This document shows positions 1 through 32,021 of a DNA stretch of 32,021 bases, piece after piece (within the stretch, counting starts at the first letter, position 1; each line of letters opens with the position of its first letter). The stretch is taken from positions 1-32,021 of IMG/VR virus record IMGVR_UViG_3300031951_000772; one strand, given 5' to 3'. The notes beneath the pieces were generated by a model. The model made no database searches, had not been told where the DNA came from, and was given only the letters and a program-made list of their open reading frames with translations. Both the position numbers and the translations under genes were made by a program. The stretch comes from a virus.

Positions 1-36
1 GCATAAGTAACAAAATGTGATGTGTTTTTGTTAGGC

Positions 37-105
37 GAGCGCGGCAGGGTTCAATACCTGCACCTTCCGGGTTGTGCCCCTCGCGTCTTATTCCGCCACG
101 CGCTC
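37..105 (-). other. Cloverleaf-like RNA element, possibly a decayed tRNA or terminator
   Basis: Read on the minus strand, GAGCGCG (99-105) pairs with CGCGCTC (37-43) to close a 69-nt element. Inside are a GCG/CGC pair, a GGG/CCC pair and a 5-bp GCAGG/CCTGC hairpin (44-48 with 57-61). The segment GGCGGAAT..AGACGC resembles the D arm of class II tRNAs, and the last hairpin sits where a T arm would. However, its loop has 8 nt (TATTGAAC), there is no 5-bp anticodon stem with a 7-nt loop, and the 3' end reads GCCT rather than CCA. It follows the last gene of the operon, so a terminator role is equally possible. Confidence 0.3.
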
Positions 106-128
106 ATTTGTATCATTCCGCGATACTA

Positions 129-320
129 TCACGGTTTAAACTCATCCTGCGACCACATCGGCTCGCCGCGCTCATCAAGGAACGGATAATGCCGCAGCGC
201 CGAAGAAGCCCGGTCGCGCAGTTCGCGCACCGACTTCGGGCGCGTCGAGGGATGGAGGCAGTCGCGCAAAAGGTCGCGAGCCTTTAATAAGGCCGCGCGC
301 TGTTCAAACTTGAGCGACAT
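129..320 (-). CDS. Hypothetical protein, 63 aa, downstream of endolysin
   Basis: This is a small, charged, probably cytoplasmic protein and the last gene of the late operon. The frame stays open upstream, but the start chosen is the ATG at 320, just after the endolysin stop at 328; an earlier start would run deep into the endolysin gene. The protein begins MSLKFEQRAALLKARDLL and looks largely helical. A basic middle (RPKSVRELRDRASSALRHY) precedes an acidic C-terminus ending WSQDEFKP. No signal peptide, membrane segment or catalytic motif is visible. I do not recognise a family. Its position suggests a late or lysis-associated accessory gene, which is inference only. Confidence 0.65.
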   Translation of the reverse strand: MSLKFEQRAALLKARDLLRDCLHPSTRPKSVRELRDRASSALRHYPFLDERGEPMWSQDEFKP

Positions 321-327
321 TTCTTTA

Positions 328-1017
328 TTAAGACCCGCTTGGCCGAATGCGAATGAAGCAACGCGCCAACTTTCGCGGGCGAACCTTGAGATAAACCCCG
401 TCACCCTCGCGGTTCGGCGTGCCGTCCGCGCGCATCCCGCTGGTGTTGCCTTCGATGGCCTCGAACTTGTCGCCAAGCGATCGTTTGACGATACCAATAT
501 GTGAAAAGTCGTAACACACGAAGTCCCCCGGCCGTGGCTCGGCGGTATCGGGTAGCACAGTGCAAGTCGCGGGGCGAGCTTCTGCCCACTTGATGAATCC
601 ATAGGCTAAAGCGGTCTTGGGCCTCCACTTCGCAGGCGTAGTGCTTTTAAGAGCGAGCCACTTTACGTTTGCTGGATCGTCTAGCCATTGCTCAAGCGCC
701 CACGCGCAGAAGGCAGCGCACCAAGGCCACGCGCCGGGGTCTAGGTTTGTCGCGGCTTGATATTTGCGGACATCCTTGCCGACGTTATTGCGCGTCTCCT
801 TTTTGCCGAGTTCCCTTTCCGCGATCTGAGTTAGAAGGGCGATGCGACTTGCGTTTTTCGGCTTCGCGGTGGATGCGGATGTGCGCGGCTGCGAGGACTT
901 CGGCAAGGTCGCCGATAGAGAGTTTTCCGACGAGGGCAAGGGCGATACTTCGCCGATCTTCTGGAGGCCATTTAGAAATGCCACGAATGAGTTCTTCAAC
1001 CATGTTACCGCTTTCAT
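328..1017 (-). CDS. CHAP-type endolysin (peptidoglycan amidase/endopeptidase)
   Basis: This is a cell-wall hydrolase that releases progeny by cutting peptidoglycan. The 229 residues split into a short amphipathic N-terminus (1-24), a Ser/Pro/Thr-rich linker (about 25-57) and a CHAP domain (about 58-226). Candidate catalytic residues are Cys100 in PGAWPWCAAFCAW, His173 in DFSHIGIV and Asn191 in AIEGNTSG, in the order usual for CHAP. The GDFVCYDFSHIG stretch is typical of the fold. The ATG at 1017 lies two bases after the stop of the 53-residue gene, matching the tight packing of the operon. No classical signal peptide is seen, so export would depend on a holin. A second open frame overlaps the linker region (785-1039). 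Confidence 0.85.
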   Translation of the reverse strand: MKAVTWLKNSFVAFLNGLQKIGEVSPLPSSENSLSATLPKSSQPRTSASTAKPKNASRIALLTQIAERELGKKETRNNVGKDVRKYQAATNLDPGAWPWCAAFCAWALEQWLDDPANVKWLALKSTTPAKWRPKTALAYGFIKWAEARPATCTVLPDTAEPRPGDFVCYDFSHIGIVKRSLGDKFEAIEGNTSGMRADGTPNREGDGVYLKVRPRKLARCFIRIRPSGS

Positions 1018-1019
1018 TT

Positions 1020-1181
1020 TTAGAAGTCCGTCCCGCCACGGATGCCGATGTAGGTGATGCCTTTTTTTAGCGAGCCAGTGACTACGAGGCGGATCGAAGT
1101 GACGAGGCGCGTAAGGAAGGGGCGCGTGTCAGATGGCTTTGGTTTCGGCGTCAGCGCGTGACGCATCCACCACGATTTCAC
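1020..1181 (-). CDS. Small basic protein in lysis cassette, 53 aa, GTG start
   Basis: The frame starts with GTG at 1181, whose GTGA overlaps the stop of the lipoprotein gene, and ends two bases before the endolysin ATG. It therefore exactly fills the space between two real genes. The protein reads MKSWWMRHALTPKPKPSDTR and ends KKGITYIGIRGGTDF. It is basic, with a Lys/Pro segment (about 11-17) and a moderately hydrophobic Ile/Val-rich C-terminal half, but has no clear membrane helix. I recognise no family. The exact junctions on both sides are the main evidence that it is a gene; a spanin or lysis-regulatory role is a guess. Confidence 0.55.
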   Translation of the reverse strand: MKSWWMRHALTPKPKPSDTRPFLTRLVTSIRLVVTGSLKKGITYIGIRGGTDF

Positions 1182-1393
1182 GGCAACACAATCTTGTCGG
1201 CGGCGATAGCGGCTTGCGTCTCAGCCGCACCCCACGGACGCCAAAAGGTCACGAACCACAGTTTCTTCTCGAAGTCCGCCCCGCCCGTCATGCGCCAACC
1301 GCTTTTCGCCAGCGGCAATCCTTCGCCCTGAAGAGGCGGCATTGTGGCACAGGAAGCGCAAAATAACGCCATTCCTGCAATAACGTGGCGCAT
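1178..1393 (-). CDS. Putative small lipoprotein of the lysis cassette, 71 aa
   Basis: The N-terminus MRHVIAGMALFCASCATMPP is a short signal sequence with a hydrophobic core and a possible lipobox ending at Cys15 (-1 Ser, -2 Ala). The -3 residue is Cys instead of the usual Leu, so lipidation is likely but not certain. The mature part is about 56 residues, with several Trp and Gly and no second membrane segment. The ATG is two bases after the holin-like gene stop. A lipoprotein beside holin and endolysin fits an outer-membrane spanin (Rz1-like) role in a host with two membranes. The mature part is not Pro-rich as in lambda Rz1, so this role is inferred from context. Confidence 0.6.
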   Translation of the reverse strand: MRHVIAGMALFCASCATMPPLQGEGLPLAKSGWRMTGGADFEKKLWFVTFWRPWGAAETQAAIAADKIVLP

Positions 1394-1395
1394 TT

Positions 1396-1566
1396 TTACC
1401 GCTCCTTACGGAACACTTCGTAAAGCGAGATCGCGGCAATAGCCGCAGCGGCAATGGCCGACCATTGTTCGGGGTCTAGCTTCCAGCCGATTGCGGCGGT
1501 AAGGGTGGCAAGGCCAGCCCATGTGCTGCGTTCTTTGAGTTTGCCGAGGAGCGTTGAAACGATCAT
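1396..1566 (-). CDS. Holin-like small membrane protein, 56 aa
   Basis: The protein begins MIVSTLLGKLKERSTWAGLA. It has two hydrophobic stretches, roughly residues 15-28 and 35-51, joined by the turn WKLDPEQW and followed by the charged tail FRKER. Small proteins of this layout (KxRTxWAGL, a turn with DPE, then a second helix) are common next to phage endolysins and are usually called holins. It would form membrane lesions that trigger lysis. It is the first gene of the lysis cassette. Upstream lie GGCGAGGGC, a weak Shine-Dalgarno, and a TTGACA hexamer at 1580-1585, 13 nt before the ATG. Function rests on topology and neighbours. Confidence 0.7.
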   Translation of the reverse strand: MIVSTLLGKLKERSTWAGLATLTAAIGWKLDPEQWSAIAAAAIAAISLYEVFRKER

Positions 1567-1620
1567 GCCCTCGCCGGGGTGTCAAAGCCTTCCCGGTCGC
1601 TATGCGCGAATGGCAAACGC

Positions 1621-2088
1621 CTAAGACTGCAACCCCGCCACAGCCTCCGCGCTCGCAGCCTCGTAGCTGCATGGCGGGGCGCTGAACGTGCGCGGCGTAG
1701 GGTCAACCGAGGCAACCAGCATCCCTTCCATCCAGCTTTTTAACGAGGTCATGTTCGGGCCGAGCGGCTTGCCCGCTTGCAGAAGCGCCATCTCAAAACG
1801 CTGGAGGGCGCTGACTTGCATGGGCGAGAAGTGCGTCGAAGTCCATGCTTCGGGCGAGTAGGTCGGCAACGGCGCAGGCGTTCCCGCGACCCACTGCCGC
1901 TCGACGCGATCCTCAAACCACACCACGTTTGGCTCCCATGCGCCTTGTTCGGGCTTCGGGATTTTCACCAGCGGCACAACGCTCTGGCCCTCTGGCACAT
2001 CGCGCCAGTTTCCTTCGTCATCGGTGAGCAGCGAGACGAGTTGTTGGGATGGCACAAGGCCGACTGTAATCATTGCGTTAGGTTCCAT
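1621..2088 (-). CDS. Hypothetical protein after tail fibre (possible fibre-associated protein), 155 aa
   Basis: The protein starts MEPNAMITVGLVPSQQLVSL and is rich in Pro, Trp and Val. Segments such as VPLVKIPKPEQGAWEPN and WFEDRVERQWVAGTP resemble the Pro/Trp-rich style of tail-fibre assembly or tip proteins. The C-terminal half has helical segments (MQVSALQRFEMALLQAG) and ends AVAGLQS. No enzyme motif is visible. Its start lies inside the end of the 857-residue fibre gene (11-nt overlap), which argues for translational coupling and a role with that fibre, either as chaperone or as a bound subunit. A precise family is not recognised. Confidence 0.6.
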   Translation of the reverse strand: MEPNAMITVGLVPSQQLVSLLTDDEGNWRDVPEGQSVVPLVKIPKPEQGAWEPNVVWFEDRVERQWVAGTPAPLPTYSPEAWTSTHFSPMQVSALQRFEMALLQAGKPLGPNMTSLKSWMEGMLVASVDPTPRTFSAPPCSYEAASAEAVAGLQS

Positions 2089-4651
2089 AAGCGACCTCCA
2101 CGGCGTCTACGCTGGCGACCCAGCGCCATGTCTCGGATGCAATTCCAGTTGGGCGGATTCGGATGTAGTCGCCTGCGTCCACTGTGGCGACTTCCAGAGA
2201 TGTCGATGAAGCGTTGTCCGTTCCAATAGTTACGGGCGCAAAAACCTCACTGCTCGTCCCCGCCACATTCTTCGCCGCATACTGCCGCTCGTAGGTGGCG
2301 ACCACACTGCCGTCCGATTTCACTCCGACCACTTTGATATTGCAGAAGATGACCTTGCCGCTGGGGATCGTCAGATACCCCGTTGCGCCATCCAGTGCCA
2401 TTTCGACGGCGGCGTTTGTAGTTGTTTTGCAGCGAAGAACAGCGCGAAATCTCTGAGCGTCGCCTACCACAGCAAATGTCCCACTCGCGTGTGACAACAT
2501 ACTCAAGCGGTCAGCGCGACTTTGTAGGCCGATAGCAAACCCTTGAGAGGCGGAAGCAGTATTGCTTGCGCCAATTGCTATCGTGTTAATGCCTGACGAT
2601 GTGCAGCCGTCGCCAGCGGCGATTGATCTGTCGGAAGATGCGGTGTTGGATCTTCCGCCAAGAACAGACGCTTGAAAACCGCTGGCCGTGCCGCCAGATG
2701 CGATTTTGGCGCAAGTAATATCTCCGTCACGATTTACCGTGAAGCGATTAGTGCCGCCTGTTTGCAGTTGCAGCAGCAGCGAGCTTGCGTTGCTGGCCGT
2801 GTTTGTAATGTTTAGCTTAATCGCACTCGGCGTTCCCGATGTATTCCAAGTGCCAGCCAGATCGACAAGGCTTTGCGCGTTGCTGCCTGTGAGCGAGTAG
2901 CCTGTGGTGGTCAGCGCGGATGTGTTGGCGGCGGGTGCGGTAGAGAGCGATGTAAATGCGCCTGTGTTCGGGGTCGTTGTTCCCAAGGCGGCTGGTGATG
3001 CGGGGTCAAAGGCTGATGTGGCCGAAAGCGTCGTTCCACTAATGGAAAGCCCGCTGCCCGCCTCCAGATACGTCAGCTTGCTCGCGCTATCGTCCCAGAA
3101 CACAAGCCGATCCGCATTGGCATCCACCCCCGTAATGCTCGCCCCGCTCACCCCGAGGACATCCGAGGCCGAGGACGCTGCGCCTGTGACGCCGCTGGCT
3201 GCGGGATCAGCAAACTCGACGCCGCTCAAGTCCGACTTGGTGCGGAGAACTTGGTTGGCCGTGCCAAGCGCGAGAGTCGTGACTGCGCCTGCGGTGGTGG
3301 TGACGAGGACGCGACCAGAATCGGAGCCGACTTTACCGTCTGTCGTTATATTACCATGCCCGTGGTCGCCTGCGGCTACTTCGGTGGAGCCTGTGCCGAT
3401 TCCGACCGCGCTGGTCGAGCCGCCAGAGATTTTAACTAGACCGTTGTAGGCCGAAACGTCTGCCTCCAAGCCGCCGCGTTCGTGGGCGAGTGTGCCAGAA
3501 ACAATATCGCTGGCTTCGTGCTCGTGCGTATAGACAGGGTCGCGCTGCCAATTTGTCCCATCGTAGACATATCGCCTGCTGCCCGTAGTCGGAATAGTTT
3601 GGGAACCTCCAGCCGCGCCAGCAACGGCAAGTGTTCCAATCGACGGATTGGCTCGGACAACGGCAATATCTCCCGATTGATTGCCGCTTGTGGGAAGCGT
3701 AACAGTCTTTGCTCCGCTATAATTTTCAATAACGGCAATTTGAGCGCGGGCGGCGGTAAGCGTGAAACTTCCAGACCCCGTGATGTTGTAATTTGTTGTC
3801 GTGAATAGCGACTGCGCCCCGATATCACTCGGGGTTATCGGATCACTCCCCGCCGCCGCATGGCTGGCCGCGTGAGAGGTTGGGGCTGCCCCAACGTCTG
3901 CCGCAGTCTGCCCAAACGAAGGCCGCACAAAGAGTGTCCCGGACGAACTGCTATTGGATACCACCGCAGCAACCGTGACGATGGGCGCGCTCGGCTTGGT
4001 CTTGGTCAAGCCGCCCGTGGGCGAAGCATAAAGCAAGTCACCATTGGCCCACGCTTCTGCGCCTCCGCTGGCATTGATGCCGCGACATTTGCCGAAGTGC
4101 GTAACGTATCCTTCTTCGCCCACCCCTGCCGCGATGGTGCTCGTGGCAATGCCAATGATGGTAGTCGGGTTGGTGTTGTTCGCATGAGGAGCAACGCGCA
4201 GCTTGCCGCTATTGCCGATTGTCCCACTGAAGACGCATAGGGTTCCTGCCGTGATCGTGGAGGCCGTCGAGTTCTCAACGTGATAAAGTGTTTCTTGCCC
4301 GACTTGCAAAACGCTGCCGTGTGCGAGTCCGAGGTCAAGTGTTTCTTCGTCGGCGTTCCACGCAAGTTCGCCCTGCGCGGCGGTTTCTGCGGCGGTAAGA
4401 TCAAAGGCAACCTTGTCGGCGGTAACAGATTCAAAGGTGACGGAATCGGTTGTGTTGAGTTCTTGATCGTAGCTTGCCCCGCCTCCTCCGGTTGCCCACT
4501 CGGTATCGTAGTCCGTGCTGGTCTTTTTGCGAAGCACTTGCAGCGCGCTTCCGCCTGTCGGAACACCAACGCCGGGGATTCCCTGCGGGCCTGCGGCCTC
4601 GACTTCGACGGTGTTCGTCGCAGTCGTTAGAACTTCGATCACATCGCCCAT
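2078..4651 (-). CDS. Large tail fibre protein with collagen-like N-terminus, 857 aa
   Basis: This is probably a trimeric host-recognition fibre. A collagen-like GPQGIPGVGVP segment lies near residues 22-32. Long beta-rich, Ser/Thr/Gly/Ala-rich shaft repeats follow, with phrases such as EWATGGGGASYDQELNTTDS, HAASHAAAGSDPI and ITGVDANADRLVFWDDSASK, which recur in phage fibres. A head-like region around residues 640-720 (GGRSNTASSDRSIAAGDG, NTIAIGASNTASASQGFAIG) resembles left-handed YadA-type head repeats. The C-terminus (about 720-857) is more globular and may be the tip. The ATG overlaps the stop of the upstream gene as TAATG. No chaperone-type peptidase motif is evident at the end. Confidence 0.8.
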   Translation of the reverse strand: MGDVIEVLTTATNTVEVEAAGPQGIPGVGVPTGGSALQVLRKKTSTDYDTEWATGGGGASYDQELNTTDSVTFESVTADKVAFDLTAAETAAQGELAWNADEETLDLGLAHGSVLQVGQETLYHVENSTASTITAGTLCVFSGTIGNSGKLRVAPHANNTNPTTIIGIATSTIAAGVGEEGYVTHFGKCRGINASGGAEAWANGDLLYASPTGGLTKTKPSAPIVTVAAVVSNSSSSGTLFVRPSFGQTAADVGAAPTSHAASHAAAGSDPITPSDIGAQSLFTTTNYNITGSGSFTLTAARAQIAVIENYSGAKTVTLPTSGNQSGDIAVVRANPSIGTLAVAGAAGGSQTIPTTGSRRYVYDGTNWQRDPVYTHEHEASDIVSGTLAHERGGLEADVSAYNGLVKISGGSTSAVGIGTGSTEVAAGDHGHGNITTDGKVGSDSGRVLVTTTAGAVTTLALGTANQVLRTKSDLSGVEFADPAASGVTGAASSASDVLGVSGASITGVDANADRLVFWDDSASKLTYLEAGSGLSISGTTLSATSAFDPASPAALGTTTPNTGAFTSLSTAPAANTSALTTTGYSLTGSNAQSLVDLAGTWNTSGTPSAIKLNITNTASNASSLLLQLQTGGTNRFTVNRDGDITCAKIASGGTASGFQASVLGGRSNTASSDRSIAAGDGCTSSGINTIAIGASNTASASQGFAIGLQSRADRLSMLSHASGTFAVVGDAQRFRAVLRCKTTTNAAVEMALDGATGYLTIPSGKVIFCNIKVVGVKSDGSVVATYERQYAAKNVAGTSSEVFAPVTIGTDNASSTSLEVATVDAGDYIRIRPTGIASETWRWVASVDAVEVAYGT

Positions 4652-5019
4652 TAGCGCGTTACCTCCCGCGAGACTTTAGCGACCCCCTCGACCAGACGTT
4701 TTACAGCGCCAGTGGAGGATTCGATCTCAAGATCGTAGACGTAGCGGCCCGCCGTGATCGCGGACATCGAAGCCGCCGAAGCTGAAAGCGTGACTAGCCC
4801 GCCCGCCGCGGAGATGACTACGCCGCCGTTGGCCGTGGTCAGCGATAGCGCAACCGTGGCCGAGTCCGGGGTTTCGCGGAACATAGCCCTGCCGACAAAG
4901 CCCGAAAGATTTACAACAACGTCATCGCTTTTGTAGCGAAACGCCTGTGAGAGGGTCTGCCCTTGCGGCAGACACAAATCAGCTTGCGCGGGGCAGTCGC
5001 CGTAGAGGGTGTCGCTCAT
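4651..5019 (-). CDS. Tail-fibre-associated beta-rich protein, 122 aa
   Basis: The protein runs from MSDTLYGDCPAQADLCLPQG to VAKVSREVTR. The middle has a pattern I recognise from many phage tail operons: NLSGFVGRAMFRE, then a TTANGGVVIS strand, then AGRYVYDLEIESSTGAVKRL and a closing VSREVTR. Such proteins sit next to fibre genes and are thought to be small beta-sandwich connectors or appendage bases; the family has no firmly assigned role. Its start overlaps the stop of the small membrane protein as ATGA, and its stop overlaps the fibre ATG, so the three genes are translated as a unit. Confidence 0.7.
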   Translation of the reverse strand: MSDTLYGDCPAQADLCLPQGQTLSQAFRYKSDDVVVNLSGFVGRAMFRETPDSATVALSLTTANGGVVISAAGGLVTLSASAASMSAITAGRYVYDLEIESSTGAVKRLVEGVAKVSREVTR

Positions 5020-5228
5020 TTGCGTCCCCCCTGCGATCCGAAGCGATACCAGAGTTCATCGACGCGCGGGCGCATGATCTCCACATCGGAAGCAATTTCC
5101 GTCACACGCGAGTCCAGCTTGGCCGCAGACCAGACAAGTCCGATGGCCTGCAAGAGCATGGTTGCTCCGATGGTCACGCTGGCCTTGATGAGCCACGCCT
5201 TAAGTTGTTCGCGTTCTTGGTCGCTCAT
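5016..5228 (-). CDS. Small single-span membrane protein, 70 aa
   Basis: The start chosen is the ATG at 5228, whose ATGA overlaps the stop of the signal-peptide fibre gene. After a charged N-terminus (MSDQEREQLKAWLIK), one hydrophobic helix spans about residues 16-34 (SVTIGATMLLQAIGLVWSA). A heptad-like, charged C-terminus (LDSRVTEIASDVEIMRPRVD) follows. This topology is like XhlA-type or i-spanin-type small phage membrane proteins, but the gene lies between fibre genes rather than in the lysis cassette. A membrane role is well supported by sequence. Whether it acts in lysis, in injection or on the fibre cannot be told from the window. Confidence 0.65.
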   Translation of the reverse strand: MSDQEREQLKAWLIKASVTIGATMLLQAIGLVWSAAKLDSRVTEIASDVEIMRPRVDELWYRFGSQGGRK

Positions 5229-7003
5229 GGCGTGGTTACGGAGGTCAAAATTCCGTTGCTGAAAACAAGCGTGTTGGTTACTCCCCCAACAACCGTGATT
5301 TGAATATTCGTGGTCGGGTAAGTCGAAAGCGCGGCGATACGCGCCCATTCGTTTGTGTCTACGACCCCTGCGGAAAGAAACTGAATGCTGTTTGAGTTGG
5401 TGATAGTTCCGCTTCCTAGCTGCACCGAGTCGGCCCCGGTTGCCACTGCGGAGTCGCCTGCGGCAAAGCCATCGCCGCTGACGCGAGAGCGGTAGCCAAT
5501 AGCTGCGCCACGGCCCGTTGTGTTTGTCGCTTGGTAGCCGACCGCAACCGCAAACTCTCCAAGCCCCCGCGCTTGATAACCAATAGAAACCGCGCTGTTG
5601 CTGCTTACGACTTCGCGTCCAATCGCAACCGCGCCATTGCCCAGCCCGTCATCGGCGGTTGCTCCCGATCCGACAATAGTATTGCCGCCAGTAACATTAG
5701 ACGCCCCGCCGCCTAGAACAACAAGCGCAGACCCAAATACGCCGAGATTTGTAAATGCCTGCGCGGCATTTGTCCCGCCCGTGCCGCCGTTGGCGATGGC
5801 AAGCGTGTTTGTCACGTTTGTCAGATTGGCCTGCCCGCCGCCATCGACAGACCAAACCACATCAGTCGCATTGCTGTTAAGGGCAAGCACGCGAAGCTCG
5901 TTGCCTGTGTAGCTTGGCAACAAATTGATGCGTGCATTAGCTGCATTGCCTGCTCCAGTTCCCCCGTTGGCTATTTGCACGGTTCCGGTGACGTTGTTGG
6001 CTGTTCCTGTGGTGTTCTGGTTGAAGGTCGGGAAACTTGTGAGGCTCGCTGCGCTGCCGTTGGTGCGAAGAAGGTCGGCAGGGAAGTTAGTAAGACCCGC
6101 CGCGCTGCCGTTAGTTTGCAGCAAGTAAGACGGGAAGTTCGTGATAAGTGAGCCGTCCGTGACGGTGTTGCTGATTGCTGTCCACTCGACGTTCGTTTCC
6201 CCGGCTGCAACCGAGAGCACCTTGCCAACATTGTTGCTGTAAGATGGAAGCACTGCATTGAGATCGACTTGCACATTGGTCAGCGCCCCTCCGTCTCCGT
6301 TAGTGCGAAGAAGTTCTGCGGGGAAATTGGTAAGGCTTGCTGCATTGTTGACGGCTAAGTTAGTCAGCGCGGAGGAGGCGGGCTGAAAGGCGCTTGCCTC
6401 ATTGGTTGCTGCTGTGCCGAGCGACAAGGCCGTGCGGAATCCTGCTGCATCGGCGTTGGTAAGGCCGCTCCACACTAAGCCGAAATTTGTTCGCGCCGTC
6501 TCCGCATTGGTCGCCCCGCTTCCGCCGTTGCTCACCGGGAGGACGCCGATGGCGTTGCTCAAGTTTGCATTAGGAAGGTTGGTAAGTCCGCTGCCGTCTC
6601 CGTTGGTTCGGAGCAGTCCTGCGGGGAAATTGGTCAGCGCGGAGTTGGTTTGCAGGAGCGCGGCGGGGAAGTTAGTCAGCGCGCCTGCCGATCCGTTGGT
6701 GCGGAGCAGGCTTGCGGGGAAGTTTGTGAGGCCAACGGCATCGCCATTGGTAGTCAGAAGCGAGGCGGGGAAGTTGGTCAGTCCTGCCGCCGAGTCGTTG
6801 GTGGTCATCTTGCCGTCGAGCGCGGCCTGTAATCCGGTGATGTTGCTGATGGCAAAGCTCGCCCCGGAGAGGTCGGAAATCTGCGAACGCACCAGCGAAA
6901 AGTTGGTGCGGACAACGCGATTGGTGTCTGCCGTCACCGTGATAAAGGTTTGCGCGGAGGCAACCGAGGCGGCGACGAGCAGGATGAGAAGGGCGCGTTT
7001 CAT
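5225..7003 (-). CDS. Repeat-rich fibre-like protein with N-terminal signal peptide, 592 aa
   Basis: The N-terminus MKRALLILLVAASVASAQ is a textbook signal peptide with a likely cut after Ala or Gln near residue 17-18, which is unusual for a virion fibre. Residues about 65-340 hold many degenerate copies of a unit like LTNFPA-LLRTNG(S/D)-G, plus blocks of the NGGTGATNA type common in phage fibres. Around residues 455-545, repeats such as GAVAIGREVVSSNSAVSIG and FAVAVGYQATNTTGRGAAIG match YadA-like trimeric head repeats. The product is probably a trimeric fibre or adhesin. The gene is in the tail operon and coupled by ATGA to the membrane protein downstream. A secreted or surface-exposed role in the host is an alternative. 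Confidence 0.7.
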   Translation of the reverse strand: MKRALLILLVAASVASAQTFITVTADTNRVVRTNFSLVRSQISDLSGASFAISNITGLQAALDGKMTTNDSAAGLTNFPASLLTTNGDAVGLTNFPASLLRTNGSAGALTNFPAALLQTNSALTNFPAGLLRTNGDGSGLTNLPNANLSNAIGVLPVSNGGSGATNAETARTNFGLVWSGLTNADAAGFRTALSLGTAATNEASAFQPASSALTNLAVNNAASLTNFPAELLRTNGDGGALTNVQVDLNAVLPSYSNNVGKVLSVAAGETNVEWTAISNTVTDGSLITNFPSYLLQTNGSAAGLTNFPADLLRTNGSAASLTSFPTFNQNTTGTANNVTGTVQIANGGTGAGNAANARINLLPSYTGNELRVLALNSNATDVVWSVDGGGQANLTNVTNTLAIANGGTGGTNAAQAFTNLGVFGSALVVLGGGASNVTGGNTIVGSGATADDGLGNGAVAIGREVVSSNSAVSIGYQARGLGEFAVAVGYQATNTTGRGAAIGYRSRVSGDGFAAGDSAVATGADSVQLGSGTITNSNSIQFLSAGVVDTNEWARIAALSTYPTTNIQITVVGGVTNTLVFSNGILTSVTTP

Positions 7004-7006
7004 AAT

Positions 7007-8086
7007 TTAGACTTTCGCAAGTTGCAATTCGCCGTCCGGTGTCACTTCGATTGTCCACAGACCGCCGCCGCTGTCTTGAAGCTGGAAGCTCGTTGCGGTC
7101 ACGGCAGGCAGCGGCGAGGGCGAAGAGGACGTAATGAGGTCATCGGAAAGCGTTGCCGAAGTGCGGAACGTCTGGCGCACGGCCCCTTCTGCGACTTCGA
7201 CCTCGACGTTGACGGCTGTGGTTCCCGCCGAGATGAGCGAGGCGATGTTGGCCGTGCTGAAGGAAAGGTTTGCGGCGAGGCCGGGAGCGGCGGCAAGGGT
7301 GTTGCCCGCCAGCGTGACAAGCGGAAGGTCGATGCCTCCGCTGTTGTTGTTAAAGGTCAAAGTGTAGGTTTCCCCGGCAACTCCAGTAACGGAGGCCGAG
7401 GCCGACACGGCAGCGATAGCTGCTTGCATCGTGGTCGGGGAGGCGTTGTAAGCGATGCTCCCCGTGCTGATCTTGGCAAGCTGCGCCGTTCCCCCGGAGG
7501 TCGAAGTCGAGGCCGTGATTGCTGTGCCTCCCGCAGTAGTTGCCGTCTGGAAGGTCTGGCTAGTTCTGGCCGTGACGTAGTAGGCCGATCCGTTGCTGAA
7601 TCCTGTTGGCGTGGTAAATCCGGTGAGCGTGACTGCCTGCCCGTCAAAAAGTCCGTGCGGGGTCGAACAAGTAAAAACGCCCGCCGTGACGCTGGCGACA
7701 GTGACGTTGCGGGCGGGTAGTTCGATGATATAGCTGCCGCTGGTCGGCTTGGGGGAAAAGCTGATGCGCTGAACCTCGTCGGAGCCGCCGCCGCCCTCGG
7801 CGACTCCAGTGATGGTCGAAACCACGCTGGTCGAGATGGCCGACCATGCCGTTTGCAGGGCGGCGGGAGAGGTCGTGCCGACCGCGAACTTTACGGTTGC
7901 CCCAGACAGGTCAAGGTAATCATACACCCGCCCCGCCGTTGTGGATGGTTGCAGAAAATAAAGTTCAATCGCCTCGACATCTTCCTCAAAAAAGAGCGGG
8001 CTGGATGCTGGCAGGGTCGAATTAGCTCCGGACACGAATTGCCGAGCTTGAACGTCGAGGAAGAATTGCCGCGCCTGCAAAGCCAT
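7007..8086 (-). CDS. Tail/baseplate structural protein, 359 aa
   Basis: The protein opens MALQARQFFLDVQARQFVSG and is beta-rich, with low Cys content and many Thr/Ser/Ala. Residues about 129-200 contain the module FTCSTPHGLFDGQAVTLTG followed by SNGSAYYVTARTSQTF. This HGL..G..V.L..F pattern is frequent in phage tail-tip and fibre-base proteins. A late segment (TLTFNNNSGGIDLP, then PLVTLAGNTLAAAPGLAANL) suggests a second beta domain. Position between small tip genes and the long fibres supports a baseplate or fibre-anchor role. A TTGACA hexamer lies at 8103-8108, 16 nt before the ATG, and no clear Shine-Dalgarno is present. The exact role is unknown. Confidence 0.65.
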   Translation of the reverse strand: MALQARQFFLDVQARQFVSGANSTLPASSPLFFEEDVEAIELYFLQPSTTAGRVYDYLDLSGATVKFAVGTTSPAALQTAWSAISTSVVSTITGVAEGGGGSDEVQRISFSPKPTSGSYIIELPARNVTVASVTAGVFTCSTPHGLFDGQAVTLTGFTTPTGFSNGSAYYVTARTSQTFQTATTAGGTAITASTSTSGGTAQLAKISTGSIAYNASPTTMQAAIAAVSASASVTGVAGETYTLTFNNNSGGIDLPLVTLAGNTLAAAPGLAANLSFSTANIASLISAGTTAVNVEVEVAEGAVRQTFRTSATLSDDLITSSSPSPLPAVTATSFQLQDSGGGLWTIEVTPDGELQLAKV

Positions 8087-8122
8087 CTTGAGCGTCGAGG
8101 CGTGTCAAAGGTGCTGGCGGTG

Positions 8123-8308
8123 TCAGTATTGGTCGGCGCGGTCGCAGCACCCCGAAATGATCTCTCCCTCGCGGAAGCGGTCGGCTTCGCTGACGGCGTA
8201 TCCCCGGTATTTTTGGCGGATGGCTTGATAGTCTTCAAAGCTAAAGCACCACCGATCACCGTGTTTTTGCGCGACTGCTTCACAATCCTTCAAATAGGTG
8301 AGCGGCAT
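8123..8308 (-). CDS. Small hypothetical protein, 61 aa
   Basis: The start chosen is the ATG at 8308, which has AAGGCGG about 6-8 nt upstream. A GTG at 8353 that overlaps the previous stop as GTGA is a possible alternative and would add 15 residues. The protein (MPLTYLKDCEAVAQKHGDRW ... CCDRADQY) is short, charged and aromatic-rich, with a Cys pair near the C-terminus. No family is recognised. It may be a tail accessory or an unrelated small gene carried in the tail operon. Confidence 0.5.
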   Translation of the reverse strand: MPLTYLKDCEAVAQKHGDRWCFSFEDYQAIRQKYRGYAVSEADRFREGEIISGCCDRADQY

Positions 8309-8349
8309 TGTTGCCGCCTTATCCAATATCGATTTTGAGGGAATACAAA

Positions 8350-9015
8350 TCACGGCGCGGCTACATCAATGGAAATACTCAACGTGCTGGCAATGCTGTT
8401 TTCGACAGTGATCGTGCGCGACTGACCAAAAAGAGTGAAAGAAGTAGTTGCTGCTCCACTGCTCCCGTATTTGTTGCCAAAGGCTGCTCTGTAGCCGTTT
8501 ATGCCGCTCGCAGAATTTGCGTCGATGCTGAAAATAACAGATTCGCCCAATGTTGATGACGAAACGAACACAACGGGAGACTCCGTTGATGGAGATGGAC
8601 TGCTTGGTTGTCCGGGCCATCCGGTTCCGCCGTCTTGAATAAACAAACTAAAGGAACATTGTATTAAAGCAGAATACAAACCATTATTGCTATATAGCAA
8701 AAGTGTTCCGGGCACGGAACCCGTTGAAATTGGAACAATGATATTAGGGCCGCATGATGCAATAGGGTCGGTTTGAATTGTTGTGTTGATTGGCCCCGGC
8801 TGCAACGATCCAACCCCCACATTGAACTGATAGCTGACCGAAATGCCGTAAAGTTTTATTGCAGCGAAAGTAGCTTCGGAAATGACCGCAGATTGAAAAC
8901 TCGTAGGAACCCCGATGAACTGATAAAAAGAAGCAATTTCATTATTGCTGCAAAAGTTACAGCAACACGGCGTCCCGCCCGGAGTTGTCCACGGCACTTG
9001 TGTTGCGGTTGCCAT
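8350..9015 (-). CDS. Hypothetical tail-region protein with Cys cluster, 221 aa
   Basis: The N-terminus contains a striking Cys cluster, GGTPCCCNFCSNNE at residues about 13-26, which could bind metal or form disulfides. The rest is beta-rich and Ser/Thr/Gly/Ile-rich, with a Ser/Pro linker near residues 135-147 (GQPSSPSPSTESPV) and a C-terminal domain ending SISIDVAAP. The design of two beta domains joined by a linker suits a tail-tip or receptor-contact protein. It lies between two other small unknown tail genes. I do not recognise the family. Base composition is more AT-rich than its neighbours, which may point to recent acquisition. Confidence 0.6.
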   Translation of the reverse strand: MATATQVPWTTPGGTPCCCNFCSNNEIASFYQFIGVPTSFQSAVISEATFAAIKLYGISVSYQFNVGVGSLQPGPINTTIQTDPIASCGPNIIVPISTGSVPGTLLLYSNNGLYSALIQCSFSLFIQDGGTGWPGQPSSPSPSTESPVVFVSSSTLGESVIFSIDANSASGINGYRAAFGNKYGSSGAATTSFTLFGQSRTITVENSIASTLSISIDVAAP

Positions 9016-9018
9016 AGA

Positions 9019-9420
9019 TTAGGCGGGGGCGGCCCACGCCGTTCCCCACACATACATTCGTTGACCATCGCAACGCTCGACTTCGACCCATCCGGGGGTT
9101 CCACTTGGGGGTGCGTCAGACCATTTGGCTTCGTCCGCTTCGGTAATAAAAAGCGATCCATTTGGCCCCGCGCTTAAGGTGGCGTCTGTTGCGCTTTTCC
9201 ATTGTAGACCGCCTGCATCCCACGCAAGAAAGTGTGCTGCGGTAGCCTCAACAGGAAACGCTGGGTAAATATCCAACGACCAACCGTCCGCTCCTTGCGT
9301 TAAGCCGTATGTGCCATTAGTTTTGGGCTGTAACTGCGAAAAGTTGTCATCCAGATTGCGCGCGCGAATTGCAAAAGCATCTGCGTTGCCGACCTGCGGC
9401 TGAAATTTTACCAAGCTCAT
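9019..9420 (-). CDS. Small tail-tip protein, 133 aa
   Basis: The protein begins MSLVKFQPQVGNADAFAIRA. The N-terminal segment (NLDDNFSQLQPKTNG) resembles a trimeric-fibre start, and the remainder is rich in Trp, Gly, Ala and Pro. The C-terminal part GTPGWVEVERCDGQRMYVWG looks like a small receptor-binding or cap domain of the kind found at the end of phage fibres. The ATG overlaps the stop of the Gly-repeat protein as ATGA. It is probably a structural component of the tail tip, assigned by position and composition only. Confidence 0.55.
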   Translation of the reverse strand: MSLVKFQPQVGNADAFAIRARNLDDNFSQLQPKTNGTYGLTQGADGWSLDIYPAFPVEATAAHFLAWDAGGLQWKSATDATLSAGPNGSLFITEADEAKWSDAPPSGTPGWVEVERCDGQRMYVWGTAWAAPA

Positions 9421-10145
9421 ATTCTATATCCGGTCTGAATATAAACAGCAGAAACCGTTGTCGAGTTTTTAACCCGTCCTAAATTGTTCCTATACGACCT
9501 ACTCGTTGTGATTATTTGCGGCGCGATGAATCTAGATGGGTTGATGTTGCCGCGAACATTAAATATGTTGCTGGGTTGAGCAAAGTCCGACGCAGAAACT
9601 CCCGTGCCTTCGGTCGTTATGGTTTTCGCATAGTAATCAAACGAAAATGAAAAGTTTTTTGTAACAGGCGGGTCTCCTGCTACAGTTTGTGTCACCGAAC
9701 CCGTCAAAGAGCGCAAATCCGTGCTTGTCGTTACTTCGCCTGTAACTGTTGGAGTATTCCCGCCGCCTCCGCCACCTCCGCCGATTGTTGGAGTATTCCC
9801 GCCGCCTCCGCCACCTCCGCCGATTGTTGCTTCATTGTCTACTCCTAAAGACAAACGAAATGTGGTAAGTCCATAGTTTCGTTCGATATTGCAACTTTGG
9901 ACGTTTGGAGACGTTGTAGCGCGCAGGTTGTTTAACAATGCGACAAAATTGTCTTCCTGCAACAAGGCCACTGGCATAGGAGCACCCACGCGCAAAGTAG
10001 ATGCAATAGCTGAGTCAAAGCGCGTCAAACAAACAAAGTCGGCATTGATGCCAAGCGAGTTGTCGCTTTGTGCCACAATGGAGTAAGCGGTAAGCTGCAT
10101 ACCCCCGGAAGAGAGCTTTGAGTTGGCTTTGACGAGGGCGGGCAT
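9417..10145 (-). CDS. Tail-tip protein with polyglycine tandem repeat, 242 aa
   Basis: The gene directly follows the tape measure, where distal-tail or tip proteins usually lie. The first about 100 residues form an ordered beta-rich domain (LGINADFVCLTRFDSA, CNIERNYGLTTFRLSLGVD). Two copies of a 13-residue unit TIGGGGGGGGNTP follow at about 107-132, a flexible polyglycine hinge. The C-terminal domain (about 135-242) has FSFSFDYYAKTITTEGTG and ends AVYIQTGYRI. No Dit or Tal signature can be recognised. The hinge suggests two domains that must move relative to each other. Confidence 0.6.
   Translation of the reverse strand: MPALVKANSKLSSGGMQLTAYSIVAQSDNSLGINADFVCLTRFDSAIASTLRVGAPMPVALLQEDNFVALLNNLRATTSPNVQSCNIERNYGLTTFRLSLGVDNEATIGGGGGGGGNTPTIGGGGGGGGNTPTVTGEVTTSTDLRSLTGSVTQTVAGDPPVTKNFSFSFDYYAKTITTEGTGVSASDFAQPSNIFNVRGNINPSRFIAPQIITTSRSYRNNLGRVKNSTTVSAVYIQTGYRI
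9751..9828. repeat. Tandem repeat, 2 x 39 bp, in-frame polyglycine coding
   Basis: Two identical adjacent 39-bp units (9751-9789 and 9790-9828) encode the duplicated 13-residue polyglycine unit of the 242-residue tail-tip protein. A multiple of three keeps the frame, so copy number could vary without breaking the gene. Confidence 0.9.
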
Positions 10146-10147
10146 GG

Positions 10148-12283
10148 CTAGATTAGAACGGGCTGCGGAAGTTTGCGGTTGAGAGACTGAAGTTCAGTTA
10201 CAACTTTTTGCAGTGTTGTCTCGGTGGCAAAGCCGCGCACAGAGTCGGTCAGCGACTTCATGGCGTTGCGGACGCCAGATTCAAGGGCGCGGCCTGCGGC
10301 ATCGGCTTGTTTGGCAAAGGATTGCCCCGCGCCATCTGTAGCGGTTTTCAACGTATTGCCGCTGGTTGCTACTCCCTCAAAGGCGGTGACGATGGTTCCG
10401 CTGGCCGATTGGGTCTTGTCGGCGGTTGCGTTAAGAGTTTGGGCGGTTCGATCCAGCGCGGGCGCAATGCCGTCCGGGCCAGTAACGTCGAGCTTGGTCT
10501 GCGCCATGCTGGTTGCTGCTTGCGCGAGCGATTCTTTGTATTCCCTGCCCTTCTCCGCAACTTGCGTTGCGTATTCGTTGAGCCTTTGTCCCGCTTCCGC
10601 ACTGCCGAAAATGTTGCTTTTGAAACCTTCGGTTTTTGTGACGGCATCGCCCACTCCTTGAATAAGTGCGCCCGTTGCACTCTTAAACCCTTCTCCCATT
10701 GTTTGCGTTGCGCTGGTGGACATTCCCTCAAGCCCTGCCCTTGCCTTGTCGATTACGCCGCCAGCCGCTTTATCGAAATTGGTTGTGAAAGCGTCTGCTC
10801 CACTTTTTGTTCCGTCGATCAGCGCGGAAGCCAACTGGCCCGTAAAAAACCCGATTGGATTTGTCAGCACAGAGATGAAGTCTTTGCCGAAATTTACGAT
10901 CATGTCGTAAAGACGTTTTGCAAATGAGGCAACGCCTTCGCCAGTGACCGCATCCCAGATGCCTGTGAAAACGCGCAGGACACTTTCGATCATGTCCAAG
11001 AACTTCAAGTTAATCTGAGCGATTCCAAGAATAATTGCGCCTGTGAAAATCTTTCCGATACCAGCAAAAAAGTCCGCGCTTAATACTCCAAGCAATGCGC
11101 GGCCCACGGCTTCGACTGCCGTGACAAAGAACGAAAGAAAATCATCTGCCGCCTTGCGAAATGTGAAATCCAGATATCGGCTATACAGCCCAAAGATTTT
11201 TGAGGGGTCTTGCCAGATGCCAAGGGCGACATCAAAGGCGAAAGCAAATTGCTCGCCTATGCGTTTGCCGATGGAAGTGTAGTCAATGCTGTCGAAGAAG
11301 GAGCCGATGCGCTGAACATACGGCTGAAGGCTATTAATGAAAGCGTCCCACGCCGCTGTAAGCGCGGACAAAACCGGGCGGATTGCTGGCTCAAGCCCAG
11401 CCCAGACGCCTTGCAAAATCTTGTATCCTCGCTCGACCCATACGAGCATTTCAATAAGCGCATTGTTGAGGGCAATGCCGATGGCTTCGCCAAAGCCCGA
11501 AGCATCAAACTCGGCAAATCGTTTCGCCAGATTGCCAAGCAGCGTGGACATTGGCCCGACAACGCCGACCGCAAACTCTTCCGGTTTCTTCTTTAGAGCG
11601 TCGATGGCGTTGCTGAACATGGTCATCGAAGGCCCGTAGGTTTCGATAATGCGCGGAAGGCTTCCTAGAGTAGCGGCAGCTTTCGCTAGTTCTCCGTCAA
11701 AGTCTTTGATGAGCGGTAGAAGCTCGCGCCCTAGCTGTGTTCCGAAAATTGCCATTGCCGCCCTTGCCCGCTCGGCAGGGTTGGGTATGGCGTCAATCGC
11801 CTTCATTACCCTTTCCATCTGCTCGGCAGGGGAAAGGTTCTTAAGTTGGTCGAAGGAAAGGCCAAGGAGCTTGAGTTTTTCGACGGCCTTGGGAGAACCT
11901 TCTGCCGCCTTGGCAATGACTTCCTGCACCTTGTTAATCGCAGGCCCAACCTTGTCCGCGCTGCTTCCGGTCAGATCGAAGGCGCGTTGCAGGAGAATAA
12001 GTTCTGCCCTGCTCGCCCCCGTGGCCGCTTTGAGGTTGTTGAGCTTTTCAACGAAGTCGAGAGCGGTGGTAAAAGTCTTAATGCTGACAATGGTTCCAGC
12101 AACGCTTGCCGCAAATCCCGCCACTGCCGCCGCTCCTTGAGCAAACATTTGCGGGAGCATACTGGTATTCTTTTCAATGTTGGAAATGGACTGCCCGAAT
12201 CCATCAAGACGCTTTTCAAGTCCTTGGATCGTTGATCCAAGGCTTTCGTCATGCCCCAAGAAATTTGTATGGGATTCAGCCAT
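10148..12283 (-). CDS. Tail tape measure protein, 711 aa
   Basis: This protein sets tail length and is packed in the tail lumen. It is the longest helix-rich protein of the tail block. It has an N-terminal coiled-coil-like part (STIQGLEKRLDGFGQSISNI), a hydrophobic segment around residues 51-68 (AAAVAGFAASVAGTIVSI) and the tape-measure-typical stretch LVLLQRAFDLTG-like ELILLQRAFDLTG near 95-107. Several further hydrophobic and amphipathic segments follow (FFVTAVEAVGRALLGVLSAD, IFTGAIILGIAQINL). At about 0.15 nm per residue, 711 residues would imply a tail of roughly 100 nm, assuming the whole chain is a ruler. Position after the tail-chaperone genes supports the call. Confidence 0.8.
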   Translation of the reverse strand: MAESHTNFLGHDESLGSTIQGLEKRLDGFGQSISNIEKNTSMLPQMFAQGAAAVAGFAASVAGTIVSIKTFTTALDFVEKLNNLKAATGASRAELILLQRAFDLTGSSADKVGPAINKVQEVIAKAAEGSPKAVEKLKLLGLSFDQLKNLSPAEQMERVMKAIDAIPNPAERARAAMAIFGTQLGRELLPLIKDFDGELAKAAATLGSLPRIIETYGPSMTMFSNAIDALKKKPEEFAVGVVGPMSTLLGNLAKRFAEFDASGFGEAIGIALNNALIEMLVWVERGYKILQGVWAGLEPAIRPVLSALTAAWDAFINSLQPYVQRIGSFFDSIDYTSIGKRIGEQFAFAFDVALGIWQDPSKIFGLYSRYLDFTFRKAADDFLSFFVTAVEAVGRALLGVLSADFFAGIGKIFTGAIILGIAQINLKFLDMIESVLRVFTGIWDAVTGEGVASFAKRLYDMIVNFGKDFISVLTNPIGFFTGQLASALIDGTKSGADAFTTNFDKAAGGVIDKARAGLEGMSTSATQTMGEGFKSATGALIQGVGDAVTKTEGFKSNIFGSAEAGQRLNEYATQVAEKGREYKESLAQAATSMAQTKLDVTGPDGIAPALDRTAQTLNATADKTQSASGTIVTAFEGVATSGNTLKTATDGAGQSFAKQADAAGRALESGVRNAMKSLTDSVRGFATETTLQKVVTELQSLNRKLPQPVLI

Positions 12284-12290
12284 TTGTTTT

Positions 12291-13220
12291 CTAAGCGGTT
12301 CGTGCCAACTCGTAGGTCTTCTTCAGCGTCTCAGCGATGGCGATGTCCATGTAGGCGAGATAGCTTTTCCCTGCTTCATCTAGTGCCTTCTGTGCTTCTT
12401 TCGGCGGGATGACTTGGCTGGCCCACGGCGTTGCGTTGGTCATTCTCACGCCCGGATTACGAGGATCGTTGCTGTTGTCCACAATGCGCCCGGAGGCGCG
12501 GCCCATGTTCCGCGTCACCCATTGCGGGATGCCGCGCGTATTTGCGCTGACTCGCCCCGTGATCGGGATAGCTTCGGCGCAGACGGCCCACCCTGCTTTT
12601 GTGAGGCCCACCCGATCCGCTACCTTGTCTTTGTAAGCCTGCAACTCTCCATCTGCGCCTAATACTAGAACTTTTTCAACGCGCTTGCCCTTAACTGTGC
12701 CATCCACCGGATCGCGGCTGCGCTTGTGATAACCGCTGTCGAACTCATCAAAAAGGACGCGCCTAAACTTCATGTCGCGGACAATCTTGCCGATGGCAGT
12801 TGTGTTGCCGCTCTCTTGATACCTTTGAAAACGAGACTTGAAGGAGCGAATTTGATCCGACTTGTCCTTGCGGGGCTTAACATCCGAAAAGCGTTTTTCG
12901 ACTAGTGCGCGATACTCGCGCTTGTTGGCGTTGGCCGCTTGCGCCTCATACCAACGGATTGCAACGCTGGTCACTTGATTGAGGAGGGCTTCGGATTTCT
13001 CGGTGTAATAGACCTTGTTAATGTCCCGATTGACCGCGCCCATGCCTTGCGCCTCCGCCTTGGCCCCTTCCCCGAAGGGCTGCGTCCGAAATGCCAGATT
13101 GACGCAGGCAACGCGAGCATGGGCCTTGAGCGATTCGCGGATGTCCTTGCCGACTACTTGGCGAAACTCGGCCATGCGCTGCTTTAGCTGCTTGGCGTTA
13201 GAGAGGACTGTTATCTTCAT
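12291..13220 (-). CDS. Hypothetical tail-assembly protein, 309 aa
   Basis: The gene lies between the frameshifted chaperone and the tape measure. Its start is inside the last 23 bases of the frameshift product, implying coupling. The protein begins MKITVLSNAKQLKQRMAEFR, is strongly basic and helical in the first half (KREYRALVEKRFSDVKPRKD, then SDQIRSFKSRFQRYQ), and has a more compact C-terminal part (ITGRVSANTRGIPQWVTRN, ATPWASQVIPPKE). The opening helix and basic character recall minor capsid or tail-completion proteins of the HK97 gp10 type, but the similarity is not firm. I leave the function open. Confidence 0.6.
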   Translation of the reverse strand: MKITVLSNAKQLKQRMAEFRQVVGKDIRESLKAHARVACVNLAFRTQPFGEGAKAEAQGMGAVNRDINKVYYTEKSEALLNQVTSVAIRWYEAQAANANKREYRALVEKRFSDVKPRKDKSDQIRSFKSRFQRYQESGNTTAIGKIVRDMKFRRVLFDEFDSGYHKRSRDPVDGTVKGKRVEKVLVLGADGELQAYKDKVADRVGLTKAGWAVCAEAIPITGRVSANTRGIPQWVTRNMGRASGRIVDNSNDPRNPGVRMTNATPWASQVIPPKEAQKALDEAGKSYLAYMDIAIAETLKKTYELARTA

Positions 13221-13910
13221 CGCTGGCGAGGGAAAGGGTGTGTTTCATCTGGCTTGCGATGTCCACGCCGTCAGCGGAAGAACGCATTGAAACCGTCCAG
13301 CGCACAGCGCGTCCGTTGGCCGTATCGTGCCAAAGGATCATCTGCATCCCCATCGCAACCGGAAGCCGCCGCAGAATGTAGTCGTGCGTCCAGCCCGTTT
13401 TGGCAGCAATTAGCGAGACGTAGCTTGCTTGCCAACACGGGCGGATGCTTTTCCCGGCGTCTTGAGTCCTTTGACGCCCTTCTGCTCCTGCGCCTGCGTC
13501 TGTGCGGCGAAGTATTCTGCGACCATCTGTTCGATGATGGGCAACGCAGCGGCAAGGGTCGGGGCATCGTTGAGCGGCCCTGCGAGGAATCCGCGCACAG
13601 CCTGCTTGAAAGCGGCCTTGTCCCAGATCGTTTCGGCAACCTCGTCCTCGTCAGCGGAGTGGATGTAGATGAACTCTGCCGTTGACCAAATCGCGTTCGC
13701 GTTGGCCGGGGCTACGCGATCCCCCTTCATGCCCCGAATAAAAAAGTTCTCTATCTCAAACAGATAGGAAAGCGTCTCTGCCGTCATCGGGCGCACAGTC
13801 AAGGGGCCGAGCTTGCGGCCCTTGACCAGTGCGGCGGTCTTTAGCAGATCGCTGCGGATCGGCGTTGCTTCGTTAATGGCTTCTTCGTCGGTTAGATGTT
13901 CTGCGCTCAT
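13198..13910 (-). CDS. Tail assembly chaperone frameshift product (gpG-gpT-like), 237 aa
   Basis: This product arises when ribosomes slip -1 at GGGAAAA (13449-13455). It joins the first 154 residues of the 166-residue chaperone to 83 residues read in the -1 frame down to the TAA at 13198-13200. The added part begins SIRPCWQASYVSLIAAKTGW and contains THDYILRRLPVAMGMQMILW. That pattern, a Trp/Tyr helix followed by LP..xGxQ, is like gpT-type extensions of siphoviruses. It has no start of its own and is open over its whole length. In lambda the gpGT product recruits tail tube subunits onto the tape measure. The interval here contains the shift, so it is not one continuous frame. Confidence 0.75.
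13410..13910 (-). CDS. Tail assembly chaperone (gpG-like), 166 aa
   Basis: This is the zero-frame product of the chaperone pair. The start chosen is the ATG at 13910, which overlaps the upstream stop as ATGA; the frame is open further upstream but that part lies within the preceding gene. The helical, acidic protein (MSAEHLTDEEAINEATPIRS, LTVRPMTAETLSYLFEIENF) ends in a Gln/Lys/Gly-rich tail (AAQTQAQEQKGVKGLKTPGK). The slippery heptamer falls at codons 153-154, close to the C-terminus, as in lambda G/T. It would coat and solubilise the tape measure during tail assembly. Assignment rests on position, the frameshift signal and length. Confidence 0.7.
   Translation of the reverse strand: MSAEHLTDEEAINEATPIRSDLLKTAALVKGRKLGPLTVRPMTAETLSYLFEIENFFIRGMKGDRVAPANANAIWSTAEFIYIHSADEDEVAETIWDKAAFKQAVRGFLAGPLNDAPTLAAALPIIEQMVAEYFAAQTQAQEQKGVKGLKTPGKASARVGKQATSR
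13449..13455 (-). promoter_or_regulatory. -1 ribosomal frameshift site GGGAAAA
   Basis: On the minus strand the heptamer G GGA AAA has GGA (codon 153) and AAA (codon 154) in the zero frame, the arrangement needed for simultaneous -1 slippage. The zero frame ends at 13410, and the -1 frame stays open to 13198. The site is of the same class as lambda GGGAAAG. Confidence 0.8.
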
Positions 13911-14368
13911 AAATAATTTTGCATCTTGCGGATTTCTTCGGGGCTGGCGTCTTCGCGGATAAAGCCCATGCCGCTCCCTGCCGTGACCTCGACCATGCGC
14001 GGGGTGCTCTTGACGATGGACAGGCAAATGTCCCGCCAGCCTGCGTTAGCGTAGGCAAATTCTAAGGCGTCATCGGAGGCGGCTAGTCCCTTGAGCCAAG
14101 TGATGCGCCGTTCTAAGTCTTCTGGGGTGCGCTCTCCGGGATCGGCTTCTTCAAGTTTCAACCATTGCGAGGCGAGCTTGCCGCAGGAATCAACCGCGCC
14201 CTCAGTTGCGGGGTTAAAAAGGAAGGTGACGATGGTGCGCCCATCGCGGCGAACTTGCCGAGTGCAGGGAGGGCGGCGAAGCGTATGCCCCAAGCACAGC
14301 AAAGCCGTGGCGAGCTTGGTATTTGAGGTCAAAAAAACCTCATCATTTTTGGCGATTTCTTCCTGCAT
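13907..14368 (-). CDS. Hypothetical protein with DUF5659-like N-terminus, 153 aa
   Basis: The first about 75 residues (DEVFLTSNTKLATALLCLGH, a basic strand, then GRTIVTFLFNPATEGA) follow the pattern of the small DUF5659-type domain: F.T.D..LA..L...GH, then a strand F.F, then a helix. The C-terminal half (ERTPEDLERRITWLKGLAAS ... EIRKMQNYL) is helical. The gene is between the tail tube and the tail chaperone, so it may take part in tail assembly or initiation. Its stop overlaps the chaperone ATG. No enzyme motif is seen and the domain match is from memory. Confidence 0.6.
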   Translation of the reverse strand: MQEEIAKNDEVFLTSNTKLATALLCLGHTLRRPPCTRQVRRDGRTIVTFLFNPATEGAVDSCGKLASQWLKLEEADPGERTPEDLERRITWLKGLAASDDALEFAYANAGWRDICLSIVKSTPRMVEVTAGSGMGFIREDASPEEIRKMQNYL

Positions 14369-14424
14369 CTGTATCTAGTGCGGCGGGATTACGCGCCCGC
14401 CGCTTCGCGTTTTAGAGGGAAGGC

Positions 14425-14796
14425 TTAGAGGCTCGGATACTGCGTTGCCTCAATGGCAAAGGTCGCAAAACCCTCGGCAGTCTCTTCGCGGCTCACGGTG
14501 TCCACGATGATCGAACCGCCCGTAATGCCGTTGCCCGAAGTGGTGCTGTTGATCGAAAGGGCAACACCCGGAGCGGCGAGGGCTACTCCCGTCGAGCCAT
14601 TAACCGCGCCTTCGATGGAGATCGTTGCGGTCGGTTTGAAATACGAAACGGCAACAACGTCACCATCGTTGTCCATAACTTCAGCCTTCTCGCGGGAAAC
14701 TTCGCGGCTGAAGGACTGAATCAAAATTCCAGTTTCGGCGGTGCAACCGAAAACCACCGAAGCGGCGGCGGATGAAGTAACTGTTGTAGCGGCCAT
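14425..14796 (-). CDS. Major tail tube protein candidate, 123 aa
   Basis: This is a small beta-rich protein of about the right size for a tail tube subunit. The segment IQSFSREVSREKAEVMDNDG followed by DVVAVSYFKPTATISIEGAV is a pattern I know from phage tail-tube-type proteins: a strand, then KAE..DxxG, then a hydrophobic strand and xIxIEG. The closing part has a second sheet (TGGSIIVDTVSREETAEGFA). Position after the tail terminator and before the chaperone/tape-measure block matches lambda V. A TTGACA hexamer at 14810-14815 lies 13 nt before the ATG. Copy number is expected to be high, so strong translation is likely. Confidence 0.7.
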   Translation of the reverse strand: MAATTVTSSAAASVVFGCTAETGILIQSFSREVSREKAEVMDNDGDVVAVSYFKPTATISIEGAVNGSTGVALAAPGVALSINSTTSGNGITGGSIIVDTVSREETAEGFATFAIEATQYPSL

Positions 14797-14819
14797 GCCT
14801 AGCCGCCTCTGTCAACCAG

Positions 14820-15335
14820 CTAGAGCAGCAACCGGGAAACGTGGACATTGAAGGTAATCGACCGCACGGCGTGGCGATCTTGGCGCGAGGTGGTCACTCC
14901 TTGCTGGCGAACCAAGCCATGCCAGCGGACGCTATTGCGTGAGGCTGAGAGAACGTCGAACAGATGCGGGTCTTCAATGATGCCGACAATCGCCGCCCAG
15001 AGGGCATCAGTGAACTCCTCGCCTGTTTGCTGGTTCTGCGCGGAATCCTCGTCCATGTCTTGATCCATCAAGGTCATCGAATGGATCGTCACCCCTAGCT
15101 CATAGACATCCCCGGTAGGGATGGACTCGCGCAACCGGATGGCGCGAACCACTACGGCGGGAACCTCCAAGTCGCTGCCGACATCGGCGCGGGTCACGTT
15201 GACCCCTTGCAAGTCGCAATACCCGCGCAAGGCCCATGCCATCATATCGACCACGGCCTTCTCGACCGCTTCTTCAAGAGGCTCCGGGGCGCGGCGGCGG
15301 ATCGACCACTCGCTTACTGGTGCGGACTGCGGCAT
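14820..15335 (-). CDS. Tail terminator-like protein, 171 aa
   Basis: The gene sits between the head-closure-like protein and the tail tube, where gpU-like terminators lie. It has an N-terminal amphipathic helix (PEPLEEAVEKAVVDMMAWAL), strands such as VPAVVVRAIRLRES and YELGVTIHSMTLMD, a helix with GEEFTDALWAAIVGIIED and a final sheet ending VHVSRLLL. This alpha/beta order suits a terminator that caps the tail tube. I chose the ATG at 15335. A GTG at 15359 would add eight residues; both overlap the end of the upstream gene. Confidence is moderate because the call relies on order and size. Confidence 0.6.
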   Translation of the reverse strand: MPQSAPVSEWSIRRRAPEPLEEAVEKAVVDMMAWALRGYCDLQGVNVTRADVGSDLEVPAVVVRAIRLRESIPTGDVYELGVTIHSMTLMDQDMDEDSAQNQQTGEEFTDALWAAIVGIIEDPHLFDVLSASRNSVRWHGLVRQQGVTTSRQDRHAVRSITFNVHVSRLLL

Positions 15336-15637
15336 GAGAAGATAAGTTCCTGCCCGCACTGCGAGCGTTCGATGCTGATGACCCGATAGGTCTTGGTGTT
15401 GCCCGCCGAGAGAACGGAGAGCTTGCTGCCGACCTTGACCGAGCGGGTTGTTGTAGTGGACTTGGCGTGGAGGCCGATGTCGCGGGAGGGCAGGAATCCG
15501 CCTTCGTTGATGTCGCTGCCGACTGTGCCTTGCGTGACCGCAGCGGAGAAGGTCGAGGAACCAAAAGTCACCGTTGCGGGCAAGTCAGCAATGATGCTGT
15601 CTAGTTCTTCTGCGAGACGCGCCGTGTCGAGGGCCAT
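15314..15637 (-). CDS. Head-tail joining (head closure-like) protein, 107 aa
   Basis: The protein starts MALDTARLAEELDSIIADLP and is then beta-rich: ATVTFGSSTFSAAVTQGTVG, TTTTRSVKVGSKLSVLSAGN and TKTYRVISIERS. A short helix followed by a small beta barrel, at about 100 residues, is typical of head-closure or stopper proteins (gpFII / gp16 type), which plug the connector before tail attachment. It is the first morphogenesis gene after the glycosylation cassette. A TTGACA hexamer at 15653-15658 lies 15 nt before the ATG, inside the last codons of the upstream glycosyltransferase gene. Confidence 0.6.
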   Translation of the reverse strand: MALDTARLAEELDSIIADLPATVTFGSSTFSAAVTQGTVGSDINEGGFLPSRDIGLHAKSTTTTRSVKVGSKLSVLSAGNTKTYRVISIERSQCGQELIFSCRSPHQ

Positions 15638-15640
15638 ACG

Positions 15641-16234
15641 CTAGGCCGCTTCTGTCAATGGCTTCTGTAAGGTGGTTTTTGCGCTGTCGAATTGGTAGCG
15701 GTGCAGCACTTGCGGGATATGCGCTTCGTCTTCGGCCTCGGCCCACAGATGGCGCAGCCAGAGCACATCCTCGTTGCGACGAACTTGCGGGACGGCATAG
15801 GCGCAAGCCAACTCTCGCCGCCAGACGCACCAAAACCACGGCGGGCGTTTAGTTACTGCGCCGGGGCGAAACGGCTCAATCTCATGCCCCAAGCGGCAGT
15901 TGATTCGGCCCTCCGCGCCATCGACCACGGCCCACTGGTCGAAGGTGATAACGTCCTTGTCGGCGTCGATATTTTGCAGGACGAGTTCAAAATATCCTTC
16001 CAAGAGCAAATCATCATCATCAAGGAAAGTAATGTATTTGCCCCCCGCTGCCCGCAGGAGCTTGTTGCGGGCCTCTCCGATGCCGCACAGGAGGTTTTCC
16101 CGCATCATCACGATCTCGACAGGCTTGCCTGCCACTCGCGCCTCTAGCGACCGGAACAGAGCATTTGCCTCATTCTCCCGCGCCGTAATGGTCGGAATAA
16201 GAACAGACAGTGCGGGCGTTGGTGCGCGTTTCAT
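15641..16234 (-). CDS. GT2 family glycosyltransferase, 197 aa
   Basis: This is an A-fold glycosyltransferase that would transfer a sugar from a nucleotide sugar. It opens with the classic GT2 start ALSVLIPTITARENEANALF (residues 8-27). The metal-binding acidic motif ITFLDDDDLLLEG is at about 68-80, and the acceptor-side acidic motif is probably RRNEDVLWLRHLW near 160. The ATG at 16234 overlaps the methyltransferase stop as ATGA; the frame is open far upstream, but that part lies within the methyltransferase gene. It is short for GT2 but holds the whole catalytic core. The acceptor is unknown. Context suggests a virion protein or a sugar on the host surface. Confidence 0.8.
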   Translation of the reverse strand: MKRAPTPALSVLIPTITARENEANALFRSLEARVAGKPVEIVMMRENLLCGIGEARNKLLRAAGGKYITFLDDDDLLLEGYFELVLQNIDADKDVITFDQWAVVDGAEGRINCRLGHEIEPFRPGAVTKRPPWFWCVWRRELACAYAVPQVRRNEDVLWLRHLWAEAEDEAHIPQVLHRYQFDSAKTTLQKPLTEAA

Positions 16235-16773
16235 CGTGAAGCAATCCAGCAACGGCCTAGCGTTTCGTATGCGCCAAGGGTCGCCACGGCGGCGGCAACC
16301 TCCGGGTGCGGGATGTCGTGACCGCACAAAGTTCCCTGAGGTAGGAGCTTGGGTTTCCATGCGGCGATGTCGCGCAGGACGGCTTCGTGCGTATGCTCGC
16401 CGTCGATAAAGACCGCCCAGACGCTGCCGTCCTTGAACTTCTTCGCGGCGGCAACGCTGTCGGCTTGGATGGCCGTCACCATCTCCAACACACCTGCCTC
16501 GACCAAGGTAGCGTCGAATAAATGGCGAAAGCTCCCGCCCGCTTGCTTGGCAATGCTGGTCTGCGTTTCCTCGCTTGCGCTTCCCTTGAAGGTATCGACC
16601 GCTACAATGCGGACGTTTTGCTTGCCGTGCCGCTTTACCTCTTTGGCAAAGTAGCTGATCGAATGACCAACCCATGACCCGACCTCAACAAAGGTTGCGC
16701 CATCGGGAATCTGCTCGGCCAGTTGCGAGTAGAGGTCTGGGTAATCAAACCAGTTGGGAATGTTTGCGCTCAT
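16231..16773 (-). CDS. Class I SAM-dependent methyltransferase, 180 aa
   Basis: This is a Rossmann-fold methyltransferase of the Methyltransf_24-like group. Motif I is FVEVGSWVGHSISYF (28-42), the acidic residue after strand 2 is in VAVDTFKGS (58-66), and AVFIDGEHTHEAVLRDI (120-136) is the DGxHxYExV-type motif that follows strand 5. The last part, GTLCGHDIPHPEVAAAV, matches the GGDD-like region of this group, which often acts on sugars or small molecules and is linked to glycosyltransferases. I chose the ATG at 16773, since an earlier start would lie deep in the upstream gene. Overlaps with both neighbours suggest one modification module with the flanking glycosyltransferases. Confidence 0.8.
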   Translation of the reverse strand: MSANIPNWFDYPDLYSQLAEQIPDGATFVEVGSWVGHSISYFAKEVKRHGKQNVRIVAVDTFKGSASEETQTSIAKQAGGSFRHLFDATLVEAGVLEMVTAIQADSVAAAKKFKDGSVWAVFIDGEHTHEAVLRDIAAWKPKLLPQGTLCGHDIPHPEVAAAVATLGAYETLGRCWIASR

Positions 16774-18442
16774 AGATTTCCTTGGCCCGCTCGTATTCGG
16801 CGGGGTCGTTGCCGCGCTCGTAGGTCGCGTCCATCTTTGCCTTCCCCGCAATCGGGTGGTGGTGATGAAACGTGAGGTGCGGGGCTTCGATGATGGCCCC
16901 GGCTTTTGTGGCGCGGGCGGTTAGATCGTTGTCCGAATAGACGTTGCGGAACTCCGGGTCAAAGAGATGCCCCTGCTTTTCCAGCCAAGGGCGCGTGACG
17001 ATTGCCAAGGTGATTAGCCCGTCTTCGCGGATGCCGTCCTTCACGCGAAGGATGCGCGGGGCAAACACGTTGCTGCCAAGGGCGGCGACAATGCCTTCGT
17101 CCCATCCGCTCGGCGGCTCAAAGTCATCCGCGACTTGCACAAGGATGTCGCCAGTTGCGGCCCGCGCGGCAGCGTTCCATGCGCCGACCGAATAGCCGTC
17201 CTTTGCGGCGATTACATGGCGGAATCTCCGCAGCTTGTCCTTGGTTTCCTCGTCATCTTCGTCAATGGCGAAGATATGTTCCACGCGGAACGCATCGCTG
17301 GCGCGGGAAAGCCAAAGATTCATCGCCTGTATTGCCTGCGACCATCTTCCGCGAGTGGCGTGAAGTAGCGAGATGCGCGGCTTGCCGCCGTGTTGCAACA
17401 TGGCCGATTCAATCTCCTTTGCCTTGGCCTCGTTGCCTGCGCTGCGGTAGGCCCATGCGAGCGTTGCGTGACCCTTCCAGCCATAAACGTCCGGGCGATG
17501 CGTCCACTCGGGGATTTTCGGCGCGTCCAGCGTAAGGCAATGCTCTGCCGTCTTTACGGCTTCTTCGGCCTGCCCTGCGTCCATTTGCAAGAGGGCCAGC
17601 AAGTGATGCGCCTCGCGGCGGGTCGGGCAGAGCTTGATCGCTTTTTGCAGCATATCCTGCCCGTGCGCGTTTTCAGCGGCGAGCAGGGCAAGGTTGAGCA
17701 GGACTTCGTAGCGATAAACGCCGTCGAGGGATTCCATGCGTAGAGCTTCCAGCCCGTAGCGCACGGCCTCCTCGCGTCTGCCTAAAAGGTAAAACTCATA
17801 GTGCAAGTAGAAGGCAAGGTGCTGCGCTTCTTGGTATCTCCACCGGAGGATATTAATGTTCCGCTCCTGTGATCCGGTTTTGCTGCCAATCGGTTCATGC
17901 ACAACCTTGATGTTGCGATTGACCCGCACCTTGAGCGATTCGCGTCCATCCTGCGCCACAGGGACGCATTTCTCATGGCATCCGTGGAACCATGCCGCCG
18001 TTCCGCTGCGGAATAGCCGCTCGCGCCAGACGGACTTGCCATGATTAGGCAGGACGTATTCGGCCAGAATCCAATCCTCTGCCGTCTCGGCGCAGGCTTT
18101 GCGGATCGTCTCGCCTGTGCCTTCGGGCAGCACATCATCACAGTCCAACCACATCAGCCAATCCGCCCCGGCTTTCATGCCTAACCGGAAGGCTTCGTTG
18201 CGAGCGGCGGCGAAGTCATCGACAAAGGGCCATGCGGCGTTTGCGGGGCTATTGAAGTATTCCCCTGTGATGCAACCGCGCTCGCGGGCAATGTCGAGGG
18301 TCGGATCGGGCGTTTGCCCGCCGATAGCGCGGACTACAACAACGGTGTCGGTGACGGAGAAGGCAGCGTCGAGGGCGCGATCAATTAGCGGCTCCTCGTT
18401 GCCTGCAATCAAGCAGACGGCAATCTTAGGATTATCTGGCAT
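16745..18442 (-). CDS. Two-domain glycosyltransferase with TPR middle (GT2-TPR-GT2-like), 565 aa
   Basis: The N-terminal GT2 domain begins KIAVCLIAGNEEPLIDRALD and has the metal motif WLMWLDCDDVLPEG (about 96-109). A helical, TPR-like middle covers about 205-350 (FYLLGRREEAVRYGLEALRM, LLALLQMDAGQAEEAVKTAE). A second glycosyltransferase-like domain starts near 354 with PRISLLHATRGRWSQAIQAM. It carries GDILVQVADDFEPPSGW (431-447) as its acidic motif and ends with NVYSDNDLTARAT and a His-rich HLTFHHHH (about 520). The product could carry out two sugar transfers on one acceptor. It is preceded by a terminator hairpin and a TTGACA hexamer (18459-18464, 16 nt from the ATG), so it starts a new unit after the capsid gene. 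Confidence 0.8.
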   Translation of the reverse strand: MPDNPKIAVCLIAGNEEPLIDRALDAAFSVTDTVVVVRAIGGQTPDPTLDIARERGCITGEYFNSPANAAWPFVDDFAAARNEAFRLGMKAGADWLMWLDCDDVLPEGTGETIRKACAETAEDWILAEYVLPNHGKSVWRERLFRSGTAAWFHGCHEKCVPVAQDGRESLKVRVNRNIKVVHEPIGSKTGSQERNINILRWRYQEAQHLAFYLHYEFYLLGRREEAVRYGLEALRMESLDGVYRYEVLLNLALLAAENAHGQDMLQKAIKLCPTRREAHHLLALLQMDAGQAEEAVKTAEHCLTLDAPKIPEWTHRPDVYGWKGHATLAWAYRSAGNEAKAKEIESAMLQHGGKPRISLLHATRGRWSQAIQAMNLWLSRASDAFRVEHIFAIDEDDEETKDKLRRFRHVIAAKDGYSVGAWNAAARAATGDILVQVADDFEPPSGWDEGIVAALGSNVFAPRILRVKDGIREDGLITLAIVTRPWLEKQGHLFDPEFRNVYSDNDLTARATKAGAIIEAPHLTFHHHHPIAGKAKMDATYERGNDPAEYERAKEIYERKHSQLV

Positions 18443-18462
18443 CTGCCGCGAAGCAGACTGTC

Positions 18463-18493
18463 AAAAAGCAGAAACCCCGCCTCCCGGCGGGGT
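18463..18493 (-). terminator. Intrinsic terminator after the major capsid gene
   Basis: Minus-strand ACCCCGCC (18486-18493) pairs with GGCGGGGT (18474-18481) over a GGGA loop. TTCTGC and a run of five T (18463-18467) follow. It lies between the capsid gene stop and the glycosyltransferase start, so it should reduce read-through from the strongly expressed head genes. Confidence 0.75.
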
Positions 18494-18519
18494 CTCAGTG
18501 AACACAGAACAATTAGAAC

Positions 18520-19476
18520 TTAGGCGTAGCTGGTGTCGATGCCGATAGCGCAGGAAGCGTCGATGAGCTTCTCTGAGGTATTGTGGCGGCAGCGAATGAC
18601 GTTCGAGCGGCGAGCCTCGTCGCGGTAGGTTTCCGTGACCAGCGGGGTCGCGGAATCTTCCGACCAGAGGAGCGTGCGGCCAAGACCGCCAGCGGTGAAC
18701 TCACCCGCACCAAGGCGAGCCAAGATGATCTTGTTGTTGCCCCAGATGAAGCTACCAGAGTAGGACTGACCTTTCTTGGCTCCATTCTTGGCAGCGCGGC
18801 CAATGAGGACGCGCGACACGTTCAAGGCTTCTGCCACTTCCTGCGCGGAGGCAGGGCGAGCGGCAACCTTGGTCGGGCCGAAGATGTTGTCGAGCAACTT
18901 GGTCGAGCGGCGAATCCTGTTGAACACCGGAAGACTCAAGATGATCGTGTCGGCGGTGACGTTCTTCTTCGCCAGTTCAACCATCGCGTCATCAACGTCT
19001 TTAGCGATGTCGATGTTCGCAGCCGCGCCAGCGGTGTAAGCCGCCGCAGCCGAGATGGCCGAGATGCCGCTGCCGAAAAGAAGGTCGGCAACGCGCTGCT
19101 CGTGACCGATCAGAAGCGAGTTGTTGAGGAAGGTCGCGGACGAGACTTCGACATCGAAGTAACGGCCAAGGTCTGCGCTCGACTCATCCGGAAGCAACTC
19201 CTCAAGCTCGTAGCTTGCGGTGGTGTAGTTGTCCGTGGTGAAGCGGCGGGTGACGCGCGAGCGGTCAGTGCCGGGAGCGGTCTTTAGGTGATCGCTGTTG
19301 AAGGTTTCGCCGCCGCCGACTTCGATTTTCACATACTCACCGGAGCGAGCAGGAACGGAGAGGACGGGAAGAACTTCAAGGCCGATGAAGGGGAGAGCGT
19401 TGGAATTGCTCTGCGCTTCAAAGACGGCCTGCGAGATTTCCGCGCGGGGAAGGGCGTTGCTGTTAGTGTATGCCAT
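18520..19476 (-). CDS. Major capsid protein, 318 aa
   Basis: This is the shell subunit, HK97-type by context. After an N-terminal arm (MAYTNSNALPRAEISQAVFE) the segment LPFIGLEVLPVLSVPARSGE resembles the start of the capsid fold seen in many phage coat proteins: F.GxxVxPxxxVxxxxGxY. An elongated loop region (KTAPGTDRSRVTRRFTTDNY) comes next, and a helix DVDDAMVELAKKNVTADTII is like the spine helix. Acidic ELEELLPDESSADLG precedes a long helix. The neighbours (decoration, protease/scaffold, portal) confirm the assignment. There is no N-terminal delta domain, consistent with the separate or nested scaffold. A terminator follows directly. Confidence 0.85.
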   Translation of the reverse strand: MAYTNSNALPRAEISQAVFEAQSNSNALPFIGLEVLPVLSVPARSGEYVKIEVGGGETFNSDHLKTAPGTDRSRVTRRFTTDNYTTASYELEELLPDESSADLGRYFDVEVSSATFLNNSLLIGHEQRVADLLFGSGISAISAAAAYTAGAAANIDIAKDVDDAMVELAKKNVTADTIILSLPVFNRIRRSTKLLDNIFGPTKVAARPASAQEVAEALNVSRVLIGRAAKNGAKKGQSYSGSFIWGNNKIILARLGAGEFTAGGLGRTLLWSEDSATPLVTETYRDEARRSNVIRCRHNTSEKLIDASCAIGIDTSYA

Positions 19477-19495
19477 AGTGGTAGTCGGTTAGCGG

Positions 19496-19849
19496 TTAGA
19501 AGCTCTTGAGCGGGACGGCGATCTCCACGATGTCATTCGTGGTTCCAGCCGCGATTGCGTAACCAACGGTCACGCCGCCAGCCGAAGCAACTTTGCCGTC
19601 AGCGATTGCGTGAACCACGCTGCCAGCGGCAACGCCTGCACCGGAAACGGTGGCGAGGTAGGTCGGGTTGAAAAGTTTCACGTTCACAACACCGGAGGCC
19701 GAAGCGTCCTCCTGCGTGAACCCGATAGCTGCGCCGTTTGTCGCGGCCACAACTTGATTCTCCGTCGAGTCGATCTTGACGAGACGGAACGCGCTGATCG
19801 CGCTGGTGGCGACGAACGAGCGATTAGTGGAGTCAACTTGGGATGCCAT
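19496..19849 (-). CDS. Head decoration protein (DUF2190-like), 117 aa
   Basis: This is a small Ala/Val/Gly-rich beta protein between the protease/scaffold and capsid genes, the position of lambda D. It runs NRSFVATSAISAFRLVKIDS, GAAIGFTQEDASASG and AGVAAGSVVHAIADGKVASA. Such strands with alternating hydrophobics and A-x-G-x-V-x-P/H turns are typical of DUF2190-type capsid cement proteins (capsid decoration). It would bind the outside of the expanded capsid and stabilise it. No Shine-Dalgarno is apparent before the ATG. Confidence 0.75.
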   Translation of the reverse strand: MASQVDSTNRSFVATSAISAFRLVKIDSTENQVVAATNGAAIGFTQEDASASGVVNVKLFNPTYLATVSGAGVAAGSVVHAIADGKVASAGGVTVGYAIAAGTTNDIVEIAVPLKSF

Positions 19850-19863
19850 AGTGTTTGATTAGG

Positions 19864-20307
19864 TTAGAGAGTGCGGATGCCTTCGCTGCGGGCAGCGAGG
19901 TAGAAATCAGGGAAGCGGGCGATGACGGCGCGAGTCGCGGCGGAACCGCTCAGACCTTCGGCCTTCACGACTTCAAGGGCTTCAGAGAAATTGGTCGGGA
20001 CTTTCGGCTCGTCGGCTTTAGGGGCTTCGACGGCAACCGGAGCGGCAACGGGCTTCGCGCCAAAGTTAGCAACGAGGGCTTTGACTTCGGCCAACTCGGC
20101 GGCGAGCTTCGCGCTCATGTCCTCTTTGCTCTCCTCGTCCTCTTTGGATTCGTCTTCCGGTGTGATCTCGACTTCGATCTCCGGTTTCATTGCGAGAGCT
20201 TCAAACTTGGTCGTTGCTTCACCGATGAAAGCCTCAAAAGCGGAGAGACGTTCGTTGATCGGGGCAAGGGCGGCTGCGATAGCCTCGGAAAATTGCTTTT
20301 CGTCCAT
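19864..20307 (-). CDS. Nested scaffold protein from internal start, 147 aa
   Basis: An in-frame ATG at 20307 (residue 163 of the protease) begins exactly where the sequence turns from protease to helical scaffold. Upstream it has GAGAAAAAGG as a possible Shine-Dalgarno and a TTGACA hexamer at 20322-20327, 14 nt before the ATG. The same spacing occurs before eight full genes in this window. The product would serve as an independent scaffold, comparable with lambda Nu3 within C. The domain border, Shine-Dalgarno and hexamer support it; no expression data are available. Confidence 0.55.
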   Translation of the reverse strand: MDEKQFSEAIAAALAPINERLSAFEAFIGEATTKFEALAMKPEIEVEITPEDESKEDEESKEDMSAKLAAELAEVKALVANFGAKPVAAPVAVEAPKADEPKVPTNFSEALEVVKAEGLSGSAATRAVIARFPDFYLAARSEGIRTL

Positions 20308-20793
20308 AGCCTTTTTCTCGCTGTCAACCTTGGCCGAGAACAAACCCGATGGGTTCGCAGCCGGGGAATCAACGAGATCGCAAGAATAGACCTCGGTGCA
20401 GCGAGCAAACATTGTGTCGCCAACTTCTTCGTGCGAACCGGAGAAGCTAATCGAAAGACCAAACGTGTCGGGCATGAGTTGCGCCATCTCCAAGATGCGC
20501 TCAGTGGCGTCATGCGCCTTGAGAAGATAGAGGTCGGCGCGGAGTTGATCGCCGTCGATGACGAAGTTTTTCAGCGTTCCGACAATCTGGTTAAAGCCGC
20601 TAAAGTGATCCGTTTTGACCTTCAAGCCGCCCGAATACATCTCCGCTGCGGCCTTAACTTGCCGCAAAGTCTCTTCGTCCACTTGCATCCCGTGGCCGCG
20701 AGCTTCGCCCACGGTGATGACGGACACGCCGCGAATGATGGCGTTCTCGGTGTCGATCTCGCCCATGAGGGCGGCGAAGTCAGTTTTGGTCAT
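19864..20793 (-). CDS. Prohead protease with fused scaffold domain, 309 aa
   Basis: The N-terminal domain (about 20-155) is a U35-like prohead protease. His63 in KVKTDHFSGFNQI and Ser114 in FGLSISFSG are the likely catalytic pair, and CTEVYSCDLVDSPAANPSG (131-149) matches the final strand with acidic residue and LVD.PA.P motif. From residue 163 (MDEKQFSEAIAAALAPINER) the protein becomes helical, acidic and Ala/Glu/Lys-rich, as scaffold domains are. An acidic linker lies near 213-224 (PEDESKEDEESKED). In lambda the protease C-terminus is also made separately as scaffold. A TTGACA hexamer at 20807-20812 is 13 nt before the ATG, and a terminator-like hairpin precedes it. Confidence 0.8.
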   Translation of the reverse strand: MTKTDFAALMGEIDTENAIIRGVSVITVGEARGHGMQVDEETLRQVKAAAEMYSGGLKVKTDHFSGFNQIVGTLKNFVIDGDQLRADLYLLKAHDATERILEMAQLMPDTFGLSISFSGSHEEVGDTMFARCTEVYSCDLVDSPAANPSGLFSAKVDSEKKAMDEKQFSEAIAAALAPINERLSAFEAFIGEATTKFEALAMKPEIEVEITPEDESKEDEESKEDMSAKLAAELAEVKALVANFGAKPVAAPVAVEAPKADEPKVPTNFSEALEVVKAEGLSGSAATRAVIARFPDFYLAARSEGIRTL

Positions 20794-20823
20794 GCCAAGC
20801 TCTGACTGTCAAAAGGTGGAGGC

Positions 20824-20839
20824 GGGGGGCTTTCGCCCC
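20824..20839 (-). terminator. GAAA-loop hairpin before the protease gene, possible terminator
   Basis: Minus-strand GGGGGC-GAAA-GCCCCC is followed about 9 nt later by CTTTTG at 20809-20814. A second hairpin (GACTC/GAGTC, 20846-20859) lies just before it. Together they fill the 91-nt gap between the 63-residue gene and the protease gene. The T run is short, so this may be a weak terminator or an RNA-stability hairpin. Confidence 0.5.
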
Positions 20840-20884
20840 CGTGCCAGACTCCGCAGAGTCGGTCGAAGCAACGCCCCCGTTAAA

Positions 20885-21076
20885 TTAGTCGCCCCATGTG
20901 GTGAGGCACACCGCAACGCGCTGGTCGATGCGGGGAAATTTCTGCTTCATGTAGCCATCGCTCATGCAACGCTTCATGTATTTGCTTTTCTTCTCACCCG
21001 CAGGCTTCGGCACTTTGAACTCGGCATCCTCTGCGGCGAGCTTTTCAAGTTGTTCCTTGGCCCATTGGTTCGTCAT
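20885..21076 (-). CDS. Small basic protein between portal and protease, 63 aa
   Basis: The protein begins MTNQWAKEQLEKLAAEDAEF and continues PAGEKKSKYMKRCMSDGYMK, then QKFPRIDQRVAVCLTTWGD. The pattern KKSKYM.RCMSD....FP...QR.AVC...W is one I recognise as a small stand-alone or fused module found near phage portal and protease genes. Two conserved Cys (in RCMSD and AVCLT) and aromatic residues suggest a compact fold. Function is unknown; the location points to head assembly. The ATG lies two bases after the portal stop. Confidence 0.65.
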   Translation of the reverse strand: MTNQWAKEQLEKLAAEDAEFKVPKPAGEKKSKYMKRCMSDGYMKQKFPRIDQRVAVCLTTWGD

Positions 21077-21078
21077 GG

Positions 21079-22929
21079 TCAGTCTTTCTTGTCAGCGGCG
21101 TCCATTTGCTCGACTCGCGCTCTAGCCCATGACTGCCCAGAGTCGCCGCCCCAAAGAAGCCAAGCGATCTTTCCCGCGCTAGGATAGCCCTGCTCGCCGG
21201 GGCTAAAACCCTTGCCCTGCTTATCGACTTCATGCCGCGCAAAATAGCTGTGCATCCGCTTCACTGTATCGGGCGAAAGGTTCATGCGGTTAGAAAGATC
21301 ACGCGCACGGGCAACGCCGACTTCCGTGCCGCCGCGCCCGTGTTCTTCGCGCAGGGCAAGGCCACGCTTGGCTTCTGCGGCCATCGCGGCAGTCGGCTTG
21401 AAATTGATGTGCGCGTATTTGCCCGGAACGCTAAAGGAGGACTCGGCTTGCGGCTCGGCTTGAACGGGCGATTCAATCGGCGCAGCGTTCGGATCGGTCG
21501 CAACGCTCTCCACGCCTGCGCTGATTTGCTGCGGCAGGATTTCCATCTCCTGCGAAAGCTCGTTGATGTAGGCCGCTTCCTTGGCCCGCTGGCGCATCGA
21601 AGCCTGCCAATCGTGACCCGCCTCGCCGTAAAGCTCGGCGGCGGTGGTAAGGCCCATGCGCCAAAGCTCAATATCGGCGCGGGCATCGCGGCCTGCGTCA
21701 ATGCTGACTGATCCCGGCCATTGCCATTGACCAAGGGCAACTTCGGGGCGGTTGGGCAGGATGCGCTTGGCCGCTGCGTCGAGGAGGGCAAGGCGCACCA
21801 CGCGATTGAGAAACTGCGCCTCTAGCTGACTGCGCCAATACTCAAAGGTTCGCTCGGCTTGGCGAAGGTCTTTGCGGGCCTCCGGGCCTGCGCTAGAGCG
21901 ATCAAGGACTACGCGAGCCGATGTGCCGATAGCGCGACACATTCTGTCTTCCAAGTAGCGGACAAAGTTGGCAAAGGCTTGCGCGGGGCGGTTGTTGTTG
22001 CTGAACACCTCCATTGACTCGCCTGTGTTCAAATAATTCACGCGCCCCGGCTCCAAGGCGGTCAGCTTGATCTCGTTGCCGAATTGATCGCGCTCGCCGC
22101 GCAAGACCGAAGCAAGTTCCTCGTCCGCGCCGTATTCGGTGCGAACGATTCCTGCTTGGCTCGACGCCCATCTCGCCGCCAATTTCTCGTATTCAATCAG
22201 ATCGGCAACGTCTTGTGCGTCATTGAGGACGGGGGCAAGGACGGAGCGGCCCCGGTATTCGTCTGAGCGGGTGAAGTTTGCAATGTGGCAGAAGTTCGCG
22301 GCGTCGATCTCCTCAAAGTCGAGGTATTGCCCGCTGCGGTTGCGCTGGTAGACGCGATACTTGACCGGACGCCCCTTGCCGTCGATCAGCACTCCGCCGA
22401 TATAGGCTTGGTCGTTTAGCTCAAGGTCGATGTCCCTGCCGATTCGGTCGGCGGTTACGGTCTGAAGTTTTAGATCGTCGCCATCGCGCACGATGATGAC
22501 GCCGCAATCGCCGTCCACCATGACGGAGCGGAAAACCAGTTGCGTAAGGCAAAGGAGCGAATGGCGTCCGGTGATGTCGCAGTTGTTGAACCAGCCGTTA
22601 AGGTAAGACTCAACATCTTGGTCGAGGGCGGTGTCGCCAGTGCGGGCTTGGTAGGCAAGCGATCCTGCGGTGTGAATGACGAAATGGGTCAATATCGCCC
22701 GGACTGTGCTGAAATTATCGTCTAGGTCGCGGGCGCGATTCATCAGTCGGATGCGCTCGGTAGTTCCCCCGATCTGCTCGGCAGGCATATTCATCCGCGC
22801 CTGCGGACGGGCGCGGGTGATCTTGGCCGCATCGAAGCGGCTGAAGGCCGTTAGTTTCTGGCGGGCAACCTCGCGCTGCAAGGCGGCTCGCGGACTGAAC
22901 AAGGCAATCGTCTGGTCGATTAGGTTCAT
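21079..22929 (-). CDS. Portal protein (lambda gpB family) with extra C-terminal module, 616 aa
   Basis: This would form the dodecameric portal at the capsid vertex through which DNA enters and leaves. Residues 1 to about 490 follow the lambda portal family: RARDLDDNFSTVRAILTHFV near 66-85, VFRSVMVDGDCGVIIVRDGD, a crown/stem region with RQAERTFEYWRSQLEAQFLN near 357-376, and the WQWPG strand. After a linker (about 490-515) comes a module with KRGLALREEHGRGG, RARDLSNRMNLSPDTVKRMH, SYFARHEVDKQGKG and AGKIAWLLWGGD (about 530-600). That module occurs in other phage head proteins and is not part of lambda gpB. The gene follows gpW directly (TAGATG). Confidence 0.88.
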   Translation of the reverse strand: MNLIDQTIALFSPRAALQREVARQKLTAFSRFDAAKITRARPQARMNMPAEQIGGTTERIRLMNRARDLDDNFSTVRAILTHFVIHTAGSLAYQARTGDTALDQDVESYLNGWFNNCDITGRHSLLCLTQLVFRSVMVDGDCGVIIVRDGDDLKLQTVTADRIGRDIDLELNDQAYIGGVLIDGKGRPVKYRVYQRNRSGQYLDFEEIDAANFCHIANFTRSDEYRGRSVLAPVLNDAQDVADLIEYEKLAARWASSQAGIVRTEYGADEELASVLRGERDQFGNEIKLTALEPGRVNYLNTGESMEVFSNNNRPAQAFANFVRYLEDRMCRAIGTSARVVLDRSSAGPEARKDLRQAERTFEYWRSQLEAQFLNRVVRLALLDAAAKRILPNRPEVALGQWQWPGSVSIDAGRDARADIELWRMGLTTAAELYGEAGHDWQASMRQRAKEAAYINELSQEMEILPQQISAGVESVATDPNAAPIESPVQAEPQAESSFSVPGKYAHINFKPTAAMAAEAKRGLALREEHGRGGTEVGVARARDLSNRMNLSPDTVKRMHSYFARHEVDKQGKGFSPGEQGYPSAGKIAWLLWGGDSGQSWARARVEQMDAADKKD

Positions 22930-23175
22930 CTAGCTGCGGACTCCGCTAAAGTCGGCGTGAAGGACTCGGCGGCGTTTGGATTGGGCGCGGTCAAGGGCGG
23001 CTTGGATGTCGCCCAAGGTGTTCTTCATTTCGGTGAGGTTGGCGCGGGACAGGCTGCGACCGCCGATGCTGTAACTCATGCCGTTGCTCGCCACGGCGCG
23101 GATCGCGGCAACGTATTCGTCCCGCATCGCCTCAAGGGTCGCAACGGGAAGGCCAAAGAAATCAGAACGCGCCAT
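22930..23175 (-). CDS. gpW-like head-tail connector protein, 81 aa
   Basis: This small protein has the gpW layout: a helix (VATLEAMRDEYVAAIRAVAS), the short hairpin SYSIGGRSLSRANL, then a helix (TEMKNTLGDIQAALDRAQSK) and a basic tail. The motif G-x-x-x-x-[YF]-x-[IV]-x-x-R-x-[LV]-x-[RK]-A-x-[LA] is the family signature. In lambda, gpW stabilises packaged DNA and is needed before tail joining. It lies directly before the portal gene, as W lies before B in lambda. A TTGACA hexamer at 23189-23194 is 13 nt before the ATG. Confidence 0.85.
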   Translation of the reverse strand: MARSDFFGLPVATLEAMRDEYVAAIRAVASNGMSYSIGGRSLSRANLTEMKNTLGDIQAALDRAQSKRRRVLHADFSGVRS

Positions 23176-23190
23176 GCTTCTGTCTAACTG

Positions 23191-23310
23191 TCAAAGGCCA
23201 AGCAATCGCATGAGGACGCGAGCCGTGGCCTCGACCGACCAGACAAAGCCAAGGGCAGCGAAGCAAAAGAGCAGCGCAGGGATAGCGGACGAAGGGCGTT
23301 GCTCGTTCAC
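23191..23310 (-). CDS. Small single-span membrane protein, 39 aa
   Basis: The frame begins with GTG at 23310, overlapping the stop of the DUF3102-like gene as GTGA, and ends at 23191, 15 nt before the gpW ATG. The protein reads MNEQRPSSAIPALLFCFAAL and then GFVWSVEATARVLMRLLGL. One hydrophobic segment spans about residues 9-25, and the last helix is amphipathic. It explains an otherwise empty 115-nt gap. Function is unknown; a small regulator or membrane peptide is possible. Confidence 0.5.
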   Translation of the reverse strand: MNEQRPSSAIPALLFCFAALGFVWSVEATARVLMRLLGL

Positions 23311-23858
23311 AGTCCAAACTCCGTTTTGAGTTGCACGGCGAGTTTCGCCAACCGCTCAAACTCGTAGAGGAAGTCGCGGGCTGCGTCACGTTGCCACTCG
23401 GACGGATGGTGATAAGCGGTCTTGAACGTCAGCGTGAAGGGCGGTCGCTCCTTGTCGCCCTCCCCGGTGTCTGCCTTCGGCTCGGCATCGGGCAAGACCC
23501 CGGCGGCAACGTAAGCGTCCTGCAATCCCTTGAGCGTAGGGTTCTCGGCCAAAAGTGCATCTAGATTCACTTTTGCAAGCTTCATCCATTTGGCGAGGGT
23601 GCGATAACCGCGCTCGCCAGCGTTGGCCTCAAGCCATGCTTGAAACTCGCCATGCGGGACAAGTTCCTTTGCCTTCAAGCAAACCGCGCCAGCGTTCCAA
23701 GCGTGGCGGATGGCAAGCTCGGCCCCGGCTTGAGCAAGGGCCGCGCAGCGGTCGGCTTCGTCGGCGCAGCGGGTTAGCTCACGGGCGCAAGTGTCTGCGT
23801 CAAGGCAGAGCGTAAGGTCGAGAGACGGTGATACGAGTTGGATGTCGGTGTTGTGCAT
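23307..23858 (-). CDS. DUF3102-like protein, 183 aa
   Basis: Residues about 40-95 match the pattern of DUF3102-type phage proteins: an Ala-rich helix with a GxxLxxAKxxLxHGxFxxWL-type core, here AGAVCLKAKELVPHGEFQAW, followed by ERGYRTLAKWMKLAKVNLDA. This domain is common in phages and plasmids and is thought to bind DNA or act in regulation, but its role is not settled. The C-terminal half carries an acidic linker (EPKADTGEGDKERPP) and a helical tail with ARDFLYEFERLAKLAV. Its start lies within the end of the HTH gene (85-nt overlap), and it is coupled to the small membrane protein. Confidence 0.65.
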   Translation of the reverse strand: MHNTDIQLVSPSLDLTLCLDADTCARELTRCADEADRCAALAQAGAELAIRHAWNAGAVCLKAKELVPHGEFQAWLEANAGERGYRTLAKWMKLAKVNLDALLAENPTLKGLQDAYVAAGVLPDAEPKADTGEGDKERPPFTLTFKTAYHHPSEWQRDAARDFLYEFERLAKLAVQLKTEFGL

Positions 23859-24382
23859 AATTTGGATTTTCTTTCTTTGTGAACGCGCAGGGCGCGCTCG
23901 CGATATGACTCGCGGGCGGTGTCAGACTTCATGTGGCGAGCGGTCGGCAGGCCAAGCTCGTCCTTGATCTGGACGATGACCTTGCTGACGGCGGCACGGG
24001 TCACGCTGTATTTCTTGGCGATCTCGGTCTGCGACTCTGGTTTGCGATTGATGACGGCTAGATAACATTCCGCCTTCATCGCCGTCTTCCGGTCGTGCGA
24101 GTTTTGCAGGGCTTGGAGCAACCGGATCGCGGCCTCGTCCCCGAAGGTGCGGGAAGAATGACCGCCGCCCTCTTGCTGCTCGTAGTCCTTCCAGAACTCG
24201 CGGAAGACTTCCAGCGACCACCAATTAAGCAGGGCGACTTGCGCGGCTAACGCAGGCGGTGGCGGGACGCGCGGGCGGGCGTCGAGGAAAACATCCTCGG
24301 CGGTATCGTGTGGAAGTTCGGGGCCGCAACTTGCTTCCGCATAGTCGGCGGCATCGGAAAACTTAGTGTCTGGATGGGCCAT
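23774..24382 (-). CDS. Helix-turn-helix DNA-binding protein, 202 aa
   Basis: A helix-turn-helix is visible at about residues 115-142 (ESQTEIAKKYSVTRAAVSKV and the following IVQIKDELGL), of the sigma-factor-like or MarR-like type. The first half is acidic and Pro-rich (DTAEDVFLDARPRVPPPP) and then helical (EVFREFWKDYEQQEGGGHSS). After the HTH comes a basic stretch (RESYRERALRVHKERKSK). A regulatory role is likely. It is the first gene after the sigma70-like promoter at 24415-24442. It might act on the two duplicated operators at 24.7 and 27.2 kb; that is inference. The long overlap with the next gene is unusual. Confidence 0.65.
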   Translation of the reverse strand: MAHPDTKFSDAADYAEASCGPELPHDTAEDVFLDARPRVPPPPALAAQVALLNWWSLEVFREFWKDYEQQEGGGHSSRTFGDEAAIRLLQALQNSHDRKTAMKAECYLAVINRKPESQTEIAKKYSVTRAAVSKVIVQIKDELGLPTARHMKSDTARESYRERALRVHKERKSKLCTTPTSNSYHRLSTLRSALTQTLAPVS

Positions 24383-24414
24383 TACGGCCCCGGAGCGTCA
24401 CGCGCATGGCGCGA

Positions 24415-24442
24415 CTTATACAAGGCGCGAACTATTTGTCAA
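24415..24442 (-). promoter_or_regulatory. Sigma70-like promoter for HTH gene
   Basis: On the minus strand TTGACA (24437-24442), a 16-nt spacer and TATAAG (24415-24420) form a good promoter. The predicted start site gives a leader of about 26 nt to the ATG at 24382. The -35 box is flanked by AAGCAACACGCTTGACA, which includes a near-palindromic AAGC/GCTT that could be an operator. Confidence 0.7.
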
Positions 24443-24460
24443 GCGTGTTGCTTGTCGCGC

Positions 24461-24673
24461 CTAAAGAAACGCTTTGATCTGTTTAAGGAATGCGTCGGGC
24501 CAAGCACCGATTGCCAACTTGCTTAACTGAGGATTTTCCGCAAGCAGGCGAGTGACCAAGGAGTGACGCTGTTGAGCTTTGGTCTCTTGCGCTGGCGACA
24601 TGGCGGATGCGCCTCGACCCAAAACTCGCGGAGCGTATCTGCGCGAGCGAACCAAGCGAACGTGATTTTTCAT
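24461..24673 (-). CDS. Small basic hypothetical protein, 70 aa
   Basis: The protein begins MKNHVRLVRSRRYAPRVLGR and ends KLAIGAWPDAFLKQIKAFL. It is strongly basic in the first 35 residues and amphipathic-helical at the C-terminus, which suggests nucleic-acid binding. I do not recognise a family. It directly follows one of two copies of a promoter/operator cassette, so it should be controlled together with the 98-residue gene at 27.2 kb. The predicted -10 box is only about 8 nt from the ATG, so the transcript may be nearly leaderless. Confidence 0.5.
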   Translation of the reverse strand: MKNHVRLVRSRRYAPRVLGRGASAMSPAQETKAQQRHSLVTRLLAENPQLSKLAIGAWPDAFLKQIKAFL

Positions 24674-24778
24674 ACACGGGTAAGTTAAGGCAACCGCTTG
24701 TGTTTGTAAAGGGCAAAACGATCTTTTTTTCCTCTTTTTTTACCACCCTGTAAGCCCCTATAAATAGGGGGTTTACAG
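24674..24778 (-). promoter_or_regulatory. Regulatory cassette copy 2: hairpin, A-rich tract, promoter with operator
   Basis: Reading the minus strand, a nested hairpin (24748-24778; CTGTAA/TTACAG outside, CCCCTA/TAGGGG inside) overlaps the stop of the upstream gene. It is followed by AAAAAAAGAGGAAAAAAAG and then TTTACA (24705-24710), a 17-nt spacer and TAACTT (24682-24687). The spacer holds ACACAA-GCGG-TTGCCT (24688-24703), an imperfect version of the perfect palindrome in the copy near 27.2 kb. The hairpin lacks a T run, so it is not a classical terminator. Confidence 0.6.
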
Positions 24779-25105
24779 AGAGTCTTTTGCCTCATTGCGC
24801 TCGGCCTTGAGATGCTCTTCCTCGTATCGTTTGCGCTTTGCTTCTTCCTCGGTCAGTCCGTATTTCCGCATGAGGTATTTGAGTTGAGCGCGGCCCTTGC
24901 GCTGCGCGTCCTTAATCCACTGCGGTGCATTGACCTCGCCCACGCCAAGCGTATTCATGCGCTCGGCCTTGGCTCGCCTCGCCTCCCCGGACTTGATCCC
25001 GGCCAAGCGGTAATGCTCCGCGCTGCGCTTCTTCGCCTTGCCTGTCCCTGCCTTGCCGCCCCTCTTGCCGAGGGCAGCGGCGGCTTTGCTGATGGCGTCA
25101 CTCAT
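24773..25105 (-). CDS. Small basic hypothetical protein, 110 aa
   Basis: The start chosen is the ATG at 25105, which overlaps the upstream stop as ATGA. The protein opens MSDAISKAAAALGKRGGKAG, followed by a Lys/Arg-rich stretch (RSAEHYRLAGIKSGEARRAK). A helical C-terminus (KYGLTEEEAKRKRYEEEHLK) follows. The A-x-x-L-G-x-x-G-G-K pattern with basic repeats is seen in small phage and plasmid proteins that may bind nucleic acid. It is part of a run of coupled small genes (24.8-26.3 kb). Function unknown. Confidence 0.6.
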   Translation of the reverse strand: MSDAISKAAAALGKRGGKAGTGKAKKRSAEHYRLAGIKSGEARRAKAERMNTLGVGEVNAPQWIKDAQRKGRAQLKYLMRKYGLTEEEAKRKRYEEEHLKAERNEAKDSL

Positions 25106-25296
25106 GACTTCCAGACCTCCTCCTGTTGCCAATCGGCGTAATCGTCGAGGAAGGCTTTGACGTTTTCCAGCGTTGGTTCCCCGTCCCATTCGTCGTGCCG
25201 CTCGCACTCTACGAGCCAGCCGTTGAATGACTTGGTGATGCGCTTGCCAATCGCGCGGTCGCGGGCCGAGTAGCGGTCAAGTGGGTGCGGTTTCAT
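25102..25296 (-). CDS. Small hypothetical protein, 64 aa
   Basis: The sequence begins MKPHPLDRYSARDRAIGKRI and ends YADWQQEEVWKS. It is charged, with a basic first third, an acidic helical last third and several Trp. No membrane segment or motif is seen. Both ends overlap neighbours as ATGA, so it is translated as part of the coupled run of small genes. I recognise no family. Confidence 0.6.
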   Translation of the reverse strand: MKPHPLDRYSARDRAIGKRITKSFNGWLVECERHDEWDGEPTLENVKAFLDDYADWQQEEVWKS

Positions 25297-25793
25297 ACGG
25301 CGGCGGGGCTTGCGGTTACGATATACTCGTCGGCGTCGAACTCGGCAAACACAAGGTTCGTCGGCTCGCAGTCGGCTTGCGCCAAGGCCAAGGCGTCCTG
25401 CTTGGTCGCTGGCACATTCCGCGCAGGGAACGCGCCCCGGAGGCGAGCGACCTTGCGGGTGTCGCGCTCGCGCTCAAGCTCGGCCTGCCATAGCTCCCAT
25501 GCGTCTTCCAGCTTGCCGCGCAGGATGCGGGTCGGCGTATCGGTGTCGGCTGCGATGTCGGCGCAGACCTTGGCCCACTCCTTTTCGGAGCAGGCGAAGG
25601 GCGGGTTGGGATACTTGTAGCCGCAGCGCGGCGACCATGTGATGCGAACTCCGGTGCGGTCCTCAAAGTAGCGCACGAAGTCCTCGTCGGTTAGGTCGAA
25701 GCTAAACTCGCGCACGGCGAGCAGGGCTTCGATGTCTTGGCAGATGGCAACGGGGCCGCTGCGCTTGTATCCGGTTTGGGCGGTGAAGGTCAT
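25293..25793 (-). CDS. Hypothetical protein, 166 aa
   Basis: The start chosen is the ATG at 25793 (ATGA overlap with the upstream stop); a longer open frame reaches 26237 but crosses two other genes. The protein has an alpha/beta look. It opens MTFTAQTGYKRSGPVAICQD, then LTDEDFVRYFEDRTGVRITW. A possible zinc or redox pair (RCGYKYPNPPFACSEKEW, about 60-77) comes next, then a long helix with ELWQAELERERDTRKVARLR and a C-terminal Ala-rich strand (EFDADEYIVTASPAAV). I recognise no family. It may be an accessory protein for host takeover, but nothing in the sequence shows that. Confidence 0.6.
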   Translation of the reverse strand: MTFTAQTGYKRSGPVAICQDIEALLAVREFSFDLTDEDFVRYFEDRTGVRITWSPRCGYKYPNPPFACSEKEWAKVCADIAADTDTPTRILRGKLEDAWELWQAELERERDTRKVARLRGAFPARNVPATKQDALALAQADCEPTNLVFAEFDADEYIVTASPAAV

Positions 25794-25975
25794 GGCAAGA
25801 CCTCCTGCGCGTTGAGCGGCAAGACGAGTTGCGGGTCGGCTTGCTCCTTGCGGGCAAGTTGGACGGTGTGTGCGTGACGGGCCGCGACTTCGGTGAACTT
25901 GAGCACGGCGTCGAGGTCGAAGTCGTGCTGCGCGTTGAATAGCGCGGCGGCTTGGAGGATGGAGTGGATGTTCAT
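25790..25975 (-). CDS. Small hypothetical protein, 61 aa
   Basis: The start chosen is the ATG at 25975, overlapping the upstream stop as ATGA. The protein reads MNIHSILQAAALFNAQHDFD and ends QADPQLVLPLNAQEVLP. It is helical in its first 45 residues (FTEVAARHAHTVQLARKEQA) with a Pro/Leu-rich tail. It has no membrane segment and no motif that I can name. Coupled neighbours on both sides make it a likely real gene. Confidence 0.55.
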   Translation of the reverse strand: MNIHSILQAAALFNAQHDFDLDAVLKFTEVAARHAHTVQLARKEQADPQLVLPLNAQEVLP

Positions 25976-26259
25976 TGCACAACTTTCCAATGGTGATAGG
26001 TGCTGGCGCGGCCCTTATACTCTCCGCGCTCAAACAGGCCAAGATAGGCAATGTATCCCTCAACGTTCTGCCCTTTTGCGGCAGGCGTCCACATATCCAG
26101 AACAGGCTTGCCCTGTGCCATTTTTTCAACTGCCTTGCGTTCGTCTTGCAACGAAGGAAGGCGGCTGCGAGATGCGCGTTGTCCGAAAAACAGCGGCTCT
26201 TTTGGTTCGCCCTTGCGGGGCCAGTGCGAAACCACAATTCGGTAGCAGTGGTCTTTCAT
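25972..26259 (-). CDS. Hypothetical protein, 95 aa
   Basis: The gene has a strong Shine-Dalgarno, GGAGGAAGTAAC before the ATG, one of the best in the window. The protein begins MKDHCYRIVVSHWPRKGEPK and is basic and aromatic-rich (AKGQNVEGYIAYLGLFERGE ... ASTYHHWKVVQ). The last part is beta-like. No recognised domain is visible. Strong translation at the head of a coupled run (95, 61, 166, 64 and 110 residues) suggests that these five proteins are made together. Confidence 0.6.
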   Translation of the reverse strand: MKDHCYRIVVSHWPRKGEPKEPLFFGQRASRSRLPSLQDERKAVEKMAQGKPVLDMWTPAAKGQNVEGYIAYLGLFERGEYKGRASTYHHWKVVQ

Positions 26260-26260
26260 G

Positions 26261-26503
26261 TTACTTCCTCCGCGCCTTACGCGCTTTGCGTTTTTCCGCT
26301 CGCTCCTTGGCTATGCGGCGGCGGACTCCATCGACGTATAGCTCGGCTGCTTCAAAGCAGACCTCGCTCTTGCTGCGGCGTCCGACTTCGCGGATGCCGA
26401 TGATTCCTCCGGGGTGGAGGGTGATGACCATTTCGGCGCGGACGCCGTAGGCCGCAGGGCGAGTTACCGCTCGCCGTGCTATTGGTTTATTTAGTGTTGT
26501 CAT
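26261..26503 (-). CDS. Small hypothetical protein, 80 aa
   Basis: The protein starts MTTLNKPIARRAVTRPAAYG. It has a short beta-type core (AEMVITLHPGGIIGIREVGR) followed by a very basic C-terminus rich in Lys/Arg/Ala (RRRIAKERAEKRKARKARRK). The core H-P-G-G-I-I-x-I-R-E pattern is known from small phage proteins of unknown function, and the basic tail suggests nucleic-acid or ribosome contact. Its stop is one base before the next ATG. Confidence 0.6.
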   Translation of the reverse strand: MTTLNKPIARRAVTRPAAYGVRAEMVITLHPGGIIGIREVGRRSKSEVCFEAAELYVDGVRRRIAKERAEKRKARKARRK

Positions 26504-26545
26504 TGGTTCTGTGTTCGTTGTGGTTCGCCGTCTGGCGTCCCATGC

Positions 26546-26566
26546 CGCCCCCGACTTGCGGGGGCG
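26546..26566. other. Strong intercistronic hairpin
   Basis: CGCCCCC (26546-26552) pairs perfectly with GGGGGCG (26560-26566) across a 7-nt loop, in the 72-nt gap between two small genes. There is no T run on the minus-strand side, so it looks like an RNA-processing or stability hairpin rather than a terminator. Confidence 0.5.
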
Positions 26567-26575
26567 GGAGGGAAG

Positions 26576-26920
26576 TCATTGGTTGCGTCCGCAGGCGTGT
26601 TCGCAAAAGCGAATGATGCCCATGTAGTAGTCGCTCGCCTCGTCCTCGGTCATGCCCTCGGCCAACCGCGAGAACAGGTCGTGATTGCCAAGCTCCCACT
26701 GGATTTGCTGCCAATCCTCATCGCCTTTGACGAGGGGCATGGCCCAACGGATCGCATCGCGGCGAAGCAGCTTGCGATTGATTTTTGGCTGCGGGGTCGC
26801 TGCCGCTTTGATCTGCTCTGCCTCTGCCAGCAGCAGTTCCGTTTCGTCGCAGGCGGGCAAGTAGTCCCAGCCCTGCTCCTCCGCGATGATCGCGGCATCG
26901 AGTTCGGTAAGTGTAGTCAT
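26576..26920 (-). CDS. Hypothetical acidic protein, 114 aa
   Basis: The start chosen is the ATG at 26920, with GGAG as Shine-Dalgarno about 8 nt upstream; the frame is open for 18 more codons into the upstream gene. The protein is acidic (MTTLTELDAAIIAEEQGWDY, CDETELLLAEAEQIKAAATP) with a basic centre (INRKLLRRDAIRWAM) and an acidic helical C-terminus ending CEHACGRNQ. It resembles small phage proteins that contact other proteins, but no family is recognised. Confidence 0.55.
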   Translation of the reverse strand: MTTLTELDAAIIAEEQGWDYLPACDETELLLAEAEQIKAAATPQPKINRKLLRRDAIRWAMPLVKGDEDWQQIQWELGNHDLFSRLAEGMTEDEASDYYMGIIRFCEHACGRNQ

Positions 26921-26933
26921 TGTTCGTCTCCGG

Positions 26934-27230
26934 TTAGTCGTTCCAAAACCATCCGCTATTGCCGCGCCCGCCATCGACCACGCGATGCCTCATGCATTTG
27001 TAGCCGTCCTTCTCCGCGCCCTTACCCGGCATGATCTCGTCGTTCGGATCGAAGACATCGACATAGCCGTTGTAGCCAAACTCGGACTTGATCGCCGCAG
27101 CGGTCAGCACCTTCATTGCTGCCGACATGGAGGGGAAGTGGCCGACAACTTTGGTGTCGATGCTTGCGCGGTAAATGTTCTGCGCGGCGGTGGTGTTCCC
27201 CGCGCCCGTTGTGGTGTTCTGTGTTCTCAT
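26934..27230 (-). CDS. Hypothetical protein, 98 aa, under promoter/operator cassette copy 1
   Basis: The protein begins MRTQNTTTGAGNTTAAQNIY. A compact alpha/beta part follows (ASIDTKVVGHFPSMSAAMKV, LTAAAIKSEFGYNGYVDVFD) and the end is Gly/Trp-rich (GGRGNSGWFWND). I recognise no family. It is the first gene downstream of the stronger operator copy. A GGCGGGG run sits just before the ATG, but the predicted promoter leaves almost no leader. Confidence 0.6.
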   Translation of the reverse strand: MRTQNTTTGAGNTTAAQNIYRASIDTKVVGHFPSMSAAMKVLTAAAIKSEFGYNGYVDVFDPNDEIMPGKGAEKDGYKCMRHRVVDGGRGNSGWFWND

Positions 27231-27330
27231 TACCCCGCCAATTTAAGACAACCGCTTGTCTTTGTAAAGAAAAAGTTTCACCTTTTTTAATCTTTTTTTC
27301 GCACCCCCTAACCCCTTGAAAACAGGGACT
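27231..27330 (-). promoter_or_regulatory. Regulatory cassette copy 1: promoter with palindromic operator in the spacer
   Basis: Reading the minus strand after the large terminase stop: AAGGGG, TTAGGGGGTGCG, AAAAAAAGATTAAAAAAGG, then TTTACA (27263-27268), a 17-nt spacer and TAAATT (27240-27245). The spacer is almost wholly filled by the perfect palindrome AGACAA-CCGC-TTGTCT (27246-27261). A repressor bound there would block RNA polymerase. The order and much of the sequence match the cassette at 24.7 kb. Confidence 0.6.
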
Positions 27331-29127
27331 TTACGCGCTCGCCTTCTCTGACGGACGCTCGGCGGCGGGAGTCAAGACCTTGGCAAGCAGGGCGGCGACG
27401 ATCTGCATTTTCTCGCAGTCGCGGAGGTGATTCGGGCGGGACTTCACGACCACCCACTTCGACGCGACCGCGCCCGTCACCGGATTGCGGATGCGCTTCT
27501 TCACGGTGCTTGCGAGGTGTTCGTGCCAATCAAGCGGGAAGTCCTTCGGGAACTCCCATCGCGGCGGCTCGGTGCGGCGTAGCGCGTCGAGGATGTCTTC
27601 GCACGTAGGCGCGGAAAACTTGATGAGCGGACAAGTGCGACGAGCAAGCGTGCCGCTGTCCCATCTCCCCCCGCCTGCGGGATCGCCGCGCTCCGGGCGG
27701 GCATAGGCGCGTTGCACTTTGCGCCCGTGATCGTTCCACGTGAAGCTCTCGTTGTCCGATCCGCGCAGGGCAACCCATCCGAAACGGCAGCAAGCGAAAT
27801 AGACCTCGCGCGAGGCAAAGGCGGAATCGACAAAGACGCACGGCGGGCGGATTTCGTTTTCCTCGCGGATGCGCTCAAGATCGTCCCAAGTCTCGACGCG
27901 CCCCGCCCATCTTCCCCGGCTGCGTCCGTCCTTCGACCAATCGCGGATGACGGCCCAGAAGTGCCGCCCGCCTTGGTCTTGAACGTCCACGGTCATCGCG
28001 GAGAACTCGGCTTCCTCCCATCGGTCGCCGCTCATGTAATCGCTCGCGCTCGCCTTGACCTCCTCGGCCTTGTCTGCGTCATCGACCCACGGCTCGGCCA
28101 GCGCACCATTGATAAAGTCCTGCAAGCCCAAGAGGGAGGCTTTCTGACGCAGGAACACGACCGCAAGCTCGCCAAAGCCGCACGACCGCCACGGGGCGTA
28201 TAGCGAATTGAGGTGATAGCTGCGGCGTCCTTGCGCGGCGTTCGGGTTCATTGGTCGCCACTCCCCGGCGCGAAGCATCCGGGTCTTGTGTCCGTCGCGG
28301 ATTTGTCCTTTGCAAGCCTCGCACTCGTAGTAAGCCGAGGCCCGCACGGCATCCTCGTTCCATGCGCCGTCATCGCCGCGAGCGGCGGCGTCCCATTTTA
28401 CTTGCGTCCATAGCAGGCGTTGCATCGCTTCGCAGTGCGGACACGGGACGAAAAAGAAACGCTGATCGCCTTGCTGAAAGGCTTGCCAGATTTCCCCCTC
28501 CGGGGTGGTCGGCGTCGAGGACTTGACGCGCAGGGCGTTGGTGTAGGCTTTCGTGCGGTTCTCGGCCAAGGCCACGGCCCCGGCCTCGCGTTCGTTCGGC
28601 GTGGCGAATTTGTCCGTTTCGTCCATGACCAACAAACCCGCAGGACGCGAGGCAAGGTTGGCGGGAGAGTTAGAGCCGATGAAGGTCAGCGTGCAGTCGC
28701 GGAATTGCTGCTCCAGCGTCTTGAAGCGATGCACGTTTGAAGGCTTAAGCGCGCGGAGTTTGTCGCAGTCATCGACCATCGGTTGCCAGCGGTTCTCGCT
28801 AAAGCTCCGCGCTAAGTGTTCGCTCGGCATGACCCAGATAGTCGGCACGGGGTTGTTCGCCATGCGCCATGCCGCGCCGATCATCATTGCCGTGGTCTTC
28901 GATGTCTGCGACCCGAAGCACAGGGCGAGGTCGGTCACGCGAGGATCGGCAAAGCAATTCAGCGGCTCGCGGATGTAGGGCGTGAGCAGCGTCGAATACG
29001 GCCCCGGCGTTTCCGTCTGGCGGCGGGTTAGGACGATTTCATCTTCGGCCCATTGCCAGACCTCGCGGGTATCGACCGGGGCGAAGACATCGCGGAGGCT
29101 ACGCTCAAGCTGGCCTTCAAGTGTCAT
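27331..29127 (-). CDS. Terminase large subunit (lambda gpA/GpA family), 598 aa
   Basis: This is the packaging ATPase-nuclease. The Walker A-like P loop is FGSQTSKTTAMM at about residues 71-82, and Walker B is LLVMDETDKF at 165-174. A zinc-binding region with CPHC and CEAC pairs (near 235 and 275) is typical of the GpA family. The nuclease domain starts near 380 with MTVDVQDQGGRHFW and has the acidic strand CVFVDSAFAS near 436. The start chosen is the ATG at 29127, whose ATGA overlaps the stop of the CmoA-like gene; an in-frame ATG five codons earlier is less likely. It works with the small subunit and the portal. Confidence 0.92.
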   Translation of the reverse strand: MTLEGQLERSLRDVFAPVDTREVWQWAEDEIVLTRRQTETPGPYSTLLTPYIREPLNCFADPRVTDLALCFGSQTSKTTAMMIGAAWRMANNPVPTIWVMPSEHLARSFSENRWQPMVDDCDKLRALKPSNVHRFKTLEQQFRDCTLTFIGSNSPANLASRPAGLLVMDETDKFATPNEREAGAVALAENRTKAYTNALRVKSSTPTTPEGEIWQAFQQGDQRFFFVPCPHCEAMQRLLWTQVKWDAAARGDDGAWNEDAVRASAYYECEACKGQIRDGHKTRMLRAGEWRPMNPNAAQGRRSYHLNSLYAPWRSCGFGELAVVFLRQKASLLGLQDFINGALAEPWVDDADKAEEVKASASDYMSGDRWEEAEFSAMTVDVQDQGGRHFWAVIRDWSKDGRSRGRWAGRVETWDDLERIREENEIRPPCVFVDSAFASREVYFACCRFGWVALRGSDNESFTWNDHGRKVQRAYARPERGDPAGGGRWDSGTLARRTCPLIKFSAPTCEDILDALRRTEPPRWEFPKDFPLDWHEHLASTVKKRIRNPVTGAVASKWVVVKSRPNHLRDCEKMQIVAALLAKVLTPAAERPSEKASA

Positions 29128-29768
29128 GCCTCTATGACCCATCCTGCGAAGTCACCAAAGCGGAATATCTCGGTCGCGGGTTCGATCTCGCGCGGGTTAA
29201 TTGGACGCTGCACTCCACCAAGGGAAAGCTCCTTGGCAAGAATCTCGCGGGCATCGACTCCTGCCGCCGCCTTACCCGCAAGCGCAAGACGCCAGAGGAC
29301 AGTCGCAACGTAACCGGACGCAGGCTCGCATTTGTCGAAGATGACGATTGCCCCGCCCGGACGAAGGCGCGAACGGAGGCGAGCGACAAACTCTCCGCGC
29401 TTTGATGGAGGGACGAACATCAAGCAAAGGAAAAGAACGGCGAGGTCAAAGGGCTGATAGTCGAAGTCGGCGGCATCCGCTACCACAAGGCGACCGGGGC
29501 CGCAGTATATGTCTGCCATAGCTGCCGAGTTATCTATCGGCACAATCTCCGCTTTGCGCGAGGCGAGCGTGTCGGCCAAGGCGTTGCCGATATTCCCCGT
29601 GCTTGCGCCTATATCATAGACCCGCCCGCCTTCCGGGATGTAGTGACGGGCGACATGGGCAACAACGCCTGTCGTTAGGTCATACCACGGAAGCTGCTCG
29701 CGCACGTGGCGGTCGAACTCTCCCGCGACATCCGAGGTCTTAAATGTCCAATCGCGCGGGATGTTCAT
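29124..29768 (-). CDS. CmoA-like SAM enzyme (putative carboxy-SAM synthase), 214 aa
   Basis: E. coli CmoA converts SAM and prephenate into Cx-SAM and phenylpyruvate. This protein follows CmoA closely: DWTF at 6-9, motif I RVYDIGASTGNIG at 49-61 (CmoA QVYDLGCSLGAAT), IVPIDNSAAM at 75-84 (CmoA IIAIDNSPAM), FVPPSKRGEF at 118-127 (CmoA FLEPSERQAL) and LRPGGAIVIFDK at 135-146. The C-terminal helix AAGVDAREILAKELSLGGV (168-186) aligns without gaps to CmoA ANGYSELEISQKRSMLENV, but R199 of CmoA is Glu180 here. The start is the ATG at 29768, overlapping the DNA methyltransferase stop as ATGA. Context suggests it supplies a cofactor to that enzyme. An ordinary methyltransferase is the alternative. Confidence 0.8.
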   Translation of the reverse strand: MNIPRDWTFKTSDVAGEFDRHVREQLPWYDLTTGVVAHVARHYIPEGGRVYDIGASTGNIGNALADTLASRKAEIVPIDNSAAMADIYCGPGRLVVADAADFDYQPFDLAVLFLCLMFVPPSKRGEFVARLRSRLRPGGAIVIFDKCEPASGYVATVLWRLALAGKAAAGVDAREILAKELSLGGVQRPINPREIEPATEIFRFGDFAGWVIEA

Positions 29769-30808
29769 AGCTTGAGAAGGATTTCGTCGCGGATGGTCGC
29801 GGCTATGTGCGACATCATTACAGGCGGGACAGAGCGACCGCAGCGTTCCCATTGTTGCGGATAAGTTCCGATTAAGCGGAAATCGTCGGGGAAACCGCAG
29901 ATGCGTTTAATTTCCGCGATGCTAAATTTTCTTTTCTCTGTCGGATGCGTTACCGAGGCGATGCCAGGACTTCCGTGCGAAGCGCAAATTGTAGGACATG
30001 GAAGATTGCGGTCGGTCTTTACGAGGTTGAAGTATTTCTTTGACTGCTCGCCTTCGCTTAACTTTTCCCATTCTCTCCCTGTGCAGTATGACGAAATGTC
30101 CGCCTCGCGTTCGCTTCTCTCTCCCGCAATTAAAATATCTGCGAGGCAATACCGATACGGAAGCGGACGAGGATGCGCGGGAGCAAGACCAAGGTTATTG
30201 CGAACCCCGACAAAGATTGTCCTCTGTCGCGCTTGCGGGACGCCGAGCCATTGTGCGTCGAGAACCTTGCAGGCTACGTTGTAGCCGCAGGACTTTAGCT
30301 CACGGAGGATTTCAAGGAAGTAACCCTTGGCGGTTCCTTTGACGAGGCCGCTGACGTTCTCGGCTACAAACGTCTTCGGCTGTAAGCCGCGAAGAAGGCG
30401 GGCGAACTCAAAGAAAAGATCGTCGGTGCGTTGTTCGCTGTCGCTGTATTTTTTTACCTTTCCCCATCCTGCCTCTCGCTTGCCTGCCGTCGAGAAAGAC
30501 GCGCACGGCGGCGAGCCGTCGAATAAATCAAGCTCGCCGGGGGCGAGGCCGATCTTCTCAAGAATATCTTGCGGCTGGACTTGGCGAATGTCGCGCGTGT
30601 CGAGAAAGGTATAGGGCGCGGCGTTTGCGCGGTAGCTATCTTGCGCGGCGGGAATAAACTCGTTTGCGTAAAGGATGCGAAAGCCCGCCATCCGGTAGCC
30701 GAGGGACGATCCGCCGCAGCCGCTAAAGGTCGAGGCGGCAGAAAAGCCGTTCCACGGGATCGCGGCAATCTCCGTCATCGACGGGACGCGATACGGCGGC
30801 TTGTTCAT
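29765..30808 (-). CDS. C5-cytosine DNA methyltransferase with GRSV motif X, 347 aa
   Basis: All core motifs of the family are present: motif I STFSGCGGSSLGYR (26-39), motif IV FDGSPPCASFS with catalytic Cys102, motif VI AENVSG (149-154), motif VIII QARQRTIFVG (192-201), a target-recognition region about 205-295, motif IX IKRICGFPDDF (300-310) and motif X QQWERCGRSVPPVM (318-331). In motif X the conserved Asn of GN(S/A)V is Arg325. The preferred start at 30808 overlaps the ParB-like stop as ATGA. It would modify the C5 of cytosine in phage DNA. The adjacent CmoA-like gene and Arg325 suggest Cx-SAM as cofactor; plain 5-methylcytosine is the default alternative. Confidence 0.92.
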   Translation of the reverse strand: MNKPPYRVPSMTEIAAIPWNGFSAASTFSGCGGSSLGYRMAGFRILYANEFIPAAQDSYRANAAPYTFLDTRDIRQVQPQDILEKIGLAPGELDLFDGSPPCASFSTAGKREAGWGKVKKYSDSEQRTDDLFFEFARLLRGLQPKTFVAENVSGLVKGTAKGYFLEILRELKSCGYNVACKVLDAQWLGVPQARQRTIFVGVRNNLGLAPAHPRPLPYRYCLADILIAGERSEREADISSYCTGREWEKLSEGEQSKKYFNLVKTDRNLPCPTICASHGSPGIASVTHPTEKRKFSIAEIKRICGFPDDFRLIGTYPQQWERCGRSVPPVMMSHIAATIRDEILLKL

Positions 30809-31302
30809 TGTGGCTGGCCGCTCCATTCGTAGCCGCAGCGCGGGCAGCGGTAGTCGGTGGCGATTCCCTCGCCTACTTCCGGGAAGTCTTCCGGGGCGTC
30901 TGGTTCTTTCGTCTCGGCTAATAGGCTGGCGAGGTCGGATTCGCCAAAGCCGCTAAAGTCGAGTGCGCCGAGGTCGGCTAATCCTTGAAGCTCGGCGGCG
31001 AGAAGCGGCTTATCCCAATCGGCAAGCTCGGCCATGCGGTTGATGGAAATACGCAACGCCTTGATGTCGGCCTCGCTCAAATCGTCGCAGAGGACAACCG
31101 GGACTTCCTCCATGCCGAGGTGCTTTGCGGCTTTGACCCGGAGATGCCCGTCGATAAGCGAGCCGTCCGACTTCGCCAAGACCGGGACGCGAAAGCCGAA
31201 GCGTTTGATCGCGGAGGCAACGGCTTCGACGGCGTGATCGTTTTTTCTTGGGTTCCCGGCGTAGGGGATGAGCTTATCCAGCGGCAGTGTTGCGGTTTTC
31301 AT
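30805..31302 (-). CDS. ParB-like (ParB/Srx domain) protein with C-terminal zinc ribbon, 165 aa
   Basis: The N-terminal about 95 residues form a ParB/sulfiredoxin-type domain: DKLIPYAGNPRKNDHAVEAV (9-28), FGFRVPVLAKSDGSLIDGHL (36-55) and RVKAAKHLGMEEVPVVLCDD (56-75), with box-II-like DGHLRVKAAK. The middle is helical and acidic (LQGLADLGALDFSGFGESDL). The end has DYRCPRCGYEWSG (about 148-160), a single CxxC zinc-ribbon half. Such proteins are often encoded next to phage DNA methyltransferases and terminases. Proposed roles are DNA nicking, binding or CTP-dependent loading. The start chosen is the ATG at 31302, which overlaps the small-terminase gene by 29 nt. Confidence 0.8.
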   Translation of the reverse strand: MKTATLPLDKLIPYAGNPRKNDHAVEAVASAIKRFGFRVPVLAKSDGSLIDGHLRVKAAKHLGMEEVPVVLCDDLSEADIKALRISINRMAELADWDKPLLAAELQGLADLGALDFSGFGESDLASLLAETKEPDAPEDFPEVGEGIATDYRCPRCGYEWSGQPQ

Positions 31303-31939
31303 AAATGGCTTTGAACAGGGTCTTATCGCGCCACTCCTCCAAGAGCTTCTGCGCGAGGTGCGGGTCTTGCGGGTTGACCTTGGCGGCGAGGGCCGCAGGC
31401 ATGGAGGCGGCGATGGTGCGAACGTCTTGCAGGACGGCACGGAAGGTGCGCTCGGCGTCCTCGACTTGCATCGTGCGGCGGTCGCGCTCCATCAAATCGC
31501 GCCACTGCTTTTCGTAGGAAAGTTGCTTGGCGGAGTATTGCTGGTGCGTCTGCGCCCAGCGGCGGGAGGCTTCGATGTCCCCGGAGTGGTGCAGGCGGGC
31601 GACTTGCGCGGCGGCGTGACGGCGAAGTTTCTGCTGCTCGCCTAATGCCTCCTTGCAGGAGTCCGTATCGGTGAACGTCTTTGTCGGCTCATCGACCTCG
31701 GCCTCGGCACGGCGATTCATTGCGTCGATGACTTCGGGCGATTGCGCCGGGGCGGTGATCGCGCTTGCGATTGCGGCGGCTGCGATAGCCTTGGTCGGGC
31801 TGGTGAGCTTGGCGCGTCCGTTGCGTTGTCGCCACGACTGCGCGGCTTCGATGGAGTCGGTCGGCATCCCGCGCTGGATGCACTTGTGCGTCCCGTTCGG
31901 GGACATTCCAAGGGCGGCGGCAAGCTGGCGGACAGTCAT
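31274..31939 (-). CDS. Terminase small subunit (Nu1-like), 221 aa
   Basis: This is a DNA-recognition subunit for packaging. It begins with a winged or plain HTH of the Nu1 type, MTVRQLAAALGMSPNGTHKC followed by IQRGMPTDSIEAAQSWRQRN, in the ATG-proximal 45 residues. An Ala-rich linker, then helices (ALGEQQKLRRHAAAQVARLH) and a long C-terminal helical part (DLMERDRRTMQVEDAERTFR) follow, as in oligomerising small terminases. I choose the ATG at 31939. A TTG at 31960 in the same frame is part of the TTGACA hexamer (31955-31960), 15 nt before this ATG, and GGGGGA gives a Shine-Dalgarno-like site. Confidence 0.8.
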   Translation of the reverse strand: MTVRQLAAALGMSPNGTHKCIQRGMPTDSIEAAQSWRQRNGRAKLTSPTKAIAAAAIASAITAPAQSPEVIDAMNRRAEAEVDEPTKTFTDTDSCKEALGEQQKLRRHAAAQVARLHHSGDIEASRRWAQTHQQYSAKQLSYEKQWRDLMERDRRTMQVEDAERTFRAVLQDVRTIAASMPAALAAKVNPQDPHLAQKLLEEWRDKTLFKAIYENRNTAAG

Positions 31940-31954
31940 CTTGTCCCCCGCGCC

Positions 31955-31960
31955 TGTCAA
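31955..31960 (-). promoter_or_regulatory. TTGACA start-proximal box (first of nine)
   Basis: TTGACA lies 15 nt before the small-terminase ATG. The same hexamer at similar spacing (13-16 nt) occurs at 23189-23194 (gpW), 20807-20812 (protease), 20322-20327 (nested scaffold), 18459-18464 (glycosyltransferase), 15653-15658 (head closure), 14810-14815 (tail tube), 8103-8108 (baseplate) and 1580-1585 (holin). No -10 box follows at promoter distance, so a -35 role is not supported. Confidence 0.55.
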
Positions 31961-31962
31961 CC

Positions 31963-31990
31963 TGTCCCCTTTTGGGTCGATTAGGGGACA
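31963..31990. repeat. Inverted repeat, REP-like palindrome upstream of small terminase
   Basis: TGTCCCC (31963-31969) and GGGGACA (31984-31990) form 7-bp arms around 14 nt, and a further GGGGGACA run lies just inside at 31942-31949. An A/T-rich flank (CTTAAAAAAATG) adjoins. The look is that of REP-type palindromes linked to RAYT transposases, but no transposase is in the window. It may also be a packaging or regulatory site. Confidence 0.6.
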
Positions 31991-32021
31991 CTTAAAAAAA
32001 TGACGAGAGTCGCGCGCAACC

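Follow-up and report, generated by a model that had tools for sequence, protein, structure and literature searches.

In the window, by which we mean the whole 32,021-nucleotide stretch of viral DNA analysed here, three intact open reading frames follow each other on the minus strand and encode a two-domain glycosyltransferase (GT1), a class I methyltransferase (MT) and a single-domain family-2 glycosyltransferase (GT2). Read along this strand the order is major capsid gene, terminator-like hairpin, GT1, MT, GT2 and putative connector gene (Table 1). MT starts 29 nt upstream of the end of GT1, the end of MT and the start of GT2 have an ATGA in common (overlap 4 nt), and the gap between the end of GT2 and the downstream gene is 3 nt. 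The dN/dS values across GT1, MT and GT2 (0.07-0.27) show a purifying pattern and, together with conservation in relatives, rule out that the trio is a chance string of open reading frames. An overlapping trio of these enzyme kinds, with a TPR middle in GT1 and a place between capsid and connector genes, had been described in the initial annotation; these sequence features were confirmed, and its interpretation of the trio is partly supported.

Table 1. Features of the glycosyltransferase-methyltransferase locus and its structural neighbours, with coordinates in the window.
Feature	Position	Strand	Size	Evidence or remark
Putative tail-tube protein, Ser/Thr-rich	14425-14796			label from position only
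Putative head-tail connector/closure gene, module end	15314..15637	-		position and head-closure matches at distant loci
GT2, single-domain family-2 glycosyltransferase	15641..16234	-	197 aa	PF00535, phrog_14775
MT, class I methyltransferase, slot A occupant	16231..16773	-	180 aa	PF13578 Methyltransf_24
GT1, two-domain glycosyltransferase	16745..18442	-	565 aa	PF00535, phrog_13126, phrog_14945, AlphaFold2 model
Terminator-like hairpin in the capsid gene/GT1 gap	18471..18496	-		11 pairs, 8 of them G-C, then T-rich
Major capsid protein, proposed acceptor or acceptor's neighbour	18520..19476	-	318 aa	phrog_1005 major head protein (3.9e-30)
Small head protein, possible cement/decoration protein, alternative acceptor	19496..19849	-	117 aa	phrog_673 (3e-9)

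Regarding the neighboring structural genes, the small head protein matches PF09956 Phage_cement_2 at 0.0057, which is under the cut-off, and Pfam and PHROG searches gave no match for the putative connector gene. The predicted capsid model is poor (pLDDT 34.7) and unusable for an acceptor-loop search. Fibre-like genes are present at 2078-7003, with no link to the trio seen. No isolate phage matched this stretch at the DNA level or its capsid protein, and the TerL matches listed from isolate phages (15 of 614) are at most 34% identical. Rfam and ARAGORN found no matches in this DNA.

It had also been proposed that a terminator precedes the trio and cuts it off from the capsid gene. The hairpin with its T tract recurs at this site in each of the 15 relatives compared, its pairs being preserved through two-sided changes. 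A scan of the window yielded 12 terminator-like sites against 10.1 in shuffled sequences, so that the count by itself is no evidence for a terminator. The cutting off did not hold: connector and tail genes continue on the same strand and a promoter scan returned no promoter-like site (2.0 expected), and the hairpin therefore hardly separates the trio. More likely it reduces expression downstream of the capsid gene.

GT1 is composed of a GT-A domain (residues ~1-190), TPR-like helices (~190-352) and a second GT-A domain (~353-565). PF00535 Glycos_transf_2 matches two stretches of the protein (E 7e-11), residues 5-354 match phrog_13126 (5e-27), residues 356-558 match phrog_14945 (1e-18), and the acid motifs D100-C-D-D and A438-D-D are invariant in an alignment of 14 sequences. 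The TPR character of the middle part is seen as a helical repeat in the AlphaFold2 model (pLDDT 74.7), with TPR_8 scoring 20.3 bits, below the Pfam cut-off of 25.7. In a sequence search of the PDB the top match was GmaR (6.9e-5), followed by designed TPR proteins, with 7msk (0.0079) and the TPR portion of O-GlcNAc transferase after them. The best Foldseek matches were the peptide S-glycosyltransferases SunS and ThuS (7msn 5e-12, 7msk 1e-11), at low full-length TM-scores of about 0.27/0.35, 14-17% identity and, for ThuS, a poor superposition (rmsd 12.6 over 258 residues). By this comparison the N-terminal half contains the GT-A plus helical-repeat fold of SunS type, and its predicted fold resembles that of peptide glycosyltransferases. 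GT1 was not among the matches of the NCBIfam SunS model TIGR04195; a fused distant relative reached E 1.4e-4 and 20.8 bits, far under the cut-off of 350. SunS/ThuS and GmaR share with GT1 the order of a GT-A domain and then a helical part; GT1 differs from SunS/ThuS in its extra second GT-A domain and in the methyltransferase fused to it in relatives. For the C-terminal GT-A domain the fold matches are spread over many GT-A enzymes. Among predicted structures of viral proteins, GT1 matched glycosyltransferases of giant viruses and of uncultured tailed phages, among which proteins of 790 aa and 797 aa may be fused GT1 relatives. Scanning genomes with the GT1 profile gave a single match, a short MAG contig (L182) that proved to be a piece of phage DNA and therefore points to no host.

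MT passes Pfam PF13578 Methyltransf_24 (1.4e-21, 77.8 bits, cut-off 26.3) and does not pass RMNT_CmcI (18.2 bits, cut-off 23.2), TylF (13.2 bits, cut-off 23) or the NCBIfam rhamnosyl O-methyltransferase model (18.7 bits, cut-off 400); by sequence its PDB match is the methyltransferase 6g7d (1e-4). It also matches phrog_2675, which bears the name 'DNA methyltransferase', an identity that we rejected on the Pfam domain. MT is probably a sugar-methylating enzyme. GT2 matches PF00535 (2.2e-11) and phrog_14775 (9e-22), and its DDDD motif does not vary across 14 sequences, among them the LittleE, Forza and Che8 proteins. These three are rows of the GT2 profile, and profile E-values to them are no evidence; direct sequence searches are, and they show GT2 to be homologous to LittleE gp15 (E 5e-15) and, with 27% identity, to Che8 gp108 (E 2e-9), a glycosyltransferase from a phage with reported virion glycans. 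No trans-membrane stretch is present in any of the trio proteins (maximum Kyte-Doolittle value 1.33 over 19 residues).

The close relatives comprise 36 contigs with capsid identity of at least 77%. Four of these, L031, L158, L164 and L172, stop at the capsid gene or inside it and were dropped. GT1 lies beside the capsid gene in all 32 contigs with DNA past that gene, and GT1 and GT2 are both present in 24 of 24 complete capsid-to-connector intervals. The position between GT1 and GT2 (slot A) contains Methyltransf_24, an FkbM-like methyltransferase or nothing, and the position behind GT2 (slot B) is also exchangeable. Nine combinations of the two slots were counted among 25 contigs, some of the differing ones on contigs with 99-100% identical capsid protein. 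By this comparison, GT1 and GT2 are a constant core and the slots are places for interchangeable finishing enzymes. Close relatives would therefore bear the same capsid protein with differently finished glycans, and methylation would be optional since the methyltransferase is swapped or absent in relatives. On the tree used, each slot changed at least 8 times; recombination may break this tree, and the count holds for it alone. The set of 34 contigs tabulated includes the near-identical pairs L005/L006, L007/L008, L017/L018 and L025/L028, as well as L002, nearly all of whose compared genes are 100% identical to those of the window.

More distant loci were taken from the best 80 of 150 GT2 relatives; 53 of these 80 do not belong to the close lineage and form 36 clusters at 90%. 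The GT1 N-terminal domain is present in 31 of these 53 loci (19 of 36 clusters), and in 27 of the 31 GT1 and MT are fused into one polypeptide. When, of the two nearest upstream ORFs, one with a length of 285-360 aa was chosen, a major head protein was found in all 31, belonging to other PHROG families (283/267) than that of the window. A place within or beside head structural genes is thus common to 32/32 close contigs and 31/31 distant loci with the domain; such adjacency can persist through co-inheritance. On the downstream side 22 of 41 ORFs were scanned, leaving out near-duplicates and loci lacking the GT1 N-terminal domain, and 9 of the 22 matched head closure Hc1 (phrog_82). The remaining 22 of the 53 loci have no GT1 N-terminal domain. 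Seven of them had no upstream ORF of the length sought, and 9 of 12 upstream ORFs scanned (of 15, three duplicates omitted) are UvsX-like recombinases, so the GT2 family is not tied to head genes.

Systems of this kind are already known from mycobacteriophage clusters F, J and O. For cluster J phages such as Omega and LittleE, PMC3706429 describes an insertion that separates the major capsid gene from the head-tail connector gene. It contains several glycosyltransferases and SAM methyltransferases, some of them fused, and the methyltransferases at equivalent places can be unrelated. The LittleE glycosyltransferase cluster, opened by gp15, shares this location with the trio; unlike the window it has a kinase-like gene, and our own profiles found no GT1-type, MT-type or capsid match in the LittleE stretch. 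Capsid glycosylation is reported for Che8 of cluster F (PMC12363180, PMC11256854), the essential enzyme being given as gp110, not gp108 (PMC12363180). Che8 gp108 joins a GT2 domain to Methyltransf_24/TylF, the same pairing as MT and GT2 in the window, but gp108-gp110 lie at the right genome end, away from the capsid gene, and our profiles detected no GT-TPR-GT protein in that stretch. In Corndog (cluster O), gp35-gp38 are described as an O-methyltransferase and glycosyltransferases inside the structural operon, with capsid modification proposed from under-detected capsid peptides (PMC4351075). By the published description they resemble the trio, and differ in lying between portal and protease. 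In the open-licence PMC papers covered by our searches, none was seen to describe a GT-TPR-GT-methyltransferase module next to the capsid genes of a phage.

Taken as a whole, we read the trio as a virion protein-glycosylation module, acting likeliest on a head protein and built of a constant core with swappable finishing, and give this reading a probability of roughly two in three. The initial annotation suggested decoration of a virion protein, perhaps capsid or fibres, and gave a host-surface target as the alternative. The virion is favoured as the site, given the place after the head gene in close and distant relatives, and the fibres are not. The N-terminal GT-A domain of GT1 would attach the first sugar to a head-protein side chain, with the TPR-like helices as a peptide-holding arm. 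The acceptor would most likely be the major capsid protein or the adjoining small head protein, before or during assembly. The C-terminal GT-A domain and then GT2 would extend the glycan, and MT may O-methylate a sugar and so cap or tune it. The terminator could keep capsid protein in excess over the enzymes. Plausible benefits would lie in how the particle adheres, in its stability, or in shielding it from proteases or binders.

Surface-glycan pathways commonly contain family-2 glycosyltransferases and sugar methyltransferases. The trio could accordingly act on the infected cell and change its LPS, capsule or wall glycans, blocking superinfection or the sticking of progeny to debris. Swappable finishing enzymes would fit this too, and the matches of the GT1 N-terminal part include a PaBG protein that bears the name UDP-glucose LOS glucosyltransferase. 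We nevertheless consider host-surface modification unlikely: the structural place is preserved across lineages whose head proteins differ, the first GT1 domain has peptide or flagellin enzymes as its best named catalytic matches, trans-membrane stretches are absent, and an integrase exceeds the cut-off in just 1 of 15 records (four more are under it). Less probable still is a virion target outside the head. Mycobacteriophage glycans are reported on capsid and tail tube alike (PMC12619734, PMC12363180) and the putative Ser/Thr-rich tail-tube gene is close by, but the module directly follows the head protein in GT1-carrying lineages, and no link from it to the fibre-like genes is seen. Hypermodification of the phage genome, with the glycosyltransferases acting on modified bases, is very improbable. 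DNA-acting phage glycosyltransferases are known (PMC12838424; Pyle 2024 as cited in PMC12619734) and the name of phrog_2675 points that way, but that name is a poor label for a Methyltransf_24 protein, and PF00303 (thymidylate synthase / hydroxymethylase) was found in 0 of 15 records, all possibly fragments. Lysogenic conversion was rejected on the integrase count.

Returning to virion glycosylation, we tentatively suggest, at somewhat less than even odds, that the core and its two slots serve environmental tailed phages as a 'glycotype' locus, giving combinatorial capsid glycans with finishing genes that cross between capsid types (L090). Phages would then vary much as bacteria do in their O-antigen loci. 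GT1, alone or methyltransferase-fused, would combine two or three activities in one glycan synthase that brings its own peptide-binding arm. Most known cases of virion glycosylation by phage enzymes come from mycobacteriophages; the loci described here belong to phage lineages from metagenomes, in which capsids of two PHROG types occur. In them an initiator resembling protein glycosyltransferases is fused to an extender, often also to a methyltransferase, and the finishing enzymes change as the capsid protein stays constant. Should the product sit on the particle, this would mean strong natural pressure on the outer sugars of virions outside any animal immune system, and the module could become a compact means of producing defined glycoproteins.

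The initial annotation described an overlapping trio of genes between the capsid gene and a putative connector, and the ORF coordinates listed in the table bear this out. The trio comprises GT1, the methyltransferase MT and the single-domain glycosyltransferase GT2; the overlap is 29 nt long between GT1 and MT and consists of ATGA between MT and GT2, and 3 nt separate the end of GT2 from the next start. All structural genes of the window, a virus record of 32,021 bases, lie on the minus strand, with the tape measure and fibre-like genes farther along, past the putative connector. At 14820-15637 two putative connector genes, read in different frames, overlap by 46 nt; the ORF list gives the second one a GTG start, and relatives show an overlap as well. 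Upstream of the terminase, at 29124-31440, the genes encode a ParB-like protein, a class I methyltransferase matching a PHROG named tRNA methyltransferase, and a C-5 cytosine DNA methylase (PF00145, 2.5e-54). At 8000-12500 (tape measure and genes behind it) the G+C content falls from about 0.59 to 0.50-0.54, and the sequence is also strongly diverged from that of the compared contig L003.

Structural genes and glycosylation trio of the window
Feature	Position	Strand	Remark
Terminase large subunit	27331-29142	-	
Portal	21079-22929	-	
Protease	19864-20793	-	
Small head protein	19496-19849	-	
Major capsid protein	18520-19476	-	
GT1	18442-16745	-	565 aa
MT	16773-16231	-	180 aa
GT2	16234-15641	-	197 aa
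Putative connector	15314-15637	-	directly after trio

A terminator-like hairpin is found at 18496-18471, between the capsid gene and GT1. Hairpin and T tract are retained in all 15 relatives displayed, and two of the pairs are changed on both sides among seven sequences folded together. Because the later structural genes all lie on the same strand and a scan of the window found no promoter-like site, we read the hairpin as an attenuator keeping the capsid protein abundant and not, as had been proposed, as a terminator that cuts the trio off from the capsid gene.

In GT1 two family-2 domains flank a helical repeat (model residues ~190-352, mean pLDDT 74.7). TPR models match GT1 below the cut-off, and matches from a phmmer search of the PDB include consensus TPR proteins as well as O-GlcNAc transferase, the latter in its TPR part. 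By sequence, the first domain is closest in the PDB to the flagellin glycosylating enzyme GmaR (6.9e-5), followed by ThuS (7msk, 0.0079). By fold, the peptide S-glycosyltransferases SunS (5e-12) and ThuS (1e-11) match GT1 best, all at low TM-scores over the full length, followed by chondroitin polymerase, which likewise carries two GT-A domains per chain (PMC3706429). WrtF (Z 17.5) and polypeptide GalNAc-transferase 2 (Z 17.2) are among the many GT-A enzymes on which the C-terminal domain can be superposed, similarities that inform on fold and not on substrate. The acid motifs D100, D102, D103 and D439, D440 of GT1 and D72-D75 of GT2 are invariant among 14 sequences of each type. MT exceeds the Methyltransf_24 cut-off and only grazes sugar-specific models. 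None of the three proteins has a strongly hydrophobic stretch, and dN/dS values against L003 (0.16, 0.27 and 0.07) indicate purifying selection on the trio.

IMG/VR scans that used GT1 or the capsid protein as query led to one lineage. Among 36 contigs with capsid protein identity of at least 77%, four stop at the capsid gene or inside it; in all 32 others GT1 follows directly 3' of it. All 24 contigs reaching the connector gene, a count that includes the contig L090, carry both GT1 and GT2. Two places in the module are exchangeable. Slot A, between GT1 and GT2, holds a Methyltransf_24 type (9 of 27), an FkbM-like methyltransferase (11; PF05050 8e-4, just below cut-off) or nothing (7). Slot B, behind GT2, is empty in 10 of 25 contigs and otherwise contains a 305-aa glycosyltransferase-like protein (8; PF13524, just below cut-off), a Fringe-like protein (5) or a second methyltransferase with an inverted Fringe-like gene (2). 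Nine combinations occur among 25 contigs, and a tree built from three head proteins requires at least eight changes for each slot. L005 and L007 differ in slot A with capsid proteins 99% identical, L025 and L026 in slot B with identical ones (100%, rounded), and L005, L007 and L012 share a 100% identical 305-aa protein even though the capsid protein of L012 is 92-93% identical to those of the other two. By these figures, exchange is recent. The comparisons show the finishing enzymes varying while the capsid protein stays constant, a pattern that action on a glycan, rather than on the protein, would predict. The slot B Fringe-like gene at 9458-10123 of L025 and 10921-11157 of L028 lies opposite to the whole structural operon and has ~45-53% identity to co-directional counterparts. 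One contig of a Thermoleophilia MAG, L182 (JAEMTW010000194.1, 1-3487), encodes head proteins and GT1 and is a piece of a phage of this lineage; its placement there either hints at the host or reflects faulty binning.

A GT2 profile search yielded 53 loci of other lineages (36 clusters at 90%) among the best 80 of 150 GT2 relatives. The GT-TPR-GT architecture lies upstream of GT2 in 31 of them (TPR profile below threshold in L101), and in 27 of the 31 MT is fused to it in one protein of ~720 to 860 aa, which ties MT to GT1. All 31 have a major head protein (phrog_283/267) among the two nearest upstream ORFs, a type that the window capsid protein does not match; 9 of 22 downstream ORFs scanned match head closure phrog_82. 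The module's position recurs across head-protein families. L090 is a mosaic in which a phrog_283-type capsid protein occurs together with a GT2 and a 305-aa protein that share 77% and 62% identity, respectively, with members of the window lineage; finishing enzymes thus cross capsid types. Over 517-7774 of L090, the distant lineage is the closer one for capsid protein and protease, and the window lineage for GT2 and the 305-aa enzyme. Module profiles match none of seven distant capsid relatives (L175-L181), some of which end soon after the capsid gene; in L181 (25% identity) a head-tail adaptor directly follows it and no module is present. Counter to the pattern, the GT1 N-domain is absent from the other 22 GT2-relative loci, where UvsX-like recombinases make up 9 of 12 upstream neighbours scanned. 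In L097, L114, L119, L121, L124, L127, L129, L131 and L133, GT2-type and GT1 C-domain-type genes, at times two pairs, lie 3' of what are probably these nine recombinases, so that the enzyme families have a second genomic context.

Among annotated phages, GT2 matches Forza gp93 (3e-18), LittleE gp15 (5e-15) and Che8 gp108 (2e-9), the last a GT2 domain fused to Methyltransf_24/TylF. Like the trio, the glycosyltransferase cluster opened by LittleE gp15 lies exactly between capsid gene and connector; for cluster J, PMC3706429 describes this insertion, with unrelated methyltransferases at corresponding places. Glycosylated proteins are reported for Che8, Corndog and Myrna, and Che8 gp110 and Corndog gp38 are named as essential enzymes (PMC12363180). 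Since peptides of the Corndog capsid were under-detected, an O-methyltransferase and glycosyltransferases within the structural operon of that phage had been proposed as enzymes that modify it (PMC4351075).

The likeliest reading is a glycan on a head protein, which the first domain of GT1 with its TPR-like arm would start, the second domain and then GT2 would extend and MT would cap. The comparisons establish the architecture, the linkage, the position and the exchange at the slots; we infer acceptor, step order, sugars and benefit. Modification of the host surface is unlikely, and a virion part other than the head is a still less probable target. DNA as target is very improbable, as a PF00303 enzyme was found in none of 15 records, which may be incomplete. 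Virion glycosylation by phage enzymes, including genes beside the capsid gene, is already known from mycobacteriophages. As far as the open-licence PMC literature searched reaches, the SunS-like GT-TPR-GT protein and its methyltransferase fusion are new, as is the finding that this protein reappears behind capsid genes of two PHROG types in metagenomic phages. New in the same sense is the combinatorial exchange at two slots while the capsid protein stays constant.

Follow-up and report, generated by a model that had tools for sequence, protein, structure and literature searches.

The window examined here, a stretch of 32,021 nucleotides of viral DNA, carries two cassettes, each of which, judged from sequence, is likely (probability about 0.7) to head a gene-exchange slot in a moron-like island that extends from terL to an HTH gene (Table 1). 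Phage accessory genes, which in studied phages often serve counter-defence or lysogenic conversion, turn over fast, and it can seldom be seen how a newly captured gene comes to be properly expressed. In the present case, the expression unit appears to be fixed in place, and the gene to be exchanged at the start codon. If this is correct, the cassette sequence could serve as bait to recover new families of small phage genes by the dozen, and it could be tested whether one common regulator switches the cargo and whether leaderless starts aid gene capture.

Table 1. Features of the two cassettes and of the genes around them in the window
Feature	Position	Strand	Remark
terL (gpA-type terminase large subunit)	27331..29142	(-)	left border of slot; PF05876, 8.6e-60
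Accessory island	24383..27330	(-)	between terL and HTH gene; 2.95 kb in window
Cassette S1 (type I)	27231..27330	(-)	between terL stop and 98-aa cargo gene
S1 A-tracts (two: 27293-27299 and 27283-27288)	27283..27299	(-)	kept in most cassettes
S1 -35 element TTTACA	27263..27268	(-)	
S1 17-nt spacer AAGACAAGCGGTTGTCT	27262-27246	(-)	
S1 spacer palindrome AGACAAGCGGTTGTCT (proposed operator)	27246..27261	(-)	
S1 -10 element TAAATT	27240..27245	(-)	9 nt to ATG at 27230
98-aa cargo gene, slot S1	26934..27230	(-)	N-terminus MRTQNTTTGAGNTTAAQ, the shared constant part
Small conserved gene (KGG-like)	24773..25105	(-)	precedes S2
Cassette S2 (type I)	24674..24778	(-)	between small conserved gene (24773-25105) and 70-aa cargo gene
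Stem-loop 5' of S2, 12 pairs	24748..24778	(-)	not conserved among cassettes
S2 A-tracts (two)	24735-24741 and 24724-24730	(-)	
S2 -35 element TTTACA	24705..24710	(-)	
S2 17-nt spacer AACACAAGCGGTTGCCT	24704-24688	(-)	
S2 operator core CAAGCGGTTG (proposed)	24691..24700	(-)	inside spacer
S2 -10 element TAACTT	24682..24687	(-)	8 nt to ATG at 24673
70-aa cargo gene, slot S2	24461..24673	(-)	
202-aa HTH protein	23774..24382	(-)	right border of island; candidate regulator in the original prediction

Both predicted promoter sequences are indeed found on the minus strand: each reads TTTACA-17-TANNTT and contains CAAGCGGTTG within its spacer, with the ATGs 9 and 8 nt further on. The window has exactly two copies of TTTACAAANACAAGCGGTTGNCTTAA (chance expectation 0), and with up to 3 mismatches allowed there were 0 matches in 100 dinucleotide shuffles of the window. 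By itself, CAAGCGGTTG with one mismatch is found at the frequency expected by chance, and thus the significance lies in the ordered set of elements. Only two sigma-70-like sites are found within 18-32 kb, one of them the S1 promoter; this is fewer than expected by chance, and therefore the consensus score alone is no proof. The -10 elements of the cassettes are weak (TANNTT). The two A-tracts of S1 lie about one helical turn apart and are possibly an UP element or a bend. Of the two spacer palindromes, one had been described as perfect and the other as imperfect; the former, in S1, does have perfect 6-nt arms but contains a G:G mismatch near its centre (7/8 pairs), while the latter, in S2, is indeed poor (5/8 pairs), and perfect forms (CAAGCGCTTG and others) are found in relatives. 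Similarly, the GGGG hairpin predicted for both cassettes is good only in S2 (12 pairs) and is not general among cassettes. We rejected a conserved upstream hairpin, as the sequences 5' of the promoter have no common fold across cassettes and only a slight excess of stability (mean z -0.7).

The original prediction had suggested that relatives be searched for the same cassette before other genes. Indeed, we find it in about 45 further viral contigs with unrelated cargo behind it, the first cassette lying directly 3' of terL. A pattern search returned 41 type I cassettes, 39 of them in 32 other contigs; a survey based on terL, which was not selected for the palindrome, added further type I cassettes and placed the cassette directly 3' of terL in nearly all cassette-bearing relatives, in which a second copy often follows the small conserved gene. 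About 33 contigs carry type II cassettes, with a different spacer palindrome, TACGCMAGCNGCTKGCGTA; the joint count of both types enters a few cassettes twice, and the total is hence given as about 84. There are up to three cassettes per genome, and the extra cassettes of L041, L135 and L143 have TTGACA as the -35 element. The spacer is 17-18 nt in type I and 16 nt in type II, and the start codon lies 6-10 nt past the -10 element in all but a few of more than 80 cassettes, so that the geometry agrees with the suggestion that the mRNAs may be almost leaderless. In bacterial genomes, the cassette pattern gave 14 scattered matches without A-tracts or gene context, which we take to be due to chance, and thus no prophage or host was found by this pattern. 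A search for annotated phages by DNA similarity to the window returned none. Among cultured phages, the closest that we considered was Akkermansia phage Moulinsart (TerL identity 33% over 70%); it has a single small gene between terL and portal, and therefore no island of this kind.

Within the cassette, conservation is highest in the spacer. Among 50 distinct cassettes, it varies freely only at the mirror pair -1/+10 and at position 6, and AAA-CAAGCG-TTG-CTT is nearly fixed, although the CAAGCG.TTG core had itself been a filter in this comparison. In the terL-based survey, which was not filtered on the core, CAAGCG[GCT]TTG is found in every close relative that bears a cassette, and all loci chosen solely by their N-terminal coding sequence also have a spacer palindrome. 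A dyad between -35 and -10 is conserved across cassettes, but complementarity of the extended arms is not strict, and spacers of the S2 type pair poorly. In a second phage clade, a different and often perfect palindrome occupies the same place in the promoter. Thus, palindromy persists when the sequence switches type, the opposite of the outcome that was to refute the original prediction (palindromes lost while coding sequences are kept), and the idea that an operator fills the promoter spacer is well supported. The cassette is probably a sigma-70-type promoter that is kept closed when a dimeric regulator binds within the spacer.

In contrast to the conserved spacers, the genes behind the cassettes are diverse. 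About 41 unrelated families of small genes stand behind the ∼84 cassettes, with at most the first 6-17 codons in common. The original prediction of a regulon formed by the 98- and 70-residue genes is thus too restrictive, because the genes under control are cargo that can be exchanged and that differs between phages. Cargo does not cluster on the terL tree (14 changes, compared to 14.0 when shuffled); the tree was built from terL 3' ends that are partly non-homologous between clades, such that its deep branches are meaningless. Cargo is decoupled from the terL phylogeny, as is also apparent in individual pairs: L057 and L130 agree at 100% in cargo DNA but at only 56% in the terL 3' ends, whereas the window-like L080 and L044 agree at 95% in terL 3' end DNA and have unrelated cargo. 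The alignment between the window and L044 (97%) runs from terL through the cassette and breaks off 33 nt beyond the S1 ATG. In pairs with the same cargo, the seam is near the start codon, with values of 0.83-0.90 for the palindrome core and 1.00 for the first codons. The 98-aa gene, at S1 in the window, has homologues behind S2 in L057 (73%) and outside any cassette in L097 (96%), and the alignment of the latter to the window (92%) begins at the ATG. The 70-aa gene had no homologue except in the near-identical contig L080. We considered the constant N-terminus as a peptide tag, but do not favour this, as its rates of synonymous and non-synonymous change are similar (27 changes per 12.7 synonymous sites, 58 per 35.3 non-synonymous sites), and as residues 1-16 are unstructured in the predicted structure of the 98-aa protein, although this model is poor (mean pLDDT 58.5).

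Some relatives have an empty site. The interval between terL and the HTH gene is 1.06-4.4 kb if the island is present and 60-330 bp if it is absent (about 60 bp in L104 and L109), and island and cassette are missing together in L104, L108 and L109. As in a moron or accessory island, extra genes lie between conserved genes, are missing in relatives and have a predicted promoter of their own; with respect to terminators, stem-loop elements without a T-run are found 3' of some genes. Ten cargo families had no convincing match in Pfam, and the two cargo genes of the window had none in PHROG. Only 1/58 cassette starts has even a 4-nt Shine-Dalgarno-type match; such sites are also scarce in many other genes of the window phage, so their lack is not specific to the cargo genes.

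We propose that each slot supplies a fixed expression unit, in which A-tracts would be followed by a sigma-70-type promoter (TTTACA-17/18-TANNTT) with a palindrome filling its spacer, a start codon 6-10 nt past the -10 element and a 5' coding stretch that is CA-rich and poor in G (ATGAAAACACAGAACAC). Behind this unit, small genes that are unrelated to each other are exchanged, presumably by homologous recombination, with the seam in the stretch of promoter and start codon, such that a new gene would keep the local promoter and operator and inherit the constant N-terminus. While a dimeric DNA-binding protein occupies the palindrome, RNA polymerase would be excluded and the cargo would stay off; once the protein leaves, the mRNA would start no more than about 3 nt from the start codon. 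The recurrence of the cassettes, the conserved spacers, the diversity and exchange of cargo and the empty sites are seen in the sequences themselves, whereas promoter activity, repression, leaderless starts and homologous recombination as the route of exchange are inferred from them. CA repeats directly after the start codon raise translation of leaderless mRNA (PMC9031893). A more tentative extension, to which we give somewhat less than even odds, is that this is a standardised, host-regulated plug-in slot used in at least two phage clades, with a clade-specific promoter, an operator read by a conserved regulator (perhaps the host's) and a constant start segment that enhances the translation of leaderless mRNA and also provides the landing homology for the exchange of accessory genes. 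If so, any captured gene would at once come under the same switch.

If the palindrome is indeed bound, the regulator might be a phage protein, either the HTH protein at 24.4 kb, as originally suggested, or the RHH switch protein. The HTH gene always adjoins, and G003 and G008 have the same palindrome just 5' of a phage RHH gene as well. However, the HTH gene is retained in the cassette-less L104, L108 and L109, and in a clade with an unchanged operator its product has only about 35% identity; the RHH switch of the main clade has other palindromes, and the motif is at only one place in each of 13 type II contigs. We therefore do not support the HTH protein as the specific regulator, and consider a phage regulator of either kind unlikely; no one regulator accompanies the operator through all of the clades. 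That the palindrome binds not a repressor but a MerR-type activator, which would untwist a spacer of excessive length, is much less probable: operators of the MerR family are likewise located between -35 and -10, but MerR promoters need spacers of 19-20 bp, and those of the cassettes (17-18 in type I, 16 in type II) are near optimal, while third cassettes carry the consensus TTGACA.

The cassettes could instead be ordinary extra late promoters for the downstream structural operon (portal, capsid, tail). They are on the strand of the late genes, and a terminator scan of that strand from S2 to the portal gene found no site, but L104, L108 and L109 keep the genes of terL, HTH and DUF3102 in line with gpW without cassette or island, and the start codon is held at 6-10 nt from the -10 element, which ties the promoter to the first gene; we regard this as improbable. 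It is a little less probable even than the MerR-type activator that the palindrome is a site-specific recombination site, at which a recombinase exchanges cargo next to an incidental promoter. The very fast cargo turnover, the seam near the cassette and the presence of as many as three cassettes per genome would fit, but there is no matching site 3' of the cargo, and thus no excision of a cassette between two sites is possible. In addition, the seam of same-cargo pairs is closer to the start codon than to the palindrome, a palindrome without a central spacer differs from tyrosine-recombinase cores, and the -35, -10 and start spacing are also kept. We give least credence to a conserved hairpin and leader that act as RNA (attenuator or riboregulator), for which the promoter reading would be wrong: the stem-loop 5' of S2 is strong, but the upstream region lacks a common fold, an Rfam search of the window gave no match, and the palindrome is 5' of the predicted transcription start, and so outside the mRNA.

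The exchange slots resemble several known systems. In T4-type phages, the promoter-early-stem-loop (PeSL) is described as a short regulatory repeat that separates unrelated small genes and through which related phages shuffle their genes (PMC4503421, as it cites Arbiol 2010 and Comeau 2014). Here too a cassette is linked to the shuffling of small genes among relatives. A PeSL joins an early promoter to a stem-loop terminator, whereas the cassettes have promoter geometry without a common stem-loop, or a T-run after it on the gene strand; the operator palindrome fills the promoter spacer, and the seam between cassette and gene is inside the coding sequence. Moreover, the window phage has a gpA-type terL and a lambda-family portal, unlike the T4-type myovirus genomes that carry PeSLs. 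On this reading, the slot functions like T4 PeSLs, but is not a PeSL. In cluster K mycobacteriophages, SAS, a 13-bp sequence at the translation initiation sites of many genes, and ESAS are repeats at the starts of various accessory genes, and some carry inverted repeats with a consensus that differs between subclusters (PMC3203893). The cassettes share the tie to accessory-gene starts and the group-specific inverted-repeat consensus, but have neither an SD-like repeat nor the 13-bp GGGATAGGAGCCC-like repeat, place the inverted repeat within a promoter and occupy only 1-3 fixed slots. As in the described morons and P2/P4 hotspots (PMC9122126), variable genes lie at a fixed place between conserved genes and are absent in some relatives. 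Unlike in those systems, a standard promoter-operator-start unit stays while the gene behind it is replaced, which results in constant N-termini. In P22 Arc at Pant and lambda PRM/cI, operators lie in or over the promoter spacer, as proposed here, and the lambda cI mRNA from PRM is leaderless; each of these controls one fixed regulator gene or operon, whereas the cassettes would control exchangeable cargo.

The 32,021-bp window, which is the entire virus record and possibly a fragment of the genome, carries genes mostly on the minus strand and encodes a gpA-type terminase large subunit (TerL) and a lambda-family portal. Its two promoter-like cassettes, S1 and S2, match exactly the description in the original prediction, and the ordered motif occurred 0 times in shuffled sequences. 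Within the window, the decamer CAAGCGGTTG alone, with one mismatch allowed, was at chance level, and a sigma-70 consensus scan taken alone was uninformative. Of the spacer palindromes, that of S1 lacks one pair, and that of S2 is poor; the GGGG hairpin proposed upstream of both is confined to the S2 copy.

Features in the window and in other viral contigs
Feature	Location	Strand
Cassette S1, after terL	window 27231-27330	minus
Cassette S2, after small conserved gene	window 24674-24778	minus
HTH gene, right border of island	window 23774-24382	
Second conserved intergenic element	window 26520-26578	minus
Type II palindromic promoter	L226:786-804	
CAAGCG[GC]TTG upstream of ribbon-helix-helix gene	L179:16640-16760	
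CAAGCG[GC]TTG upstream of ribbon-helix-helix gene	L181:11979-11988	
Divergent ribbon-helix-helix gene pair, one Arc/FitA-like	L175:75-592	
Divergent ribbon-helix-helix gene pair, one Arc/FitA-like	L177:14089-14616	

The cassette is a recurrent element. A scan of viral contigs for TTTAC-N5-CAAGCGGTTG returned 81 stretches, and the complete arrangement, which includes A-tracts and a start codon immediately following, was found in 39 cassettes on 32 contigs, not counting the window. In a palindrome-independent survey of 80 loci encoding TerL relatives, nearly all close relatives have the cassette immediately 3' of the terL stop codon, with CAAGCGGTTG, CAAGCGCTTG or CAAGCGTTTG as the core; a second copy often follows a small conserved gene, and third copies occur in a few genomes.

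Within the cassette, conservation is highest in the spacer. Among 50 distinct cassettes, whose core is fixed by construction because they were chosen for CAAGCG.TTG, the spacer positions that vary are the mirror pair -1/+10 and position 6; all loci picked, free of that choice, by the constant start-codon sequence alone have a spacer palindrome. In a second clade (TerL ∼55% identical), the unit, type II, instead has a -35 (for example TTGCAT or TTGCCT) that runs directly into TACGCMAGCNGCTKGCGTA, in many cases a perfect dyad of 19-21 bp, at the same place after terL and with the same kind of A-tracts ahead. Two palindrome versions can share a contig, as in L097, where S1 is type I and its two other sites are type II, and a type II promoter lies shortly after terL even in a very remote phage (L226, TerL only 20% identical). 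Replacement of the sequence while dyad and position stay is the behaviour expected of an operator. The proposed operator placement within the promoter spacer is well supported.

The HTH protein, which has weak HTH matches, had been the candidate regulator, a role that is unsupported: it is encoded by a core gene that occurs with or without the cassette and has diverged where the operator has not. G003 and G008, two relatives, also have CAAGCG[GC]TTG copies immediately ahead of a gene for a phage ribbon-helix-helix protein, which suggests that such a protein could bind them there. Within the main clade, the palindromes at the equivalent Arc/FitA-like switch are different ones; one, in G002, sits at the same spacer position (TTTACC-TTTGGTTAACCATAGG-TAAATC). 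The type II motif occurs at one place per contig in 13 type II contigs. A regulator common to many phages, perhaps a host protein, would fit best. The Arc-like gene of the L177 pair has a spacer palindrome in its promoter, and an integrase-like gene (weak Pfam match) near the ribbon-helix-helix pair suggests that these phages are temperate.

Where the cassette is present, terL and the HTH gene lie 1.06-4.4 kb apart (2.95 kb in the window). The distance is only 60 bp in L109, 66 bp in L104 and 329 bp in L108, all three lacking a cassette at that place; thus, cassette and island are gained or lost jointly, as for a moron. In L103, where the distance is 1.16 kb, a promoter is present whose palindrome, CAATCGGTTG, has diverged.

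The genes behind the cassettes (cargo) are small, mostly 55-140 codons, and are exchanged. S1 cargo labels on the terL tree (37 contigs) required 14 changes, compared to 14.0 with shuffled labels. Cargo is 99-100% identical in L057/L130 and L049/L130, whose terL 3' ends are 56-57% identical, while L080 and L044 have unrelated cargo and 95% identical terL 3' ends. The alignment of the window with L044 (97% across terL and cassette) ends 33 nt inside the cargo gene. In the pairs compared, the promoter core tends to go with the backbone and identity jumps at the start codon; homologous recombination within the promoter/start-codon stretch would be the simplest route. With the first eight residues left out of clustering, a first survey gave 33 families behind 56 cassettes, and both types together gave about 41 behind about 84, so the predicted regulon of two genes was too narrow. 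Both operator types are found ahead of several of the families, and some families occupy different slots; ten compared with Pfam gave no convincing match. Most cargo genes begin ATG A[AG]A ACA CAG AAC AC, and G is scarce in these starts (9% across codons 2-6). Proteins that differ from one another carry another constant N-terminus, MS[TK]TLLQGQAAQP, where the cassette ahead is type II or related to it (L112, L114, L229, L232).

Transcription normally initiates ∼7 nt after the -10. Since, with few exceptions, 6-10 nt separate the -10 from the start codon (GTG in five cases), the predicted leader is 0-3 nt, and the near-leaderless geometry originally proposed is supported. Leaderless mRNAs are translated better when CA repeats follow the start codon (PMC9031893). 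Missing Shine-Dalgarno sites are weaker evidence, because many other genes of this phage also lack them; the few matches among window genes hint at an SD-poor host.

In the way it works the cassette resembles the PeSL cassettes of T4-type phages, but it lacks their defining features, and is thus best placed among phage gene-exchange cassettes as a new variant. The second conserved intergenic element of the window combines a stem-loop, TCCCGCC..GGCGGCATGGGACGCCA, with a leader ending GAACACAGAAC(AC)AATG, and shares AACACAGAAC with the 5' coding part of the cassette. It recurs in L038, L050, L097, L044 and others with differing stem sequences (CCCCGCAAGTCGGGG, CTGCCACGCGCAG) and different genes following, and may be another exchange seam.
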